Source: Spirochaetes bacterium GWB1_60_80 (GTDB taxonomy: Bacteria; Spirochaetota; Spirochaetia; Treponematales; UBA12059). From it: a stretch of 64,000 bases of DNA. A program made the translations under genes and the position numbers. Below, in pieces: positions 1-64,000 of this stretch (within the stretch, counting starts at the first letter, position 1; each line of letters starts with the position of its first letter). Where the stretch lies: contig MIAR01000035.1 in NCBI GenBank assembly GCA_001829185.1, positions 62,001 through 126,000 of the forward strand, read 5' to 3'. A model generated the notes under the pieces. That model was not told where the DNA came from, did no database searches, and worked only from the letters and a program-made list of their open reading frames with translations.

Positions 1-1279
1 CCAGCTTAAGCGCGCCCTGGCGGTGCAACAAGACCTTGGCCACCCATTCCTTATGGTGCAGCTTGGCCGCCGCCACGTCCAGCAGGCCGTAGCGGTAAGC
101 CGTAGCGCCGGCGCCGGCGCCGGCGGAGAGCGGCGCCAGGCAGCCAATGATGGCGTCGCAGCGCTTGAAGCTGCCGGAATTAAGCGACGAGGCCTTCAAC
201 AGGCCGACGTTGAGGGCCACCACATTGGCGTCCAAATCGGCCAGAGAGCGTCCGCTGGCCGCGGCGTTAGCCTCGGAGCCGTGGATGCCGGACTGGAGGC
301 TGGAGGTGGCGGCGGCGATATCGCTTGAACTCTGCTTGATTTCAATCGTCACCGCGCGCGTCTGCTCGATGGCCGAGACGATCTCCGAGGCGCTGCCCGA
401 CAGTTCGGCAATACCCTCGGCCATGCCGGCGAAGGAGCTGACCGATTCTTCCACGATGGCGGCGATGTCGCCCAGGGAGCGGGCATTGCGCGTTCCGGCT
501 TGTTGGGCGGCCGTAATCGAGTCCTGGATCGAGCTCAAGATGCGCTCGATTTCGGCCGCCTTCTCGGAGGTGGTGGCCGCCAATTTGCGGATCTCGCTGG
601 CCACCACCGAGAAGCCCCGGCCGTACTGGCCGGCGTGGGCCGCCTCGATAGCGGCGTTCATGGCCAGCAAGTTGGTACTAGTGGCAATGTCGTTGATGGC
701 GTGCACCATATCGGTCACCATTATAGAGCGTTGGGCGAATTCCTCAATGACACTGGCCACCTGGCGGGCGGTCTCGACGCCTTCGCGGGCTCTGGCCGAA
801 AGCCGCTGGTTGGCCGCAGTTCGGCCCTCCACGGCGCCGGCGATGGCGGCGGCCGAAGCGGACATCTGCTCGATGGCCGCCGCCGCCTGGGAGACCACGG
901 CCGATTGCCGAACGGCCAGGTCGGCCAGGCTACTGGCGCTAGCCGTCAGCTGCTCCACGGCGCTGGCCGCCGAGGCCAGCTCGCCAGCTAAATTGACGCC
1001 GGCGCCGGACAGGCGACTTGATTCTTTACGAATGCTCATAACCGAGCCCAGGACGTTGACCAGCTCGCCGGAAAGGGCCTGCGAGTCGCCGCGCACCTCG
1101 TTAGCCAGGCGGCGGGATTCCTGGACGGCCGAGGCGGCGACCGACGAGGCCGCGATATTCCCGCCAGCAATGGCCGCCGTCTGCGCGGCCAGCCGGTGGC
1201 GTAGGCGCCGTAGCCGAAACTCCGAAACCGCCAGCGAGGCCAGCAGTGCGCCGCCCAAGCCGAAATATGCCAGAATCAT
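1..1279 (-). CDS. methyl-accepting chemotaxis protein with CZB domain (partial, runs off the window start)
   Basis: This is a chemoreceptor that signals to CheA/CheW. Read on the minus strand from the ATG at 1279 (GAGGGG ribosome site just upstream), the frame stays open to base 1, giving at least 426 residues. It starts with a single hydrophobic segment ([18 protein letters not shown]) and no room for a periplasmic sensor domain. A long helical signalling domain follows, with the conserved hairpin tip ([20 protein letters not shown], then [12 protein letters not shown]). At the truncated C-terminal end the sequence [14 protein letters not shown] resembles the chemoreceptor zinc-binding (CZB) domain, which usually follows the signalling domain in cytoplasmic-type receptors. 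The sensor input is therefore probably the CZB domain itself (zinc or HOCl sensing in known cases); that is inference. A long antisense ORF at 147-1316 is its shadow. Confidence 0.9.
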
Positions 1280-1434
1280 GAATGCCCCTCACGCCGGATT
1301 TGAAATTCAAATATAGCGGCAATGAATCCGAAAAACAACTGAAAACTACCGCTATTTTGGAGATACCGCCTTTGGGGGTATGGCACAGCCCTCCTGCCAG
1401 CGCCGCGGCGGACTGTCAGCGCAGCGGCGAACTG

Positions 1435-1854
1435 TCAGCGCGGCACCGTCTTGTCGGTCAAGACAAGAACCAACGAAACGGCGTAAGCGCCAAGCGCCAG
1501 GCAGAAGGTTGCCAGCATGCTGTACTGGATGGTGGGGTTCATCGAACCTTGCGGATAGATAAGCTGCATCGCCACCCGGCAAGCCCACAGCAGACAAGTG
1601 GCAGCTAAAACCACCGCCATCGAAAAGCGCGCCGGCGGACCAAAGGCCAAGAACAGGTTCATCAAGCCGAACAGCACCAAGGAAAGCGAGAAGAAGACAT
1701 TGATGGCCCGGACGGCGATGATCAGCTCGGTCGCGGTCGGGTCCATGAACGAATACCACTTCCAGATGGCCGGCACCCAGAAATGCCAGATACCAAAGCC
1801 AATCGAGGCTAGGCTACCAAAGCTCACCAAGATCCGCACCGCCACATTCCGCAT
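1435..1854 (-). CDS. small integral membrane protein, unknown function
   Basis: 139 residues with about four hydrophobic segments (near residues 5-25, 40-65, 75-95 and 108-130), so an inner-membrane protein. I do not recognise the family. The chosen start is the ATG at 1854 because a GGGAGG ribosome site lies 5 bases upstream; an in-frame upstream start at 1878 lacks one. It is a lone gene between the chemoreceptor and a repeat element, with no clear operon partner. Confidence 0.6.
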   Translation of the reverse strand: MRNVAVRILVSFGSLASIGFGIWHFWVPAIWKWYSFMDPTATELIIAVRAINVFFSLSLVLFGLMNLFLAFGPPARFSMAVVLAATCLLWACRVAMQLIYPQGSMNPTIQYSMLATFCLALGAYAVSLVLVLTDKTVPR

Positions 1855-1880
1855 CGACGCCTCCCGGCCTGGCCGCACCT

Positions 1881-2116
1881 AGGAGCCTGTCGGACTTAGG
1901 AGCGCCAAAAAAATTTTCTAGGTAAAATTAGCATGCCATTCTAGTGAACCCAGAATTTCGACCTGCTTTTCACGCTTTTTGGCCGATCTCAGCGCCCCGC
2001 GGCGTAAAATCGGCTCGTCAATCGGGCCATACAGAAAGTATGGCCCTCAATCCTCACCAATTTTCCACTCGCGGCTCGCTTTCGCTGGGCCAAAATCCTA
2101 AGTCCGACAGGCTCCT
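1881..2116. mobile_element. MITE-like element with 21-bp terminal inverted repeats
   Basis: The 21 bases aggagcctgtcggacttagg(a) at 1881-1901 recur as a perfect inverted copy at 2096-2116, bounding 236 bp without a convincing gene. Inside lies a perfect 9-bp hairpin (gggccatac at 2024-2032, gtatggccc at 2038-2046, 5-base loop). Small size, perfect ends and no coding capacity fit a non-autonomous miniature inverted-repeat element moved by a transposase in trans. No target duplication is obvious at the edges. The ORF at 1989-2210 has no family resemblance and was not annotated. Confidence 0.65.
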
Positions 2117-2212
2117 TGCCAGGAAAATCTATTGCCGGCTCACCGGCCAGCCAGGCATAATACAACCGTCTGGCCGGGCTGGCAAGCCAAATCGAGGTGA
2201 TCCGGCCCATTA

Positions 2213-3463
2213 TCAGAACGCCACCGCCAGTGAAATCCCGATTTCTGGCACGAAGAAGTCGAACCAGCTAGTCGGTCCGGTACTGAGCCGGCCGCCGTAC
2301 TCGCTGGCTTCATCCCCCGTAAACCACAGAGCCTCCAGGCCGAACGTGAATGATTGCACGGGCGACCAGCTGGCCTGTCCCAGCCAGGCAGTGGAAAAGT
2401 CGACTAGGTTGACCAGAACGCCGACGCTGGCTTTGAAACGGTCATCGACGGCTTTTTCCAGCATACCGAAGGCATAAGCCCGCGCCAGCGTCATACAGTC
2501 GCCAGTAACTGGCAGTAACCTATTGTAGACAGCGCTTTCCGATGCGCCGCCGCCCAAATAGGCCGCCTCGACCCGGAGTTCCAACTCTACCACCGGGATA
2601 GTCACAGCCAAGCCAGCGCAGGCGTCGATGTCCAGTTCCGGCTCTATGGCCGTATAGACTCCGGCCGCTTGGTTAAAGATCCGCCAGGCCGTTTCGCCGT
2701 ACAGGGTAAAGGGCCCCAGGAAGCCGGTCGCGTCTAAACCTAGCCGCCATTCGGCGCCGGCTGCCGCATGCAGCAGTGAGCGACTCAGTGATAAAGAAAT
2801 ATCAACCGCATCGAGCCGGGCAACCGCGCGCAACCCGAGCGGAAAGTCGGCTGGATCGAGCTCCGCCAATAGCGGCACGGCGCCACGTAGTCGGGGCTCA
2901 GCCAACGCGTAGGCTTCCACGGCTATACCCGGCAGCACCGCTGCGGCCAGGGACAGGCCGACTCGCCCTTCAGCTTCGGCCTCGTCAATCCCAGGAAAGA
3001 CCGGAGCCAGGGCGCGAGCCGTCGGATTAAAGACGTAGCCGGCTCCCCACGGCAAATGGATGATGCCGAAGCGGCCGTCGAAGGCTCCGAGGGAAAAAGC
3101 GACATAGGCCTGGTGGAGCGCGATAGCGCGGTGCAGATCGATTCCCAGGGGCAGGAGTGGCAGGGGTGACGGCAAGGCCAGCCCGGCGGCCAGGGCGCGG
3201 GCGGCCAGCGACGACGCGCCGAATTCAAAGCGTAATGAGGCTTCGGCCCGGAAGCTCGTTGCGCCGGTCGAATCATACTCGATTCCCAGCCTGGTAACCG
3301 ACACGCTACCCGGCTGGGGCGTGTCTTCCAGGGTTACGGAAGCTTCCAGCCGGGATACGCCGAAAACGTCCCAGCCATTAGCCTGGGCGGTTGCCGTTGT
3401 CGTCGTCGCCAGCGCCAGTGCCAAGGTGATAATCGCCGTATAGATGGTGTGTGATGATTTCAT
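2213..3463 (-). CDS. putative outer-membrane beta-barrel protein of the RND operon
   Basis: 416 residues beginning with a signal peptide (hydrophobic core IITLALALATTTTATAQA). The rest is rich in alternating polar/hydrophobic stretches with aromatic residues and ends in GISLAVAF, a terminal phenylalanine typical of outer-membrane barrels. It is the last gene of the TetR-RND-LolA-like-barrel operon and starts 9 bases after the stop of the LolA-like gene. In related operons the third protein is an uncharacterised barrel that may receive lipid or lipoprotein cargo from the periplasmic partner; here that is inference from order. No specific family is recognised. Confidence 0.7.
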   Translation of the reverse strand: MKSSHTIYTAIITLALALATTTTATAQANGWDVFGVSRLEASVTLEDTPQPGSVSVTRLGIEYDSTGATSFRAEASLRFEFGASSLAARALAAGLALPSPLPLLPLGIDLHRAIALHQAYVAFSLGAFDGRFGIIHLPWGAGYVFNPTARALAPVFPGIDEAEAEGRVGLSLAAAVLPGIAVEAYALAEPRLRGAVPLLAELDPADFPLGLRAVARLDAVDISLSLSRSLLHAAAGAEWRLGLDATGFLGPFTLYGETAWRIFNQAAGVYTAIEPELDIDACAGLAVTIPVVELELRVEAAYLGGGASESAVYNRLLPVTGDCMTLARAYAFGMLEKAVDDRFKASVGVLVNLVDFSTAWLGQASWSPVQSFTFGLEALWFTGDEASEYGGRLSTGPTSWFDFFVPEIGISLAVAF

Positions 3464-3472
3464 GCCATGCTC

Positions 3473-4222
3473 CTATTTGTCAAAACGCGCTGGATCGAAG
3501 AGCCGGTCTTCCAGCGTAACGCCATACTGAGCCTCAAGCAGCCGCACCACGGTGCGTGAGCCGGTGTTCAGATTGCGCATTTCCAGGCGCGCGGCACGCG
3601 ACTCGCCATTAAAGTCGCGGTATTCGAAAAAGGACAGTTCCTTGTACCAGCCACCTTCGCTTGATGAATAAAAGGTAATTCTGATTGGTCGTCCGTCTGC
3701 TTTGGCAACGTTTATGCGCACAACCTCGTAGGCGGCGGCGCTGGAACGGGCGCGGCCCTCGATCGTCCAACTGCTGTCATCCTCGGCGATCAGCGTAAAT
3801 TCATAGCCATCCGCCCAGGCACCGGCGCCGAGGTCTTCATAAGAGAAATCGCCGCCGACGCCTTGGACCGAACCGGAGCGGGAGTCCCCGGCGATCTTGC
3901 GAACCCGCCCGGTGGATGGAAAGTAGACCCAGCTATCCGCGCCTTTGGTCAGAATGCGTAAGCCGCGAATGGTTCGGGGTTCCTCAAAACTGGTCAAAGA
4001 TGCGCCATCCTCCCGCTCCCAGCTCAGGACGACGAAACCGCGCGCGGCGCCGCCGCCGGCGGGATATACGGTCATCTCGAAGCGCGACTGCGCGGCTCCT
4101 TGCGGTTCGAGTGCGTCTATCCGGCGGGCGATGGCCATGCCGGCCTCGTCGGCCAGAAGCGGAACGCAGAACGCGGAGAAAGCCATTGCCAGCAGAATGC
4201 CTCGTAATGTGGCCTGTTTCAT
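3473..4222 (-). CDS. outer membrane lipoprotein-sorting-like protein (LolA fold)
   Basis: 249 residues with a signal peptide (GILLAMAFSAFCVPLLADEA). The features RFEMTVYPAGG, SFEEPRTIRGLRILTK, DSWVYFPSTGRVRKIAGDSRSGS and GGDFSYEDLG match the COG2834-type proteins encoded beside MMPL/RND exporters. They share the LolA/LolB half-barrel fold that shields a lipid tail in the periplasm. Its start overlaps the RND stop by four bases (ATGA), so translation is coupled. Likely role: a periplasmic carrier or chaperone for whatever the RND protein exports. Substrate unknown. Confidence 0.85.
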   Translation of the reverse strand: MKQATLRGILLAMAFSAFCVPLLADEAGMAIARRIDALEPQGAAQSRFEMTVYPAGGGAARGFVVLSWEREDGASLTSFEEPRTIRGLRILTKGADSWVYFPSTGRVRKIAGDSRSGSVQGVGGDFSYEDLGAGAWADGYEFTLIAEDDSSWTIEGRARSSAAAYEVVRINVAKADGRPIRITFYSSSEGGWYKELSFFEYRDFNGESRAARLEMRNLNTGSRTVVRLLEAQYGVTLEDRLFDPARFDK

Positions 4223-7041
4223 AGTGATGCCTCCTTAGTTGTTTGAGAGTTCGCCTCGGCCGGGACAACCTCGTCAGTTATATTTTTTTCTGCTACCGTG
4301 GCCTTCCGGCGGCTAACGCGCGCACTGAGTGATAGCAGCGCGGGCAGTACGGTAAAACTGGGCAGAACGCAGCAGGCGATGCCCAACGCCAGAATGGTTC
4401 CCAGATCCATGATCGCCTTAAAACTGGCGACCAGGGCCAGCGAACCGAAACCCAAGAAGGTGGTGAGAGCGGAAAGGCAGACCGCCTTCGTGGAATCCTG
4501 GTAGACCAGGCGGAGCCTGGCTTCGGTGGCCAAGCCAACGGTAGCCTGCCAGCGGCTGATGAAATGGACACCGTAGTCGATACCCATGCCTATCACCAAA
4601 GGCAGTGCCAGAATGCTGACAATATTGAATTTGCCGATCAACGGGTAGATGCCGAACATCAGGAGCACGCCAATGCCCAGATTGAGCACGGCCACCAGCG
4701 TCAGCTGCGGCGAGCGAAAACCAAGCCAGGTCATCAACAGCACGAACAGCGCGACGATGAGGCCCGACTTTTTAGCCTCAGCCAGGGTCACCCTGGACAA
4801 TTCAATGCCAAGCTGGAGACTGCCCGTCAGGCGCGGGTCGATTTCGCCCAGTTCCTGGACGTACTGGCGGACGGTGGCATCATCGTATAGCCCGTTGGTC
4901 GGCGTCACTTTGACCAAATAGCCGGTACCATCATCGCTACGGGTTTCGGTCAGGATGTCGGGTGGCAGATCATCGGCGCCAATGTGTCGGTCGATGGCCG
5001 ACATGGCGGCAACTCGGGCGCACAGCGCACTGGCGAAGGCGTCGTCCAGGGCTTTGAGGCGAGCCAGTCCGTCGGCGCTGGCGGCGGCTTTTTCCAGCGC
5101 CGCGATCAGCGTAGCGAACACTTCTCTACCCGGCTTGCCCCTTTCAGCCCCACGGATTACCCCGATCATGGCGTCGCGTTTCAGTATTGGCAGGCAGTCC
5201 TCGCCGAGTGAGGCGGCCGCTAAATCGGCCAGCTCGATGACATTCCACTCCAGACGGCGGAATTCGTTAACCAGGTCGACCGCTCGCGCCGTGTCCCAGT
5301 TGTGGCTTTCCGGCCGGCGCTCGGCTTGGCCGATGCGGGCTATCAGTGCCAGGCGAGCGTCCTGTTCGGCCACTTCGGGTATGAAGTCGGCGATCGATTC
5401 GGCGCTGCGTACGAAGGCGCTACCATAGGCCTTGTCCGTCAGCCGCCGGGCTTCTTCGATGCTGTCGACCATCGCCAGGCTAGTGAAGGTGGACATGCGG
5501 AAACGTTCGTTGATGGCCGCCTCGCTGCGCTGGGTCTCGGTATCGCGCGGGCCGATCGCCCGAAAATCATACTCAAAGCGGTTGCGCGGTATCATGGGAA
5601 GAATCAAGGCGCACAGGCAAACGGCGACGGACAGGGTGGCCGCACGGTGCCGGCCAAAAAAAGTCCCCGCCCGGGCGGCGGCGTTGAAGGTCAGGACGGC
5701 GCGATTGCGCGTCTGGTCGGAACGGGCTTGGCCCGGAAAGAGGCAAAGCAAGGCGGGCAGCACTGTGAAGGTTGTCAGCAGACAAGTCAGAATACCCGTT
5801 CCGGCAATCAAACCGAACTGTTGGAAGGCCGGAGAGCGCGACAGGACAAGAGAATAAAAAGCGCCGGCAGTAGTCAGAGCGCCAATTAATACCGGGACGA
5901 AGATTTTGGCAAAGCAGTCAGCCATGGCCTCCGTTTGGCTGCGGCCTTCCATTCTAGCCTCGTCGTAGCGCGTCGCCAGGTGAAGGCCAAAATCGATGCC
6001 CAGGCCGACCAGCAGGGCGCCGAAGGAACTGGTAATCATATTGAGCTTGCCGACAGCCAGGGCGGCAAAGCCGATGTCCAGGATTATACCGACCGCCAGG
6101 GCCAGCAGCGTGAACAGGATGGCGCGCAGGCGCCGGAACGAAAAGGCTAACAAAATGAAAATCGCGCCAAAAGCCAGCAGGCTGGGAATGAAGGCATCGG
6201 CGCCCAGCGCTTGTTCCTCGTCGGCTTCACCGGCCACGTCACCGGTCAGGCTGACGCGCAGCCCCGGATGTCGGCCGGCGACAGCGGCGCTGACCGTTCT
6301 TGTCCGTTCGGTCATATCGCTGAGTTTTCGCCTGTCACCCAGATCGAAGGTGGGACTCACTGTCATCAGAAGCGTCGTGCCCTGCGCATCAACCAGGTAA
6401 CGGTCACCGAACACTAGATCGTCGACCAGCGCGGCCGCTACCGGCGCGGCATCCAGCGCGTTGTCATCCAGAGCCGCGTACAGGTCGCGGGCGAACAGCT
6501 CGAAGCCCGTCATCGTTCGAACCAGCTCGTCCTCGCCACTGCCGCGCTCCACTTCTTCCGAACCGTCGGCCAGCTTGTCCTCAAGCGTGTCATTGAGCGA
6601 GCGCAGGAATGGCAGCAGGTTGGGCTCAGCCAAGAGGCGAAGCTGGTCTTCCAGCGCTTCCGTATCGGCCAGCAGCAGCCCCCAGCTCTCCAAGAAATCC
6701 CTATCCATCGATACGCGGATATTGCGAACCAGCGGGTTCAATCTAGCATCGTCACGCACCAGCTCGGCCAGTTCCTCAGCCGCCGCGATTAAGGTGGATC
6801 GATCGGGATGCTCCAGCATGACCACCAGACTCGAGGTGGTGGTAAATTTATCAGTTATTCCCAGGTAATGCTGCCCGGCCAGGTTGTCGGCCGGCAGCAT
6901 ATCGGCGATGGCGGTTTCAAAGCGCAGACTGCGCGCCCCCACCAGGGCAAGCCCGACTAGTAGCAGGCTCGCTACCAGTATGTAGATTGACCGCTTGGCA
7001 ACCGCACGTCCCAGTGTTCTAGCCACGTGTTCCAGTTTCAT
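4219..7041 (-). CDS. RND superfamily exporter, MMPL/Patched-like
   Basis: 940 residues with the duplicated RND plan: one N-terminal membrane helix, a large periplasmic domain, a five-helix block, then a second helix (about residue 475), a second periplasmic domain and a final helix block. The conserved acidic membrane motifs are visible in both halves (GLGIDFGLHLATRYDEA and GMGIDYGVHFISRW). Members of this family move lipids, hopanoids or other hydrophobic molecules using proton motive force. The ATG at 7041 was chosen because GGAGG stands 5 bases before it; a TTG at 7053 has no such site. The gene is first in the operon after the tetR gene, has a TetR operator in its leader, and overlaps the LolA-like gene by four bases. 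Confidence 0.93.
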   Translation of the reverse strand: MKLEHVARTLGRAVAKRSIYILVASLLLVGLALVGARSLRFETAIADMLPADNLAGQHYLGITDKFTTTSSLVVMLEHPDRSTLIAAAEELAELVRDDARLNPLVRNIRVSMDRDFLESWGLLLADTEALEDQLRLLAEPNLLPFLRSLNDTLEDKLADGSEEVERGSGEDELVRTMTGFELFARDLYAALDDNALDAAPVAAALVDDLVFGDRYLVDAQGTTLLMTVSPTFDLGDRRKLSDMTERTRTVSAAVAGRHPGLRVSLTGDVAGEADEEQALGADAFIPSLLAFGAIFILLAFSFRRLRAILFTLLALAVGIILDIGFAALAVGKLNMITSSFGALLVGLGIDFGLHLATRYDEARMEGRSQTEAMADCFAKIFVPVLIGALTTAGAFYSLVLSRSPAFQQFGLIAGTGILTCLLTTFTVLPALLCLFPGQARSDQTRNRAVLTFNAAARAGTFFGRHRAATLSVAVCLCALILPMIPRNRFEYDFRAIGPRDTETQRSEAAINERFRMSTFTSLAMVDSIEEARRLTDKAYGSAFVRSAESIADFIPEVAEQDARLALIARIGQAERRPESHNWDTARAVDLVNEFRRLEWNVIELADLAAASLGEDCLPILKRDAMIGVIRGAERGKPGREVFATLIAALEKAAASADGLARLKALDDAFASALCARVAAMSAIDRHIGADDLPPDILTETRSDDGTGYLVKVTPTNGLYDDATVRQYVQELGEIDPRLTGSLQLGIELSRVTLAEAKKSGLIVALFVLLMTWLGFRSPQLTLVAVLNLGIGVLLMFGIYPLIGKFNIVSILALPLVIGMGIDYGVHFISRWQATVGLATEARLRLVYQDSTKAVCLSALTTFLGFGSLALVASFKAIMDLGTILALGIACCVLPSFTVLPALLSLSARVSRRKATVAEKNITDEVVPAEANSQTTKEASL

Positions 7042-7068
7042 GGTGTCCTCCAATTGACTTCGACAAAA

Positions 7069-7084
7069 AACTAACTAGTTAGTT
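7069..7084. promoter_or_regulatory. TetR operator 1 (upstream of the RND gene)
   Basis: A perfect 16-bp palindrome, AACTAACTAGTTAGTT, lies 28-43 bases before the RND start codon. It matches a second site at 7924-7939, in front of the tetR gene, at 14 of 16 positions. The pairing of identical palindromes with an adjacent tetR gene is strong evidence for an operator. Confidence 0.8.
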
Positions 7085-7291
7085 AAGTTCACCTCGTAAA
7101 ATAGATTGCGCTGCCTCCTTTATTCGCCATCGTTGCTATTTGCAAAGACTGACGGCTCTTTGACAGCCGCTAACGTATTGGCGCTAGCTGGCACAGGCCA
7201 CACTCAGTCGCTTAGCTTGGTGCTGGATCGTCTAAAGCCAAGGCTTTTAGGCAATAGATTTGATAGCTGTCACCTTTGTTATTCATGGAAA

Positions 7292-7909
7292 TCAAGTCCC
7301 TTTTGCGCCGTACAGACGGAAACTATACGTGACATGCGTACCGATAAACGCATCCATGAACATGTCGCGCAATTCTGGTTCGGTCATGCTGAAGTGCTTC
7401 ATCCAGTGGTTGTGGTAGACCACGTAATTCAGCAAGGGCATGATGCCGGTAAAGAATTCCATGACTTCCGATTGGGCGGCCTGCTCCATTGAAAGATTGG
7501 TTGCCACGCCAGAGGCAAACATCCGCGTCATGGTCTCCTTGATCAGGCCGAATACCAACGACCGATCCGGAGCCGCCTTGAGCGATTCCATAAGCAGCAC
7601 CCGAATCACTTGTTCGTGTTCTTCAAGTGCATCCAGGTACTGGCCCAGTATGGCTTTCAGTTCCGGTAGATTGGATAAATCGGCCTTGGCGAATTGTTCC
7701 GCGGCCATGAACGCGAAGAGATGTTCCAGCGTCTCATGACAGAGTACTTCCAGTATTTCATCCTTACTCTTGAAGTAATAATAGATGAGCGCCTTGTTCA
7801 CCTGGGCCGCTTTGGCGATTTCGTCCACCCGGGCGCCGTCGAAACCTTTTTCGGCGAAAATACGGGCCGCTGCTTCGAGGATGCGCTGTTTGCTTTCAAG
7901 ATCACTCAT
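7292..7909 (-). CDS. TetR/AcrR family repressor of the RND operon
   Basis: 205 residues. The N-terminal helix-turn-helix is canonical (KQRILEAAARIFAEKGFDGA, then VDEIAKAAQVNKALIYYYFK SKDEIL), followed by a helical ligand-binding domain of normal length. It is on the same strand as and upstream of the RND/LolA-like/barrel genes, 250 bases away. Its own promoter and the leader of the RND gene carry near-identical 16-bp palindromes, so it very likely represses both itself and the exporter operon until a ligand (perhaps the exported compound) binds. A weak GGGAAG ribosome site precedes the ATG. Confidence 0.92.
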   Translation of the reverse strand: MSDLESKQRILEAAARIFAEKGFDGARVDEIAKAAQVNKALIYYYFKSKDEILEVLCHETLEHLFAFMAAEQFAKADLSNLPELKAILGQYLDALEEHEQVIRVLLMESLKAAPDRSLVFGLIKETMTRMFASGVATNLSMEQAAQSEVMEFFTGIMPLLNYVVYHNHWMKHFSMTEPELRDMFMDAFIGTHVTYSFRLYGAKGT

Positions 7910-7923
7910 TTCATCTTCCCGTT

Positions 7924-7971
7924 AACTAACCAGATAGTTAATAACATACGACACGAACCACCGCCTGTCAA
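7924..7971 (-). promoter_or_regulatory. tetR promoter with overlapping TetR operator 2
   Basis: Reading the minus strand: -35 TTGACA (7966-7971), a 17-base spacer, -10 TATGTT (7943-7948). The predicted start of transcription (about 7936) falls inside the 16-bp operator AACTAACCAGATAGTT (7924-7939). Repressor bound here would block the promoter, the usual TetR autoregulation geometry. Confidence 0.8.
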
Positions 7972-8134
7972 GTAAATAAAACAGTAAATCTGTCAAAAAA
8001 AGTCGCCCCTAGCCCCCGAAGCGCAATTCATGCGAAAAACAGCCGGCTGGGTTCAGATAGGCATTACACTGCTGTCTGACCAGGCCGGCCCGCCGAATCG
8101 CACGGCCGCCAGCAACCCACTGTTCCGTAACCTG

Positions 8135-8884
8135 TCAGTCCTCCCAGTCACGCAGGCCGGCCAGATCGTAGACCAGGAGTCCGCCGCGTTCGGTTTCCAC
8201 CAAGCCGGCTGCCTCCAGCCGCTTCAGGCAACGGTTGACCGTCTCGCGGGTCAGACCTAGCGCCTCGGCCAACTCAGCCTGGCTGCGCTCCAGCCGCCGC
8301 GTGCCGCCAGCGGCCGCCTCCAGGCCAGCGGCCGGCGCCACCCCAGCCATACCGCAACAGGCGGCCGCGATGGCCCGGGCGACACGCTCGGCGGCGCTGG
8401 CCGTGGCCAGCTGGCTGTACACGTTGTACTGACCCTCGGCCAACAGCCGACAGGCCAGTTCGCGGAACCAGCCTTCGCGGCGCAGGGCCGCCAGGTTGAA
8501 GCTGCCCACCCGGCGCAGGCGGCAGGCTTCCACGGCCAGGGCGTCGGTCAGGCAGATCCGGCCCAACCAGGCCTCCGGCAGGCAGAGCCAGCCACCTGGC
8601 GTCACATCGTCCAGTGGCTGCGACGACGAGCCGTGCCAGCGCAAGGGTCGAATACGGCCGGCCAGCAGCAACCAGACCGCGTCAGCCGCGTCGCCCTGGT
8701 AATAGAGGGCTCGGCCGGCGCGCAGCGTGGCTTCCACCGAATAGCGTTCCAAGCCTTCGAGCTCGCTCCGGCCCAGCGTCGGCAGCAGCTGAGCCAGGCT
8801 ACCTTGGCTGGCCAGGCTACCTTGGCTGGCCAAGCTCCCTTGGCTAGCCAGGCTCACCTGGCCGCCCCCAACGTCAGCGGCCAT
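8135..8884 (-). CDS. Crp/Fnr family transcriptional regulator
   Basis: 249 residues: a cyclic-nucleotide-binding-like beta-roll (about residues 35-150) and a C-terminal Crp-type winged helix (RSQAELAEALGLTRETVNRC, LKRLEAAGLV). The phosphate-binding cassette expected for cAMP (GELAL...R.A) is not recognisable; the region reads GGWLCLPEAWLGRICLTDAL, so the ligand is probably not cAMP. No Fnr-type cysteine cluster is seen. The N-terminus holds three SLASQG repeats encoded by an 18-bp tandem repeat. The start (8884) overlaps the end of the upstream switch-like gene by 11 bases, so the two are co-transcribed; a start inside the repeat is possible. Confidence 0.85.
   Translation of the reverse strand: MAADVGGGQVSLASQGSLASQGSLASQGSLAQLLPTLGRSELEGLERYSVEATLRAGRALYYQGDAADAVWLLLAGRIRPLRWHGSSSQPLDDVTPGGWLCLPEAWLGRICLTDALAVEACRLRRVGSFNLAALRREGWFRELACRLLAEGQYNVYSQLATASAAERVARAIAAACCGMAGVAPAAGLEAAAGGTRRLERSQAELAEALGLTRETVNRCLKRLEAAGLVETERGGLLVYDLAGLRDWED
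8793..8864. repeat. 18-bp tandem repeat inside the Crp/Fnr gene
   Basis: Four head-to-tail units begin at 8793, 8811, 8829 and 8847. The first two are identical (gccaggctaccttggctg), the third and fourth diverge. In the coding frame they add SLASQG blocks near the protein N-terminus, so copy-number change would keep the reading frame. Confidence 0.85.
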
Positions 8885-10127
8885 GGCGTTCCAATGCTTT
8901 CCAAGCCGGGTACAGGCTCTGCGCGGCGTAAACCAGGTTCAGCCGACCACCGGGGCAGGCGCAGCCCACCAGCAACACCATGCCGTGCTCCAGAATGCCG
9001 GCCGCTGATCCGACCAGCTGGCCGCCTTCCAGGCACAGCAACGGCGGCGCTGCCTCCAGTTGCGGCTTGGTAAAGTTCATATCACAAACCGTCTTCCAGC
9101 CGGAACGCAGCGCCACCGCCAGGTCCGAACCGTAATCGGCCAAGGAACTGGCCGCCCCTGTCATAGACATCAGCAAGAGCCGTCGGTCGGCCAGAGCCGC
9201 GCTGACGCGGGCGTACTCGGCCACCCGCCGCGCCGTCTGGCTATCCAGCGGCAGTTGCGGAACAGCCGGCTGGATGAGGGCTACGGCCGCGCCGGCCGCC
9301 GCCGGCTCGCGCCGGTACTCGCGCTCCCGTCCGCCCAGACTGCACGACAGCAACCGCGCCTCGGCCGATACCGAATCGAGAAACTCGCGGTAGGTCATCT
9401 GGTCCACTTCCACCACTTCCAGGCCGCCGGCCGCCGGCACCAACTGATTAAAGGTATCCATGACCCGGCCATGGATGTCCTGGATGGCCCTGATCTGGCG
9501 GCGGGTAAAGCAGTCAGGCCGGCGCCAGTCGTACATTTTCACCAGACGATTCGGCTCCTTGGCCGAGCGCAGCACGGCGCCGCTAGCCCGCCGCTCGCCG
9601 TCCCAAGTCCGTGGCGCTGGGCACTCGTCCACCAGCAGACCGAAGCGTTCGCCCACCACCACCGCCGGTCCGCGGGCGGCCACCCGGCCGGCCACGCGCA
9701 GGCTGAGGCGAGGCGCGTCGGCCAGAGACTCGCCAGCCGGATACGGCCGGTCCAGCGACACGACGCTGCCGGCGCCGGCCTCGCGCAATTCGGCCAGACT
9801 GTAGGCGCAGCCCTCAAAGACGATCTCGAAGGGCAGCAGCTCCAGCAGGGCGCCACCGCGATCCGGCTCGGGGTCCAGCGGCGTTTCACGCTCCAAACCC
9901 TCAAGGCGCACGGCGCTGCAAGCCTGACCGGAATCGTTGCCCAGCACCACTAGGCTAGCCCGCCCCAGGAAGCGGCCATCTAGGGTCAGCTCGCCGTCCT
10001 GACCGGCGTTCAGGGTGTCACCCACCACCACCCGGCCGGATTCCAGGCCGGCCAGCTCCCAGGCCGACAGCCAACCGCGCGTCACTACCAGATCCAACTG
10101 TCCGCGTTGAGAGAAAATGCTTTCCAT
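8874..10127 (-). CDS. FliM/FliN-family flagellar switch-like protein with permuted domains
   Basis: 417 residues. Residues about 10-65 (LVVTRGWLSAWELAGLESGR...DGRFLGRASLVVLG) and 98-160 (YSLAELREAGAGSVVSLDRP, VAGRVAARGPAVVVGERFGL) resemble two SPOA (FliN/FliM C-terminal) domains. From about 190 the sequence matches the FliM middle domain (YDWRRPDCFTRRQIRAIQDI, VEVDQMTYREFLDSV) and ends with MVLLVGCACPGGRLNLVYAAQ, like the last strand of that domain. Normal FliM has the opposite order. No CheY-binding N-terminal peptide is seen. The ATG at 10127 is set by AGGAGG 5 bases upstream. It stands alone, away from flagellar operons, and is coupled to a Crp/Fnr regulator. A switch-complex accessory role is inference. 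Confidence 0.75.
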   Translation of the reverse strand: MESIFSQRGQLDLVVTRGWLSAWELAGLESGRVVVGDTLNAGQDGELTLDGRFLGRASLVVLGNDSGQACSAVRLEGLERETPLDPEPDRGGALLELLPFEIVFEGCAYSLAELREAGAGSVVSLDRPYPAGESLADAPRLSLRVAGRVAARGPAVVVGERFGLLVDECPAPRTWDGERRASGAVLRSAKEPNRLVKMYDWRRPDCFTRRQIRAIQDIHGRVMDTFNQLVPAAGGLEVVEVDQMTYREFLDSVSAEARLLSCSLGGREREYRREPAAAGAAVALIQPAVPQLPLDSQTARRVAEYARVSAALADRRLLLMSMTGAASSLADYGSDLAVALRSGWKTVCDMNFTKPQLEAAPPLLCLEGGQLVGSAAGILEHGMVLLVGCACPGGRLNLVYAAQSLYPAWKALERHGR

Positions 10128-10373
10128 AATATCCTCCTCGAGGCAGCGTCCGCCGCTCCTCGCCATCGAAGCTACACCCAAACTATAGCGCTGCAAGTGA
10201 GCTTGGAGCGTGAGCCATAGTCACAGAAGGCTGGAACCACCACCGTCGGTAGCGGGAACGTCCCTGGCCCCGCTCAATTCAGGCTTTATCCAGCTGGATT
10301 ATCGCTCCGAAAGGTATTATCCTTGTTCCGATGGCCGACGGCAAGAGCGCTTGGCTGTCGAGTGGAGAAGCTG

Positions 10374-11987
10374 ATGCCCGATTTACAAATTTCCGCCAGT
10401 CATCGCGCCTGGCTGCTGGCTATCGTGTTGGCCGTTTTGGCTGGCCGCCCGACGCCCCTGGCGGCGGTGACGCGAAGCGTCCGGGTCGGAGTTTTCCCGG
10501 CCGCGCCTTTAGTGCTCAACACCCCGGACCAGCCGACTGGATTCTTCATTGAATTGTTGGAGACTATTGCGCTGAAGGAAGGCTGGACTCTGGAATACGT
10601 CCAAGGCACCTGGCAGGAGCATCTCGCAGCCCTCCGCACCGGCACTATCGATCTTCTACCAGCCGTCGGCCATACCCCCGAGCGCCTGGCCTTCTATGAG
10701 TTCAATTCCGACCCGGTCTTCATCGACAGCGGCGTGGTATTCAGGCAACCCAGCTTCCCGGTCCACACGGTCTTTGACCTGGCCGGCAAAACCATCGCCG
10801 CCGTTCGGGGCAGCATATTCACCGCCGGCTTCGAAGCCTACATCGCGTCCTTCGGCATCCAGTGCGCCATGGTGTATACCGAGGACAACCCGGCCGTCAT
10901 GCGCCTAATCGAGTCCGGCGCGGCGGAAGCCGGCATCACCATTTACTCATTGGGCAGCCAGCTGGAGCGGGACTACGCTGTCGAGATGACGGCCATCAGC
11001 TTCTCGCCGCTAGCCCTACACTACGCCATCGGCCAGGTTCGGAACCGCGATCTGTTGGTAGCCATCAACGCCGCCCTGACTGAAATGCTCCCCGACAACG
11101 GCTCCGTTTATGCCCGACTATATGAAAAATGGATACTACCGCAACCCTCCCAGGAAATCCCGGCCTGGCTGTACGCCGCCTTGGCCGTCGCCGGCCTGCT
11201 GGTGGCTAGCTTCATCGGCCTCAGCCTACTGCTGCGCCGGCAAGTAGAGCTCCAGACCAAACATCTGACGACCGAGATAGCGGCTCACAAGGAAACTAAC
11301 CAAAAGATCGCACTGGCCCTGGAGGAGCGCGGACTCTTGATGCGCGAACTTTACCACCGCACCAAAAACAATCTGCAGCTCATCCACAGCCTGTTTCTGC
11401 TCCAAGCCAACGAGTACCCGGATAATGCGACGGTTAACGACATGGTCGCCAAGATCGACTCGCGCATCCAGGCCATCTCCTTGGCGCAGCAACTACTGTT
11501 CGAATTCCAGAATCTGTCGCAAATCTCGATCAAATCCTACATCGCCAACCTGTCCGGCAGCATTTTGGAAGGCTTTGGCAGCGACGGTACAGTCCAACGA
11601 AACCTGGAGGTGGCGGACCTGCTCCTGCCTATCGAGCGGATCGGCACCATCGGGCTGATTCTCAACGAACTGATGACCAACTCGCTCAAGCACGCCTTCC
11701 CGGACCGCCGGGGCGGCAGTTTCACCATCCGCTTTACCGCAACGGCTCCGGACAGCTACCGGCTGGAGTATCTGGATGACGGCATCGGCTTCCAGCCAGG
11801 CAACTGCACCCCACCGAGTAAGACGCTCGGCCTGTTGCTGGTGGACAACCTGATTGACCAACTCGGCGGAACCGTGCGCTGCGACTCGACCGGCGGCGTC
11901 CATTACAGGATTGACTTCCCGGTCAGAAGCGGCGCCGACGGAAACAGAGCGGACGGTTCAGGCGGCGTAGCCATCGCCAGGCCGTAA
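10374..11987 (+). CDS. hybrid sensor: periplasmic SBP_bac_3 domain plus HisKA_2 histidine kinase
   Basis: 537 residues. After a signal/anchor (AWLLAIVLAVLAGRP), residues about 40-260 form an amino-acid-type solute-binding domain (SVRVGVFPAAPLVL, PTGFFIELLETIA, FDLAGKTIAAVRGSI). A membrane helix follows near 270-290, then a short coiled coil, then a HisKA_2-type phosphoacceptor (LMRELYHRTKNNLQLI; H is the likely site) and an HATPase domain with the N box (LNELMTNSLKHAF) and DDGIGF. These kinases usually sense a small molecule outside the membrane and signal to a separate regulator; none is encoded next to it. Start ATG 10374 has GGAGAAG before it. Confidence 0.9.
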   Translation: MPDLQISASHRAWLLAIVLAVLAGRPTPLAAVTRSVRVGVFPAAPLVLNTPDQPTGFFIELLETIALKEGWTLEYVQGTWQEHLAALRTGTIDLLPAVGHTPERLAFYEFNSDPVFIDSGVVFRQPSFPVHTVFDLAGKTIAAVRGSIFTAGFEAYIASFGIQCAMVYTEDNPAVMRLIESGAAEAGITIYSLGSQLERDYAVEMTAISFSPLALHYAIGQVRNRDLLVAINAALTEMLPDNGSVYARLYEKWILPQPSQEIPAWLYAALAVAGLLVASFIGLSLLLRRQVELQTKHLTTEIAAHKETNQKIALALEERGLLMRELYHRTKNNLQLIHSLFLLQANEYPDNATVNDMVAKIDSRIQAISLAQQLLFEFQNLSQISIKSYIANLSGSILEGFGSDGTVQRNLEVADLLLPIERIGTIGLILNELMTNSLKHAFPDRRGGSFTIRFTATAPDSYRLEYLDDGIGFQPGNCTPPSKTLGLLLVDNLIDQLGGTVRCDSTGGVHYRIDFPVRSGADGNRADGSGGVAIARP

Positions 11988-12019
11988 GGCCGACGACGCC
12001 AGCGCGGCCGCCTCACCGT

Positions 12020-12625
12020 TCAGCGCAGACGGCCAAAGAAATACTTCCAGGAAATGAAACTCAACGACCATAAGGTTTGGCCGCTGGTCAGGTCAAAGTA
12101 CAGGGTTACCGGTAAAAAGCTTAAATACAAGGTGCCCGGGAATTCGGAGTCCGTCCAGGCAGCCACCGGCACCAACGTCAGCCCCAGGAACTGGGCGCCG
12201 GACAGATACGGGAAATCAGTCAGCCAGGACAGGCCGAAGGCCAAGAAGGAAGCGTCGTCGTCGATCCACGGGTTGACCAGCAGGCTGGCCGCCAGCAGCT
12301 GGTCCTGGAAGGCGTTGGTCAGGATATTGGTGGCCACGGCGGCGGTCAGGAGGAGGCGCGGGCTGACGAACAAGTCCAGCGAAACCCGCAGATAAGTGCC
12401 GCCGGTGACGCTCTGCGCGCTGGAATAGCCGATATCCCACAGCGAGAAGCCACCAGTCAGGCTGGGCCAATACCAAGCCGGGCGCGGCGGTGGCTGTTGC
12501 TGTTGCTGATCATTTTGATTGCCTTGATTGGACGCCGTCTGATCAATTTCCTGCCCAGGAACCACTTGCGCTGCCAGCGGCAGGAGGCTGGTTATCAAGA
12601 CAAATGTCACTAAAATATTACGCAT
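12020..12625 (-). CDS. secreted/outer-membrane hypothetical protein with Gln/Pro-rich linker
   Basis: 201 residues: a signal peptide (LVTFVLITSLLPLAAQVVPG), a low-complexity stretch rich in Gln and Pro (about 30-50), then alternating beta-type sequence with many aromatic residues (GGFSLWDIGYSS, TYLRVSLDLFVSPRLLLTA, FSLISWKYFFG near the end), suggestive of a small barrel. An AAGGAGG site precedes the ATG. It overlaps the end of the phospholipase-C-like gene by 16 bases, so the two form an operon. Family not recognised. Confidence 0.6.
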   Translation of the reverse strand: MRNILVTFVLITSLLPLAAQVVPGQEIDQTASNQGNQNDQQQQQPPPRPAWYWPSLTGGFSLWDIGYSSAQSVTGGTYLRVSLDLFVSPRLLLTAAVATNILTNAFQDQLLAASLLVNPWIDDDASFLAFGLSWLTDFPYLSGAQFLGLTLVPVAAWTDSEFPGTLYLSFLPVTLYFDLTSGQTLWSLSFISWKYFFGRLR

Positions 12626-13329
12626 CGCAGCCTCCTTGGCATAAAACCCTTGTCGCCCAGAACTTGCTCGATTTCAGTACAGGCTCGGGCGCAATAGCCG
12701 TCGATCTCGGAACGGTTGAGGTAGACGTATTCCCGCCCAGCCAAATCCTTAGATTGCGTATAAAAGTCGCTGATATACTTTATTTGCCGCGTAAAGGCGC
12801 CGGCCGGGTAGTAGTCGAGCAGATCGTTGCCGAACTCGCCAACCTGTTGGAAGATCCGGAAAGGCCGGAAATTCCGCTGGCCTTGCAGGAAAGCGAAATC
12901 GAGGTCGTACCAGTCCTTCTTCATCACCCAGATGAAACGCGGGTCGCTTGCCATCTCGGCCTGGAAAAGCCTGGTTTTGGGCTGGTGCACTAGGGCACCC
13001 CACCAGACGTCGGACAACAAGTGAATATAATATCCCAGATAGAATGACCAGGCGCGCTGACTGACCGAAGGTGCGGCTTCCGCCGCATCGCCCACCGACG
13101 CGGCTCCCGTCAGCCAGGCGACACGAAAGCCCTCGTGGTCGATGTCGTTGCCGAGGGCCGGGTTACGCCAATGGGTAACGTCGCCAGAGGGCGTAAAGAC
13201 CGACCAGTCGGCGTTGGGCACGCCGCAATCCGGGCCGATGTTGCCCACCACGAAGGCCGGCGCGTCCAGCCCTGGCAGGCGATCCAGAAAGTAATCGGCG
13301 ATGCGGAAATGACTCATCCAAGTTGCCAT
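12610..13329 (-). CDS. zinc-dependent phospholipase C family protein
   Basis: 239 residues with the pattern of the zinc-dependent phospholipase C/S1-P1 nuclease fold: an N-terminal SHFRIADYFL with an early histidine, HWRNPALGNDIDHEGF, and the central YYIHLLSDVWWG (HxxxD) that supplies metal ligands. Similar bacterial proteins are annotated as PLC-like hydrolases and often have no tested substrate. No signal peptide, so it probably acts in the cytoplasm. AAAGGAG lies 7 bases before the ATG. First gene of a two-gene unit with the barrel-like 12020-12625 gene. Confidence 0.75.
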   Translation of the reverse strand: MATWMSHFRIADYFLDRLPGLDAPAFVVGNIGPDCGVPNADWSVFTPSGDVTHWRNPALGNDIDHEGFRVAWLTGAASVGDAAEAAPSVSQRAWSFYLGYYIHLLSDVWWGALVHQPKTRLFQAEMASDPRFIWVMKKDWYDLDFAFLQGQRNFRPFRIFQQVGEFGNDLLDYYPAGAFTRQIKYISDFYTQSKDLAGREYVYLNRSEIDGYCARACTEIEQVLGDKGFMPRRLRCVIF

Positions 13330-13372
13330 CTACGATGCTCCTTTGGTGCAGCCGACAGGTGGGCGCCGACGC

Positions 13373-14599
13373 TCAGTCAGCTAAATGTCTTTTCAAAGCC
13401 GCCACCATCCAGGACCAGCCGATGCGCTCCTGCTCCAGCCGGATGGCCCGGCCAGGTTGCAGGCTGGCTAGATCGGCCCGCACGGCAGCCTCGTCCGGCG
13501 TCAGGTGCGTCAGGCTGGCGGCGGCGGGGCTGGGTTCAGCCGTCCAGAGGGCGCGGTGGGCCAGGAGGGTGGCCCGGTCCATCAATAGCGAGCGGGCGGC
13601 AGGAAAGAGGCCCCGGAATTGGTTCAGGATGGCCAGGCCGTGGCTGTCCAGGTCGCCCCAGTACCAGAGCTGGAGCCGCTCCAGCCAGCGGGCGGTCGCC
13701 AGGTGGGCAAAGCCGTAGCCGCTGCCCAGGATGGCCAGGGTGCCGGCCAGCGGCGGCAGGGCCAGCCAGGTTATCTCGTTTTCCAGCACCAGCACCTGGC
13801 GCAGCCCCTGCGGCAGCAACAGCCCGCCCAGCTGGTCGGCAAATTCCTCGGATCGCAGGCTCAGCTCGGAGGGCGCCCAGGCGCCGCCCAGGTCTGGCGC
13901 CAGGGCCGGGTCCAGGAAACGCAGCCGCACCAGGGCTGGCTTGTCCAGCAGGCCAAAGCGCCGGTTGAAAGCTTCGGCCCCACCTGGCGCGGCTTCAACC
14001 ACCGTAGCCGGCACCGCCAGAACCAACAGGCTGGCCAGGAGGCCGCGCTGCCGTTCCACGAACTTGCCATGGACGCCTGGCGCGTCGATCTGACGCGCAT
14101 AGCAGCCCGGCCGCGGATGGGCGGCGAACCAGTCCAGGCAGGCCAGGATAGTCGGCCACTCCTCAGCCCACTCCAGCAGCTGGTGCGGGTGACCGACGCA
14201 CCAAGCATCCAGCGTCGGCCAACGCTCGACCAAGGCGGCACGCAGCGCGAGCAGCCGACGGCCCTGGGCCGCCTTGCCAAGCAGCTCCAAGGCCGCCGCC
14301 GCGTCCGGCAAAACGGCTGCCACCGGCAGGCGGTTGCGGCCCAGTTCGCGGTGCGCCACCTCGCGCCACTCCAGGTCCCAACCGGACGCTGCCGCCTGCA
14401 AGTCGGCCACCCAGGCCTGAATCTCCAAGAGGTGGCGCGCCCAGTCCCTGCTGGCCGGCCCCTTGAGGGCGATGCGCAGCGGAAACAGTTCTGGCTCGCC
14501 GCCCAGGGCGGCCGACCCCAAACGGCCCGTCTCCCAGAGCCGGCGCGCCTTGGCCTTGATGGCGGACGGACCCGTCCAGGCGTCTGGGTAGCGATTCAC
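13373..14599 (-). CDS. jetD: Wadjet anti-plasmid nuclease subunit JetD (DUF3322/DUF2220)
   Basis: 408 residues starting at a GTG (14599) that overlaps the jetC stop (GTGA). The N-terminal DUF3322-type region holds WETGRLGS and FPLRIALKGP. The C-terminal DUF2220 half is TOPRIM-like with the catalytic pattern ENEITWLALPP, GSGYGFAHLA, YWGDLDSHGLAIL (DxD) and LLMDRATLLAHR. JetD is the nuclease of type I Wadjet: it is activated when the JetABC motor has reeled in a small circular DNA, and cuts it. The key acidic residues appear intact. An upstream extension of this frame to 14875 lies inside jetC and is not real. Confidence 0.95.
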   Translation of the reverse strand: MNRYPDAWTGPSAIKAKARRLWETGRLGSAALGGEPELFPLRIALKGPASRDWARHLLEIQAWVADLQAAASGWDLEWREVAHRELGRNRLPVAAVLPDAAAALELLGKAAQGRRLLALRAALVERWPTLDAWCVGHPHQLLEWAEEWPTILACLDWFAAHPRPGCYARQIDAPGVHGKFVERQRGLLASLLVLAVPATVVEAAPGGAEAFNRRFGLLDKPALVRLRFLDPALAPDLGGAWAPSELSLRSEEFADQLGGLLLPQGLRQVLVLENEITWLALPPLAGTLAILGSGYGFAHLATARWLERLQLWYWGDLDSHGLAILNQFRGLFPAARSLLMDRATLLAHRALWTAEPSPAAASLTHLTPDEAAVRADLASLQPGRAIRLEQERIGWSWMVAALKRHLAD

Positions 14600-17500
14600 G
14601 CCTGCGCCTGGCGAAAGGCCTCGCGCTCGGCCTGGTATTGGGCGATGCTCAGGTTGCGCAGGCAGGAGGCTGACCCGTCCGGGTTGTAGACGAAGCCCAC
14701 CGAGCGCACGTAGGGCTCGATGACGTGAATTTTCTGTAGCGGCGTGATGACCAACAACTGCAACCGCAGCTGCCGGAACAGTTCGAGGCCAAAGCGGGTC
14801 GACTCGTCGGAGCCGCGGCCGAAGGCCTCGTCGATCATCACGAAGCGGAAAGAGCGCGAGCGGGCGCTGCCCCACTCCAGGCCGAACTGGTAGGCCAGGC
14901 TGGCGGCCAGCACGGTGTAGGCCAGTTTCTCTTTCTGGCCTCCGGACTTGCCGGCGGCATCGGTGTAGTGTTCGTGCTCGCTACCGCCTTCCCTCCAGCG
15001 CTCCGAGGCCGAGAAGACAAAGTACTGGCGGACGTCGCTGATCTTGCGCGTCCAGCGGCGGTCCAGCTCGGCAAAGCCCTCGCGGCCGCGGAAACGCTCG
15101 ATCAGGGCCCTGACCTGCAGGAATTTGGCCTCGGCGTACTGCTCGTCGGCCTGACCGGTGAAGCTGCCTTCGGTGCAGCTACGCAGGTCGGCCTGGAAAT
15201 CGCGCAGCTCGCCGTCGTTGTTCGGCTCGGCCTCCAGCACGATGTAACGGCCGGGGTTGTAGTCGATGCGCACCAGCGACTGATTGATGCGTTCGATGCG
15301 TTCGCGGATGTCCTCGCGCTCGCGGTTGAGTTGTGAATGAAAGTTTGCAACCTCGCGGATGGCGTTCTCGTTGAGCGCCGTCTTGAAGCTGGCCTCGAAA
15401 CGCGGCAAGTCGTCGGCCACCAGACGTTGCAGCCAGAGCGCCCAGTGGGACATTGCCTCGACGCTGGCGTCCAGCTCGCGCGTTTCCAGGCGCCAGGTGT
15501 TGCGCACGTCCTCCATCACCTTGACGATGCGGTCGCGCAGCCGGCCCAGCTTCCTGTCCTCGGCGTCAATGGCAGCCTGCAGGAAAAGCCGTAGCTCATG
15601 CTCGCGGTTCTCGGCGCTTTCCAGGCTCAGGCCGCGCTCCAGCTGGCGCTCAGCGGCCAGGGCGTCCAGCGCCGGGAAGGCCGCCTGATGCACGGCCGCT
15701 TCAGGGCCAGCCAGGCGGCTGTCCAGGCTGTCGGCCAGGCTCTGGATCTCGCCGCGCTTGTGGCCATTCACGGCCAGGGCCTGACCCAGTTCGGCCAGTG
15801 TCGTCTCGCTGGCTTGCAGGCGGCCTTCCACCTCGCCCAGGCGGGCTTGTAGGGTTTTTAGGATATTAGCGCCAGAGGCCAGCTTGCGCTGCTCGGCCTC
15901 CAGGTCGGCGATACGCAAACTGACGCCCTGCCAGTCCAGCTCACTCCAGTCGATCCAACCTAAGAGGGCGCCGCAGTGCCCGCGCCGGGCTTGTAGTCCC
16001 TTCTGGATATCCTGGCAGCGGCTAATGCGCGCGCCGGCCTCACCCAGCTGTTTCTCCAATGCCTTGGCCTGGCGTTCCAGGGCTTTGATCTTGCCCAGGT
16101 TGCTCCAACCCAACACATAGCGGCTGGTATCGTCAATGCGGTGGCGGTCGTCCTTCTCGTGGCGCTCGCCGGAACCCTTTATCTGGCCAGAGGGGCGCAG
16201 CGCCTGGCGCTCGCGGTGAAACTGCTCCAGGCTGTCGGTGCAGGCGTAGTCAAAGCGGCGAGTCAGCTCCTGTTCCAGCCAACCCGTCCAGGGCGTGTCG
16301 GTCTTAATGTCCAGCTTGCGCACCAACGACTCGTCGCGCAAACGGCCGTCGCCGCTTTCGCCCGCGCTCAGGGCGCCGCTTCCGACGCTACTGCTTCCGG
16401 CGCCACCGATCACGGTGCCACCGGAAGCAGTGCGCACTCGGAAGTAAACCAGGCGACCGGCCAAGTCGTGTCCGTCTACCCAGGCGCAGACCGCCTGGTA
16501 ATGGCGGTCGTCCACTAAGAGCGACAAGGCAAAGTTGTGCAGCACCCGCTCGATGGCGCCTTCCCAGGCGGCGGCGGCCTGGCCGACGCGCAACAGCTCG
16601 CCGGCGAAGGGCAGCTGATCGCTGGACAAGCCCAGATCATGGCACAGCCGTTCGCGGATATCCACCTGGCGGGCCGGGATGTTACTCTGGCGCGAGCGCA
16701 GGCTGGCCAGTTCGGCTTGCAGCTCACCATGCTTGTCGCGCAGGCCGCGGAAGGCCACGTCGGCCTCGGTGCGCTCGTTCTGGGCCGCCGCATCGGCCGC
16801 ATCCACTTCAAGCAGCAGGGCGGCCGCCCACTCGCGATTGGCGGCAAAGCCTTCCAGCTGCTCCGGCTGGGGCAGTTCCAGGGCGGCGGCTTCCTGCCTA
16901 TAGCGCTCGCGCCGCTCTTGGCGCCTGGCCTTCTCGCGCCTGGCCTGGTCCAGTTCCTGGGCCAGCCGCTCCAAGCGCTCGCCGCCATTGGTGGCGATGG
17001 CGGTTTTAAGCTCGTCCCGGTCGGCCTTCAGGGTCAGCCGCGACTCACGCTCGCCGGACTGCTTGGCCTCCAGGCGGGCGGACTCCTGGGCCAGCCGCTC
17101 CAGGCGCGCTCCGGCCAACGACAGCTTGCGGACGGCGAACCAGCTGCCCAAAGCCTCGCGCCGGTCGCGCAGGCCGTCGCGCAAGCGGCTGGACTCGTCC
17201 CAGGCGACGCCGTCGGCCACCAGCGGCGTCAGGGCGGCGATTTGGGCCTTGGCCTTGAGCACCGTCTCGTGCGCCCGGTTCAGGTCGTCGAAATGTTCTA
17301 TTAACGCCTTGATGCGGCTCTCGGCATCGAAGGGCTCGATCATGTGCTCCCGCACGAAGTCCGTCAAATTCCCGACCGACTTCAGCGATACCGTTTGATT
17401 AAAGAGGTCCAGGGCCTGCTCGTTCTCGATGCCGAAAACCCGTCGGAAGGTAGCGCCGTAGCCGGGGAAGCTGTCGAACAATTCTACCCCGTCAACCTGG

Positions 17501-18036
17501 CGCAGCCGCTTGCGCAAGTTGGCCATATCGTCGCCGAAGCCTGTAAAATCGGCCGCAATGCTCAAGGGTCGACCAGAGATGACGTAGAAGCGGGCCGGCT
17601 GGCCGCTGGCTTCCTTGTTCCAGAATACCTGGGCCAGGCTCAGGTTGACGTCGTAGCCGGCGTTGCGGAAACTGCCCAGGATGACTGAGTAGTGGGTCTG
17701 GTCGCGCAGGGCCACCGCCTTGCTGGCCAGGCCGGCCTCGCCGCGCTCGCTCTTGAAATGGCCGAGCACGTAGGAACGCAGGCTACGCTCCCGGTTGTCG
17801 GCGCCGGCCGCCTTGTTGTAGGCCAGCTTCTGCGGCGGCACCAGCAAGGTGGTGAGGGCATCCACCAAGGTGGACTTGCCGGAGCCAATATCGCCAGTCA
17901 ACAGGGTGTTCTCGCCGCCCAGCTCCAGGTTCCAGACCTGGCGGTCGAAGGTGCCCCAGTTATATAGTTCCAGCCGCTGCAGGCGGAAGCCGGCCGGCTG
18001 GTCGTCGCTAATGAAGTCCAGCAACTGATCGCTCAT
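14596..18036 (-). CDS. jetC: Wadjet SMC-like ATPase JetC
   Basis: 1146 residues, the SMC/MukB-like motor of Wadjet. Walker A is GDIGSGKSTLVDAL near residue 47. Long coiled coils rich in Glu, Arg, Leu and Ala occupy about 290-470 and 640-880. The ABC signature region is GKSGGQKEKLAYTVLAAS and Walker B is RFVMIDEAFGRGSDE, followed by LLVITPLQKIHVIEPYV. A Gly/Ser-rich stretch (GGAGSSSVGSGALSAGESGD, about 545-570) looks like a lineage-specific insertion near the hinge-like region. The start overlaps the jetB stop by four bases. In known systems JetC dimers with JetA and JetB extrude DNA loops on plasmids. Confidence 0.96.
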   Translation of the reverse strand: MSDQLLDFISDDQPAGFRLQRLELYNWGTFDRQVWNLELGGENTLLTGDIGSGKSTLVDALTTLLVPPQKLAYNKAAGADNRERSLRSYVLGHFKSERGEAGLASKAVALRDQTHYSVILGSFRNAGYDVNLSLAQVFWNKEASGQPARFYVISGRPLSIAADFTGFGDDMANLRKRLRQVDGVELFDSFPGYGATFRRVFGIENEQALDLFNQTVSLKSVGNLTDFVREHMIEPFDAESRIKALIEHFDDLNRAHETVLKAKAQIAALTPLVADGVAWDESSRLRDGLRDRREALGSWFAVRKLSLAGARLERLAQESARLEAKQSGERESRLTLKADRDELKTAIATNGGERLERLAQELDQARREKARRQERRERYRQEAAALELPQPEQLEGFAANREWAAALLLEVDAADAAAQNERTEADVAFRGLRDKHGELQAELASLRSRQSNIPARQVDIRERLCHDLGLSSDQLPFAGELLRVGQAAAAWEGAIERVLHNFALSLLVDDRHYQAVCAWVDGHDLAGRLVYFRVRTASGGTVIGGAGSSSVGSGALSAGESGDGRLRDESLVRKLDIKTDTPWTGWLEQELTRRFDYACTDSLEQFHRERQALRPSGQIKGSGERHEKDDRHRIDDTSRYVLGWSNLGKIKALERQAKALEKQLGEAGARISRCQDIQKGLQARRGHCGALLGWIDWSELDWQGVSLRIADLEAEQRKLASGANILKTLQARLGEVEGRLQASETTLAELGQALAVNGHKRGEIQSLADSLDSRLAGPEAAVHQAAFPALDALAAERQLERGLSLESAENREHELRLFLQAAIDAEDRKLGRLRDRIVKVMEDVRNTWRLETRELDASVEAMSHWALWLQRLVADDLPRFEASFKTALNENAIREVANFHSQLNREREDIRERIERINQSLVRIDYNPGRYIVLEAEPNNDGELRDFQADLRSCTEGSFTGQADEQYAEAKFLQVRALIERFRGREGFAELDRRWTRKISDVRQYFVFSASERWREGGSEHEHYTDAAGKSGGQKEKLAYTVLAASLAYQFGLEWGSARSRSFRFVMIDEAFGRGSDESTRFGLELFRQLRLQLLVITPLQKIHVIEPYVRSVGFVYNPDGSASCLRNLSIAQYQAEREAFRQAQA

Positions 18037-18668
18037 GCTTCGTCCTTCCGGACGCTGTCTTCCCGGGCGCCGGCTTCCCGGCCAGCGCCATCCCGACCAT
18101 CGCCCAGGCGGTAGGCCTCCAGCCGCTGGTTAAATTCGCTTAACCACTGGGCGTCCACAAAAGTCCGGACGATGCGCCGGATCTCCCAGCGCTGATCGTC
18201 GCTTTTCAGGCGGCGCACGAAACCTGACTCCTCGAGGCGGCCCAGCGACTGGCCCACCTGGTCGCTCAAGCGCGCCTCGTTGGCACTCTGTGGCCGGAAG
18301 ACGCGCACCAGCTCCACGATCTCGTCCCGGGACAGCACCAGCTTGCCAGCATCGCCGCCGGAGTCGGACTCCACCAGCTTACGGCAGAGCAAGGCCAATA
18401 GCAGGCTACTTAAATAAGGCAACTGGCGGCGGGCCATCAAACGCGGGAGAGGCGCTTCGCCCTCGGCCGCTTCAACGCTGCGCAGCCAGGCATAGCCCTC
18501 GGCTTCGTCCAGGATCAGCTCCAGGCCGAGCACCGCCACGTAGTCCTGGATGGCGGCCTGCAGGTTCAGCACCGTCTGCCAAACAGCCTCGTCCTGCTCG
18601 CGGTAGACGACGCCCTTGAGCAGATTAATGACCGGCACCGACAGCTCGGCAACCTCAGCGCGACTCAT
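18033..18668 (-). CDS. jetB: Wadjet kite-like subunit JetB (DUF4194)
   Basis: 211 residues of the DUF4194 family: INLLKGVVYREQDEAVWQTV, LDEAEGYAWLRS, LPRLMARRQLPYLSSLLLAL, then a winged-helix end (GQSLGRLEESGFVRRL). JetB dimers (MksE/kite-like) bridge the JetC neck and JetA. The last ~25 residues form a charged Gly/Arg/Asp tail that is probably flexible. GGGAGG lies before the ATG. Its start overlaps the jetA end by 14 bases and its stop overlaps jetC by four. Confidence 0.95.
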   Translation of the reverse strand: MSRAEVAELSVPVINLLKGVVYREQDEAVWQTVLNLQAAIQDYVAVLGLELILDEAEGYAWLRSVEAAEGEAPLPRLMARRQLPYLSSLLLALLCRKLVESDSGGDAGKLVLSRDEIVELVRVFRPQSANEARLSDQVGQSLGRLEESGFVRRLKSDDQRWEIRRIVRTFVDAQWLSEFNQRLEAYRLGDGRDGAGREAGAREDSVRKDEA

Positions 18669-20121
18669 GCTGCACCTCCCGGGAAAAAATAACTTGCGGA
18701 ATCCGCGCCTGGCGGCGAACGCCGTCCCTGGCGGCCCAGTCCACTACCACCGTGGCCGACTCGTCAATCAAGGCCGCCCGGTCGCTACTAGCCAGCTGCA
18801 GGTAGCCCAGCAGTTCGGCCAGTCCGTGCTCCAGCGGATAGGCCGCCAGCACCGCCGCCAGTTCAATCTGGTCGCGGTCGCGCAGGCAGGCGCGCACCCG
18901 CTGGCGCAGCAGTAGCGGGTCAACCAGCACCAAATCGTAGAGGGCCGAGCTGTCGATGGCCAGTTCCTCGGCCACAGCCGGCGAATCGGCCAGGGCGTAG
19001 CGCTCCGGCGGGCTGTACAGCGGCCGTTCCAGGGGCAGGTTGACGCTGGCCGCCGGCAGATCCATCGTCATCGTTAGCCCGTCCGGCGGACCATCGGCGC
19101 GCAGGGCCAGGGCGTTGGCCTCGATGCGGCCGATCAGCTCGATGATGCGGCGGTTCTCCAGCCAGGCCCGGTCGTCCAGAAAGCGGCGCAGCTCGCGCGA
19201 CAACAAGGCCACGCTGCGCTGGGCGTGCTCGCCGGCCTCCAGCCAGTCGTGGTGGACGCGCCGGATGGACCGGTCCGGCCGGATAGCGGCAATGGCCGGC
19301 ACTTCAAGGCTGCGCCGCAAGAGCGACTCCAGCTCGGTCTGCCGGCCCGCTGACATTAGAAAATCCCAGAAGGCGCGGAAACTGCGCCCCTGGTCGGACT
19401 CGTTGATACTGTCGCGCTCCTCGAAAATGGCGCTCAAGAGGCCGGAGCGCGAACCATCCCAGGCGGCGATGCGCTCGCGGGTACTACGGTCCAAGGCGCG
19501 GAAGTTTTGTTCCACCTCGCGGAAATCGGCCAGAAGCTCGCGGGCCGTGCCCACCATGTGCTCGAAGCGCTCGCGCAGTGCCGTGTCGTCCAAAAGATCG
19601 AGCTCGCCGCGCTTTACCCGGCGGATGCGTTCCTCCAGGGCAGCCTTCTGGCGCTGCAGCTCCTTCAAGTGCTCGGCCGGATCCTCCTGGCTGCCATCGA
19701 CGATCTCCTTGAGCAGATCGAACACCAGACGCAGCCGCGACTCGGTACCGACGAAAGCCCGCTCGCCCAAACCCTGAATCCAGCCCACCACCTTCTCCAC
19801 CGCCGGCGCTAGGTCGTAGCTAGCCTCGTCGGCATCGCGGGCGTAGAATTTGCGCAGCCAACCCTTGCGGTCATCGGCCCATTCGTCCAAGTAATCCTGG
19901 GCCTCGCGCGGAAAAGACTCCGCCCCACGCGCTTGGCGCAGGGCGTACAATTCGTCGTCCAAGCCGGCCGCCAATTGGGAAGCCGTGACGCTGCGCCGGT
20001 TGGTGGTGATAAAGGCTCGGTGTAAAAAGGCGATAATCAGCGCCGCGTGGTCGGCCAGCATCAAGCGCCAGGCCGGATGATTCTTGCGCAGGGCTTCCAG
20101 AGTCTCGTACGTCATTTCCAT
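18655..20121 (-). CDS. jetA: Wadjet kleisin-like subunit JetA (DUF3375)
   Basis: 488 residues of the DUF3375 family: TLEALRKNHPAWRLMLADHA, IIAFLHRAFI at the start, then SRLRLVFDLLKEIVDGSQED and a long helical middle (LKELQRQKAALEERIRRVKR). JetA is the MukF/kleisin-like subunit linking JetC heads. It is the first gene of the four-gene operon jetABCD; with all four genes present in order and intact this is a complete type I Wadjet. The ATG at 20121 has no Shine-Dalgarno sequence but sits 8 bases after a good -10 box, so the operon may start as a leaderless mRNA. Confidence 0.95.
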   Translation of the reverse strand: MEMTYETLEALRKNHPAWRLMLADHAALIIAFLHRAFITTNRRSVTASQLAAGLDDELYALRQARGAESFPREAQDYLDEWADDRKGWLRKFYARDADEASYDLAPAVEKVVGWIQGLGERAFVGTESRLRLVFDLLKEIVDGSQEDPAEHLKELQRQKAALEERIRRVKRGELDLLDDTALRERFEHMVGTARELLADFREVEQNFRALDRSTRERIAAWDGSRSGLLSAIFEERDSINESDQGRSFRAFWDFLMSAGRQTELESLLRRSLEVPAIAAIRPDRSIRRVHHDWLEAGEHAQRSVALLSRELRRFLDDRAWLENRRIIELIGRIEANALALRADGPPDGLTMTMDLPAASVNLPLERPLYSPPERYALADSPAVAEELAIDSSALYDLVLVDPLLLRQRVRACLRDRDQIELAAVLAAYPLEHGLAELLGYLQLASSDRAALIDESATVVVDWAARDGVRRQARIPQVIFSREVQHESR

Positions 20122-20129
20122 GCTGGCCT

Positions 20130-20158
20130 ATTGTAGGGCCAAAGCGGCCGGCGCTCAA
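20130..20158 (-). promoter_or_regulatory. promoter of the jetABCD operon
   Basis: Minus strand: -35 TTGAGC (20153-20158), 17-base spacer, -10 TACAAT (20130-20135). Eight bases separate the -10 box from the jetA ATG, so transcription should begin at or next to the start codon. Confidence 0.6.
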
Positions 20159-20189
20159 GAGGCAAACGGCGATCTATCGCCAGCCGGGT

Positions 20190-20222
20190 AAAAAAATGGG
20201 CCGCTTCCCCGAGAGACGGCCC
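20190..20222 (-). terminator. Rho-independent terminator after the zinc-ribbon gene
   Basis: On the minus strand the stem GGGCCG (pairing 20217-20222 with 20198-20203) is followed by a run of seven T (A at 20190-20196 on the plus strand). It lies about 20 bases after the stop of the small Cys-rich gene and separates it from the jet promoter. Confidence 0.7.
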
Positions 20223-20241
20223 TATTCAAGTACATGGGGCG

Positions 20242-20424
20242 TTAGTGCACGCCATCGTCGCAGGCTTCGTCGGCGTATTCTTGCCGGTAGGACTCGGCGA
20301 CATGCGGACCGTCGCAGGGCGGCAGCTGACGCATGGTCGAACCGCAGCATTCCGGCGGCAGTAGCCCCGCGTCCTGCGAAACTTCGTAGTCGCAGTCCAG
20401 GCAACTCCAGTTTATCAGTGCCAT
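20242..20424 (-). CDS. small Cys-rich zinc-ribbon-like protein
   Basis: 60 residues, beginning MALINWSCLDCDYEVSQDAG with a CxxC knuckle, then PECCGSTM as a possible second pair of ligands, and a conserved-looking acidic tail. The pattern resembles small single zinc-ribbon proteins; a rubredoxin is unlikely because the second CxxC is replaced by CC. GGGAGG precedes the ATG closely. The gene has its own terminator and a hairpin of the 136-bp repeat family directly upstream. Function unknown. Confidence 0.65.
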   Translation of the reverse strand: MALINWSCLDCDYEVSQDAGLLPPECCGSTMRQLPPCDGPHVAESYRQEYADEACDDGVH

Positions 20425-20436
20425 ACCATCCTCCCT

Positions 20437-20480
20437 TAACAGGGTGTTGAGAAAGCAACCAGCTTTTCAACAATCTGTTA
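20437..20480 (-). repeat. solo hairpin of the 136-bp repeat family (copy D)
   Basis: On the minus strand the sequence taacagattgttgaaaagct followed by ggttgctttctcaacaccct is close to the first hairpin of the full copies at 37568, 39399 and 58251. It forms an imperfect stem of about 18 bp. It lies between the divergently oriented zinc-ribbon and alpha-2-macroglobulin genes. Confidence 0.7.
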
Positions 20481-20600
20481 ATCTCTACTTATATAGTAAT
20501 GATTAAAGGAGGACGGGGCAAACCGGGCGCGAATTGACAAGTCAGAATGGCTCGACTACTATCAACGCGATTCGGCGACACAGCCGGACCGGGAGTCATC

Positions 20601-23600
20601 ATGTCCGATACACCAAACAAACCCAAAACCAGCGCACGCAGCGTATTACGCTTCCTGTTCGGCAGCTATACGGCTCCCGGCTTTGTCCTGGTCATCATCG
20701 CCTACTTTGGGCCAGGAGCTGGCGGCCAAGCTATACGCGGTGCCGCCCGTGCCGTGGCCGGCCTCTGCAAGCGCCGGCCCTGGGTGCCGATCTTGTCGGC
20801 GCTGTCGCTGATCCTGGTTCTAGCGACGATTGGTGGTTATCGTTTTTGGCTATCCCGGCAACCCCAACCGATCGAAGTTAGCTATGAGGTAGCACAGCCG
20901 TCAAACGATTGGCTGACCCGAACCGCCCGACCCTTAAACATAGACTTCCGAGGCTCGGTCGCGCCGCTGGAAATGGTCGGCAAGTCCCCGACCATCGGCA
21001 TCACGATTACACCACCCATCGCCGGCCAGTGGTTATGGGAAAGCGAGGATCGCCTCCAGTTCAAGGCGGACGGTCTTTGGCCAATCGGCATCGAATTCAA
21101 TGTCACCATGGACGCGGCGCTTTTCCCCGACCATATCAAGGTAGAGCGGCGCTTCAACTTCAGCACTCCGGACTTCGCGCTGAACCTGGGCTCACCGGAA
21201 TTTTATATCGACCCGGAAGACAGTACTATCAAGCGCGTCACCATGCGCGTTACGGCCAATTGCCCGATCGACCTCGACAGCCTGCGCGCGCGCGTCAAAT
21301 TGCTGCCCAACCTGACCGCGCGCTCCGGCAGCCTAGAAAACCGGCAATACAGCGTCACCGTCTCCGGCAGCGACGAATCGCCGCTACGGGCCGACCTGGT
21401 CTCGGAACCGCTGGGCGTGCCGGCGGTTGACGTCGGGCTGGTCTTCACCATCCAGCGCGGCGTGGTATCGACGGCCGGCGGCAACCCAACCACCAGCAAC
21501 CAAACGACAGAAATAACGGTGCCGGGACTCAATAGCTTTGTCCGGGTATCCAGCCTGCGCCACCAGCTGGTACGCCGGCCGGACCAGGAATTCGACCAAG
21601 TACTCATCCTGCAGACCCGCGGCGAGGTCGAGGGCGAGGAGTTGCTAAAGAACCTGGAGGTTTGGGAATTGCCGGTTGACCGGCCGGCCCTGCCTGGACT
21701 GCAAGCCCAAGCCAACCACCGCTGGCAGACCGACGAAATGCTGCCCGAGGTGCTGGCCCTGAGCCGCCGCGTCGAAATGGAACTCATCCCCGGCGAAAAG
21801 CGCTACAACGCGCAGACCACCTTTCGCTTCCAGGCCAGGGAAGGCGCGCAGCTCTGCTTCCGCCTGGCCGAAGGCGCAAAATTTTACGGTGGCTATTACC
21901 TAGCCGAGCCTTATGTGGATATTATCCGGGTCGATACCTTCCCGCGCGAAGTGCGCATCATGTCCGAAGGCTCACTGCTCTCGCTCTCAGGCGACCGCCA
22001 GCTTTCGCTGTTCAGCCGCGGCGTCGGCAATGTTGACATGGTCATCAGCCGCATCCGGCCCGACGATATCAATCACTTGGTATCGCAATCCAACGGCGAC
22101 CTGGCCAACTTCAACTTCAGCAACTATGCCTTCTCGGCTAACAATCTGGCGGTGCGCTACGACGAGCGCATCCTGCTGCAGATCGACGACCCGCGCGCCA
22201 TCAAGCTGTTCTCCTTCGATTTTGACCGTTACCTGGAGACCATTCCCGACCAGAACCTGCGCCACGGCCTGTTCATTTTTTCCATTGTCGGCGACTCGAA
22301 TACCCAGACTGACCGGCGCTTCATCATGATCAGCGACCTGGGTTTCCTGGTCAAGACCAACCTGGACGGCACCCGGGCGGTGTTCGTGCAGTCACTGGCC
22401 GACGGCCAGCCAGTACCGGGGGCCACGGTTTCGGTGATCGGCCTGAACGGCAACGTCCTGGTCAGCGGCCAAACCGGCGCCGACGGCCTGGTGAATCTGC
22501 CCAGCCTGGCCGACTTTGACCGAGACCAGAAGCCGACGGCCTACATTGTCCGCCGCGGCGAGGATCTGTCCTTCATGCCCTTCGAGTCCAATGGCCGCCT
22601 GCTGGACTATTCGTCGTTCGATACCGGCGGAGTCCACGGCGCCACCGACCCGCGCCGCGTCACGGCCTTCATCTTCTCCGACCGCGGCCTGTACCGGCCG
22701 GGCGACAGCGCCCATTTTGGCTTGGCGCTCAAAGCCGGCGACTGGACCATCGACCTCGACGGCACGCCGCTGGAGTGCGTCGTAACCGACCCACGCGGCG
22801 CCGAGGTTTTTACCAAGCGTTTCCGCATGGCCCCAGGCAGTTTTGACGAAATCGAGTTTACCACCCAGGCCTGGTCGCCGACTGGCACCTATACCTTCAA
22901 CCTTTATCTGATCCGCGAACGCGAATACGAGCAGCGCGTCCACCTTGGCACCCAAACCATCAAGGTGGAAGAATTCCTGCCGGACACGCTGGCCGTCGAG
23001 TCGGCCTTTGAGCCGATACCGGCCGAAGGCTGGATCTCGCCGCAACGACTTTCGGCCTTGGTGCGGGTGCGCAACCTGTTCGGCACGCCGGCCGTGGGCA
23101 ACGAAGTGAAGGCCCAGGTCAGCCTGGCGCCCGGCTACCAGCGCTTCCGCACCTACCGCGATTACAGCTTCCTGGACCCCTACGTCAAAGACGGCAGTTT
23201 CGAGGAATTCCTGGGCACAGCAACCACCGACGACCAAGGTAGCTGCCGCTTCGACATCGACCTGGTTAAATTTGAAGGCGCCACCTACCAGCTGCGTTTC
23301 TATGCCGAAGCCTTTGAAAAGGGCAGCGGCCGCAACGTGTCTACCGAAAGGACGGTTTTCGTCAGCCCCTTGGCCTGGCTGGTCGGCCACAAGGCGGATG
23401 GACCGCTCGGCTATATCGAGCGCGGCGCGCATCGCCAGCTTACCTTTATCGCCATCGATCCGAGCCTGCAGCGCACCGAGGTCGGCGACCTAACCTTCAG
23501 CCTGACGGAACGGCGTTACGTTTCGGTCCTTGTGCGCCAGTCGAACGGCTTGTACAAATATCAGTCGGTACTGCGCGACTACCCGCTGTCCAGCGAACAG

Positions 23601-26366
23601 CGCAGCATCGATGCCGGCGGACTGGAATACGCCCTGCCCACCGACCGGGCTGGCGAGTTCGAGCTGGTGGTCAGCGGACCCGACGGCCTGGTCTACAACC
23701 GGGTGACCTTCTCGGTGGCCGGCGACACCAACATCGAGCGCAGCCTAAACCAGGCGGCTGAGCTGCAGCTGACGGCCGACCGGACCGACGTCCAGCCGGG
23801 CGGCACCATCCGCCTGATGATCAAGGCGCCGTACGCCGGCGCCGGACTTATCACCGTGGAGCGCGACAAGGTCTACTCCCACCAATGGTTCAGGAGCGAC
23901 GGACAGACCAGCGTCCAAACCGTCGCCATTCCGGCCGACCTGGAAGCCAATGGTTACATAACGGTAACATTCATCCGCGACCGCGCCTCCGCCGAGATAT
24001 TCATGCCACCGATGTGCTACGGTACCATCGGCTTCTCGGTCAGCAAGGACAGCCGGACCAACGCCGTGACGCTGGTGGTGCCGGCCGAGGCCAAACCGGG
24101 CACCGACCTGCCTATTAGCTATTCCAGCCGGCTGCCGGGCCGGATCGTGGTGTACGCCGTGGACGAAGGCATCCTGCAATTGGCCGGCTACCGGACGCCC
24201 GATCCCATCGCCTGGTTCTTCCGCAAACGCGCCTTGGAAGTGCGCACCGCCCAGATCCTCGACCTGGTGCTGCCCGAATTCTCGGTGGCCAGCTCCCTAG
24301 CCGCCACCGGCGGCGGCGGCGACTACGACGAGCTGCTAGCCAATAACCTGAATCCCTTCAAGAGGCGCCAGCACCAGCCAGTGGTATTCTGGTCGGGTAT
24401 CCTGGAAACCGGACCGGACCAGCGCACCGTCACCTACCGCGTACCCGACCACTTCAACGGCAGCCTGCGCGTCATGGCCGTCTGCGTCTCGGACCGGACC
24501 GTCGGCGCCACCGAGGAACGCCTGCTGATACGCAATAATTTCATAATCTCACCCAACCTGCCCATGGCGGCCACCCCGGGTGACGAATTCGACGTCAGCG
24601 TGACGATCACCAACAATCTGCACGGCTCTGGGCCGGATGCCTCCATCCGCCTGGACATCGCGCCTAGCCCGCACTTGGCCGTGGTGGGCGAAAACTTCCG
24701 CGACCTGCGCATCCCCGAAGGCCGCGACCAGACAGCCACCATCCGCGTCAAGGCGACCGGGCCGGTCGGAGCGGCCGAGCTGCGCTTCGCGGTCACCGCC
24801 AGCGGCGAGCGGGTGGAGCTGGCCGCCTACCTGAGCGTGCGGCCGGCCGTGCCATACCGCGTGTCCATCGCCGGCGGGGTGGTGCGCAACACCACTCGGG
24901 AAACGGCCGTGCCGCGACGGCTCTATGAAGAGTTCGCCGTCCGCGACGTATCTTACGCCTGGCTACCCATCGGCCTGGCCAAGGGGCTACGCTTTTATCT
25001 AGAATCCTTCCCCTACGGCTGCTCCGAGCAATTGGTCAGCGCCACCTGGCCCTTCCTGTACCCGTCCTTCCAGGCCGATTTCCACTTCACTGAAGACGAA
25101 GCCGCCGCCGCCGTGGCCCGGATCGTCGGCATCCTGCAGGCGCGGCTGCGGCCGGATGGCCAGATCGGCATCTGGACGGCCTTGTCGGAACCCAACCCCT
25201 ACATCACGGTCTACTGCGCCCATTTCCTAACCGACGCCGCCGCCAAGGGCCACTTTGTACCCAGCCAATTGCGGGACCGGCTCAAGCAGGCGCTCTACGA
25301 AATAGCCCGCGAAGGCGGCAACAATCCCTGGAACCTGGAGGTGCGCGCCTACGCCACCTACGTGCTGACCCTCAACGCCGAGATCACCACCAGCCTGGTG
25401 GAAGCGCTCAAACGGGATATCAGGCAGCACCGCGTGGAGGCGGAAACCTCGCTGGCCGGCCTGTATCTGGCCGGCACCCACGCCCTGCTGCGCCAGAATA
25501 TCGAGGCGTCCACCCTTTTCAGCCGCATCCGGCGGGTCATGAACCGTGAAGACCACTGGTATTACATCGATTCCCTGGCCTACCAGTCGATCTACCTCAA
25601 CATGGTGGCCCGCCACTTCCCGCAGCGCCTGCGCGACATCCAGGACGAATTGCTACTGGCCATGGCCGGCCAACTGGAAGCGCAGGCCTACACCACGCAT
25701 TCCGCCAATCTGGCCCTCCTGGCTATCGACGCCTACCTCGGCACCATCGCCGACGGCGAACGCGGCACCGTCAGCGTGACCGAGATTCTGGCCGACAACA
25801 CCCGGCGGCCGCTGACCGCCAGCGAAGGCCGTCTGTCCAGCGCCACTTACTCCGCCCAGGCCGTCCGCCTGGCCATTGAGAACCGTAACAACCTGAACTT
25901 GTTCTACCAAGTAACGCAGGCCGGCTTCGACCAGGCCCCGCCGACGGCCGAAATTAAGAATGGCATCGAGGTCTACCGCGAGTTCCTCGGCGAAAACGGC
26001 CAGCCGATCAGTTCAGCGCGCCTGGGCGATACCGTACTGATTAAACTGGCGTTTCGTAGCCTGGACAACCGGACCTTCCGCGACGTGGCGCTGGTGGACC
26101 TCTTGCCAGCCGGCCTGGAAGCCGACATCGCCTCCATCCGGGCCAGCGGCAACGATTCGGCCTGGCGGCCGGATTACATCGATATCCGCGAAGACCGCCT
26201 GGTCATCTTCGGTACCGTGACCAACACCCTAGGCAGCTTCACGTACCGGACGCGAGCCATCAATACCGGCCGCTTCGTGGTGCCGCCGCTCTTCGCCGAG
26301 GCGATGTACGACAAGTCGGCTTGGGCGCTCCGGCCGCAGGCCAACTTTGAAATAAGCCCGCCGTGA
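20601..26366 (+). CDS. bacterial alpha-2-macroglobulin (YfhM-like) with thioester motif
   Basis: 1921 residues. An N-terminal anchor (about 60-85, VPILSALSLILVLATIGGYR) holds a long periplasmic chain of macroglobulin domains. Recognisable landmarks are the MG2-type RGLYRPGDSAHFGLALKAGD near 700, the bait/A2M core (VFWSGILETGPDQRTVTYRVP near 1270), and the thioester PYGCSEQ near residue 1473, followed by the alpha-helical thioester domain. Such proteins trap attacking proteases and are thought to protect a cell whose wall is damaged. The ATG at 20601 has GGGAG upstream; an ATG at 20547 lacks a ribosome site. It overlaps pbpC by four bases, the same pairing as yfhM-pbpC in E. coli. Confidence 0.93.
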   Translation: MSDTPNKPKTSARSVLRFLFGSYTAPGFVLVIIAYFGPGAGGQAIRGAARAVAGLCKRRPWVPILSALSLILVLATIGGYRFWLSRQPQPIEVSYEVAQPSNDWLTRTARPLNIDFRGSVAPLEMVGKSPTIGITITPPIAGQWLWESEDRLQFKADGLWPIGIEFNVTMDAALFPDHIKVERRFNFSTPDFALNLGSPEFYIDPEDSTIKRVTMRVTANCPIDLDSLRARVKLLPNLTARSGSLENRQYSVTVSGSDESPLRADLVSEPLGVPAVDVGLVFTIQRGVVSTAGGNPTTSNQTTEITVPGLNSFVRVSSLRHQLVRRPDQEFDQVLILQTRGEVEGEELLKNLEVWELPVDRPALPGLQAQANHRWQTDEMLPEVLALSRRVEMELIPGEKRYNAQTTFRFQAREGAQLCFRLAEGAKFYGGYYLAEPYVDIIRVDTFPREVRIMSEGSLLSLSGDRQLSLFSRGVGNVDMVISRIRPDDINHLVSQSNGDLANFNFSNYAFSANNLAVRYDERILLQIDDPRAIKLFSFDFDRYLETIPDQNLRHGLFIFSIVGDSNTQTDRRFIMISDLGFLVKTNLDGTRAVFVQSLADGQPVPGATVSVIGLNGNVLVSGQTGADGLVNLPSLADFDRDQKPTAYIVRRGEDLSFMPFESNGRLLDYSSFDTGGVHGATDPRRVTAFIFSDRGLYRPGDSAHFGLALKAGDWTIDLDGTPLECVVTDPRGAEVFTKRFRMAPGSFDEIEFTTQAWSPTGTYTFNLYLIREREYEQRVHLGTQTIKVEEFLPDTLAVESAFEPIPAEGWISPQRLSALVRVRNLFGTPAVGNEVKAQVSLAPGYQRFRTYRDYSFLDPYVKDGSFEEFLGTATTDDQGSCRFDIDLVKFEGATYQLRFYAEAFEKGSGRNVSTERTVFVSPLAWLVGHKADGPLGYIERGAHRQLTFIAIDPSLQRTEVGDLTFSLTERRYVSVLVRQSNGLYKYQSVLRDYPLSSEQRSIDAGGLEYALPTDRAGEFELVVSGPDGLVYNRVTFSVAGDTNIERSLNQAAELQLTADRTDVQPGGTIRLMIKAPYAGAGLITVERDKVYSHQWFRSDGQTSVQTVAIPADLEANGYITVTFIRDRASAEIFMPPMCYGTIGFSVSKDSRTNAVTLVVPAEAKPGTDLPISYSSRLPGRIVVYAVDEGILQLAGYRTPDPIAWFFRKRALEVRTAQILDLVLPEFSVASSLAATGGGGDYDELLANNLNPFKRRQHQPVVFWSGILETGPDQRTVTYRVPDHFNGSLRVMAVCVSDRTVGATEERLLIRNNFIISPNLPMAATPGDEFDVSVTITNNLHGSGPDASIRLDIAPSPHLAVVGENFRDLRIPEGRDQTATIRVKATGPVGAAELRFAVTASGERVELAAYLSVRPAVPYRVSIAGGVVRNTTRETAVPRRLYEEFAVRDVSYAWLPIGLAKGLRFYLESFPYGCSEQLVSATWPFLYPSFQADFHFTEDEAAAAVARIVGILQARLRPDGQIGIWTALSEPNPYITVYCAHFLTDAAAKGHFVPSQLRDRLKQALYEIAREGGNNPWNLEVRAYATYVLTLNAEITTSLVEALKRDIRQHRVEAETSLAGLYLAGTHALLRQNIEASTLFSRIRRVMNREDHWYYIDSLAYQSIYLNMVARHFPQRLRDIQDELLLAMAGQLEAQAYTTHSANLALLAIDAYLGTIADGERGTVSVTEILADNTRRPLTASEGRLSSATYSAQAVRLAIENRNNLNLFYQVTQAGFDQAPPTAEIKNGIEVYREFLGENGQPISSARLGDTVLIKLAFRSLDNRTFRDVALVDLLPAGLEADIASIRASGNDSAWRPDYIDIREDRLVIFGTVTNTLGSFTYRTRAINTGRFVVPPLFAEAMYDKSAWALRPQANFEISPP

Positions 26367-28750
26367 CCAAACGCCGACGCTGGCTGCTGGCGGGAGGGCT
26401 GCTCCTGCCGCCGCTGGCTTTGATCGCGGCTCTCGCCTGGCAGGTCCTTTCCCAGCCGCTGGTGGAGCCGGCGGCCAGCTCGGTGGCCTGGCTGGATCGC
26501 TCCGGCCGGCTGATGCACATCTTCCAGAACGTCGAGCAGCGCTACCGCTTGGTCCTGCCCCTGGCCGACTTCCCGCCCCGCCTGGTGGAGGCGGTACTGC
26601 TACAGGAAGATCGCTTCTTTTACGGCCACGGCGGCGTAAACCTGGCGGCGCTATGGCGGGCCTTCGACGAAACTTTCATCAAGCGCCACCGGCGCGTCGG
26701 CGCGTCGACCATCACCATGCAGGTGGCCCGCTTGAGTTACCGGCTGCGCACCCGGACCATTCCCGGCAAGCTCTGGCAGATCGGCCTGGCCATCGCCATG
26801 GAAGCGTTCTATACCAAGCAGGAAATTCTGGAAGCCTACCTCAACCTGGCGCCGCTCGGCGGCAACATCGAAGGCTACGGCACCGCCGCCTGGTATTACT
26901 TCGGCCGGCCGGCGCGCGACCTGACGCTAAGCGAGCTGTTGCTGCTGGCGGTGGTGCCGCAAAATCCGGTGGCCCGTGCCCCGCTGGACCGGTCAGTCCC
27001 CTCGGATAGCCTGGCCGCCCGCCAAGCACTGTACACAGCCTGGTTGGAACAGCATCCCGAAGACGCCCCCTACGCCAGCGCCATGGAACTGGCCCCCGCC
27101 ATCCTGGGCCGCTTCCCCTATCGGGCGCTGCACTTCAACGAGTACTTGCGGCTCAACCCCGAGCAGGCGCCGCGTCGGGCCGGCGCGCCGGAAGGCGGCG
27201 CCCGCACCAGTCTGGACCTCGGCCTGCAGACCCTTTGCGAAGAGCGACTGGCCGCCTACATCACCAGCAACCGCGGCTGGGGCCTCAACAATGCCGCCGT
27301 GCTGCTGGTCGACCATACCAGCCTGGAAGTACTGGCGACCATCGGCTCGGCCGATTACTACGACAGCGCCATCCAGGGCATGGTCAACGGCGCGGCCGCC
27401 CGCCGCTCGCCGGGGTCGACCCTCAAGCCCTTCATCTACGCCTTGGCCATCGACCAAGGACTGATCCATCCCGAGACTATGCTGCGCGACAGCCCCCTGA
27501 CCTTCAGCGAATACACGCCGGACAACTACCATGGCGAATTCAAGGGTCCCGTCAAGGCCTGGCGGGCGTTAACGGACAGCCGCAACATTCCGGCCATCTA
27601 CCTGGCCGAACGACTGAACGAACCCGACCTATACGGCTTGCTGGAAGGCGCCGGTGTTCCCAAGCTCAAAGGACGCGACCACTACGGCCTATCTTTGGTT
27701 CTGGGCAGTGCTGAATTGTCCATGATGAAACTGGCCGAGCTGTACGCCGGCCTGGCCAATCAGGGAACGCTGCGGCCGCTGCGCTTCGTCCCGGCCGACA
27801 CGGAAACCGGCCCGGCGCCAGCTCCGGTCAGCCGGCCCCAACTGTGCTCGCCGGCCGCCGCCTGGGTTACCCTGCGCATGTTGGAGCGCAATCCCGCGCC
27901 CGATGCCACGCGTCCCTCGGAAAGTCGCGCCGTGCCAGTCGCCTACAAAACCGGCACCTCCATCGGCTTCAAGGACGGCTGGGCCGTCTCGGTTTTCGAC
28001 CGCTATGTACTATGCGTCTGGGTGGGTAATTTCTCGGGAGAAGGCAACAGCGCTTTCGTCGGGCGGCTGATGGCCGCGCCCTTGATGTTCGGCATCATCG
28101 ACGCCCTGCTGCAGCGCCTGCCAGCGGGACAAGCGCTGCCGACGCCCAGGCCGCCGGAAGGAGTCAGCCGGGTAGCTGTCTGCGCCGTCAGCGGCAGCCT
28201 ACCAGGCCCCCACTGCCAACGCCTGATCGAAACCTGGTTCCTGCCGGGCGTATCGCCGATCGCCACCTGCGTCATCCACCGCCAGGTCCATATCGACACC
28301 CGCACCGGCTATCGCAGCGCCAGCGCCAGCGGCCCGCATATCCGCAGCGAAGTCCGCGAATTCTGGCCCAGCGACTTGCTCAGCCTCTTCGAGCGCGCCG
28401 GCCTGCCGCGCCTGCCGCCGCCGCCCTGGCCGCCGGACGAGGACGGCCAAACCGGCCAACCCGACGGCTTTCCGCCGACTATCCTGTCACCGTTGGCCAA
28501 TACCACCTACATCATCCCGCCGACGACAGCGCGTTACCGGCAACTGGTGCTAGTAGCCTCGGCCGATGCCGACGCCGGCGAGCTGTTCTGGTTTGCCAAT
28601 AGCGAGTTCCTGGGGCGGGCGGCGCCTTCGGCCAGCCTCCTGTGGGAACCCGAGCCGGGCGCGTACGATCTGACCGTGGCGGATGCCCGCGGCCGCTCGG
28701 CCAGTTGTCGCCTCAGCGTCAGCGCCACGCCGCCGCCGGCCGAGCCGTAA
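26363..28750 (+). CDS. pbpC: penicillin-binding protein 1C
   Basis: 795 residues. A signal anchor (LLAGGLLLPPLALIAALAW) is followed by a GT51 transglycosylase domain (LLQEDRFFYGHGGVNLAAL with its catalytic Glu, then VGASTITMQVARL), a transpeptidase domain (SPGSTLKPFIYALAID with the SxxK serine, KTGTSIGFKDG as the KTG box), and the C-terminal BiPBP_C beta domain (about 700-790) typical of PbpC. It makes or repairs peptidoglycan in the periplasm. Translation starts at a GTG overlapping the alpha-2-macroglobulin stop. The pair is thought to couple wall repair with protease defence. Confidence 0.95.
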   Translation: MTKRRRWLLAGGLLLPPLALIAALAWQVLSQPLVEPAASSVAWLDRSGRLMHIFQNVEQRYRLVLPLADFPPRLVEAVLLQEDRFFYGHGGVNLAALWRAFDETFIKRHRRVGASTITMQVARLSYRLRTRTIPGKLWQIGLAIAMEAFYTKQEILEAYLNLAPLGGNIEGYGTAAWYYFGRPARDLTLSELLLLAVVPQNPVARAPLDRSVPSDSLAARQALYTAWLEQHPEDAPYASAMELAPAILGRFPYRALHFNEYLRLNPEQAPRRAGAPEGGARTSLDLGLQTLCEERLAAYITSNRGWGLNNAAVLLVDHTSLEVLATIGSADYYDSAIQGMVNGAAARRSPGSTLKPFIYALAIDQGLIHPETMLRDSPLTFSEYTPDNYHGEFKGPVKAWRALTDSRNIPAIYLAERLNEPDLYGLLEGAGVPKLKGRDHYGLSLVLGSAELSMMKLAELYAGLANQGTLRPLRFVPADTETGPAPAPVSRPQLCSPAAAWVTLRMLERNPAPDATRPSESRAVPVAYKTGTSIGFKDGWAVSVFDRYVLCVWVGNFSGEGNSAFVGRLMAAPLMFGIIDALLQRLPAGQALPTPRPPEGVSRVAVCAVSGSLPGPHCQRLIETWFLPGVSPIATCVIHRQVHIDTRTGYRSASASGPHIRSEVREFWPSDLLSLFERAGLPRLPPPPWPPDEDGQTGQPDGFPPTILSPLANTTYIIPPTTARYRQLVLVASADADAGELFWFANSEFLGRAAPSASLLWEPEPGAYDLTVADARGRSASCRLSVSATPPPAEP

Positions 28751-28808
28751 ACGACTAGGTGACCAAACCCACCCGCCTCCCCCGCTTTGACAATTGTGGT
28801 AAATTTGG

Positions 28809-28850
28809 AAGTGTTGAAAAGCCGCATTCGCGTTTTTCAACACCCTATTA
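28809..28850 (+). repeat. solo hairpin of the 136-bp repeat family (copy E)
   Basis: The sequence from aagtgttgaaaagccgcatt through tttttcaacaccctatta equals the third hairpin of the full copies, differing mainly at the outer end (ctatta instead of ctgcta). It sits between pbpC and the ABC-F gene and may act as a transcript end or mRNA stabiliser. Confidence 0.75.
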
Positions 28851-28911
28851 ACAGCCACCCCCCATTCCGGGTAGGATTCGCCACTCGATTCCTGCGCTCC
28901 CGGAGGCCTAG

Positions 28912-30528
28912 ATGATTACCCTGTCCAAGGTGAAGCTGGGCTACGGCGGCCGCGTCCTGTTCCAGGATGGCGACCTGCTGGTCCGGCCCGGTGACCGCAT
29001 CGGTCTGGTCGGTCCCAATGGCGCCGGCAAGACCAGCGTTTTTCGGCTGATGGCCAGCCTAGAGCAAGCCGACTCCGGCGAGGTCATCGTTACCCCCGGC
29101 ACGGTCATCGGCTACTTCTCTCAGGACGTCGGCGAAATGTCCGGCCGCAGCGTCATGGACGAAGCGCTGGCCGGCGCCGGCCTGGTCCACGAGCTGAGCA
29201 AGGAACTGGCCGCTATCGAGCAGCGCATGGCCGACCAGTCGCTACCGCCACTCTCCGGGCCAGAACTGGACCGCTATGGCCACCTCCAGACCGAGTTCCT
29301 GCACCTGGACGGCTATGGCCTGGAGACGCGAGCCGAGGCCATCCTGACCGGCCTGGGCTTCGCCGAGCGGCGCTGGCGGGAGCCGGTCGAGAACTTTTCC
29401 GGCGGCTGGAAGATGCGCATCGCCCTGGCCCGCATCCTGTTGCTCTCTCCGCACGTCCTCTTGATCGACGAGCCAACCAACCACCTCGACCTGGAGACCA
29501 TCGTCTGGCTGGAGTCCTGGTTGTACGCTTTTGATGGCGCCATCGTCATGACCAGCCACGACCGCGAGTTCATGACCCGGCTGTGCTCGCGCACCGTCGA
29601 GGTGGCCCAAGGTGCGATTACCAGCTATGCCGGCGACTACGACTTCTACCTGCGCGAGCGCGAACTGCGCCGCGAGCAGCTGATCGCCGCCCACAAGCGC
29701 CAACAAGCCTCGCTGGCCAAGGATGAAGAATTTATCGCCCGCTTCGCCGCCCGCGCCTCGCACGCCGCCCAGGTGCAGTCGCGCATCAAGTCCATCGGCA
29801 AGATCGACCGCATCGAGCTGCCGCGCGAGGCCAAGACCGTCAAGTTCGAATTCCCCCCGGCCAGGCGCTCCGGCGACGTGGCCATCGAGCTCAAGGACCT
29901 AGCTAAGTCCTGGCCGCAGGACGATGGCAGCCTGCTGCCGGTCTTTTCCGGCGTCAGCGCCATCGTGGCCCGTGGCGACAAAATCGCCGTGGCCGGCGTC
30001 AACGGCGCCGGCAAGTCCAGCTTGCTTAAAGTGCTGGCCGGCCAGACCGCCGCCAGTAGCGGTAGCTGCCAACTGGGCGCCGGCGTCCAGGTCGGCTACT
30101 TCAGTCAGTACTCAGGCGACAGCCTGAAGCGCGAGCTGACCATCTTCCAGGAACTGCAGTCGCGCCTACCCGGCGAGTCGGTCGGCTCCATCAAGAACCT
30201 CTTAGGCGCCTTCCTATTTTCCGGCGACGACAGCGACAAGCGCATCGCCGTGCTGTCCGGCGGCGAGCGCACGCGCGTCATGCTGGCTTGCCTGCTGGCC
30301 TCGCAGGCCAACCTGCTGATCCTGGACGAGCCTACCAACCACCTGGACATCGCCAGTCGCGAAGTGCTGCTGGAAGCCTTGCAGGCCTTCGACGGCACCG
30401 TCTTGATCGTCAGCCACGACCGCTACTTTCTCAAGCACCTGGTCAAGCGCGTTTTCGCCGTCGACGGTGGCGCGCTGAAAGTCTTCGAGGGTGACTACGA
30501 GTACTACCTGGAAAAAAGCGGCCGCTGA
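28912..30528 (+). CDS. ABC-F family ATPase
   Basis: 538 residues with two ABC domains and no membrane segment. First Walker A GPNGAGKTSVFRLM, signature FSGGWKMRIALARILL, Walker B HVLLIDEPTNHLDLETIVWL. Second Walker A GVNGAGKSSLLKVL, signature LSGGERTRVMLACLL, Walker B LLILDEPTNHLDI. The linker (about 240-320) is the charged helical arm of ABC-F proteins (RERELRREQLIAAHKRQQAS). Such proteins bind the ribosome and modulate translation or confer antibiotic protection; sequence alone does not tell which. GGAGG precedes the ATG by 5 bases. Confidence 0.93.
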   Translation: MITLSKVKLGYGGRVLFQDGDLLVRPGDRIGLVGPNGAGKTSVFRLMASLEQADSGEVIVTPGTVIGYFSQDVGEMSGRSVMDEALAGAGLVHELSKELAAIEQRMADQSLPPLSGPELDRYGHLQTEFLHLDGYGLETRAEAILTGLGFAERRWREPVENFSGGWKMRIALARILLLSPHVLLIDEPTNHLDLETIVWLESWLYAFDGAIVMTSHDREFMTRLCSRTVEVAQGAITSYAGDYDFYLRERELRREQLIAAHKRQQASLAKDEEFIARFAARASHAAQVQSRIKSIGKIDRIELPREAKTVKFEFPPARRSGDVAIELKDLAKSWPQDDGSLLPVFSGVSAIVARGDKIAVAGVNGAGKSSLLKVLAGQTAASSGSCQLGAGVQVGYFSQYSGDSLKRELTIFQELQSRLPGESVGSIKNLLGAFLFSGDDSDKRIAVLSGGERTRVMLACLLASQANLLILDEPTNHLDIASREVLLEALQAFDGTVLIVSHDRYFLKHLVKRVFAVDGGALKVFEGDYEYYLEKSGR

Positions 30529-30576
30529 CCAGATTGGCGGGCGGGCCGCATGACCGTCGGTAGCCGCCGCGTCGCC

Positions 30577-31092
30577 CTACTCAGCCCGATCCAAGGCCAG
30601 GCGGAACACCGACTGCAGCTGCCCGTAGCGCTCCAGCCGATCTATTTCCGCCATTCCCAGGCGTTCCAGCATGCGCACCGAGCGGGTGTTGCGCGACTGT
30701 GTCTCGGCATACAATTCCGTCAAACCGAGGCCGTCGCGCGCCAATGCGACCATAGCCAGGGCGGCGGCGGCGGCGATACCACGGCCCCACCAAGCCGGCA
30801 GCAACTGGTAGGACAACTCCTTCTGACCGGCGGCCTGGTAGTCATCGATGGAAATCAGGCCAAGCGCCTGGCTTGCGCCAGCCGCATCGGCCAGGCTGAT
30901 GACACGGTACAAGGTGCCGGGAGCCGGTTGTAACATGGCCGCGAAGGCACAGCGGACGCGGGCCTCCGTCGCCGGCCCGCCCAGGCAAGCCCGCACAGCC
31001 GGATCCTGCCAGAGGCTTTGCACCAGCTGATAGTCGGCCGCTTGTACCGGGCGCAAGCTGACATGCGGCAGGCTAGCAGGATAAGTGGCCAT
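30577..31092 (-). CDS. GNAT family N-acetyltransferase (RimJ/RimL type)
   Basis: 171 residues with the GNAT layout: VSLRPVQAADYQLVQSLWQD at the start, GLISIDDY and LSYQLLPAWWGRGIAAAAAL containing the acetyl-CoA-binding Q/RxxGxG/A loop, and LYAETQSRNTRSVRMLERLG near the end. Likely acetylates a protein N-terminus or a small molecule. The frame continues upstream into the EamA gene, but the ATG at 31092 directly after the EamA stop is the sensible start. Confidence 0.9.
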   Translation of the reverse strand: MATYPASLPHVSLRPVQAADYQLVQSLWQDPAVRACLGGPATEARVRCAFAAMLQPAPGTLYRVISLADAAGASQALGLISIDDYQAAGQKELSYQLLPAWWGRGIAAAAALAMVALARDGLGLTELYAETQSRNTRSVRMLERLGMAEIDRLERYGQLQSVFRLALDRAE

Positions 31093-31094
31093 GA

Positions 31095-32009
31095 CTACTT
31101 GGCCGTGGCGGGCGGCAGCGGAGCTACTGGCGCGTTGCCGCCTGGCGCCGCCTTCCGTCGCGCCGCCACCAGTCCGGTGCCGGACAGCACCAGCGCCGCG
31201 CCGACTAGCGCCGCCCACGACAGCTTGGCGTCGAAGAACAGGAATTCCCACAGAAAGGCAAAAGCCGGAATCAGCAGCGTCACCGACAGGGCGGCCGTGA
31301 CGCCGGCGCTGGCTATAAGCCGGAAGTAGATCAGGTAGGCCAAGGCGCTGCACAGCAAGGCAAAGCCGACAGCCAGTAGCCAGGCCTGGGCCGGCACCGG
31401 CCCGGGCGGGGGCAACAGCAGGGCGAAGGGCAGCAGGCTTAGGCCGGCGAAGAGCAAGCTGACCGCGGTCATGGCACGCGGCGCCACGCCGGAGGCCCAG
31501 CGTTTGATGTAGGAACCCGAGAAGCCGTAACAAGCCGTGGCCAGAATGCAAGCGCCCACCGCCAGCGGGTCGGGCACGGCCGAGAGGCCAGCGCCGCGCA
31601 AGGCGATCAGCGCCACCCCGGCGATGCCCAAGGACAGGCCCAACGCCTTGCGCAGCGTGAAGCGGTCAGCCAGCAGCAGGGCGGCGAATACCGCGCCCCA
31701 TAGCGGCGTCAGCGCGTTGACGATGGCCGGCACGGCGGCCGGCAGGCGCAGCGCCGCGAAAGAATAGAGAGCAAAGGGAATAGCCGAGTTGACCACGCCG
31801 ACAATCAGGTAGTGGCGCCAGTTCCGACGCCAGTCCAGCCTGGTCCGCAGCAGCCAAAAAACCGCCACCAAGAATACGCCGGCCACCAGAGTCCGCGTCG
31901 TGGCGGTGACCACCGGCCCCAGAATGGGCGCTAGCGCGCGCATGAAGATAAACGAAGCGCCCCAGATGGCCGCCAGCAGTACCAGCAGAACAGCGTCCTT
32001 GAATGACAT
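31095..32009 (-). CDS. EamA/DMT family transporter
   Basis: 304 residues with ten hydrophobic segments arranged as two EamA repeats (LLAAIWGASFIFMRALAPIL at the start of repeat 1; ILATACYGFSGSYIKRWASG at the start of repeat 2). This drug/metabolite superfamily exports amino acids or other small metabolites; the substrate cannot be told. The ATG at 32009 is supported by GGAGG six bases upstream. It forms an operon with the GNAT gene (2 bases apart). Confidence 0.9.
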   Translation of the reverse strand: MSFKDAVLLVLLAAIWGASFIFMRALAPILGPVVTATTRTLVAGVFLVAVFWLLRTRLDWRRNWRHYLIVGVVNSAIPFALYSFAALRLPAAVPAIVNALTPLWGAVFAALLLADRFTLRKALGLSLGIAGVALIALRGAGLSAVPDPLAVGACILATACYGFSGSYIKRWASGVAPRAMTAVSLLFAGLSLLPFALLLPPPGPVPAQAWLLAVGFALLCSALAYLIYFRLIASAGVTAALSVTLLIPAFAFLWEFLFFDAKLSWAALVGAALVLSGTGLVAARRKAAPGGNAPVAPLPPATAK

Positions 32010-32076
32010 GGTAACCTCCACCGCCCTACTATAACCCAGATCGGCCAATTCGGGCCACCGAAATCCGGACAAGCAA

Positions 32077-33747
32077 TCAGGGCAGGCTGGCGTTGGCGCG
32101 CAGCAGCCGCTCGAAGGCCTCCGGCGCCAACGGTCGACTATAATGGAAGCCCTGTATCCGGCTTACACCCAGCTCGCGCAAGATGCGCACCTGGCCAGGC
32201 GTCTCGACGCCCTCCACCACCACCGTCTTGCCGTAACTCTGGATCATGGCAATCATGCCGGCCAAGAACAGCCGGTCGCAGACCTCGTCCTCGACGTGGT
32301 CCACGAACACCTTGTCGATCTTGACGATGCGGGCCGGCAACCGCTTGAGGTAAGCCAGCGACGAGAAGCCAGCGCCGAAATCATCGATTAGCACCTCCAC
32401 CCCCAGCTCGGCCAGGCGGCGGATCTTGGCGACGGCCTCCTCCATATCCTCCATGGTGCGGGTCTCGGTAATCTCCAGCTTGACCCGCTGTGGCGCCACC
32501 GCATGTGAGGCCAACACCGAGGCGATGAACTCCACCAGGCCGGGGTCGGAGAATTCGCGGCTGGAAAAATTGATGGAAATATAACGGTCGCCCAGGAAGC
32601 CGTCCCAGGCGCGCAGGTAGCGGCAGACCCGGAACAGGTTCCAGCGGCCGATCATGCCGGTGTCGCCCGATTCCTCGGCCAGCGGGATGAATTCGGTCGG
32701 CGACACCAGGCCCAGCTCGCGGTGCTGCCAGCGGATGAGGGCCTCGGCGCCGACAATGCCGCCTGTGGCCACGTCGATGATCGGCTGGAAGACTTGGGAG
32801 AACTGCTCTTCGACCAGGGCGCGCCGGACATCGGCCTTGAGCTTGTTCTTGCGCACCGCCCGGTGGTAGAGGTCCCGGTTGAACACCACAATGGGCAGGT
32901 CGCGCTCACTGGCCTCGGTAGCGGCCGACATCGCGCTGGTCACTAGCTCCTCGGCCGTCTGGCCATCGAAGGGAAAGACCGCCGCGCCGACGTTGCAGCC
33001 GATGTAGATGGCCTCGTCCTTAAAGTTGTAGGGGAAGGTGGTCTTCTCGCGGATGTTCTCGGCCACCAAAGTGATGTCGGTCTCGCGCTTCATGGTGGTC
33101 AGCAGTACCACCAGCTGCTTGCCCTCGAAACGGAAAACGTAGTCGGACATGCGTAAAGCTTCCTTCACCTTGATGGCGGTGGACTCCAGCAAGAGGTCGC
33201 CGACATGGGCGCCGAAGCGGGTATTAATCTGACCCATATTGCGCAGATTGATAAACAGCAGCGCCCGCACCTTGTCGGACTCGGAGCGGCGAGCCTTCTC
33301 CAGCTCCAGTTCCAGCACCATGTTGAACGACTTGCGATTAAAAAGCCCAGTGGTGCGATCCTTGAACTCGTAGTCAAGAATTTTTGACTCCAGTTCCTTG
33401 ATGGCGGTAATGTCGTGCGAGTAGACCATGGCATGGGTGATGGCGTCGCCCGTCTTATAGGGGTAGTAGGAAACGTGAATGTAGCGGAATTCGCTGCCGA
33501 ACTCGAAGCGGTCGATATCGTGCGACTCCTGGCCGGCGAAGCATTCGTCCAGGTGGGCCTTGATGCGGCCCTGAAATTTTTCTTCGCCCCACAGCTCGGA
33601 CACCGTCTTGCCGAGAATTTCCTGGCGGCGACTGCCCATCTCGCGGCAGTAGGGCTCGTTGACGTAACTATAGATGTAGTCGCGATCCACCAAGGTTATG
33701 AAATCGTGGCTGGCGTCCAGGATCATCTCGTAGCGGGTTCTCACCAT
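32077..33747 (-). CDS. PAS - degenerate GGDEF - EAL c-di-GMP phosphodiesterase
   Basis: 556 residues. PAS domain about 5-125 (YEMILDASHDFITLVDRDYI, YPYKTGDAITHAMVYSHDIT). A GGDEF domain follows (FKDRTTGLFNRKSF), but its active site reads FEGKQLVVLL instead of GG(D/E)EF, so it should not make c-di-GMP. The EAL domain (about 305-550) keeps all key motifs: GAEALIRWQ, KLEITET, IDDFGAGFSSLAYLKRLPA, KIDKVFVD and VEGVETPGQ. Predicted role: a cytoplasmic c-di-GMP hydrolase with input from PAS and perhaps nucleotide binding by the dead GGDEF. No membrane helix. GGAGG precedes the ATG. Confidence 0.93.
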   Translation of the reverse strand: MVRTRYEMILDASHDFITLVDRDYIYSYVNEPYCREMGSRRQEILGKTVSELWGEEKFQGRIKAHLDECFAGQESHDIDRFEFGSEFRYIHVSYYPYKTGDAITHAMVYSHDITAIKELESKILDYEFKDRTTGLFNRKSFNMVLELELEKARRSESDKVRALLFINLRNMGQINTRFGAHVGDLLLESTAIKVKEALRMSDYVFRFEGKQLVVLLTTMKRETDITLVAENIREKTTFPYNFKDEAIYIGCNVGAAVFPFDGQTAEELVTSAMSAATEASERDLPIVVFNRDLYHRAVRKNKLKADVRRALVEEQFSQVFQPIIDVATGGIVGAEALIRWQHRELGLVSPTEFIPLAEESGDTGMIGRWNLFRVCRYLRAWDGFLGDRYISINFSSREFSDPGLVEFIASVLASHAVAPQRVKLEITETRTMEDMEEAVAKIRRLAELGVEVLIDDFGAGFSSLAYLKRLPARIVKIDKVFVDHVEDEVCDRLFLAGMIAMIQSYGKTVVVEGVETPGQVRILRELGVSRIQGFHYSRPLAPEAFERLLRANASLP

Positions 33748-33787
33748 GAACCTCCGCCCGAAACAATAGTACGAGCCTCTGGCGGCG

Positions 33788-34624
33788 TCAAGAGCCGGCC
33801 AGGACCTTCGGCAGCTCATCCGGCCCGCGCCGCCGGTACAACCGGCCCCGGACGGTTAGAAAGCTGGCCACCAGCGCCAGCGCCACCCCATACAGGATGA
33901 CATAATGGATATTCATCGGCGGGAAGTTGGCGATCGTGGCCGAGGTGACGTCGGATTGCAGGGTCACCGCCAGAAAATTCATCATCAGGTGGAAGAAAAT
34001 GCCGCTCAGGAACAGACTACCCCGGTTCTTGAGATAAAACCAGGTCATGATGATCGAAGCGGCGATTTCTTCGGCGATAAACAGCGGAAACCAGGCCAGG
34101 CCAATAGCGTACTGCGACGAGCCGACGCGCAGGAACTCGACCAGATGCCAGCCGCCGAAAAACGCGCCAATCAGCAGCGAGCAGACCAACGGCGAAAAGC
34201 GGCGCAGCAGGCGCGGCAAGGCAAAGCCGCGCAGGCCGAAAAATTCCTCGGCGATGGGTCCGCCCATCAGGATGAGCGCCAGGAAAACCGGCAGGAGCTG
34301 CGGCTCGGTCCGGATCAAGGCCAGCGACGGCAGGTCGCCGAACAGCAGCCAGGCCGAACCGAGCGCGAACAGGTTGCAGCCGGCCAGGATGCCGATCACC
34401 AACAAGTACTGCGTCGGCGGCTGCCGGACGTGTATCGCCGACTTGAGCTGGGCAAGCACCCCGTCTCGCCCGTCGGCGATATAAGTCAGTGCGAAGCCGG
34501 ACAGCATCATGCCCCAGATGAACCAGGTTGGCGAGCCGGTCATAGCCCAACGACCGTAACCCAGCAATAGGCTCAGCCCAAAAAATAAAACGACGGCGTG
34601 CTTGGCAATGAAAGCTTTAATCAC
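33788..34624 (-). CDS. CPBP family intramembrane glutamic endopeptidase
   Basis: 278 residues, about eight membrane segments. The CPBP (Abi/Rce1-like) motifs are present: GPIAEEFFGLRGFALPRL (paired glutamates), IGAFFGGWHLVEF (histidine) and IFFHLMMNFLA. The first motif has one more residue between EE and R than the usual EExxxR, which is worth noting. Start is a GTG with AGAGG six bases before it. Function of bacterial members ranges from bacteriocin immunity to peptide processing; nothing here narrows it. Confidence 0.88.
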   Translation of the reverse strand: MIKAFIAKHAVVLFFGLSLLLGYGRWAMTGSPTWFIWGMMLSGFALTYIADGRDGVLAQLKSAIHVRQPPTQYLLVIGILAGCNLFALGSAWLLFGDLPSLALIRTEPQLLPVFLALILMGGPIAEEFFGLRGFALPRLLRRFSPLVCSLLIGAFFGGWHLVEFLRVGSSQYAIGLAWFPLFIAEEIAASIIMTWFYLKNRGSLFLSGIFFHLMMNFLAVTLQSDVTSATIANFPPMNIHYVILYGVALALVASFLTVRGRLYRRRGPDELPKVLAGS

Positions 34625-34662
34625 GTGTTGCCTCTTTTGTCCGTTCCCGACCAGAGCCGGAG

Positions 34663-35205
34663 TCAGCGCCAGACCCAGGCCAACTCCGGCGTTCGCGCCA
34701 GACCCGTCTTGGCCTCCAACGCCGTGATGAAATCCTCCGCCCCGGCCATCGACTTGGGCAAGATCAGCGAAACATCCTGCTTCAGCTTGATAAAATAGTG
34801 GCCCGGTAGTTCGTTGATGGCAGCGATGGCCTCCAGCTTGACCGCCGACTGGCCGGACACGTCGTCAAAATGCAGGCTGTCGTCCGTCAGTTTAAGGTGG
34901 CCGGCCACGCCAACCCGGTTCTGGTAATTCTCGGCAATGTGTTTCTGATAGTGCTTACGGTACTTGCGCCGCGAATAAGCCGGGTAGAACAAGAACCATA
35001 GCCCGCCGGCAGCTACCACCGCGCCACCAAGCGCATAATTCCGGCCCAACAGAAAGACCACGGCGATAAGCAGGTACAGTACCGGGATGACCAGACGCGA
35101 CTTGAAACGCGCTTGGCGTACCGTCGGGCTCTTGGACGCCGTGTACAGTTGAAAAACCAGAAAGTCGTCGTTGCCCAGAGTAAGGTCAACCGTGGTAACG
35201 TCCAT
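34663..35205 (-). CDS. YcxB-like membrane protein
   Basis: 180 residues. Two membrane segments near residues 38-75 (LVIPVLYLLIAVVFLLG, LGGAVVAAGGLWFLFYP), then a soluble C-terminal domain of the YcxB type (HLKLTDDSLHFDDVSGQSAV, INELPGHYFIKLKQDVSLIL, PKSMAGAEDF). These are small bacterial proteins of unknown function. GGAG stands before the ATG. The gene lies 38 bases upstream of the CPBP gene on the same strand, so the two are probably one operon. Confidence 0.75.
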   Translation of the reverse strand: MDVTTVDLTLGNDDFLVFQLYTASKSPTVRQARFKSRLVIPVLYLLIAVVFLLGRNYALGGAVVAAGGLWFLFYPAYSRRKYRKHYQKHIAENYQNRVGVAGHLKLTDDSLHFDDVSGQSAVKLEAIAAINELPGHYFIKLKQDVSLILPKSMAGAEDFITALEAKTGLARTPELAWVWR

Positions 35206-35336
35206 ACTCAGCTCCTGCAGAAAGGGGAATTAGCGACTGTGCCGCGACCAATAGGGTCAGCCGCAGTGCCTGAGTATAAACCGGGCGGCGGCTTTCGGCA
35301 AGCAAAGTCGACCGCGCACCGGGTCGCCCTGAGCTT

Positions 35337-35369
35337 AAAAAAAAGGGGAACGACGCCCGGTCGTTCCCC
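35337..35369 (-). terminator. Rho-independent terminator of the small transcript
   Basis: Minus strand: a perfect 10-bp stem (GGGGAACGAC at 35345-35354 on plus pairs with 35360-35369), a 5-base loop and eight T. It separates the small unit above from the YcxB gene below. Confidence 0.9.
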
Positions 35370-35510
35370 ATAAATGCTCATTCCGTGCCCACTCACGCCA
35401 TCCGGCGGAGGACACCCGAATCAAACCAGGCGGCGGAAGCAGAAAAAAGCAAACTTCCGCATCAGCACTCGAGAAGCCGCCGCGTTCACCAGCCAGCTGC
35501 TAACCTTCCT

Positions 35511-35579
35511 TCAGCGATCGAAAAAAGCCGCAACGCAGGCGCCGGTAACGGACGGCGCGAATATGATCGGATCAATCAT
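35511..35579 (-). CDS. 22-codon ORF in an independent small transcription unit (possible toxin-like peptide)
   Basis: The ORF reads MIDPIIFAPSVTGACVAAFF then DR and a TGA. It has an ideal AGGAGG (35588-35593) eight bases before its ATG, a consensus promoter just upstream (TTGCTT, 17 bases, TATTAT) and a canonical terminator about 140 bases after the stop. The predicted RNA is roughly 260 nt with an 18-base leader. The hydrophobic core with an AP.VTG..VA.F pattern loosely resembles Fst/Ldr-type type I toxins, but those normally continue into a WL..R tail that is missing here. In frame beyond the TGA, 29 more codons stay open (to 35421). It could equally be a small RNA with a leader peptide. 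The function is unknown. Confidence 0.45.
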   Translation of the reverse strand: MIDPIIFAPSVTGACVAAFFDR

Positions 35580-35603
35580 CGCGTTATCCTCCTCGCGCTT
35601 TTA

Positions 35604-35632
35604 ATAATACGACAGTCCGGAAGGGAAAGCAA
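35604..35632 (-). promoter_or_regulatory. sigma-70-type promoter of the small transcript
   Basis: Minus strand: -35 TTGCTT (35627-35632), 17-base spacer, -10 TATTAT (35604-35609). Transcription should start near 35597, just before the AGGAGG of the 22-codon ORF. Confidence 0.75.
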
Positions 35633-35699
35633 GAGGGAACAATAAGAAATCGGGACACCGAATAAGTGATAACGACGAGCCCCGCCCTCCTCCCCAACT

Positions 35700-36657
35700 C
35701 TACAGATATGCCCCCAGCAGCCGCTGCAATTGGCCAGCCAGGCAAAAAGGCAGATTCAGCAGGCGATAACCTTTACCTGCTGGCGTTTTGCCGGCCTCAA
35801 GAGACCGCTTGCCGCCATAAAACCGGACAGCCAAATCCTCCCTGAATTCTTGCAGGAACTGATGCAAGGATTTCAAACTGCCGGCAGTACCGGCTTTGAC
35901 TTCAATCGGAATAATCCACCCTTCATATTGGAAAACCATGTCAACTTCGGCGTGACTGGACTTGGATTTTTGGGTCCATATAGGTACCGCCTGGTTATGT
36001 CCATTGTCTGGGGCTATCAGTTCCTGCTGACAATATGTTCAGCCACAAAGCCCTTGCAAATGGCGGTCAAATTGTCGTATTTGAAAAACTCAGGTTGGAT
36101 TTTTACACTGTAATTAATGATGCCCGTATCAAGAAACTGGAGTCTTGGAGAGCGCTTCAAGTCGACCAGCAAAGGAACGGTGGTCGTGGTTACCGGATAG
36201 ACCAAATACACCAGTATGGCCTTTTCGATCGTGCATAAAGTTTCGCCCACCTCGCGCGATTTGTAGTTGGAATTGCCGAAACCTTGAAACTTGATACGTT
36301 TACCAGTCTCAAAGAGAATGGTATTCAGGCAGTGCCTGATAACTTGACGCATAGTATGATTGCGGGCGTACTTGTCAGCATCATTAGTATAAAAATAAGC
36401 GTCGTCCCCATGGTGAAGGAATGGTTTTTATTAAGCGCCAGCGCTTGAACGGTTTCGCTGAGGCTGCACTCTTCCTTGAAAATGCTTTTATCTTCAAACA
36501 GTTCAAGATTGAGATAGACATAATGATCAAATTCCCGGGCAAACATATTGACCAGGATCGTTTTTCCAACCTGTCGAGCGCCGCGCAGTATAAGGGGTTT
36601 CCGGTTGGCTTTAGCTTTCCAGGCGAGCAAGGCTATATGAATCGACCGCCAGTACAA
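35700..36657 (-). pseudogene. broken AAA+ ATPase of the DUF4143 type
   Basis: Three consecutive minus-strand reading frames together spell a DUF4143-type ATPase. The first (36657 down to about 36340) has MYWRSIHIALLAWK, the Walker A GARQVGKT and NMFAREFDHYVYLNLE. The second (about 36352 to 36017) has CLNTILFETGKRIKFQG, LVDLKRSPRLQFLDTGIIN. The third (35939 to 35700) has the C-terminal IIPIEVKAGTAGSLKSLHQF. Intact members are about 400 residues in one frame; here at least two frameshifts and a loss of the region after Walker A are needed. The stretch is also visibly AT-richer than its surroundings, suggesting foreign origin and decay. Confidence 0.8.
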
Positions 36658-36963
36658 TGGTACCTCCTGAGCACCATAGCAATATGACTCTCATTTGTAA
36701 CAAAGTAAAAGCTGTTTGTGACAATAAACCCGTTGAGAGCACTCAGTGGACGAATCAAGGTGCGCTGGCGCATACCTTCGCAGTCATCACCTCTTTTTTA
36801 TTTCCTGGTGTCGTCCGGATTGTAGGCCTTTTCTTACATTCCAGCCGCTACGATCCAGCAATAAAATCAGAACCCTTCCGACTGCTCAGCGTTCTCGAGC
36901 GGATTAATATTGCATCCGTGTTCCAGATGGTTTGAATCAGCGCCAGAGGCTGAAGGGGAAGCT
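36658..36963. other. intergenic stretch without a recognised gene
   Basis: About 300 bases between the broken ATPase and the catalase remnant. Short ORFs here have no family resemblance. It probably holds the old catalase promoter; no convincing -35/-10 pair or PerR/OxyR site was seen. Confidence 0.5.
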
Positions 36964-37567
36964 ATGCATGAAGATGAAAGCCGAATACTCACAACCGATG
37001 CCGGAGCACCGGTAGCGGACAACCAGAACATTATCACCGCCGGCAAGCGAAGTCCGGCCCTCCTACAAGACGTCTGGCTCTTGAAAAAACTGGCTCACTT
37101 CCACCGCGAGGTTATCCCAGAGCGGCGCATGCACGCCAAAGGATCCGGCGCCTACGGTCGCTTTACCGTAACCCATAATATTACAGAATTCAGCAAGGCC
37201 GATATCTTCTCCAAGCTCGGCAAGCAGACAGAAGTCTTCGCGCGCTTCTCCATCGTCGCCGGAGAGCGCGGAGCGGCCGATGCCGAGCGCGACAGCCGCG
37301 GTATCGCGCTGAAATTCTACACCGGCCAGGGCAATTGGGATCTGGTAGGTAACAATACGCCGGTATTTTTTATTCGCGATCCCTTGAAATTCCCTGACTT
37401 GAACCACGCCATCAGGCGGGATTCCCGCAGCAACCTGCGCAGCCGCTCCTGCACGACGACGAAGTGCATCAGTCGGTCAAGGTGGGGTTCAAGAACCTGG
37501 CGCTGTCTAGGCTCAACATCAGCCGCGCTCATCATCAGCCCGGCGGACTTGGGGAGGCAGACGAGGC
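36964..37567 (+). pseudogene. catalase remnant (N-terminal third only)
   Basis: Starting at ATG 36964 (AAGGGG upstream), about 155 residues match heme catalases: [40 protein letters not shown] (including the distal His), [16 protein letters not shown] and [20 protein letters not shown]. Just after [14 protein letters not shown] the catalase similarity stops, near 37430; the next ~135 bases are open in another frame ([40 protein letters not shown]) with no resemblance I can name. The whole ends at the 136-bp repeat copy A. A working catalase is about 480 residues and needs the missing proximal Tyr, so this is dead. Confidence 0.88.
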
Positions 37568-37703
37568 TAGCAGGTTGTTGAAAAAGCCGGTTGCTTTCTC
37601 AACAACCTTAACAATTCCTCGCATAGCTTGCGCTATGCTGCGTAATTGTACCGGCTTTTGAAGTGTTGAAAAGCCGCATCCGCGTTTTTCAACACCCTGC
37701 TAG
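37568..37703. repeat. 136-bp three-hairpin repeat, copy A
   Basis: Ends are imperfect inverted repeats (tagcaggttgttgaaaaa at the left; tagcagggtgttgaaaaa reading in from the right). Three stem-loops follow each other: 37573-37587 with 37593-37607, 37621-37627 with 37632-37638, and 37663-37672 with 37686-37695. Identical over all 136 bases to the copy at 58251. Both edges read CTAG, either part of the ends or a target duplication. It truncates the catalase remnant. Confidence 0.92.
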
Positions 37704-37737
37704 AGTACATCTGCCCGGCCGGTCCCCTCCCCGCCAC

Positions 37738-39270
37738 TCAGGGCCGTAGCAGATTGCGCAACGCCAGCAGCTGGAAGGCGCCACCCCGGCCGTTGATGAC
37801 AATGTCGGCGTCGCCGTCGCCGTCCAGGTCGCCCACGAACAGGTCGCCCTCGGTGGTGGCGTCGGACGAGCCGGTGCCGCGCACCGTGTTGCTGCCCAGG
37901 CCATGGCGGGCCTTGTCCAGTTCCACGAAGCTATAGCGACCAGCGGTGTTCAGGTAGACGTAGAGCGCCCGGTCATTGGCATTGCCGATCATGACCAGAT
38001 CCAGGTCGCCGTCGCCGTCCAGGTCACCGACGCCGATGTCGCCGCTCATCATGGGCACGAGGCGGTCGACGCTGTTGGGCACGTTGTCGTACACCTGGCC
38101 GGCATCCTCGCGGAAGCGGCCGTCGCCCTGCCCCAGGTAGATGCGGGTCAGGCGGCCGCCGGCCGGGTCGCCGGTACGGCCGGTATTGCCCATCACCACC
38201 AGGTCAAGTTTGCCATCGCGGTTCAGGTCGACGCAGCGGGCCGCGCCGTCGATCAGCGGCGGCAGCCCGGCATCGGCCAGCGGCCGGAAGCTGCCGTCGC
38301 CATTGCCCAGGCAGACCTCGGCCACGGGCAGGCCGTTACGCTGCGTCTCGGGGATGCCGGCGTTGGCTTGTGCGCCAGCGTTGGCCTGGCCGAAGACAGC
38401 CAGGTCCATCCAACCGTCGCCGTTGAAGTCGCCCGAGGCCGCGAAGCCGCGGCTGAGCTTAGGTAGACCCGGCCAACTGCGCTCCGGAGATGTGGCCGGA
38501 TTGGCCGGCACGCCCGCCGCCGGGTAGCCACTTCCAGGCCTGGCGCTAAAGCGGCCGCTGCCCTGGTTGAGGAACACTCCAGAGGTTTCCCAGTCGCGCT
38601 GGATCATCTGGCCGGCGGCGTCGGTGCCGGACTCCATGCCCTTGGTGCCGGCGAAGACGATGTCCGGCCGGCTGTCGCCATTCAGGTCCACCAGCTCCAG
38701 GATGCCGGCCGACCAGCCCTGGGCGTTGTACAGGCCTAATACTTCAGCGTCGCTCTGGACATCGGCGCCGCTGCCGGAACGCCCCCAGGCGCCGACCGGG
38801 TCGGCCGAGTCCTCGGACAAAAGCTGGCGGCCCAGGTCTTCGGACAGGCTGAAGACGCCCACCCCGTTGTTGAGGAAAACCTGGAACAGCGCGGTCTGCA
38901 TGGCCACGCCGGTGCGGCCGTAGACCACCAGGTCTATATCGCGGTCGCCATCCAGGTCGGCGGCGCGCAGCACGGCCCCGCGGTCCAGGCTGGGCAAGCC
39001 ATGGCCGCTGCGCACGGCGGCGCCAAACCCGCCCGAAGCCGTCTGGAAATGGATCAAGCTGACGAAGCCAGTATTCTGCAACCCGCTGACGATGATATCC
39101 AGCCGGCCGTCACCATTGAAATCGGCCACCGCCAGGTCGCCGCCGGCCGTACCGGAGTGGCCCGGGTACGGTGTATCCAGCACACGCCGGAAGGAGACAG
39201 CTGCCGTCTGCGCAAAGCCCAGGCCGGCCGCCAGGAACAAGGCCAGCAGGGGGAAATAGGTTCGGTTCAT
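37738..39270 (-). CDS. secreted FG-GAP/VCBS repeat protein
   Basis: 510 residues: signal peptide (YFPLLALFLAAGLGFAQTAA) and then seven calcium-loop repeats of the integrin-like beta-propeller type (ADFNGDGRLDIIVSG, ADLDGDRDIDLVVYG, VDLNGDSRPDIVFAG, GDFNGDGWMDLAVFG, VDLNRDGKLDLVVMG, GDLDGDGDLDLVMIG, GDLDGDGDADIVING). Seven blades would make one complete propeller. Such proteins are exported or surface bound and bind ligands or other proteins; no catalytic domain is fused. GGAGG precedes the ATG. A single gene between two copies of the 136-bp repeat. Confidence 0.9.
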   Translation of the reverse strand: MNRTYFPLLALFLAAGLGFAQTAAVSFRRVLDTPYPGHSGTAGGDLAVADFNGDGRLDIIVSGLQNTGFVSLIHFQTASGGFGAAVRSGHGLPSLDRGAVLRAADLDGDRDIDLVVYGRTGVAMQTALFQVFLNNGVGVFSLSEDLGRQLLSEDSADPVGAWGRSGSGADVQSDAEVLGLYNAQGWSAGILELVDLNGDSRPDIVFAGTKGMESGTDAAGQMIQRDWETSGVFLNQGSGRFSARPGSGYPAAGVPANPATSPERSWPGLPKLSRGFAASGDFNGDGWMDLAVFGQANAGAQANAGIPETQRNGLPVAEVCLGNGDGSFRPLADAGLPPLIDGAARCVDLNRDGKLDLVVMGNTGRTGDPAGGRLTRIYLGQGDGRFREDAGQVYDNVPNSVDRLVPMMSGDIGVGDLDGDGDLDLVMIGNANDRALYVYLNTAGRYSFVELDKARHGLGSNTVRGTGSSDATTEGDLFVGDLDGDGDADIVINGRGGAFQLLALRNLLRP

Positions 39271-39398
39271 CGGATACCTCCATCAGCCGTTCAAGCGGCT
39301 TCAGGTTTCAGTATCAGGCATCGTTAGCGGCTTGTCAAAAGAGGGCAGTTTACCTCAAGTCGCCGCCAGTCCGCCAAACGGGAAACCTTGCTGACCAC

Positions 39399-39534
39399 TA
39401 GCAGGTTGTTGAAAAAGCCGGTTGCTTTCTCAACAACCTTAACAAATCCTCGCATAGCTTGCGCTATGCTGCGTAATTGTACCGGCATTTGAAGTGTTGA
39501 AAAGCCGCATTCGCGTTTTTCAACACCCTGCTAG
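39399..39534. repeat. 136-bp three-hairpin repeat, copy B
   Basis: Differs from copies A and C at three positions (aaatcc for attcc, ggcattt for ggctttt, cattcg for catccg). All three stems are kept except for these changes, and the CTAG edges are present. It lies between the FG-GAP gene and the HAD gene. Confidence 0.92.
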
Positions 39535-39634
39535 CAGCCCGGACACCGATATACGTCCAACCAAGCCCTTGCTATACTGCTACGCGTATCCAGCCCAGTA
39601 CCAGGAAGCCACGACAAACAGAAGGAAATGAGCG

Positions 39635-40348
39635 ATGAATACCATAAAGCGGATTTTCTTTGATTCAGGCATGGTCCTGGTGTATCCCAGCTCGGGCCAT
39701 TGGTTCGTGTCCGAACAGCTGCGCCGTTTCTGCGCCGAAAACGCCATCGACCTGCAACTATATCGGGCCGAATACGAACAGGCCCACGACTACCTCAACG
39801 CCAACCACCAGATTACCAGCGTCGATGAGGAGTATCGGCAGTTCCTGGAATTCTACCGGCTCTTCCTGGGCAAGATCGACCATGACGGCATTGCCGACCT
39901 GATCCAGCGCTGCGCACACGAAAAAGTTTATAGTACCGACGCAACCAGCCTGTATGGCGATACGGCAGCAGCGCTGCAACAGCTGATCGAAAATTATCAA
40001 CTTGGCATTATATCCGATGCTTGGCCGTCAATCATCCCAACATATGAACAAAAAAACCTGCGCCACTATTTCCAGCCTTTCATCGTCTCCTCGATATACG
40101 GCTGCACCAAGGGCCAGGGACGCCTGTTCCAAATCGCGCTCGATCAGATCGACGAACAGCCTGAGGAATGCCTCTTCGTCGACGATTCACTCGGCAACTG
40201 CCAGGTAGCCAAACAGTATGGCCTGAATCCCATTATCCTGAACCGCGGCTATCAGAACCCCAAAAATCGCCAGCTCTTCCCGATGTTCGAAAACCTGACG
40301 GAACTGATTGAGGCTTTGCCCGTCATACAAGGCGCCGCCAGGCGGTGA
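39635..40348 (+). CDS. HAD-superfamily hydrolase
   Basis: 237 residues. Motif I is FFDSGMVLVYP (nucleophile Asp; the usual second Asp position is Gly, as in some HAD-IA members), motif II LGIISDAWPS, the lysine in CTKGQGRLFQIAL and motif IV CLFVDDSLGNCQVAKQYGL. A helical cap lies at about 20-90. Likely a small-molecule phosphatase or haloacid-type hydrolase; the lack of the second Asp makes a simple phosphatase less certain. AGAAGGAAATG precedes the ATG. It is the last gene before the compositionally different block. Confidence 0.88.
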   Translation: MNTIKRIFFDSGMVLVYPSSGHWFVSEQLRRFCAENAIDLQLYRAEYEQAHDYLNANHQITSVDEEYRQFLEFYRLFLGKIDHDGIADLIQRCAHEKVYSTDATSLYGDTAAALQQLIENYQLGIISDAWPSIIPTYEQKNLRHYFQPFIVSSIYGCTKGQGRLFQIALDQIDEQPEECLFVDDSLGNCQVAKQYGLNPIILNRGYQNPKNRQLFPMFENLTELIEALPVIQGAARR

Positions 40349-40576
40349 TGGCTCCCTGGTGGCGGAGTGGTCTGGTCAGAATCTTATCTATTAAAATCCT
40401 GTCTGGAGGGCTGAAGTTGGCCAGAGCCGTGTCGATCTCGCCAAGCTTCCACTGAGCCAAGTGCCATAAAAAAGCCACAAGGGCGAAACTGTTTTGTTTC
40501 AGGGAACTCCGCGCGACCTTCTGACCGCGGAGGATTCCCAACCGCCCGGTATCTATCGTAGTCTTGACGGGACCGA
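40349..40576. other. left junction of the transferred block, no gene recognised
   Basis: This 228-base stretch is where the base composition changes. A minus-strand open stretch (SLKQNSFALVAFLWHLAQWK) runs through it but has no ribosome site and no family resemblance; it may be a fragment. No integrase or obvious attachment repeat was seen. Confidence 0.4.
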
Positions 40577-41605
40577 TCAGAACACAATTTTTGACCTGAA
40601 TTCGGAGGGAGTCATACCTGTGACTTTCTTGAACACGACGTTGAAAGTGGGTTTGGAAGCGAACCCGGCGTCAAGCGCGAGGCTCAGGATTTTCTGCCCG
40701 ATTTGGCCGGGATCGGCCATCTTTGCCTGGACTTCACGTATCCGGCATTCCCCGATCAAGTCGTAAAAATTCCTCCCCGGGACTCGGTTGATGACCCAGG
40801 AGAGGGTGTTTCTTGGAACGTCAATATGGTTCGCCAAATCCGAAAGACTCAATTCGGGGTCAAGGTAGAGTTTTTCCTCCGAAAGAGCCCTGTCCAGAAG
40901 CATTCGAATCCGTTCCGCTTCCCTTTCGGTGACCACTGGCCTTTCTTTTGTCAGGGATGGATTGACGATAGCCTCAGGCGGCGTCTTTTGGAGAAGTCCA
41001 CGAAAACTCAGAGCGATTACGAATATGGTCAGCGCCGGAACAATGAGATTTCTCACCGGGGAAAAGGGCGTCATGTGAAGTTTCAGGGCAAGGACAATGC
41101 CGAAAAATAAATACAGGCAAAGAAAGGCGACCAGGAGCCATCTAAGCCAATTGGGATCGACTCCGTCGAGATTGGAAACCTCCTCCCTTAGTTTTCGGGC
41201 ATACCGGTGGATCTTTCTTGAGACCGGAACCAGATAGATCATCATTTGGACCAGGAGGGTGCCCCATGATAGTACGGCCATTTCCGGCATAAGGGAGAGT
41301 GTCGCCAGGACGATGAAAGGAATTCCATGGATGAAAGCCTCCCGCTTTGTCGGGAATGTGCCGCAAAGCATCGTCCTGATATAGGCCGCGAACAAAGGGG
41401 CCATCAGGAATTCGAGGGGTTCTACCAAGTCATCCGACTGAATTATCAGGGGATGGCTCAGATTGAGGAGACAACAAACCAGAAACAGGGAGAGTGTCAG
41501 ATTCCGCTCCCGGTTCTTTCCCGTGCGGGTCAATAGCAGGCCAACCGCGAAAGCCACGACGCCGAAACCTGTGCCTGCGCACCAGAACAGCCATTGTCGT
41601 TCCAT
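40577..41605 (-). CDS. AraC family regulator with N-terminal membrane domain
   Basis: 342 residues. Residues 1-215 carry six or seven hydrophobic segments (LFWCAGTGFGVVAFAVGLLL, TFVIALSFRG at the end). The C-terminus is an AraC double helix-turn-helix (LSLSDLANHIDVPRNTLSWV, ILSLALDAGFASKPTFNVVF, TGMTPSEFR). Membrane-bound AraC regulators of this kind probably sense a signal in or across the membrane. It follows the tetR gene with a 3-base gap, so the two share a transcript. Confidence 0.9.
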   Translation of the reverse strand: MERQWLFWCAGTGFGVVAFAVGLLLTRTGKNRERNLTLSLFLVCCLLNLSHPLIIQSDDLVEPLEFLMAPLFAAYIRTMLCGTFPTKREAFIHGIPFIVLATLSLMPEMAVLSWGTLLVQMMIYLVPVSRKIHRYARKLREEVSNLDGVDPNWLRWLLVAFLCLYLFFGIVLALKLHMTPFSPVRNLIVPALTIFVIALSFRGLLQKTPPEAIVNPSLTKERPVVTEREAERIRMLLDRALSEEKLYLDPELSLSDLANHIDVPRNTLSWVINRVPGRNFYDLIGECRIREVQAKMADPGQIGQKILSLALDAGFASKPTFNVVFKKVTGMTPSEFRSKIVF

Positions 41606-41608
41606 GCG

Positions 41609-42256
41609 TTACTTTCCCTTTCCCGGCTTAAGGATGCCGTCAAGCAGCCAGGTCATCGTTTTTTGAAGTTGCGTCTCGAAATCAAGCCGAAAAATACCGA
41701 GCCCGGGAGTTTCAAGCGCCACCTCGATCGATGGTGAGCGCTCGGTGAGGTGGCCAACGCCAATGGCCATGCCGTAAAACGCCAGTATGGTTTCCTTCCC
41801 TTTTCCGGCTAGCGGTGCCCATGAAGATTCCAGAAGCTCAGAACCCGATTCAAGGGCCGCCAGTGATTTTCGTTTGAAGGCGATAAGCCTTTCGAGACTC
41901 AGGTTTTTCTCGAGCAGGATGTGGACGATGGAAAATAGACGAACCAACAAGGATCTTTGCGCGAGACTCCTGGCAAGGACGGCGGAAAGTCCCGTTGTGC
42001 TTTCCACGGGATTGTTTCTCAGTTCGGTTCTGAGATAAACAATCCATAATTCAAGCTCCCGCTCGAGTACCTCGAGAACGAGCGCCTCCTTGGTCGGGAA
42101 ATACTTGTACAGGGTTCCCTTGACGAGACCAAGGGCGGAAGCGACATCGGTCAATGTCACGTCGTCAAAATCCCTTTCTGAGAGGAGTCCCGCAGCGCTC
42201 TCGATAATGTCGAGGCGACGTTTGGTTTTCTGATCATCGCCGATGGCCCGTTTCAT
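41609..42256 (-). CDS. TetR family repressor (divergent to the SDR gene)
   Basis: 215 residues with a clear N-terminal helix-turn-helix (KRRLDIIESAAGLLSERDFD, LTDVASALGLVKGTLYKYFP) and a helical ligand-binding domain. It is divergent from the SDR gene and two similar palindromes lie between them, so it likely represses both directions. No Shine-Dalgarno sequence stands before the ATG; a TTGATG, 18 bases, TATCGT promoter ends six bases before it, so a leaderless message is possible. Confidence 0.9.
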   Translation of the reverse strand: MKRAIGDDQKTKRRLDIIESAAGLLSERDFDDVTLTDVASALGLVKGTLYKYFPTKEALVLEVLERELELWIVYLRTELRNNPVESTTGLSAVLARSLAQRSLLVRLFSIVHILLEKNLSLERLIAFKRKSLAALESGSELLESSWAPLAGKGKETILAFYGMAIGVGHLTERSPSIEVALETPGLGIFRLDFETQLQKTMTWLLDGILKPGKGK

Positions 42257-42275
42257 GGATTAACGATAGCATAAT

Positions 42276-42344
42276 TGACCATGGGTCATCAAGCTTGACA
42301 GAGTTTTAAAACAAGAGTATCCTTTTATAAATGACCTAGAGTCA
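42276..42344. promoter_or_regulatory. divergent promoter region with two TetR operators
   Basis: Site 1 TGACCATGGGTCA (42276-42288) is a perfect palindrome around ATG; site 2 TGACCTAGAGTCA (42332-42344) is a near copy (opposite strands match at 14 of 18 positions when flanks are included). Between them runs the SDR promoter, TTGACA (42295-42300), 17 bases, TATCCT (42318-42323). Site 1 lies inside the tetR promoter, site 2 just downstream of the SDR start of transcription. Confidence 0.75.
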
Positions 42345-42362
42345 ATTAGGAGGAGATTACTC

Positions 42363-43154
42363 ATGAACAACTCGCTTTATTCGGGACGCACCGCGCTTGT
42401 CACAGGAGCTTCGAGCGGTTTGGGATCGGACTTTGCGCGCCAGCTTGCCAGGCAAGGAGCAAATCTAATCATCACCGCCCGCAGGGCAGCCGCGCTTGAG
42501 GCGCTCGCAAGGGAAATCATCGCCGAAACCCCGGGAATAAATGTCGATGTCATAGTGTTGGATTTGGGGCAAAGTGATTCTGTGGAGAGGCTCGCTGCCG
42601 AAATCGCCACAAGGGGGCTCGTCGTGGACATCCTGATCAACAACGCGGGATACGGGTCTTATGGACCCTTCGACCAAATTCCCTGGGAGAAGGAAAACAC
42701 CATGCTCCAGCTTGATATCGTGACCTTGGTAAGAACCACGAAAGTTTTTGCGGAAGGGATGAAAAAAAGGGGGTGGGGCCGCATTCTCCAGGTGGCGAGC
42801 ATAGCGGCCTTTCAGGCCACTCCGCTGTATGCGTCGTATGGCGCCGGGAAGGCTTTCGTGCTTAATTACGGGATAGCCGTGAACCGCGAGTTGCGTGGAA
42901 CGGGCGTGACCTGCACAGTACTGTCCCCCGGCGTCACCGCCACCGAATTCCTCAAGGTGGCGGACCAGAGACCGACCTCCTTCCAAAGGTCAACCATGAT
43001 GACGAGCCCAGCGGTCGCGAAAATCGGACTTGCGGCCCTTGCCAAGGGCCGCAAGTCCGTCGTCCCCGGATTCGGGAACACGGTAGCCGCCGTCATGACC
43101 CGGTTTATCGGGAGGGGTGTGGCGGCCGCTGTGGCCGAGGCTGCTATGCGTTAG
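42363..43154 (+). CDS. short-chain dehydrogenase/reductase
   Basis: 263 residues, classical SDR. Cofactor loop TGASSGLG with the following ITARR suggesting NADP preference, NNAGYGSYG, the catalytic serine in VASIAAFQ, and YGAGK (YxxxK). Oxidises or reduces an alcohol/ketone of unknown identity. AGGAGG stands 7 bases before the ATG. Controlled by the divergent TetR through two palindromes. Ends 7 bases from the convergent ABC permease stop. Confidence 0.93.
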   Translation: MNNSLYSGRTALVTGASSGLGSDFARQLARQGANLIITARRAAALEALAREIIAETPGINVDVIVLDLGQSDSVERLAAEIATRGLVVDILINNAGYGSYGPFDQIPWEKENTMLQLDIVTLVRTTKVFAEGMKKRGWGRILQVASIAAFQATPLYASYGAGKAFVLNYGIAVNRELRGTGVTCTVLSPGVTATEFLKVADQRPTSFQRSTMMTSPAVAKIGLAALAKGRKSVVPGFGNTVAAVMTRFIGRGVAAAVAEAAMR

Positions 43155-43160
43155 TCGACT

Positions 43161-45455
43161 TTATTCATAGGCCAAGGCTTCTCGGGTGGACAGGCCAATG
43201 GCGCCGCCCGCGGGAATCCTGCTCGCGAGAAACCCGAATACCGCCGTGGCGGCGATTGTGATCCAGAATCCCGCGGGACTAAACGCATAACGCAAGACCA
43301 CGCCTTCCCCGAACATGATCGCCCCGAACAGAACCGACGCGGCCAGGCTTAACGGCCAGGACAGGATCAATCCAAGGATGAGTCCCGCTCCGCTCGTGGC
43401 CATCCCCTCCATCAGGAAAATCTTGATGATTTTCCGAGGAGTCGCCCCAATCGCCCTGAGGACGCCAATTTCCCGGGTCCTCTCCATGACCGTAATCGAG
43501 GTCGCGGAGGCCATTCCCAGGGCGCTAACGCTGAGAACAAGAAAGGCCAAAAGCAGCAGGGCGATCAGGATAATATTGAGGTGATCGGCGATTATCTTGA
43601 CCCGCTCCGCCTGGGACATGACATCGAGGACGCTCAGGCTCGATGCCTTGACCGCCCGTTCAATCTCCTTTTTGAGGGCCATTACCCCCTGGTATTCGCC
43701 GTCCCGCGCGGTTATCATCAGGGTATTGACAAGGTGGGCGGGATTTGCCCATCGGTCGTAGAATGCGTCGTTTATATAAATTTTGGGGCGATCGATTTCT
43801 TCCGCAATACCCACCAGCTTCATTTGGCGGCTAACGCCCGCTATCCCGACGGACAGCGTCTGGCCTATTATGGGTTGGTGGAATAATTCGACCGCGGCCT
43901 GGTTCAAGACGACCTCGGGGTCGCTGGCGGATTCAAACCAATGGCCCTGGGCCATCTTCATCGCCATGACCCTTGAATCAAGCGGAAGCGCCACAATTCC
44001 GATTCCGTCGTCGGTACCCGCCAGGCTTGTCTGGAGTTCGCCCCGTCCACCCGTCCAGGCTTCGATACGTTCGATGCCGGAAATGCTCTCGAAAGGTTCA
44101 AGGAATTCGCTTTCTGGAACGGGTTTCGTCAAAACCACCTGGATGTCGTAACGCATGGAATCACCGGTCGACGTGAGGAAATTCGAGAGGCTCTGGCGAA
44201 GGTTGAAGCCTGAGCTGAAAATCGCGACGCCAAGGGCGGTAGCGAGCGCAGTGACGACGACCCTTCCCGTAACCCTCGTCCTGTGCCGAAATGGGGTTTC
44301 ACCGAGCGCCTCGCGGACGCTGACGCGTCCTGCCTTGATCAAAGTCGGGAAGGCGAAAAGGAAGGGCAAAACCAGCGCCGATACGATAAGAAGCGCAAAG
44401 ACTTCTGCCGGGAGGCTCGTGGTAAGGATATTGAAATTGAGGATTCCCGCGCAAAAATAGGAGAAAGCATAACCGGTGGAGATCGCCAATGGTATTGCTA
44501 TTAGACCCGAGATCAGGGCATAAAACAGAAGGTATACCGAAAAAATTCCGGCGATTCGGGCTCGCGTCCCCCCTATGGCCTTGAGGATTCCGATTTGCCT
44601 GATTTGTTTGGCCACCAATGCGGCCACTACCTGACCGACAAGGATCGAACTCAAAAGAAAAGCCAGTAGTCCGATTATCCCTATTATGGCGAGTAACATG
44701 TCGAGTTGCCACTGGTGGGGATGTTCCAGAAACGGACGCACCTCGACCGTGGAATTCGCGATCCCCCCGGAACCTGAATCAGCCATTAGTTTGGCGACCG
44801 CCGCTTCAACCTCCGACCTGGAATTGACGTCCCGAAAGCGCACGATCAGGCGTTTTCCCGATTCAGCGCCGCTCAGTGTCGAAAATGTCTCCATGTCTGT
44901 ATAGGCGTAAATAAAATGATCTTGTGTCGCCGGGGGCAAGGCCGGATCGAAAACGATCCCCTCTACCGGGACCTCGATATTCCGAGCGCCATTTCGGACT
45001 GAGGCGACTGAGGAAATTGTGAGCGCAGAAATGAGAAGCCCATCGCGTTCAATGAGAATCGACCCCCGGGAGGGTTTGTGCGCGCCGGATTCGGAAACGA
45101 TTTTGGCCAGAGCCATGTTTTCAAAATCGCCTACTCCGAAGAGCCAGAGGGGAATCCAGCTGTCGGGATACACCTCGACCCTGAGCATCTTGAGATCGCG
45201 GAATTCAGCGGATTCGATTTCCCCGCGCGCCTTCAGAGTGTCAAGGATGGAATCATCCTTTTCCTTCAGTGTAAAGATCGCGTGGACGGGTGAAGTTCCA
45301 AGGAAATTCCCCTTGAGGTCCCGGCTCAGCACGCTCCATGAAACGGCAACGGAACCGAGACCCCAAAGGCCAAGCGCCAGGGCGAATATAACAAGTAGCG
45401 ATTTCCCCTTTCCCTCCGTTACGTCCTTCCATGCCTTGAGAATTTGGTATTTCAT
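43161..45455 (-). CDS. FtsX/MacB-type ABC transporter permease
   Basis: 764 residues: one N-terminal membrane helix (SLLVIFALALGLWGLGSVAV), a periplasmic MacB_PCD-like domain, a three-helix FtsX block (about 245-380), a second periplasmic domain, and a second FtsX block (about 650-755; SVSALGMASATSITVMERTR, EIGVLRAIGATPRKI). This doubled layout occurs in exporters that act on lipoproteins, lipids or antimicrobial peptides from the outer face of the inner membrane. It overlaps the ATPase gene by four bases (ATGA), so the two make one transporter. Confidence 0.92.
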   Translation of the reverse strand: MKYQILKAWKDVTEGKGKSLLVIFALALGLWGLGSVAVSWSVLSRDLKGNFLGTSPVHAIFTLKEKDDSILDTLKARGEIESAEFRDLKMLRVEVYPDSWIPLWLFGVGDFENMALAKIVSESGAHKPSRGSILIERDGLLISALTISSVASVRNGARNIEVPVEGIVFDPALPPATQDHFIYAYTDMETFSTLSGAESGKRLIVRFRDVNSRSEVEAAVAKLMADSGSGGIANSTVEVRPFLEHPHQWQLDMLLAIIGIIGLLAFLLSSILVGQVVAALVAKQIRQIGILKAIGGTRARIAGIFSVYLLFYALISGLIAIPLAISTGYAFSYFCAGILNFNILTTSLPAEVFALLIVSALVLPFLFAFPTLIKAGRVSVREALGETPFRHRTRVTGRVVVTALATALGVAIFSSGFNLRQSLSNFLTSTGDSMRYDIQVVLTKPVPESEFLEPFESISGIERIEAWTGGRGELQTSLAGTDDGIGIVALPLDSRVMAMKMAQGHWFESASDPEVVLNQAAVELFHQPIIGQTLSVGIAGVSRQMKLVGIAEEIDRPKIYINDAFYDRWANPAHLVNTLMITARDGEYQGVMALKKEIERAVKASSLSVLDVMSQAERVKIIADHLNIILIALLLLAFLVLSVSALGMASATSITVMERTREIGVLRAIGATPRKIIKIFLMEGMATSGAGLILGLILSWPLSLAASVLFGAIMFGEGVVLRYAFSPAGFWITIAATAVFGFLASRIPAGGAIGLSTREALAYE

Positions 45456-46150
45456 GGGCGGCTCCATTCGTCGCCGACGATCATGCCATCCTTGAGGCTT
45501 ACCACCCGACTGTATTCCTTGCCCAAATTACGTTCATGTGTCACGACGACTACGGTCTTCCCGGCATCGACGAGACCTCGAAAGATACCGAGGACGATTT
45601 CCGCGTTTGCGCTGTCAAGATTTCCCGTGGGTTCGTCGGCCACGATCAGTGGCGGGTCGTTCGCCAATGCCCGGGCGATCGCCGCCCTCTGTTGTTCCCC
45701 TCCGGAAAGTTCGGACGGGAGCTTTCGGGCGTGATCGAAGATTCCTGTCTGTTCAAGCAGGGATAGTGCCCTTTCGCGGCGTTCTTTTTTAGGTATGACT
45801 CCAACGAATTCCATGGGAAGCAAGATGTTCTGGAGAATCGTTATCGTTGGGATAAGCTGGAAAAACTGGAAGACGATTCCGGCCATCCTGCCTCTCCAAA
45901 GCGCGAGCGGGCCTTCCTTCATGGTATGAACTGTTGTGCCGTCGACGATGACCTCTCCTTCGCTCGGGTGGTCGATCCCCGTGATCATGTTGAGCAGCGA
46001 CGATTTTCCGCTGCCTGATTTTCCGACGATCGCAAGATGTTCTCCCGATCCGATACTCAGATTGATTTTCCTGAGTGCTTCGCACCGTGTTCCGTTGCTT
46101 CCGTAAGTCAATGAGACTTCGTTCAGCCTGACAAGTTCCGCTTGCTTCAT
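45452..46150 (-). CDS. ABC transporter ATPase, LolD/MacB type
   Basis: 232 residues: Walker A GKSGSGKSSLLNMI, Q-loop IVFQFFQLIPTIT, signature LSGGEQQRAAIARALA, Walker B PLIVADEPTGNLDS and switch His (VVVTHE). The start is ATG 46150 with AAAGGAG before it; the frame extends upstream to 46312 without support. Partner of the FtsX-type permease. The pair is the tRNA-proximal end of the transferred block. Confidence 0.93.
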   Translation of the reverse strand: MKQAELVRLNEVSLTYGSNGTRCEALRKINLSIGSGEHLAIVGKSGSGKSSLLNMITGIDHPSEGEVIVDGTTVHTMKEGPLALWRGRMAGIVFQFFQLIPTITILQNILLPMEFVGVIPKKERRERALSLLEQTGIFDHARKLPSELSGGEQQRAAIARALANDPPLIVADEPTGNLDSANAEIVLGIFRGLVDAGKTVVVVTHERNLGKEYSRVVSLKDGMIVGDEWSRP

Positions 46151-46360
46151 TCTGGTTCGCTCCTTTGATTCGCGTTCTTTGCCAAATGTAGGATTATTCG
46201 CGAAAGGAGTCGTCTGATTGGGACGGTCGAGACCCGAATGTCGCTGGATTGTCGGTGGTGAGGGAATCCACCGGCGATTCAAGAATCTGAGCCTCGCTGA
46301 ACGACAGGCCATGAGGGAGGGGAGGAGCCGCGTTCAACCAGGAATAGGTCACAGGAACCT

Positions 46361-46378
46361 TTCGACTCCGCCTTACCC
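46361..46378 (+). repeat. inverted partial copy of the tRNA-Pro 3' end
   Basis: ttcgactccgccttaccc matches the T-loop-to-acceptor 3' end of tRNA-Pro(GGG) (minus strand, 46428-46445) at 17 of 18 positions, in opposite orientation. The similarity continues through the A-run and hairpin arm between them, so the two form a long interrupted palindrome centred on the terminator. Sequence of this kind is typical of integrase attachment cores. Confidence 0.65.
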
Positions 46379-46383
46379 TTATA

Positions 46384-46426
46384 AAAAAAAGAATGAGGGC
46401 GTCCGAAGACGACCTCATTCTTTTTT
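46384..46426. terminator. bidirectional terminator after tRNA-Pro
   Basis: Stem AAGAATGAGG / CCTCATTCTT with A-runs on the left and T-runs on the right, directly after the tRNA 3' end (minus strand). It would also end plus-strand transcripts. Confidence 0.85.
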
Positions 46427-46499
46427 CGGGCAAGGCGGAGTCGAACCGCCGACCCCTAGTCCCCCAGACTAGTACGCTAACCATCTGCGCTATTGCCCG
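46427..46499 (-). tRNA. tRNA-Pro (anticodon GGG)
   Basis: Minus strand: acceptor CGGGCAA pairs with TTGCCCG, anticodon stem CTAGT/ACTAG around the loop CTGGGGG (anticodon GGG, codon CCC), T-arm GGCGG TTCGACT CCGCC. No encoded CCA. The transferred block begins directly beyond its 3' end. Confidence 0.95.
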
Positions 46500-46600
46500 A
46501 TTGGGGCTTGGCTGTACTGCCAGGCGCCGGGGGTGACGATAGCACGGGTGAGTGGAGAGTGTCAAGAAAAGCTGGCGCACCGACGCGGTGAGGCAAAACT

Positions 46601-48379
46601 TTACGGGATGACGTAGCCGAGCTGGTTCATGGTAGTACGGCGGCTCAGGACTTCGCGGCGGTTGGGGGCGATGGCGAAGGCTTGGCGCAGGTAGAAGGCA
46701 GCGCGCTGATAGTCGCGGGTGTCGGCATAGTAGTCGTACATACCCACCAAGGCGTCGACGTTCATGCTGTCCTCCACCAGGGCGGTGCGCAGGGAGTTAA
46801 GGATAGCTTCGGGGTTGGTCTGCAGACGTGAGTTGAGCCAGTGTAATGAGGCGTTGTAGGCGGCGCTGCCGCGGGTGGTCAAGAGGGGGGTCAGAATGGT
46901 GGCGGCCAAGGCTTTTTGGCCGGAATCAACCAGCATGGTCAAGTAGGCGATGCGGGCCGGCTCGGCGTTGGGGCTGGCCTCGCGCCATTCAGCCGCGATG
47001 ACCAGAGCCAGCTCGAAGTGTTCGGCATTGCGGTAGGCCCGGTAAACCAGTTCGTACTCGTTGGGACGCAGCCCCATCAGGCGCAGGCTGTCGGCCCGAC
47101 CGGCGGCGGTGACGAAATCGCCGTTGCGCAGGTCGGCGGCCAGGAGTATCAGCAGAGCTTCGCGCGAAGCCGGTTCCAACTGCAGCACGGCGGCGGCCAG
47201 GAGCTGGGCCTCAGCCTGTTCCTGCGAGTTGCTGCCGGTGTTGAGCAGGTTGGCGGTGTAGATCATCAGCGACACATCGCTGGGATAGCGTTCTAGGGCT
47301 CGACGCAGGTATACTAGGGCATTGCGGCGGTCGCGGTTGTGCTCCAGGGCCACCCGGGCGCGCAATAGCAGGTAGAGGCGATCCAGGGCGTTGACGCTAG
47401 CGTAGGCGTCGAGCAGGGGCAGGGCCTGGCGATATTCCTTGCCCTCGACGAGCAGGTGGGCGCGCATCAGCACGAAAGCCGAGTTGGTCGGCTCCTCCAG
47501 CAGGACGCTGGTAATCACCGGCAGAGCCTCGCTGTAACGAGCCGCGGCGTACAGAGCACCAGCGTAGGCCCGGCGGTACAGGATGGTGCGCTTGACCAGT
47601 TGGTCGACGGTTTCCAGCAGCTGGATGGCCTCGGGCGCCTGGCTGGCCTTGACCAAGAGGGCGGCCAGGGCCAGTTGCGACTGATAATTGTCCGGCGCCA
47701 GGGTTAGCGACTGCCGGTAGGCGACCATGGCGCTAGCGTTTTCGCCGGTTCGCTCCAGGGCCAGGCCGCGCACCAAGCTGGCTAAGGAGGAGGCGACGCC
47801 GAAACGGGCGAAGCGCTCCAGAGCCGCCATGGCCTGATCGGCGGCTTCCGAGGTGCGGAAACGAAACATCAACAGGGCCGGCAACAATTCCTCGAGCGCC
47901 GAGGCATTGGCCGGCAGGATCACCGGCCGGCCGTTGCGGGCTTCGATAAAAAGCTTGACCAGCGGGTCGGTTTGAGGCACATCGCGGATCGGTTCAAACG
48001 AGCCCATCAATTCCGGGTAGGCCAGCCGGGCCATCTCGTAGGCCAGCCAACGGTAAACCAAAACGCGGTCGGCCGGCAGGGCGCTGGCCGTTCCAAGCAG
48101 TTCCACGGCGGCCACCAGGCTGAGCGGACCGCCCATCACCAGTTGGGTTTCAACGGCCTCGCGCTCGGCGACGGCCGGATCCACCACCGGGGTGCCGGAC
48201 AGGCTGGTGCCACTGGCGGCCGGGTCGGTGGTAACGCAGGCGGCCAGGCTCCAGACAAGGCAAAGCAGGCAGCCGAGCCGCCTGGTCGCCCCGAGAATTT
48301 CGTGCCTGGAAGAAACGCCGCGCCTGTCCACCGTACCACCCGCCCGTCTGACCTGATCAATCCGCCGCCGGCTAATCAA
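46601..48379 (-). CDS. TPR-repeat lipoprotein
   Basis: 592 residues. A lipoprotein signal peptide ends at LVWSLAAC (lipobox, Cys near residue 48). The remainder is a superhelix of tetratricopeptide-type repeats (MVAYRQSLTLAPDNYQSQLA, NALVYLRRALERYPSDVSLM, YQRAAFYLRQAFAIAPNRRE and others). Probably a periplasmic or outer-membrane scaffold. The start is uncertain: TTG 48379 overlaps the upstream stop and gives an unusually long basic N-region; GTG 48331 would give a more normal signal peptide. Confidence 0.8.
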   Translation of the reverse strand: MISRRRIDQVRRAGGTVDRRGVSSRHEILGATRRLGCLLCLVWSLAACVTTDPAASGTSLSGTPVVDPAVAEREAVETQLVMGGPLSLVAAVELLGTASALPADRVLVYRWLAYEMARLAYPELMGSFEPIRDVPQTDPLVKLFIEARNGRPVILPANASALEELLPALLMFRFRTSEAADQAMAALERFARFGVASSLASLVRGLALERTGENASAMVAYRQSLTLAPDNYQSQLALAALLVKASQAPEAIQLLETVDQLVKRTILYRRAYAGALYAAARYSEALPVITSVLLEEPTNSAFVLMRAHLLVEGKEYRQALPLLDAYASVNALDRLYLLLRARVALEHNRDRRNALVYLRRALERYPSDVSLMIYTANLLNTGSNSQEQAEAQLLAAAVLQLEPASREALLILLAADLRNGDFVTAAGRADSLRLMGLRPNEYELVYRAYRNAEHFELALVIAAEWREASPNAEPARIAYLTMLVDSGQKALAATILTPLLTTRGSAAYNASLHWLNSRLQTNPEAILNSLRTALVEDSMNVDALVGMYDYYADTRDYQRAAFYLRQAFAIAPNRREVLSRRTTMNQLGYVIP

Positions 48380-48957
48380 TCCTCGATACTCATCTCATCA
48401 TGATCCAATTCGTTCTGATGCTTGTGTTTAAAATGCGACTTATTCACAATATATATCATATAGAGGAATATTCCAGCCGCCATGATGAACGCCGGCCACC
48501 AGACGGCCAGAAACGAGCGGAAAGAGACTGAATTCTGCCCAAACGAGAAAATGGAAAACAAGGTGCCCAGGATCAGGAAGGCCGTTCCCGGCACGAAGTA
48601 CACCGGATGGAGCCGTTTGTAACGTAAATAACCAGCCGGAAGGACGGATAGACCCGAAGCCAACACGAATAGCGGCCAGACCTTGCGCACGGGCAGCGGC
48701 ACCAGGATGATGAGCTGCAGGATAATGGCGCAGAGCAGGATGAGCAACGAAACGAACAGGAATTTCTTGCGCAGGTTTTTGAGGATGATCAGATACAGGC
48801 TGCAGACCGCCAGAAAAGCCGGAATCAGCGGCCAAAGGTTGCGCAGGCGCGGCGCCAGGCCGGTAGTCATGAAGAGAAAGGCAATGCCAATGACCACGCA
48901 AGCCGAGGCAAGCATGAAAATAAATTCGGTAAGTACTTTTGAATGTTTTGTCGTCAT
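48376..48957 (-). CDS. multi-pass membrane protein, unknown function
   Basis: 193 residues with six hydrophobic segments (for example ACVVIGIAFLFMTTGLA, FLFVSLLILLCAIILQLIIL, WPAFIMAAGIFLYMIYIV), then a His-rich acidic tail (NKSHFKHKHQNELDHDEM). The arrangement resembles DUF5668-like or other small integral proteins, but I cannot name the family. It overlaps the TPR lipoprotein gene by a few bases, so they are translated together. Confidence 0.65.
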   Translation of the reverse strand: MTTKHSKVLTEFIFMLASACVVIGIAFLFMTTGLAPRLRNLWPLIPAFLAVCSLYLIILKNLRKKFLFVSLLILLCAIILQLIILVPLPVRKVWPLFVLASGLSVLPAGYLRYKRLHPVYFVPGTAFLILGTLFSIFSFGQNSVSFRSFLAVWWPAFIMAAGIFLYMIYIVNKSHFKHKHQNELDHDEMSIED

Positions 48958-48995
48958 AATCTAATAGTACGCATTTAAGCCCGATTTGCCAAGAC

Positions 48996-49025
48996 TTGCA
49001 AGGGCTTAAAACCACATGGTATAGT
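48996..49025 (+). promoter_or_regulatory. promoter of the TPR/LysM operon
   Basis: -35 TTGCAA (48996-49001), 18-base spacer, -10 TATAGT (49020-49025). Only seven bases separate the -10 from the ATG at 49033 and no ribosome site is present, pointing to a leaderless transcript. Confidence 0.6.
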
Positions 49026-49032
49026 GGCACTC

Positions 49033-50088
49033 ATGAATTCGAGACCGTTTGGACCCTTGTTGGCGCTGGCACTGCTGACTCTACTCACCGGGTCGCTGCT
49101 GGCCTGCGGCCAACAGAGCGATTACTACCTGCACGACGGCCTGGAAAACAAGGATACCGTAGCCGAACTGCTCGCCCTGTATGACGACGCCAGCGACGCA
49201 GAGCGTTTCGCCATTATTCGTGAGGTGGCTGACGTCTACCTGGCCGACCAGGACTACGACCGGGCCATCTGCTTCCTTACCGACATGATCGAGCGCGACG
49301 ACGACTTCGTGTACAACACCTACTTCATGCTGCAGATTGCCTGGATCTACAGTCAGAAGGAAGATTTTCCCATCGCCAGCCTCTATCTGGACCGCATTCT
49401 CAAAAACCATGCCGACCTGCAGGTTAACGGCCAGTCGATCCACTACTCCAGCTTGCGTCAATTAATCCAGTTGGTTACCCAACCGGCCCGCCGCATCGAG
49501 TACCGGCAGGAACTCATCGAGCGCTTCCCGGAACTGATAAACTTGGGCACGGAGCAATTCCTGCTAGGCAAGGACTATGAGAGCATCGGCGAGTGGGACG
49601 CGGCCATGGACTGTTACCGCCAGTTCAGCTTCAACTTCTCGGAGGACGTCCCGGGCTACCCGGTGGCCATCCAGTATGCCCGCAACCTGATTGCCCTAAG
49701 TACCACCCGCAAAGACTGGACCTATGAAACCCTCGAGGAGCTGCTGGACATCATTCGGCAAGCCTTGGCCACCCGCAACACCTATCTGCTAGGCCAACTG
49801 CGATCCAAGGTTGGCTTCTTTGCCATGGACTGGCACCAGGATAAAAACGACGGCAACAGTCAGGTACTATTCGACTTCGCGGCCTTCATCGACGGCGACC
49901 GCGTATACTATGAAAGTACACTCGACCCAGCCTCCAGCGCCCAGGAAGCCTTCTTGCGCACCTGGGGCTGGACCGAGCGCATCGCCGTCTGGTACCTCTA
50001 CTTCCGTAAGATCGACTTTCCAGCCGACCCGGAATTCCACGGACGCTGGGAATGGGCCGGCATTTACTTCGGCGAGAAGCTGCAATGA
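49033..50088 (+). CDS. TPR-like lipoprotein, first gene of the LysM operon
   Basis: 351 residues. Lipoprotein signal peptide (LLALALLTLLTGSLLACG, Cys at about 22). The mature part is all-helical with TPR-like pairs (DVYLADQDYDRAICFLTDMI, DYESIGEWDAAMDCYRQFSF). Likely anchored in the outer or inner membrane and working with the transglycosylase encoded next, whose start codon overlaps its stop (ATGA). The family resembles conserved hypothetical lipoproteins but I cannot name it. Confidence 0.75.
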   Translation: MNSRPFGPLLALALLTLLTGSLLACGQQSDYYLHDGLENKDTVAELLALYDDASDAERFAIIREVADVYLADQDYDRAICFLTDMIERDDDFVYNTYFMLQIAWIYSQKEDFPIASLYLDRILKNHADLQVNGQSIHYSSLRQLIQLVTQPARRIEYRQELIERFPELINLGTEQFLLGKDYESIGEWDAAMDCYRQFSFNFSEDVPGYPVAIQYARNLIALSTTRKDWTYETLEELLDIIRQALATRNTYLLGQLRSKVGFFAMDWHQDKNDGNSQVLFDFAAFIDGDRVYYESTLDPASSAQEAFLRTWGWTERIAVWYLYFRKIDFPADPEFHGRWEWAGIYFGEKLQ

Positions 50089-51617
50089 CCACCCGGCCAC
50101 GCCGGATGGCAGTCACCCTGCAACCCCGCCTGAGGCTGCCTTTGAGGCTGGCCCTGACCTTCCTGGCGGCCGGCGCCTGGCCGCTGAGCGCGCAAACTGC
50201 GCCAGGAATACCGGCGAGCCCGGAAATAACAGCGGCACCGGCCCCCACGGCGGTGGATCCGGCGGCAGCGGCCAGTCAAGCGCTGGTTGAGGCCGCAGCA
50301 CCGCTGATAGCCTCAACTAGCCTGACTGCGGCCCACGAGACGCCACCGCCGGAACCGCTGGCGCTACCGCTCCGGCCGCTGCGTCACTCGTTCCCCGACC
50401 AGGCCAACACCACGCCGCCCAGCCAGACGCTGCCCGGCACGCCTGATTTCCGGCATCACGCCTGGCCGGAACGGCTCAGCCTGCCGCCGCCGCTGGCCGA
50501 CGCCCATTACGACCGCTTCGTGACCCTGTACTGCACCGACGGCGGGCGCGCCTGGCTGGAGTCGGTGCTGCTCCGTTCGCGGCCCTACAGCGCCTACATC
50601 CTGGACCGTATCCGCTATTACGGTCTGCCAGAGGAACTGTTCTTCATTCCCTTTATTGAGTCGGAGTTTCAGCCCCGGGCCGTCTCGCGCTCCGGCGCCA
50701 TGGGCCTGTGGCAATTCATGCGCAACAGCATCAGCGGCTTTGGCATGCGCATCGACGAATGGCGTGACGACCGGCGCGACTTCATGAAGTCGACCGACGG
50801 CGCCTTGCGCAAGCTGCGCGGCAACTACCGCCATTTCGGCGACTGGCTGTTGGCCATCGCCGCCTACAATTGCGGCGTCGGCGCCCTGGAGCGGGCTATT
50901 GTCCGGGCCGGCGGCGAGCGCGACTTCTGGCGCCTGAAGGCCGCCGGGGTGCTGCCGGCCGAGACGGCCGTCTACATTCCCAAGTTCCTGGCCGTAGCCG
51001 GCACCGCCCTGCACGGCGGCCGCCATGGCCTGGAGCCGGACTGGTCGCCCGGCACTGTCTGGACTCAGCTGCCTCTGGACGGCCCAGTGGACCTCGAGCT
51101 CTTGGCCGAGGCCATTGGCCTGCCGGCGGAACTGCTCAAAACCGGCAACCCGGAACTGACCTTTGGCGTCACGCCGCCGGAGGGCGACTACGCGCTCAAG
51201 CTGCCGCTAGAATACGCCGCCCAGGCCCGCCTGGCTTTGGCCTCGGCTAGTAACCTAGTACGCGTCTACGTTTACTACGTCAAATCGGGCGACACGTTGT
51301 CGGCTATCGCCCGCCATTACGGCGTTTCGCTGACCATGATCGGCCGACTCAATCCCGGCCTGCGGCCAGACCTGATCCGCATCGGCCAGCGCCTGGTCAT
51401 CCCGGCCCTGAACGACCGCACGCCCTACCCCGGCGCGCCGGTGGCTAGCGGCCAGGTCTTCGGCGGCACCTACCTGGTGCAGACCGGCGACAGCCTGTGG
51501 AGCATTGCCCAACGCTTTACTATAGCCGTCGAACGCCTGGCCAGCCAAAACCAGCTGACGCTGAACTCAATCTTGCGCGAAGGTATGCAGCTAGACGTGC
51601 CGATAATGAACCAATGA
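50085..51617 (+). CDS. membrane-bound lytic transglycosylase, SLT plus two LysM domains (MltD-like)
   Basis: 510 residues. After a signal peptide (LALTFLAAGAWPLSAQ) and a Pro/Ala-rich linker, the SLT domain (about 175-310) carries the catalytic Glu in FIPFIESEFQPRAVSRSGAM and the structural GLWQFM and AIAAYNCGVGALERA. Two LysM domains close the protein (YYVKSGDTLSAIARHYGVSL, then YLVQTGDSLWSIAQRFTIAV). It cleaves peptidoglycan in the periplasm. Second gene of a coupled three-gene operon. Confidence 0.95.
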   Translation: MTTRPRRMAVTLQPRLRLPLRLALTFLAAGAWPLSAQTAPGIPASPEITAAPAPTAVDPAAAASQALVEAAAPLIASTSLTAAHETPPPEPLALPLRPLRHSFPDQANTTPPSQTLPGTPDFRHHAWPERLSLPPPLADAHYDRFVTLYCTDGGRAWLESVLLRSRPYSAYILDRIRYYGLPEELFFIPFIESEFQPRAVSRSGAMGLWQFMRNSISGFGMRIDEWRDDRRDFMKSTDGALRKLRGNYRHFGDWLLAIAAYNCGVGALERAIVRAGGERDFWRLKAAGVLPAETAVYIPKFLAVAGTALHGGRHGLEPDWSPGTVWTQLPLDGPVDLELLAEAIGLPAELLKTGNPELTFGVTPPEGDYALKLPLEYAAQARLALASASNLVRVYVYYVKSGDTLSAIARHYGVSLTMIGRLNPGLRPDLIRIGQRLVIPALNDRTPYPGAPVASGQVFGGTYLVQTGDSLWSIAQRFTIAVERLASQNQLTLNSILREGMQLDVPIMNQ

Positions 51618-52471
51618 CCAGATCCGCCCGCGCCATCGCCACCTGCCTTCTCGCCGCCTGCCTGACCGCCTCGCCGGCCATAGCCCAAGATCAACTCTAC
51701 AGCGCCGATATCCAGATCGACTGGGAAAACGGCAAAATCGTAGCCGCCATCAAGCTGAATATCCAGGCGGCCGGCTTGCGCCTGCCGGCCGGCCGCAGTC
51801 AGGCCGAAAACGCCATCGAGGCCAGACGGGTGCAGCTGGTGCGGCCGGCCATCCTGGAAATCGGCTTTGACTCCTGGCGCACCATCGAGGCCTGCATCGT
51901 CGATCAGACCATCAGCCCAGAGGACGTCGAACGCTTTCTGCAAGGCGGCCGGAAACGCGCCGCCTGGCTGAGCCCGGATTTCCGCCAGCTGGTCATCACC
52001 TACGAATACAACCTCAACGATCTGACCGCCCTGTTCATCCGCCACAGCACGCCGATGGGAATCGACCGGGCCCAGGTGTTCACGCCGACCAGGGACTACA
52101 GCGGCCTCCTCATCTATGTGCAAGGCGAGTTCCCGGTGCGCGGCGAGCATGAGACCGGCCGCCTGGTACCCAGCCTCTTTCCGCGTATCTACGACGAAAA
52201 CATGGTCCTGCTGATGGAGCGCAACTACATCCAGCCGGCCGCCCTGCAGCGCTGGGGCAGCGTCGGCTGGGTCAGCCACCTGGACAGCCCGCTGGTCGAG
52301 CAGCGCGTCGGCCAGGATCCGCTGCGCATTATGGCTTACGGTATCTTCGGCACCCGACGCAGCGACATCATCCTGTCGGCGGCCGACGCCCTCAAGATAC
52401 TGGGCAGCGACCACAACCGCGGCCTGATCCAGGAAGGCCGCATCCTCCTGGTCTACGACCAGCCGGACTGA
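51614..52471 (+). CDS. secreted hypothetical protein of the LysM operon
   Basis: 285 residues: signal peptide (AIATCLLAACLTASPAIAQD), then a soluble domain with the conserved-looking end DPLRIMAYGIFGTRRSDIIL, SAADALKILGSDHNRGLIQE. No known family is recognised. It overlaps the transglycosylase by four bases, so it acts in the same periplasmic process. A strong terminator follows. Confidence 0.7.
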   Translation: MTRSARAIATCLLAACLTASPAIAQDQLYSADIQIDWENGKIVAAIKLNIQAAGLRLPAGRSQAENAIEARRVQLVRPAILEIGFDSWRTIEACIVDQTISPEDVERFLQGGRKRAAWLSPDFRQLVITYEYNLNDLTALFIRHSTPMGIDRAQVFTPTRDYSGLLIYVQGEFPVRGEHETGRLVPSLFPRIYDENMVLLMERNYIQPAALQRWGSVGWVSHLDSPLVEQRVGQDPLRIMAYGIFGTRRSDIILSAADALKILGSDHNRGLIQEGRILLVYDQPD

Positions 52472-52500
52472 GGCTACCGCCCGTTGCCGGCAGCACCGAC

Positions 52501-52546
52501 AGAAAAGCCCCCGACGGCCTGATCATCAGGCAGCGGGGGCTTTTCT
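52501..52546. terminator. bidirectional Rho-independent terminator
   Basis: AGAAAAGCCCCCG at 52501-52513 pairs with CGGGGGCTTTTCT at 52534-52546 around a GC-rich loop that itself contains the palindrome cctgatcatcagg. It separates the LysM operon from the convergent peptidase gene. Confidence 0.9.
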
Positions 52547-52556
52547 GTCACGCAGG

Positions 52557-53789
52557 CTACGCCTGACGAAGCATCAGGCGGGCAAACACCTTGGCGTCAC
52601 CGATGATGTTGGCGATCTTGGTATACTCGTTGGGGGCGTGCATCGTCTCGTCCTGGGTACTCCAGACCACGCAATCAAAGCCGGCGTTGCGCAGGTAGGC
52701 GCCAACCGTGCCGCCGCCAATGCCGATCGGCCGGGCGTCGATGCCGCAGGTCGCCTTGATGGCGGAGCGCAACAGGCCAACCACCGGCGTGTCCAGCGGG
52801 GTGGGCGGGCTCTCGTTCTCCATAACCACTTCCAGGTTCACCGTGACGCCGTACTTGGCTTCCACCAGCCGGGCGCGCTTGCCCGCTTCGGCCACCACCA
52901 GCTTAACCTTGTACTGCGGCAAGACACGCATGTCAAGGTAGAAGATGTCTTCGGCCGGGACGGTGTTGATGTTCGGGACGTTGGCTTCTTTTTTGGTAGG
53001 GGTAATGGTGCTACGGTCTGGCGAAAAGAGCGGCGAGCGATCGGTGAAGACCTCGGTCTCCATGTCGTGCAGGCGTACCGCCAGGTCGCAGTTGGCCAGA
53101 AAGGGATTGGCGCCGTCGTCCGGCACCGAAGCATGGCACTGCTTGCCGGTGGTGCGCACCTTCAGCCAACAGATGTTCTTCTCGGCGGTGTTGATCTCGG
53201 AGCCGTCTGGCTTGCCGCCGTCCGGGATGATGATCAGGTCATCCTTGGCAAACAACGTGGCGTTGGCCAGCAAGTACTGGATGCCGTAAACCGAGCCGAA
53301 TTCCTCGTCGGCCACGAACAGCAATTTGACGTCGTGCTCCGGCACCAGTTTGGCATCAAGCAAGGCCAGAGCGGCCATCACGCTGGATACCAGTCCCTGC
53401 TGGTTGTCCTCAACGCCGCGGCCGTAGATCTTGCCGCCCTTAATGACGGCCTGGAAGGGATCGGTCTGCCATTGGCCGCGGTCGCCCTCGGGCACCACGT
53501 CGGTATGGGCCATGATCCACAGGCGCGCTCCCGGCTCCCGGCCCTTGATGGTGGCCACCAGGTTAGGCCGTTTACCGGCGCTAACCCGGGCGTCAGGCGC
53601 GTCAAAATGCTCAATATTGGTCAGGCCTTTGGCACGCAGCCAGCGCTCCAGAACCTCGGCCTTTTTCCATTCGCCGTCGCCGCCCGATTCCGGCGCCAGG
53701 GCGGGTATAGCCGTCAGACTGGTTTCCAGGTCGATAATGGCCGACTCGGCGGCATCGAGAAACTTGAAGACTGCATCAGTGGAACTCAT
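52557..53789 (-). CDS. M20 family dipeptidase (PepV/Sapep-like)
   Basis: 410 residues. Metal and catalytic residues of M20 are all visible: MAHTDVVPEGDRGQWQTDPF (His and Asp), YGRGVEDNQQG (bridging Asp), LFVADEEFGS (catalytic Glu and ligand) and DETMHAPNEYTK (final His). A dimerisation/lid insert lies between about 190 and 310. Removes an amino acid from dipeptides in the cytoplasm. The ATG at 53789 is supported by AAGGAG; upstream extension to 53861 is not. Confidence 0.92.
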   Translation of the reverse strand: MSSTDAVFKFLDAAESAIIDLETSLTAIPALAPESGGDGEWKKAEVLERWLRAKGLTNIEHFDAPDARVSAGKRPNLVATIKGREPGARLWIMAHTDVVPEGDRGQWQTDPFQAVIKGGKIYGRGVEDNQQGLVSSVMAALALLDAKLVPEHDVKLLFVADEEFGSVYGIQYLLANATLFAKDDLIIIPDGGKPDGSEINTAEKNICWLKVRTTGKQCHASVPDDGANPFLANCDLAVRLHDMETEVFTDRSPLFSPDRSTITPTKKEANVPNINTVPAEDIFYLDMRVLPQYKVKLVVAEAGKRARLVEAKYGVTVNLEVVMENESPPTPLDTPVVGLLRSAIKATCGIDARPIGIGGGTVGAYLRNAGFDCVVWSTQDETMHAPNEYTKIANIIGDAKVFARLMLRQA

Positions 53790-53857
53790 CGTGGTACTCC
53801 TTATTACTCGTCGTCGGCCAGCCGGACGGACCGGCGACAGGGCGACGGCAGACGAAC

Positions 53858-54838
53858 TCAAGTACGGGCTGGCTTGCCCTGGTAGACCCGCCAGCTGCTC
53901 CGCACCAGGCTGTCGAGGTCGGAGTGAACCGGCTGCCAGCCGAGCAACTGTTTGGCCAGGCTTGACCCGGCTACCAGTTTAGCCGGATCGCCGGGGCGGC
54001 GGGCCACCACCCGCGCCGGAACGGCTTGCCCGGTCAGGCGGCGGGCCGCGGCCAGGATTTCCTTGACCGACAGGCCGGACTCGGAGCCGAGGTTGAAGGC
54101 CTGGCTGGGCAGGCCGCCGGCCAGCTTTTCCAGGGCCAGGACGTGGGCTCGAGCCAGGTCGCTGACGTGGACGTAGTCGCGCAGGCAAGTGCCGTCTGGC
54201 GTGTCGTAGTCGTCACCGTAGATCTGCAGCTCGGGCCGCAGACCGGCGGCCACTTCCATGATGATGGGCAGCAGGTTGGCCGGATTGCGCTCCAGGCCGC
54301 GCACCCGCCCGGCCGGGTCGTAGCCGGCGGCGTTGAAATAGCGCAAGGCGACGGACCTGAGACCGCGCAGCTGGTCGTACCAGCCCAGGAGGCCCTCGAT
54401 CTGCAACTTGGTAAAGCCGTAGAAGTTGGTCGGCTGCTTGGGGTGCTGCTCGTCGATAGGCAGGTAGGCCGGCTCGCCGTAGACGGCGGCGCTGCTGGAA
54501 AATACTAGGTACTTGAGCCCGGCGGCCGTCATGGCGTTGAGCACATTAATGGTGCCGGCGATGTTGTTGGTGGCGTATTTCTCGGGTACAAGCATCGACT
54601 CGCCGGCAGCCTTGAAGGCGGCCAGATGCACTGCGGCGTCAAAGCCGGGCGCCAGGGCGGCGGCCAGGTCGGAGGGGCGCATGATGTCGCCTTCGATGAA
54701 ATCGGCGCCCGGAAACAGATTGTCGCGGGTGCCGGAAGACAGATTGTCGAAAACGGTAACGCTGTGGCCGGCGGCCATCATCTCCAGGCAGACATGGCTG
54801 CCGATGTAGCCGGCGCCGCCCAGTATCAAGACTTTCAT
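53858..54838 (-). CDS. galE: UDP-glucose 4-epimerase
   Basis: 326 residues, extended SDR: NAD-binding GGAGYIGSHVC, SSSAAVYGEP (catalytic Ser), NFYGFTKLQIE (YxxxK), and VALRYFNAAGYDPAGR. Interconverts UDP-glucose and UDP-galactose, supplying galactose for surface glycans or galactose catabolism. AAGGAG stands before the ATG. Followed 68 bases later, on the same strand, by the dipeptidase gene. Confidence 0.95.
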   Translation of the reverse strand: MKVLILGGAGYIGSHVCLEMMAAGHSVTVFDNLSSGTRDNLFPGADFIEGDIMRPSDLAAALAPGFDAAVHLAAFKAAGESMLVPEKYATNNIAGTINVLNAMTAAGLKYLVFSSSAAVYGEPAYLPIDEQHPKQPTNFYGFTKLQIEGLLGWYDQLRGLRSVALRYFNAAGYDPAGRVRGLERNPANLLPIIMEVAAGLRPELQIYGDDYDTPDGTCLRDYVHVSDLARAHVLALEKLAGGLPSQAFNLGSESGLSVKEILAAARRLTGQAVPARVVARRPGDPAKLVAGSSLAKQLLGWQPVHSDLDSLVRSSWRVYQGKPART

Positions 54839-54853
54839 GCGCGCTCCTTTGAG

Positions 54854-56392
54854 TTATGAAAAAGAAACCTGAATAGCCAGGAATTGCTGGATATTGCCGA
54901 CAAAGAGGGCGACCAGCGCGGGGTCGAACTGGCTGCCGGCATTGTCTTTGATATAGTTCACGGCCTCGGACACGGCCCAGGCGCCGCGGTAAACGCGGTT
55001 GCTGGTCAGGGCGTCAAACACGTCGGCGATGGCCGTGATGCGGGCGTATAGGTGGATGGCCTCGCCCTGAAGGCCGGCCGGATAGCCGCCGCCGTCCCAG
55101 CGTTCGTGGTGCTGCTTGGCAATGATGGTGGCCGCCTGGAAAAGCTCGCGCCGCGAGAACTGGAGCAGGCCGGCGCCAATGGCGGCATGGGTCTTCATAG
55201 CCTGGAACTCCGCTTCGTCCAGGCGGGAAGCCTTGTTGAGGATGACGTCGGGGATGGCCACCTTGCCAATGTCGTGCACGGCGCTGGCCACCTCCACCCG
55301 GCGGACTTCGTCGTCCGGCAGGCCGGCCAGGTCAGACAGCAGGCGGACGTACTCCGACACTCGTTTGACGTGGCGGCCGGTCTCCATGGAGCGCTGCTCG
55401 ACGATGTCGCCCAGCGTGAAGATCATCTCGCGGTGGTTTTCCTCGATCTCGCGATTCAGGTAGATATTGTCGAAGGCCACCGAAACGTTAACGCAGTAGA
55501 TGTTGATCAGCTCGATGTCGATGGTCGACAGGTCGGGACAATCTTCCAGGTAGATCAGGTTCTGAGCGCCGGTCTTGGTCTCGATGTAGCCGATGTAGGA
55601 GTGTTGGTCATGGCTGGAAACTCGGTTGGAATGGGCCAGCTCGACCCGTCGCAGCAGATCTGGCGCCAGGAACTCGTCCAGCCGGCGGTCAATGCCGGTC
55701 TCGAAGCGGCCGGTACCGGCTAGGATAACGAAACCGTCGCCGACGCTAGTAGCGGTGAAGCCGCCTATGCCCAGGTACATGGCACCGCGGTCCACGCTCA
55801 AGAGCCCCGTCAGCTGTTCAAGCACGCCGGAGGCGAATTTCTTGAGCGATTGCAACTCGAAGATGCGCGCCGACGACTCGATGATCTTGTGCAGGCCATG
55901 GCGGCTCTTCTCGATGGTGATGATATCCTTGTACGAGCGGATAGCCGCGATCATGGTGGTATATAGCTTCTGGGCGGTCAGCTCGGTCTTTTCTTTATAA
56001 TCGTTGATGTCGTACTCGAGGATGACCCGGGTGGCCGGCGCCTGGCCAGGTTGTCCAGTGCGCAGAATGATGCGCACGGCGTGGTTGTCGATTTCCTCGC
56101 GGATAAACTGCACGAGGCGCAAACCGGCGTCGTCGGTCTCCATCACCACGTCCAGCAGGATGACGGCGATGTCGTGCGCCCGTTCCAAGCAGTCTTTGGC
56201 TTGTTTAGAGGAGTAGGCCGATATGAATTCCAGCTTGCGGCCGGCGAAGGCAAAACCGGCCAGCACCAACTTGGTGATGTGGTGGACTTCCTCTTCATCG
56301 TCGACGATCAGGATTTTCCAGACGTCGCCGCCGGCCGGAATTGCCTCGGCCTTTTCTTCCGCGAAAACCAATCGATCGTCGGCAGGAATCAT
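54854..56392 (-). CDS. response regulator with REC-DUF3369-HD-GYP domains (c-di-GMP phosphodiesterase)
   Basis: 512 residues. REC domain about 25-150 (KILIVDDEEEVHHITKLVLA; phosphoacceptor Asp in AVILLDVVMETDDAGL), a DUF3369/GAF-like middle (TELTAQKLYTTMIAAIRSYK, FASGVLEQLTGLLSVD), and an HD-GYP domain from about 330 (VASAVHDIGKVAIPDVILNK with HD; KQHHERWDGGGYPAGL with GYP). Degrades c-di-GMP on phosphorylation. It overlaps by four bases with the upstream histidine kinase, which is therefore its partner. Together they form a two-component c-di-GMP switch. Confidence 0.95.
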   Translation of the reverse strand: MIPADDRLVFAEEKAEAIPAGGDVWKILIVDDEEEVHHITKLVLAGFAFAGRKLEFISAYSSKQAKDCLERAHDIAVILLDVVMETDDAGLRLVQFIREEIDNHAVRIILRTGQPGQAPATRVILEYDINDYKEKTELTAQKLYTTMIAAIRSYKDIITIEKSRHGLHKIIESSARIFELQSLKKFASGVLEQLTGLLSVDRGAMYLGIGGFTATSVGDGFVILAGTGRFETGIDRRLDEFLAPDLLRRVELAHSNRVSSHDQHSYIGYIETKTGAQNLIYLEDCPDLSTIDIELINIYCVNVSVAFDNIYLNREIEENHREMIFTLGDIVEQRSMETGRHVKRVSEYVRLLSDLAGLPDDEVRRVEVASAVHDIGKVAIPDVILNKASRLDEAEFQAMKTHAAIGAGLLQFSRRELFQAATIIAKQHHERWDGGGYPAGLQGEAIHLYARITAIADVFDALTSNRVYRGAWAVSEAVNYIKDNAGSQFDPALVALFVGNIQQFLAIQVSFS

Positions 56393-57891
56393 CCATCAAC
56401 CTCGTTCGTCTCGTCGTTTTGCTGGGGCAGGACCAGCCTGAAATGCACCCCATCGCCCAGTGTACTGTCGCAGGTAATGGTTCCGCCTAATTTTGAAACG
56501 ATGTTGTAAACGATATACAAACCCAGACCGGTACCGCCTTGCTCGCGCTTGGTGGTAAAGAACGGTTGGAAGATCCTGTTCAGGTTCTCTGTCGGGATGC
56601 CGATGCCATCGTCGCGGTACTCTAGCACAATATCCTTGTTTTGTATACGCGCCTTCAGTTCGATGGCACCGGCCCGCTGGTCCGGATAAGCGTGGTTCAG
56701 GCTGTTGACCAGCAGGTTGGAGACGATCTGCGACAGCATGCCAGGATAGCCGTACCACGCCAAATCGACCGGAATATCCACCGAAATCAGGTGCGGGCTA
56801 CTTTTGAGGCGGGGACGCAGGCTGAAGAGCACCTCACCGACATACTCGCACAGCTTGACCAGGCGCCGGTCCTCGTTACTTTGGTCGGCCGTGACCTTCT
56901 TGAAGCTGGAGACGAAGTTGCTGGCCCGCTGCAGGTTAAGCAGCAGGATGGCCACCGTCTCATCGGATTCGTTGAAGAAGTTCTCGATGGCCGACCGGGT
57001 TAACTGGCCGCTTTCCAGATTCTGCCGCACCTGCTTGAGGAGTTCCTGCAGGTGCGAGGCGGCCGTGACGCCGATGCCGACCGGCGTATTGATCTCGTGG
57101 GCCACGCCGGTGGTAAGCCCCCCCAGGAAGGCCAGCTTCTCGGCGTCGATCAGGCGGCTGGTACGGTCGGATACCAGGCTTTCCAGATCGCTGGAGTAGG
57201 CCTGGAAGACCGCAGCCATCTCGTTCAGGTTGCGGGCCAACTGCCCGATCTCGTCCTGGCGCTTAATTTCGTTACCCACCCGGACGCCGAAATCCTTGGC
57301 GCCGATGCGGTGCACGGCTGTATTGAGGTGGCTGATGGCGTCGATTAGGCTCATTTTGACGTAGAAAACCAGCACCAACAGGCTGACTACCGAAACCAGC
57401 AAGCCGCGCAGCGAGAACAGGAACAGGTCGCGATTAATCTTGCGGATTACCGGGTCCAGGAGCAGGCCAATCTCCAGCACGCCCAAGGCGATGTCCTTGT
57501 GCTCCAATTGGGCGTAGAGCACCCGATCCGAGGTCTCCGGGCGCACCCAACCATCCGTGACGGCCACCGGGTAACCGGACTCGTCGGCCAAGCGGTCAAA
57601 ACCGGCAAACAGGCTGCCGTCATGGTTCCAGACCGCGATGTAGGCCACCCGGCTGTCTTGCATGGCTACCGCCAGCATCACCTCCACCTGTGAATTGGAA
57701 AAGTTCCAGACAGCCTCCTCCAGCGACAGAACGAGCTGGTCGCGCAGGTTGAGGGCATCGCGCTGGGCCGTGGCCTCGGCCGTCCGCCGGTCCAGCCCGA
57801 AAATAATCAAGCCGCTGACCAGCGTCAGGACGCTCAGGATCAGCAGGGCGGCGGTAAAAATGCGGAAACTGAGACTGCCTACCAGGCGCAC
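56389..57891 (-). CDS. membrane histidine kinase paired with the HD-GYP regulator
   Basis: 500 residues: two membrane helices (IFTAALLILSVLTLVSGLII; LLVSVVSLLVLVFYV) bracketing a periplasmic sensor of about 130 residues, a HAMP region, the H box (LTTGVAHEINTPVGIG), and an HATPase with SNLLVNSLNHAY (N box), DDGIGIPTENL, TKREQGGTGLGLYIV. The GTG at 57891 is chosen because AGGAGG lies five bases upstream; a TTG at 57924 has none. Signal unknown. Confidence 0.93.
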   Translation of the reverse strand: MRLVGSLSFRIFTAALLILSVLTLVSGLIIFGLDRRTAEATAQRDALNLRDQLVLSLEEAVWNFSNSQVEVMLAVAMQDSRVAYIAVWNHDGSLFAGFDRLADESGYPVAVTDGWVRPETSDRVLYAQLEHKDIALGVLEIGLLLDPVIRKINRDLFLFSLRGLLVSVVSLLVLVFYVKMSLIDAISHLNTAVHRIGAKDFGVRVGNEIKRQDEIGQLARNLNEMAAVFQAYSSDLESLVSDRTSRLIDAEKLAFLGGLTTGVAHEINTPVGIGVTAASHLQELLKQVRQNLESGQLTRSAIENFFNESDETVAILLLNLQRASNFVSSFKKVTADQSNEDRRLVKLCEYVGEVLFSLRPRLKSSPHLISVDIPVDLAWYGYPGMLSQIVSNLLVNSLNHAYPDQRAGAIELKARIQNKDIVLEYRDDGIGIPTENLNRIFQPFFTTKREQGGTGLGLYIVYNIVSKLGGTITCDSTLGDGVHFRLVLPQQNDETNEVDG

Positions 57892-58027
57892 CGGCGCCTC
57901 CTCTGGCAATAATAGTAGGCTCAAGTCGCACGTAATGCAACCGCAAGCTCAGCTAAAAGCAACCTGCCGACCAGGCGGGCTGCCGGTTTGGCCAGCTGGG
58001 CGGCCACCGGGAAAATCACCCGGGTAT

Positions 58028-58054
58028 AAAAAAACCGCCCCCGAAAAGGGGCGG
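58028..58054 (-). terminator. terminator after tRNA-Phe
   Basis: Minus strand: CCGCCCC (58035-58041) pairs with GGGGCGG (58048-58054) around a six-base loop, followed by a T-run (A at 58028-58034 on plus). It ends the tRNA-Phe transcript before the histidine kinase gene. Confidence 0.85.
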
Positions 58055-58062
58055 CTGACGCC

Positions 58063-58135
58063 TGCCACCGGTCAGAATTGAACTGACGACACGTGGATTT
58101 TCAGTCCACTGCTCTACCAACTGAGCTACAGCGGC
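58063..58135 (-). tRNA. tRNA-Phe (anticodon GAA)
   Basis: Minus strand: acceptor GCCGCTG pairs with CGGTGGC with two G-U pairs, D-arm GCTC AGTTGGTA GAGC, anticodon stem GTGGA/TCCAC around loop CTGAAAA (anticodon GAA), T-arm GTCAG TTCAATT CTGAC, discriminator A. No encoded CCA. Confidence 0.95.
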
Positions 58136-58250
58136 TCAACAGGAAACATTTATACCGAAATCCGCCTTTTTGGTCAAGAGCCGATAGTGCGGCCGCTTCA
58201 CTTTTCTAAAAAATCGCACAGCCCAAGCGGTCGGCGAGAGGTCTGATCAC

Positions 58251-58386
58251 TAGCAGGTTGTTGAAAAAGCCGGTTGCTTTCTCAACAACCTTAACAATTC
58301 CTCGCATAGCTTGCGCTATGCTGCGTAATTGTACCGGCTTTTGAAGTGTTGAAAAGCCGCATCCGCGTTTTTCAACACCCTGCTAG
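58251..58386. repeat. 136-bp three-hairpin repeat, copy C
   Basis: Identical over all 136 bases to copy A at 37568-37703, with the same CTAG edges. It sits between tRNA-Phe and the radical SAM gene, 20 kb from copy A. Confidence 0.93.
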
Positions 58387-58423
58387 GTCGCAGGCTCACC
58401 CTGTACAAAACCGGCCGGGCTGG

Positions 58424-58429
58424 TATACT
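58424..58429 (+). promoter_or_regulatory. -10 box of the radical SAM gene
   Basis: TATACT ends seven bases before the ATG at 58437; the -35 region (CTGTAC, 17 bases up) is weak and no ribosome site is present. A leaderless message is likely. Confidence 0.5.
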
Positions 58430-58436
58430 GCAATCC

Positions 58437-60449
58437 ATGGACACGCTGATCATCCAAGTGCCTTTCACGCAACTGAACACGGCCTACCCGGCCATCTGGT
58501 ACCTGGACGCCTTCCTGCGCCGCGAAGGCTTACGCTGCCAGGCGCGCGATACCGCCATCGCCTGCTTCCGGGCCATCTTCTCGTCGACCGGCTTACCCCG
58601 GATCTTCGAACGCGCCCGCCAGTTCGTTCCCCAGCTCAAAGGCGACCAGGTGACGGCCCGGCGCCTGGCCGCCTACTTCAGCCAAGAGGCCGCTTACTGC
58701 CGCCTGATCGACGGCCTGTGCGCCTACCTGGCCGGCGAGGACCCGGCCTTCGCCTACCGCCTGGCGGTAGGCGCCGACCTGCCGCTGGGCATGCGCGCCG
58801 AGGCCGTACTGGAGCCGGCTGGCGGCATCAGCGTCGAGGAGGCGCCGGCCCTGGCCACCGCCATCCTCAACGACTTGGCCGACTTCGTGCGCTATACCGT
58901 GGACCCGAATTTCGAGACCGTGCGCTACGCCAACAGCCTGCCGGCCAGCGTCCAGCACTTTGCCGACCTGGTGGCCGTGGCCGAAGGCAGCTGGCTCTTG
59001 GCCGAATTCTACCGGCCCATCCTGGCGACCATCTTTGACGCCGCCGCGGCCAACGGCGGCGCATCCGCAACCGATGGCGCACCAGTCGACCAGCCGCTGC
59101 TGATCGGCTTAAGCGTGCCCTTCCCCGGCTGCCTGGCCGGCGCCGTAGTGGCTGCCCAGGCCGCCCGCGCCCATTTTGGCGACCGGGCTACCATCCTATT
59201 GGGCGGCGCCTACGTGTCCACCGAGCTGCGCGAATGCCTAGACCCGGCACTGTTCAACCTATTCGATTATGTCTGCTATGATGCCGGCTACGCCGACCTG
59301 GCCATTCTGGCGCGGCAGACCGCCCCGGTGCCCGGCCTGGCCCCGCCCGGGCTGAGCCAGACTCGCTGGCTAGACCGCGCCACCGGCCGCATCGCCGGGG
59401 CGGCCGACGCGCCGCCGCCAGCCGCCGTGCTACCGCCGGAGGCCGCGTCACCAGCAGCTTCAAACGCAGCCCGCGCTGGCGCGGCCGACGTCGAGCACGC
59501 GGCCATCGCCCTAGTCCACCCCGACTACCACGGCGCCGATTTCCGCCAGTACCTGCGCATCGTCGATTCACCCAACCCGATGCACCGCCTGTGGAACGAC
59601 ACGCCCTGGCTCAAGTACCGCCTGGCGCACGGCTGCTACTGGCAACGCTGCGCCTTCTGCGACACCCAGCTGCATTACATCCGCCATTACCAGCCGGTCA
59701 AACTGGACAGCCTGCTGGCGGCCATGGACGAGGCCGCCGCGCGCCATCGCCTGTACGGCATCCATTTCGTCGACGAGGCCATGCCACCGGCCCTAGTACG
59801 CGACTTCGCGGCCCGCAACCGTCAGCGAACCCGTCCCTTTACCTTCTGGGGCAATGCCCGCTTCGACAAGAGCTGGACCGAAAGCCTTTGCGCCGAGGCG
59901 GCGGCCGGCGGCCTGATCGCCGTTTCCGGCGGCATCGAGATCGCCACCACCGCCGGCCTGGAGGTGATTGACAAGGGCTTCAGCCTAGTTCAGCTAGTGC
60001 GCAGCCTGGCAAACTTCAAGGCGGCCGGCATCCTGGTGCACGCCTATCTGATCTATGGCTTCCCCGGGCAGGACCACCAGGATATCGCCGACTCGGCCGA
60101 GATGGTGCGCCAGCTGCTGGCCGAAGGCCTGATCGACTCGGCCTTCTGGCACCGCTTCGTGTTGACCAGGCACTCCCGCCTTTACGCCGATTGGCAGCGG
60201 GGGCTTGTACCCAGCCTCGAGCCGCTGCCGCCGCCGGGCAGCTTCGCCATCAACGACCTGCGCTTCCAAGGCGAAGCGCAGTACGAAGTCTGGACTCAAG
60301 TGCTCGACAGCGCCCTGGCCGCCTGGGCCGACCGCGGCGAAACCACCCTGCCCCTGCCCCAGTTCTACGGCGCCGCGGCCAGCCGTCTGCCTCGTCCCCG
60401 GCTGAACGCCCGCCAGCTGCTGCGCCAAGCCGGAGTCAGCCAGGGCTGA
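58437..60449 (+). CDS. B12-binding-type radical SAM protein
   Basis: 670 residues. The N-terminal half has a Rossmann-like, cobalamin-binding-domain style region (LLIGLSVPFPGCLAGAVVAA, TILLGGAYVSTELRECL) without the DxHxxG loop of true B12 binders. The radical SAM domain starts with HGCYWQRCAFCDTQLHY, a Cx4Cx2C cluster, followed by LYGIHFVDEAMPPALVRDFA and SGGIEIATTAGLEVIDKGFS. An Ala/Pro-rich insert of about 60 residues (around 320-365) joins the two. Substrate unknown. The start is the ATG at 58437, placed seven bases after a TATACT. Confidence 0.88.
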   Translation: MDTLIIQVPFTQLNTAYPAIWYLDAFLRREGLRCQARDTAIACFRAIFSSTGLPRIFERARQFVPQLKGDQVTARRLAAYFSQEAAYCRLIDGLCAYLAGEDPAFAYRLAVGADLPLGMRAEAVLEPAGGISVEEAPALATAILNDLADFVRYTVDPNFETVRYANSLPASVQHFADLVAVAEGSWLLAEFYRPILATIFDAAAANGGASATDGAPVDQPLLIGLSVPFPGCLAGAVVAAQAARAHFGDRATILLGGAYVSTELRECLDPALFNLFDYVCYDAGYADLAILARQTAPVPGLAPPGLSQTRWLDRATGRIAGAADAPPPAAVLPPEAASPAASNAARAGAADVEHAAIALVHPDYHGADFRQYLRIVDSPNPMHRLWNDTPWLKYRLAHGCYWQRCAFCDTQLHYIRHYQPVKLDSLLAAMDEAAARHRLYGIHFVDEAMPPALVRDFAARNRQRTRPFTFWGNARFDKSWTESLCAEAAAGGLIAVSGGIEIATTAGLEVIDKGFSLVQLVRSLANFKAAGILVHAYLIYGFPGQDHQDIADSAEMVRQLLAEGLIDSAFWHRFVLTRHSRLYADWQRGLVPSLEPLPPPGSFAINDLRFQGEAQYEVWTQVLDSALAAWADRGETTLPLPQFYGAAASRLPRPRLNARQLLRQAGVSQG

Positions 60450-60524
60450 ACGGCGCTGGAACCAGACGTCGGGAAACGACCAACCGGCGCACGGCCGAGG
60501 AACCCGAAGCCCGGCGGAGGCCGC

Positions 60525-63500
60525 CTACAGGGCTTGGCCCAGGAAATCGTAGCCGATCAGCTTGTGGATCAAGCCGGCCTGCTCCAGCGCAAAGGCCAGC
60601 AAGGCTTCCTCGCGGGCTGAGAGCGGGCGTTGGTCCGGCCTGCCCAGGCTGCGCTCCAGGCGCATTGCTAGGACGGCCTCGAAGGCCTCCAGGACACTGC
60701 TACCGGTTTCCGGCTTCAAGCGGCCGCTTTCCATCAGTTCGTCGAGGCGCTCAAAGGTGCCGGTGGCACGGCAGCCGGCCTGGAGGGCATACAGCCGGAC
60801 GCAGCCGCCAAGGATGGCGCCCAGATCCTTGAGACAGGCGCCGTGCGCCGACCGCGGCTGGTTGCTGGGCAGTTTTTTCTGGCGCTCGGCGGCGGCCAAG
60901 TGAGTCAGGAAGGCTGGGTTGCGGCCGATAGCGGCTTGGACTACCGCCCGGAGTTCATCCGTTAGCCGGGACGAGCCGGCCGCGCAGCGGAAGTCCAACA
61001 GGATGCTGAGGTCCAGCAGCCGCGCTGGCTCGGGTTCGCCGATGCCATGCTCCAGCCGCGCCTGCCACTCGGCGAATGGTCCGTTCCAGAGCGGATTCAG
61101 CGCCATTACGCCGCCGGGGCAGCGCGGTTGGCCGACCGCCTCCAAGCCGGCGCACAGCCGCGTCGCCAGGGCCACAAACCAGGACCGCTCCGCCGCCGGG
61201 TCGCCGCCGGCCGGCCGCCAGACCAGGGCGTTGTCCTGGTCGGAACCGGGCAGATACTCCTGGCGGCCCAGGCTACCCAGGGCCAGGAAGGCCCATTCGG
61301 CCGGGGCCTCGCCCAGGTCCTGGCTAATCAGCCGCGCCAGGCCCTGGATAATGGCGTCTTGAATCTCGGCGTGGAGGCGGAGCACGATGCGCGGTCGCAG
61401 GCCTAGCTCGGCCAGCTGTCCCAATCTGTCGGCGGCCCGGCTGGCCAGCTCGGCCAGAGCCGCCGTGGACTGGGCGGTGGCCGCCGCCGCGTGCAACGCC
61501 GGAAAGGCGTCGGCTTGGGCCAGAGCCAGGTCGGCGGCGCGGACGAGGCGCTGCGGCGGACAGCCCGGGTTGGCCAGCAGCGCGCGATCCACGCCTCGGC
61601 CCCGCATGGCCACCAAGGCCGCAGCCGCACTGACGCCGGCGTCCAGGCAGAGCAACGGCGCGGTCATGATCGCGCCCACCGCGCTTTCCGGATCGCCGCC
61701 TACGGCCACCAGCCGGCCGGCGATATCGTCCGCCGTTACCAGGCCCAGGCTCCGGCCGGCCGAGTCGGTAACCAGCAGAGCGCCGGAGCGCCGCCCTTCC
61801 ATCCGAGCCGCCGCCAGCCGTACCGGGTCGCCTGATAGACAACGCGGCAACTCGACGGCTAGCGGCAACGCCGGCCGGGCCAGCCAAGCCGTTTCGGCCA
61901 CCAACCGGGCGGCTAAGCGCTGGTATCGCCGCTCCTCGCGATCCGCCCCAGACTCGTCGTCCGGGCTAAAACGGAGTTCCTTGACCGAAAGCACCGCCCC
62001 CGGACGGATGCCAATGTTAATCCGGGTGCCGGAAACCGCCACCTCCACCCGCTCGCCGGAACGCTTGGTCAACCAGCATTCGATGCTCAGGCTCGGCTGA
62101 TCGGGGCCCTCCGACGGCCGGGAGGCTACCAAATCGGTGAAGCGTTCCGCCTGGTCGCGCGGTTCAAGCAGCTCAGTGGCGCGCAGCAACTGCACTTCCT
62201 TTTCAGCATAGCCAGTCATGCGCAGGAAGGTCTCGTTGGCGAAGGTACAGGCCCCACCGGAAACAATGACCGTTCCGTCGGTGGCGGCGTCGGCCAAGGC
62301 TCGATAACGCTCGCGCGATTCGCGCAGGGTCAGTTCAGCGGCCAACTTGGCCTGCTCCACCTTCATGGTCTGCCTGGCCATCTGCACCACCAGCAGGGTT
62401 AACACCGCGCTGATGACCAAAGACAGCAACACCAGGCGCGATGACAGGGCCGCGATCTCGGCTAAAACATCTTCCAGATAGATGCCAGTACCGATCACCC
62501 AGTTCCACGGCGCGAAGCGCTTAACGAAGGACAATTTGGGCACAATGCGACTCTGGTCATCCTTCCATTGCCATAGGTACTCGACGTAGCCATCGTCCTT
62601 GTCCCGCACGGCGTTGACAAATTCCACGAAAATGGCCAGGCCGGCCTCATCCCGGAAGCCGGTCAGATCCTTGCCCTCCAGGTCAGTCCGATAGGGATGC
62701 ATAACCATGCGGGGGAGCATATCGGTTATCCAAAAATAATCCTTGTTCTCGCTGCCGTAGCGCAGGTCGCGCAACCGGGCGACGGCCTCGGTCCGAGCCC
62801 GCTCCGCCGGCATGACGCCGGCCACCGCCTGCCGCTCGTACTCGACCAGGATGCTGATGGCCGAGTCGGTCAACTCTTTTATGGCTTCCTTTTTCTGACC
62901 CAGCATCATCGCCTCGACGCGCGGTATAATTAGGCCAAATAGGGAAACGATGAACAAGACCACTGCCGTAACGGCCGGCACCAGAATGCGGGCGATGTTC
63001 CGGCCTGGCAGCGGCAGTGGCCGGTCGGTGGGTCGGTCAGCCGGCGGACTGGAAACTGGGCTAGTGCCTGGCGCTTCCGGTGTAGCCAAGGCATCCGGGG
63101 CTTCCAGGGACGCTGAAGCCAGTGGCGTGCCGCGGGAACGCCGGAGTAGGCTATCTCGGAAGGCCACCCAGCGCCTGGCGGGCATGAGCATGACCTCCGC
63201 TTGCCCAGGCGCGCCGAAGTGGTGAAAATCACCGCCAGCGCTGACCGCCAAGCCATGCCGGTCGGCCAGCGCCAGCAGCCGTGCCGTCTCTACCTCGCCG
63301 TAAGCGCCGTAAAAAGCCTCAATGCCATCCAGCCCGAGCGGCGCTAATTCCGCCAGCAAGCGATCCAGCGGCTCCTCCTCCTGGCCCAGTGTCAGGGGAT
63401 GGGCTAGAAAGGCAGCCCCGCCAGCCTGATGAATCGCCGCGATGGCCTGTCCGACGGGTGGTATGCCGTTACTGCGTGGACCGCTCCGCCCTTCGCCAGC

Positions 63501-63812
63501 CGGATCGCGCGTTGGCGCAAGTGGCAGTAAGGCTAGCAACCCGGCGTCGGCCATATCCATGCCGTAGGCCAACAAGTGGGCCGTGCCCAAGCTGGTGGCC
63601 GCAGTCAGCTCCAGACCGTCGATGCAGCCGACGCCCAGGCGCTGCAAGGCTTCCCGGAAGGCGGCGCAACCCCGTACGGTATCGTGATCGGTCAGGGCTG
63701 CGTAGGCCACGCCGCTCTCGGCCAGGCGGCGGGCAAGAATCTCGGGCGGAAGCTCGCCATCGCTCAGGGTGGAATGTACATGGAAATTAACCCTTATTGT
63801 TTGCTCGCCCAT
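60525..63812 (-). CDS. multidomain sensor: PHP - TM - sCache - TM - PAS - CBS - DUF294 nucleotidyltransferase
   Basis: 1095 residues. Residues about 5-225 are a PHP phosphoesterase with every expected ligand (FHVHSTLSDG, LTDHDTVRG, DGLELTA, AAFLAHPLTL, SAGGDFHHFG). A Pro-rich linker leads to a first membrane helix (about 275-295), an extracytoplasmic sCache sensor (NKDYFWITDMLPRMVMHPYR, FAPWNWVIGTGIYLEDV), a second helix (445-465), a PAS domain, a CBS pair (LVTADDIAGRLVAV, IMTAPLLCLDAGVSAAAALV) and a DUF294 GlnD-like nucleotidyltransferase (LGSLGRQEYLPGSDQDNALV with its acidic pair) with DUF294_C. Start: ATG 63812 is preferred; ATGs at 63848 and others in frame are possible. It may couple an external signal to nucleotidylation of a partner; the role of PHP is unknown. 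Confidence 0.88.
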   Translation of the reverse strand: MGEQTIRVNFHVHSTLSDGELPPEILARRLAESGVAYAALTDHDTVRGCAAFREALQRLGVGCIDGLELTAATSLGTAHLLAYGMDMADAGLLALLPLAPTRDPAGEGRSGPRSNGIPPVGQAIAAIHQAGGAAFLAHPLTLGQEEEPLDRLLAELAPLGLDGIEAFYGAYGEVETARLLALADRHGLAVSAGGDFHHFGAPGQAEVMLMPARRWVAFRDSLLRRSRGTPLASASLEAPDALATPEAPGTSPVSSPPADRPTDRPLPLPGRNIARILVPAVTAVVLFIVSLFGLIIPRVEAMMLGQKKEAIKELTDSAISILVEYERQAVAGVMPAERARTEAVARLRDLRYGSENKDYFWITDMLPRMVMHPYRTDLEGKDLTGFRDEAGLAIFVEFVNAVRDKDDGYVEYLWQWKDDQSRIVPKLSFVKRFAPWNWVIGTGIYLEDVLAEIAALSSRLVLLSLVISAVLTLLVVQMARQTMKVEQAKLAAELTLRESRERYRALADAATDGTVIVSGGACTFANETFLRMTGYAEKEVQLLRATELLEPRDQAERFTDLVASRPSEGPDQPSLSIECWLTKRSGERVEVAVSGTRINIGIRPGAVLSVKELRFSPDDESGADREERRYQRLAARLVAETAWLARPALPLAVELPRCLSGDPVRLAAARMEGRRSGALLVTDSAGRSLGLVTADDIAGRLVAVGGDPESAVGAIMTAPLLCLDAGVSAAAALVAMRGRGVDRALLANPGCPPQRLVRAADLALAQADAFPALHAAAATAQSTAALAELASRAADRLGQLAELGLRPRIVLRLHAEIQDAIIQGLARLISQDLGEAPAEWAFLALGSLGRQEYLPGSDQDNALVWRPAGGDPAAERSWFVALATRLCAGLEAVGQPRCPGGVMALNPLWNGPFAEWQARLEHGIGEPEPARLLDLSILLDFRCAAGSSRLTDELRAVVQAAIGRNPAFLTHLAAAERQKKLPSNQPRSAHGACLKDLGAILGGCVRLYALQAGCRATGTFERLDELMESGRLKPETGSSVLEAFEAVLAMRLERSLGRPDQRPLSAREEALLAFALEQAGLIHKLIGYDFLGQAL

Positions 63813-63901
63813 ATTTCCGCCCATCCCGGCCAATGCCATGGCCGGCATTCTCAGTGTAGCAGGCCGCCGGCCAAAAGACAACCGAAACAACGCGGTCGAC
63901 A

Positions 63902-63926
63902 GCGGCGCCGTTCACCACGGCGCCGC
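63902..63926. repeat. 9-bp perfect inverted repeat upstream of the PHP gene
   Basis: gcggcgccg (63902-63910) and cggcgccgc (63918-63926) are separated by seven bases. It lies in the leader region of the PHP fusion gene and could be an operator or a hairpin; no regulator is known. Confidence 0.4.
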
Positions 63927-63941
63927 CGGCTGACGCGCGCC

Positions 63942-63969
63942 AAAAAAAAGGCGCCCCGCAGGGGGCGCC
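63942..63969 (-). terminator. Rho-independent terminator of a gene beyond the window
   Basis: Minus strand: stem GGCGCCCC (63950-63957) with GGGGCGCC (63962-63969), followed by eight T (A at 63942-63949 on plus). It ends a minus-strand transcript that comes from the right of the window. Confidence 0.8.
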
Positions 63970-64000
63970 ACTACCGATACCGCGAGTTGCGGCGTCGGGC

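Follow-up and report, generated by a model that had tools for sequence, protein, structure and literature searches.

A receptor-linked protein combining a PHP phosphoesterase and a DUF294 nucleotidyltransferase: a possible carboxylate-controlled writer and eraser in one chain

Within a single chain, E. coli GlnE, the glutamine synthetase adenylyltransferase/adenylyl-removing enzyme, both attaches a nucleotide and takes it off again; it has two nucleotidyltransferase (NTase) halves, and AMP leaves by phosphorolysis. In GlnD, the PII uridylyltransferase/uridylyl-removing enzyme, an NTase writer and an eraser, here a metal-dependent hydrolase of the HD type, are likewise combined in one chain. 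DUF294 is a widespread domain that lies beside acetate-type symporters in Proteobacteria and is without a known reaction; the titles and abstracts consulted contain no report of its biochemistry. In P. fluorescens, the cNMP-CBS-NTase protein Pflu5625 belongs to the CrbS/R acetate regulon, together with actP and a DUF485 gene, and its deletion has a negligible effect on growth on acetate (PMC5715377).

The protein described here is encoded in a 64,000-nucleotide stretch of DNA that was analysed as a whole (the window). Its DUF294 half shares with GlnE the NTase fold and a helical C-terminal domain, and the GlnE logic of addition and removal in one chain is proposed for it; unlike GlnE, the protein has a single NTase and carries, in the same chain, an unrelated hydrolase as well as a membrane receptor. 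The arrangement of GlnD is closer in that the partner is a metal-dependent hydrolase, but the partners of DUF294 are PHP, DnaQ, Metallophos or TIM-barrel domains rather than HD, and a periplasmic Cache domain takes the place of ACT as input (neither HD nor ACT domains gave a Pfam match in the 1095-aa protein). Soluble cNMP-CBS-DUF294 proteins such as Pflu5625 have the same NTase, a DUF485/DUF4212-symporter context and an adjoining nuclease partner, whereas they have no membrane part, take a cNMP-type input instead of Cache/PAS, and keep the exonuclease as a separate gene.

Reading frame, domain order and recurrence

The gene lies at 60525..63812 on the minus strand, as do all features given below, and forms a single open reading frame from an ATG at 63812 to a stop at 60525-60527 with no internal stops (ORF, Pfam, tblastn); an alternative in-frame TTG start lies at 63890 and would lengthen the protein to 1121 aa. 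From the N- to the C-terminus, the order is PHP–TM–sCache–TM–PAS–CBS pair–DUF294–DUF294_C, and the single chain of the original prediction, with PHP, a two-helix sCache receptor, PAS, a CBS pair and DUF294, is thus recovered by Pfam, hydropathy and structure modelling in one unbroken frame of 1095 aa.

The PHP–Cache–PAS–DUF294 fusion was found in 12 genomes of about three phyla (Spirochaetota, Acidobacteriota and one Clostridiales MAG), with identical domain order in independent assemblies; 10 fusions are unbroken and 2 are interrupted by N-runs or contig ends. Because unbroken copies exist in independent genomes, an assembly or frameshift artefact was rejected, and with it a frame break at the PHP segment. 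The same recurrence disposes of the idea that the fusion is unique. The papers searched describe no family of this architecture. Altogether, 96 Cache–PAS–DUF294 genes were collected, and this receptor core is both older and commoner than the PHP fusion.

Carboxylate pocket and symporter context

Hydrophobic segments lie on either side of the Cache domain, inside residues 271-305 and 449-480, and hydropathy places the first transmembrane helix at about residues 275-297 (62922..62990) and the second at about 457-479 (62376..62444). Between them lies a periplasmic sCache_2 domain (residues 306-454; 62451..62897; Pfam, E 4.9e-35; alignment, hydropathy), for which the reference class is the C2/C3-carboxylate sCache_2 sensors PscD and McpP. 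The ligand contacts of PscD (5G4Y), namely Y90, W92, H103, F126, Y143, W145 and K156, are identical at 7/7 positions in the window Cache, as Y359, W361, H372, F395, Y412, W414 and K426 (PMC5062169). All seven pocket residues are kept in 12/12 fusions and in 77/77 relatives, and the domain probably senses an acetate-like C2/C3 carboxylate, as judged from these residues. Unlike PscD-type sensors, the output here is an NTase and not a methyl-accepting chemotaxis domain. The second helix is followed by a PAS domain (residues 501-598; 62019..62312; Pfam).

An acetate/monocarboxylate-type symporter gene adjoins the fusion in 12/12 cases. The window operon reads DUF485-SSF-fusion, with the symporter gene beginning just past the window end. 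A downstream radical SAM gene was rejected as part of the system because the other fusions have different downstream neighbours. Acs was set aside as a target in this genome, where no Acs was found above the family cut-off.

The PHP domain and the hydrolases that replace it

Among described proteins, RNase AM (YciV; 7UG9) and the 3',5'-nucleoside bisphosphate phosphatase Cv1693 (2YB1) have the PHP fold and the nine metal ligands in common with the window PHP. This domain (residues 7-201; 63210..63794) matches Pfam PHP over residues 10-80 (E 1.2e-7), and its second half, residues 117-201, was recognised by NCBIfam and tblastn. The complete catalytic site that had been predicted is present as a trinuclear metal site, whose nine ligands (H11, H13, D18, H43, E68, H79, H138, D195 and H197) are invariant in 12/12 aligned fusions; the ligands named for RNase AM are H13, D20, H45, E72, H83, H198, D255 and H257 (PMC9410882), with the other histidine of HxH assigned by alignment. 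Missing from the window PHP is the insertion found at about 107-176 of RNase AM, which carries Arg107, Arg110, Arg141 and Phe161 of the 5'-phosphate/AMP pocket (PMC9410882). The gap amounts to ~55-60 residues, 2YB1 92-155 being represented by only residues 96-102 of the window protein, and is common to all 12 fusions in the alignment. Scores fall below the NCBIfam equivalog cut-offs (100.2 bits vs 400 for NF041577; 87.3 bits vs 375 for NF047791). In sequence terms, the window PHP belongs with the RNase AM/Cv1693-type domains but lacks their insertion, and since that insertion forms the 5'-phosphate pocket, its substrate should differ from that of RNase AM and Cv1693. It differs from both also in being joined to a receptor, by a Pro/Ala-rich cytoplasmic linker (residues 202-270; 63003..63209) that is poorly conserved across fusions.

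PHP is one of several interchangeable partners, as non-homologous hydrolase folds fill the fused or adjacent slot. Receptors without PHP have another hydrolase fused or adjoining, which is a calcineurin-type metallophosphoesterase of one of three kinds, a TIM barrel or DnaQ. Metallophos genes of the three kinds adjoin 44/96 loci, and by Pfam the domain occurs in 40/99 direct neighbours vs <=2/148 control genes two or three places off; partner choice is phylogenetically clustered, so the loci are not independent events. The xylose-isomerase/EndoIV-type TIM barrel (AP_endonuc_2) is fused in L162, adjoins the receptor at L044, L088, L098 and L172, and lies at +2 at L171. A DnaQ/RNase_T exonuclease is fused once, in L061; a motif search found no DnaQ gene adjoining non-PHP receptors, where the neighbours are Metallophos and TIM-barrel genes. 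Receptors bearing an N-terminal domain have no such partner hydrolase adjoining, and for the soluble DUF294 relatives an annotated 3'-5' exonuclease gene adjoins in 7/8 records. DUF6915 is the only candidate partner at 18/96 receptors, and it has His and Asp residues that never vary and hint at a metal site; its weak model (pLDDT 74) gave no Foldseek match. For 17/96 receptors no recognised partner is nearby. Because AP_endonuc_2 also takes in sugar isomerases, it is uncertain that all of the partners are phosphodiesterases.

The nucleotidyltransferase and its possible reversal

The CBS pair spans about residues 642-771 (61500..61889); Pfam detects the first repeat (660-701), the second is under the Pfam cut-off, and the full pair comes from the AlphaFold model and PDB matches. 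The DUF294 core follows (residues 796-929; 61026..61427; E 1.8e-35), scoring 122.3 bits vs a cut-off of 21 (PF03445), and then the helical DUF294_C at about residues 970-1095 (60528..60905; Pfam 1004-1064, 47.3 bits vs 22.5, PF10335). The motif GSxxR...DQD (G846-S847..R850..D858-Q859-D860 in the window protein) is intact in 96/96 Cache–PAS–DUF294 genes. Compared with each of the two halves of E. coli GlnE (1V4A, 3K7D), the CBS-DUF294 model (AlphaFold, pLDDT 92.8) scores Z 26.1, with 304-308 residues aligned; against the DrrA AMPylase it scores Z 24.2, and Foldseek gives a GlnE-type match across the NTase and helical domains at E 2e-8. Likeness to GlnD comprises a weak NTase match and the membership of DUF294_C in the Pfam clan of GlnD_UR_UTase (PMC3710099). 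No match to the GlnE family PF03710 was obtained in the window's genome at E 0.001, with positive controls, and the DUF294 protein is for this reason not filed as GlnE. Cyclase-type and CD-NTase folds are absent among the best 50 matches listed, a list that CBS matches fill. A GlnE-like fold in a model is by itself no proof of protein nucleotidylation.

Tentatively, and with a likelihood a little short of even, the protein may be a C2/C3-carboxylate-controlled transmembrane enzyme with GlnE/GlnD-like logic, in which a protein nucleotidyltransferase writer and its own eraser sit on the same polypeptide. Acetate, propionate, pyruvate or glycolate would bind the periplasmic Cache, and the signal would pass through the second membrane helix to PAS and CBS, the latter probably reading adenylate charge. 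This would set the GlnE-like DUF294 to transfer a nucleotide (AMP or UMP) from an NTP to a protein, the likeliest target being the adjoining ActP/MctC-type symporter, its DUF485 partner or a carboxylate-use enzyme, and the cytoplasmic N-terminal PHP would hydrolyse the resulting phosphodiester to reset the target. The original suggestion, that an external ligand governs both addition and removal of a nucleotide by one protein, is partly supported, with strong indirect evidence from the non-homologous hydrolases in one slot, the conserved NTase motif and the AMPylator-like fold, although both chemistries are predicted. The exchange of partners among unrelated hydrolases narrows the question, as the DUF294 product should be one that these folds can unmake. 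Several points count against this reading: DnaQ and EndoIV-type enzymes normally act on nucleic acids, the deletion of Pflu5625 has a negligible acetate phenotype, no Acs above the cut-off was found in the window's genome, and a recognised hydrolase is missing near the 17 receptors lacking any partner and the 18 with DUF6915 alone.

A broader proposal, slightly less likely, is that all DUF294 proteins may be protein nucleotidyltransferases that regulate acetate-type symporters under carboxylate or energy control, each with a dedicated eraser. The eraser slot would have been refilled repeatedly by hydrolases of unrelated fold: DnaQ, PHP, EndoIV-type barrels, calcineurin-type phosphoesterases of several kinds and perhaps DUF6915. 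In the window protein, sensor, writer and eraser would then be united in one membrane-spanning chain. If true, control of the GlnE/GlnD type would gain a form with a membrane receptor, acetate sensing would be tied to a transporter that is reversibly nucleotidylated, and protein de-nucleotidylase would join the roles of the PHP, DnaQ and calcineurin folds.

The alternative that a signal nucleotide is made and broken, also raised originally, has less support, since GlnE and DrrA, the nearest folds, are protein AMPylators that share the helical substrate-binding domain. DUF294 would then make a soluble or oligonucleotide second messenger that PHP, Metallophos or DnaQ degrades, the receptor setting its level according to the external carboxylate, which we consider unlikely. 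The DnaQ-fold Orn and calcineurin-type CpdA, which share the partner folds, are classical oligonucleotide/messenger phosphodiesterases. One Metallophos partner is weakly similar to cAMP phosphodiesterase, a Crp/Fnr-type gene lies near a number of receptor loci, and cNMP-binding domains are found in soluble DUF294 relatives (PMC5715377), all of which agree with a messenger.

It is improbable that the partner serves carboxylate uptake as a metabolic or metabolite-repair phosphatase (acting on, e.g., acyl adenylates or pAp), co-selected with the receptor and not reversing the NTase. Carboxylate uptake is indeed the genomic context, and hydrolysis of 3',5'-bisphosphates is the activity of the closest homologue family with a solved structure (2YB1, Cv1693), but the partners are tied to the receptor border or chain rather than to the symporter, the unrelated folds would all need one metabolic activity, and the genome already encodes a separate RNase AM/Cv1693-like protein (L003).

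Slightly less probable still is an RNA-end module, in which DUF294 would add nucleotides to RNA and an exonuclease-type partner would remove them or degrade the tagged RNA, depending on the carboxylate. The partner folds do include nucleases (DnaQ, RNase AM-type PHP, EndoIV and Mre11-like Metallophos), and RNase AM acts as a 5'-3' exoribonuclease and also has deFADding activity (PMC9410882); however, domain searches found no RNA-binding domain, the insertion with the RNA 5'-phosphate pocket is missing, and the substrates of GlnE-like NTases are proteins. That PHP is a structural or regulatory remnant of a gene fusion, unlinked in function, is very improbable even though passive fusions can occur, for its metal ligands have stayed invariant in divergent fusions and unrelated hydrolases fill its position in relatives.

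Domain organisation and recurrence of the PHP fusion

The original prediction placed PHP, Cache, PAS, a CBS pair and DUF294 in one chain, and this order is borne out by a stop-free open reading frame of 1095 aa on the minus strand (63812-60525). Its product begins with PHP (residues 7-201) and a Pro/Ala-rich linker, continues through a first membrane helix, sCache_2 (306-454), a second membrane helix, PAS (501-598) and the CBS pair, and ends with DUF294 (796-929) and DUF294_C. The fusion is the only DUF294 gene in its genome (3.6 Mb, 59 contigs; window at C35:62001-126000).

The combination, which had been hard to place in a known family, recurs in 12 genomes, with phylum labels denoting the group in which each was searched: eight Spirochaetota (G000, the window's own, G006, G022, G051, G399, G069, L027, L028), three Acidobacteriota (L026, G1086, G842) and one Clostridiales MAG (L057). 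Two of the 12 (G051, G842) are broken by N-runs or contig ends. The PHP fusion is thus genuine and recurrent; it is also rare, with only a handful among 393 Spirochaetota genomes. In a receptor-core tree, the ten unbroken fusions are compatible with having arisen once (support 75, rising to 97 for a group of nine), and because they fit one origin yet span phyla, horizontal transfer between phyla is suggested.

All nine PHP metal ligands are unchanged in 12/12 fusions and align with those of RNase AM (PMC9410882) and Cv1693 (2YB1). In RNase AM, the residues that accommodate the 5'-phosphate and base (Arg107, Arg110, Arg141, Phe161) come from an insertion domain (PMC9410882). Both enzymes have this domain, whereas the window PHP lacks it, as 2YB1 residues 92-155 are spanned by window residues 96-102 alone. 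Given this absence, the window PHP is unlikely to share its substrate with RNase AM or Cv1693.

Interchangeable hydrolase partners

A total of 96 distinct Cache-PAS-DUF294 receptors, gathered by similarity to the query and hence not a random sample, were sorted by N-terminus and direct neighbours, with genes called as the longest ORF. The N-terminal domain is PHP in 10 unbroken receptors (12 with the two broken ones), DnaQ/RNase_T in one (L061; RNase_T 1.9e-15), an AP_endonuc_2 TIM barrel in one (L162; 4.4e-21) and DUF6915-like in 17; the remainder begin just ahead of the first membrane helix. A calcineurin-type metallophosphoesterase lies directly beside 44 receptors without an N-terminal domain, in three types: (i) convergent and downstream (16 receptors); (ii) co-directional and upstream (22); and (iii) co-directional and downstream (6), mostly overlapping or a few bases apart. 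AP_endonuc_2 is a separate gene at five receptors (four adjacent; L171 at +2). By Pfam, the 99 direct neighbours include 40 Metallophos and 4 AP_endonuc_2; in the 148 genes two or three places off, the 25 most frequent families (smallest count 2) do not include Metallophos. None of these hydrolases occurs within two genes of the receptors bearing an N-terminal domain. Partner types cluster on the tree, as expected, and at least 19 changes are required over all labels. The partner is therefore interchangeable, unrelated hydrolase folds being fused or adjacent. At 17/96 receptors a recognised partner is lacking; for some of these it may be encoded elsewhere.

The DUF6915-like domain (residues 1-135 of L105, L093, L071 and 14 others; a separate gene at L034:6977-7312) takes the place of PHP in Vibrio, Cloacimonadota and Delongbacteria receptors. 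Its invariant His and Asp residues (H6, H22, D26, H51, H56, H84, D87, D88, H109) are consistent with what is possibly an undescribed metal enzyme. Read by eye, five Vibrio loci with this receptor type (L095, L100-L102, L105) have apparent electron-transfer-flavoprotein and ETF-dehydrogenase genes adjoining it, and two transporter genes in place of the SSF symporter. Locus L090 has metallophosphoesterase genes of different types on both sides of one receptor (5066-5977, 8441-9598). At L163 (G080:C63), two different receptors face each other (5024-7594, 8331-11234); a gene for an ARMT1-like damage-control phosphatase lies upstream of the latter.

The nucleotidyltransferase half and a proposed mode of action

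An AlphaFold2 model of residues 625-1095 (68 sequences; pLDDT 92.8) best matches the E. coli GlnE N-terminal half, the GlnE C-terminal half and the DrrA AMPylase (Foldseek E 2e-8, 6e-7, 2e-7; Z 26.1, 26.1, 24.2), while its first 150 residues match CBS pairs. Each of the three top NTase matches is an enzyme of protein nucleotidyl transfer (or adenylyl removal), a common fold being no proof of function. The nucleotidyltransferase motif is whole in 96/96 receptors, and DUF294_C shares a Pfam clan with GlnD_UR_UTase (PMC3710099).

The window protein probably works by a carboxylate-set balance of writer and eraser, in which a periplasmic carboxylate signal would pass via PAS and CBS and tune the GlnE-like nucleotidyltransferase against the phosphodiesterase on one common target. 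When a nucleotide is joined through its 5'-phosphate to a protein hydroxyl, the linkage is a phosphodiester, and DnaQ (a standard substrate being p-nitrophenyl-TMP), PHP, calcineurin and EndoIV folds are all able in principle to cut it. Unrelated folds could substitute for one another because each could cleave this linkage. Gene position makes the symporter the foremost candidate for this target; one elsewhere is possible. The component parts are already known and the logic resembles that of GlnE/GlnD; our literature search found no description of this architecture or of the partner swap. The system renders DUF294 function testable.

Predicted ligand and gene neighbourhood

The Cache domain matches 4K08 (1e-36) and the carboxylate sensor PscD (5G4Y; 1e-31). 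Seven PscD residues contact propionate (PMC5062169), and these are identical in the window, 12/12 fusions and 77/77 relatives. A symporter gene lies beside 12/12 fusions; together with the kept contact residues, this makes a C2/C3 monocarboxylate the likely ligand. The operon partners upstream of the window gene, an SSF symporter and a DUF485 small subunit, fall just outside the window, the symporter stop codon lying ~14 bases past position 64000. The symporter (646 aa) best matches the NCBIfam models for the monocarboxylate transporter MctC (2e-132) and ActP, below the curated cut-offs.

Eight plasmid-borne soluble DUF294 relatives were inspected with their annotation. An annotated exonuclease lies 1-3 genes downstream in 7/8, and DUF4212 or DUF485 with a sodium:solute or acetate symporter lies upstream in 5/8; the Paracoccus locus additionally has acs. 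The CrbS/R acetate regulon includes Pflu5625 (cNMP-CBS-NTase) as well as ActP and a DUF485 protein, and deletion of Pflu5625 has a negligible effect on growth (PMC5715377).

Convergent with the fusion gene is a radical SAM protein (58437-60449, plus strand) with a weak B12-binding-type match, resembling RiPP maturation C-methyltransferases and PhpK-type P-methyltransferases. Farther along (54854-57924, minus strand), a HAMP sensor histidine kinase gene overlaps a response-regulator gene whose product carries DUF3369 and an HD-GYP domain (c-di-GMP phosphodiesterase type). Elsewhere in the genome, very long open frames (G000:C42:9204-20020; 1721 and 2944 aa), in which adenylate-forming domains recur, probably represent a non-ribosomal peptide synthetase cluster.
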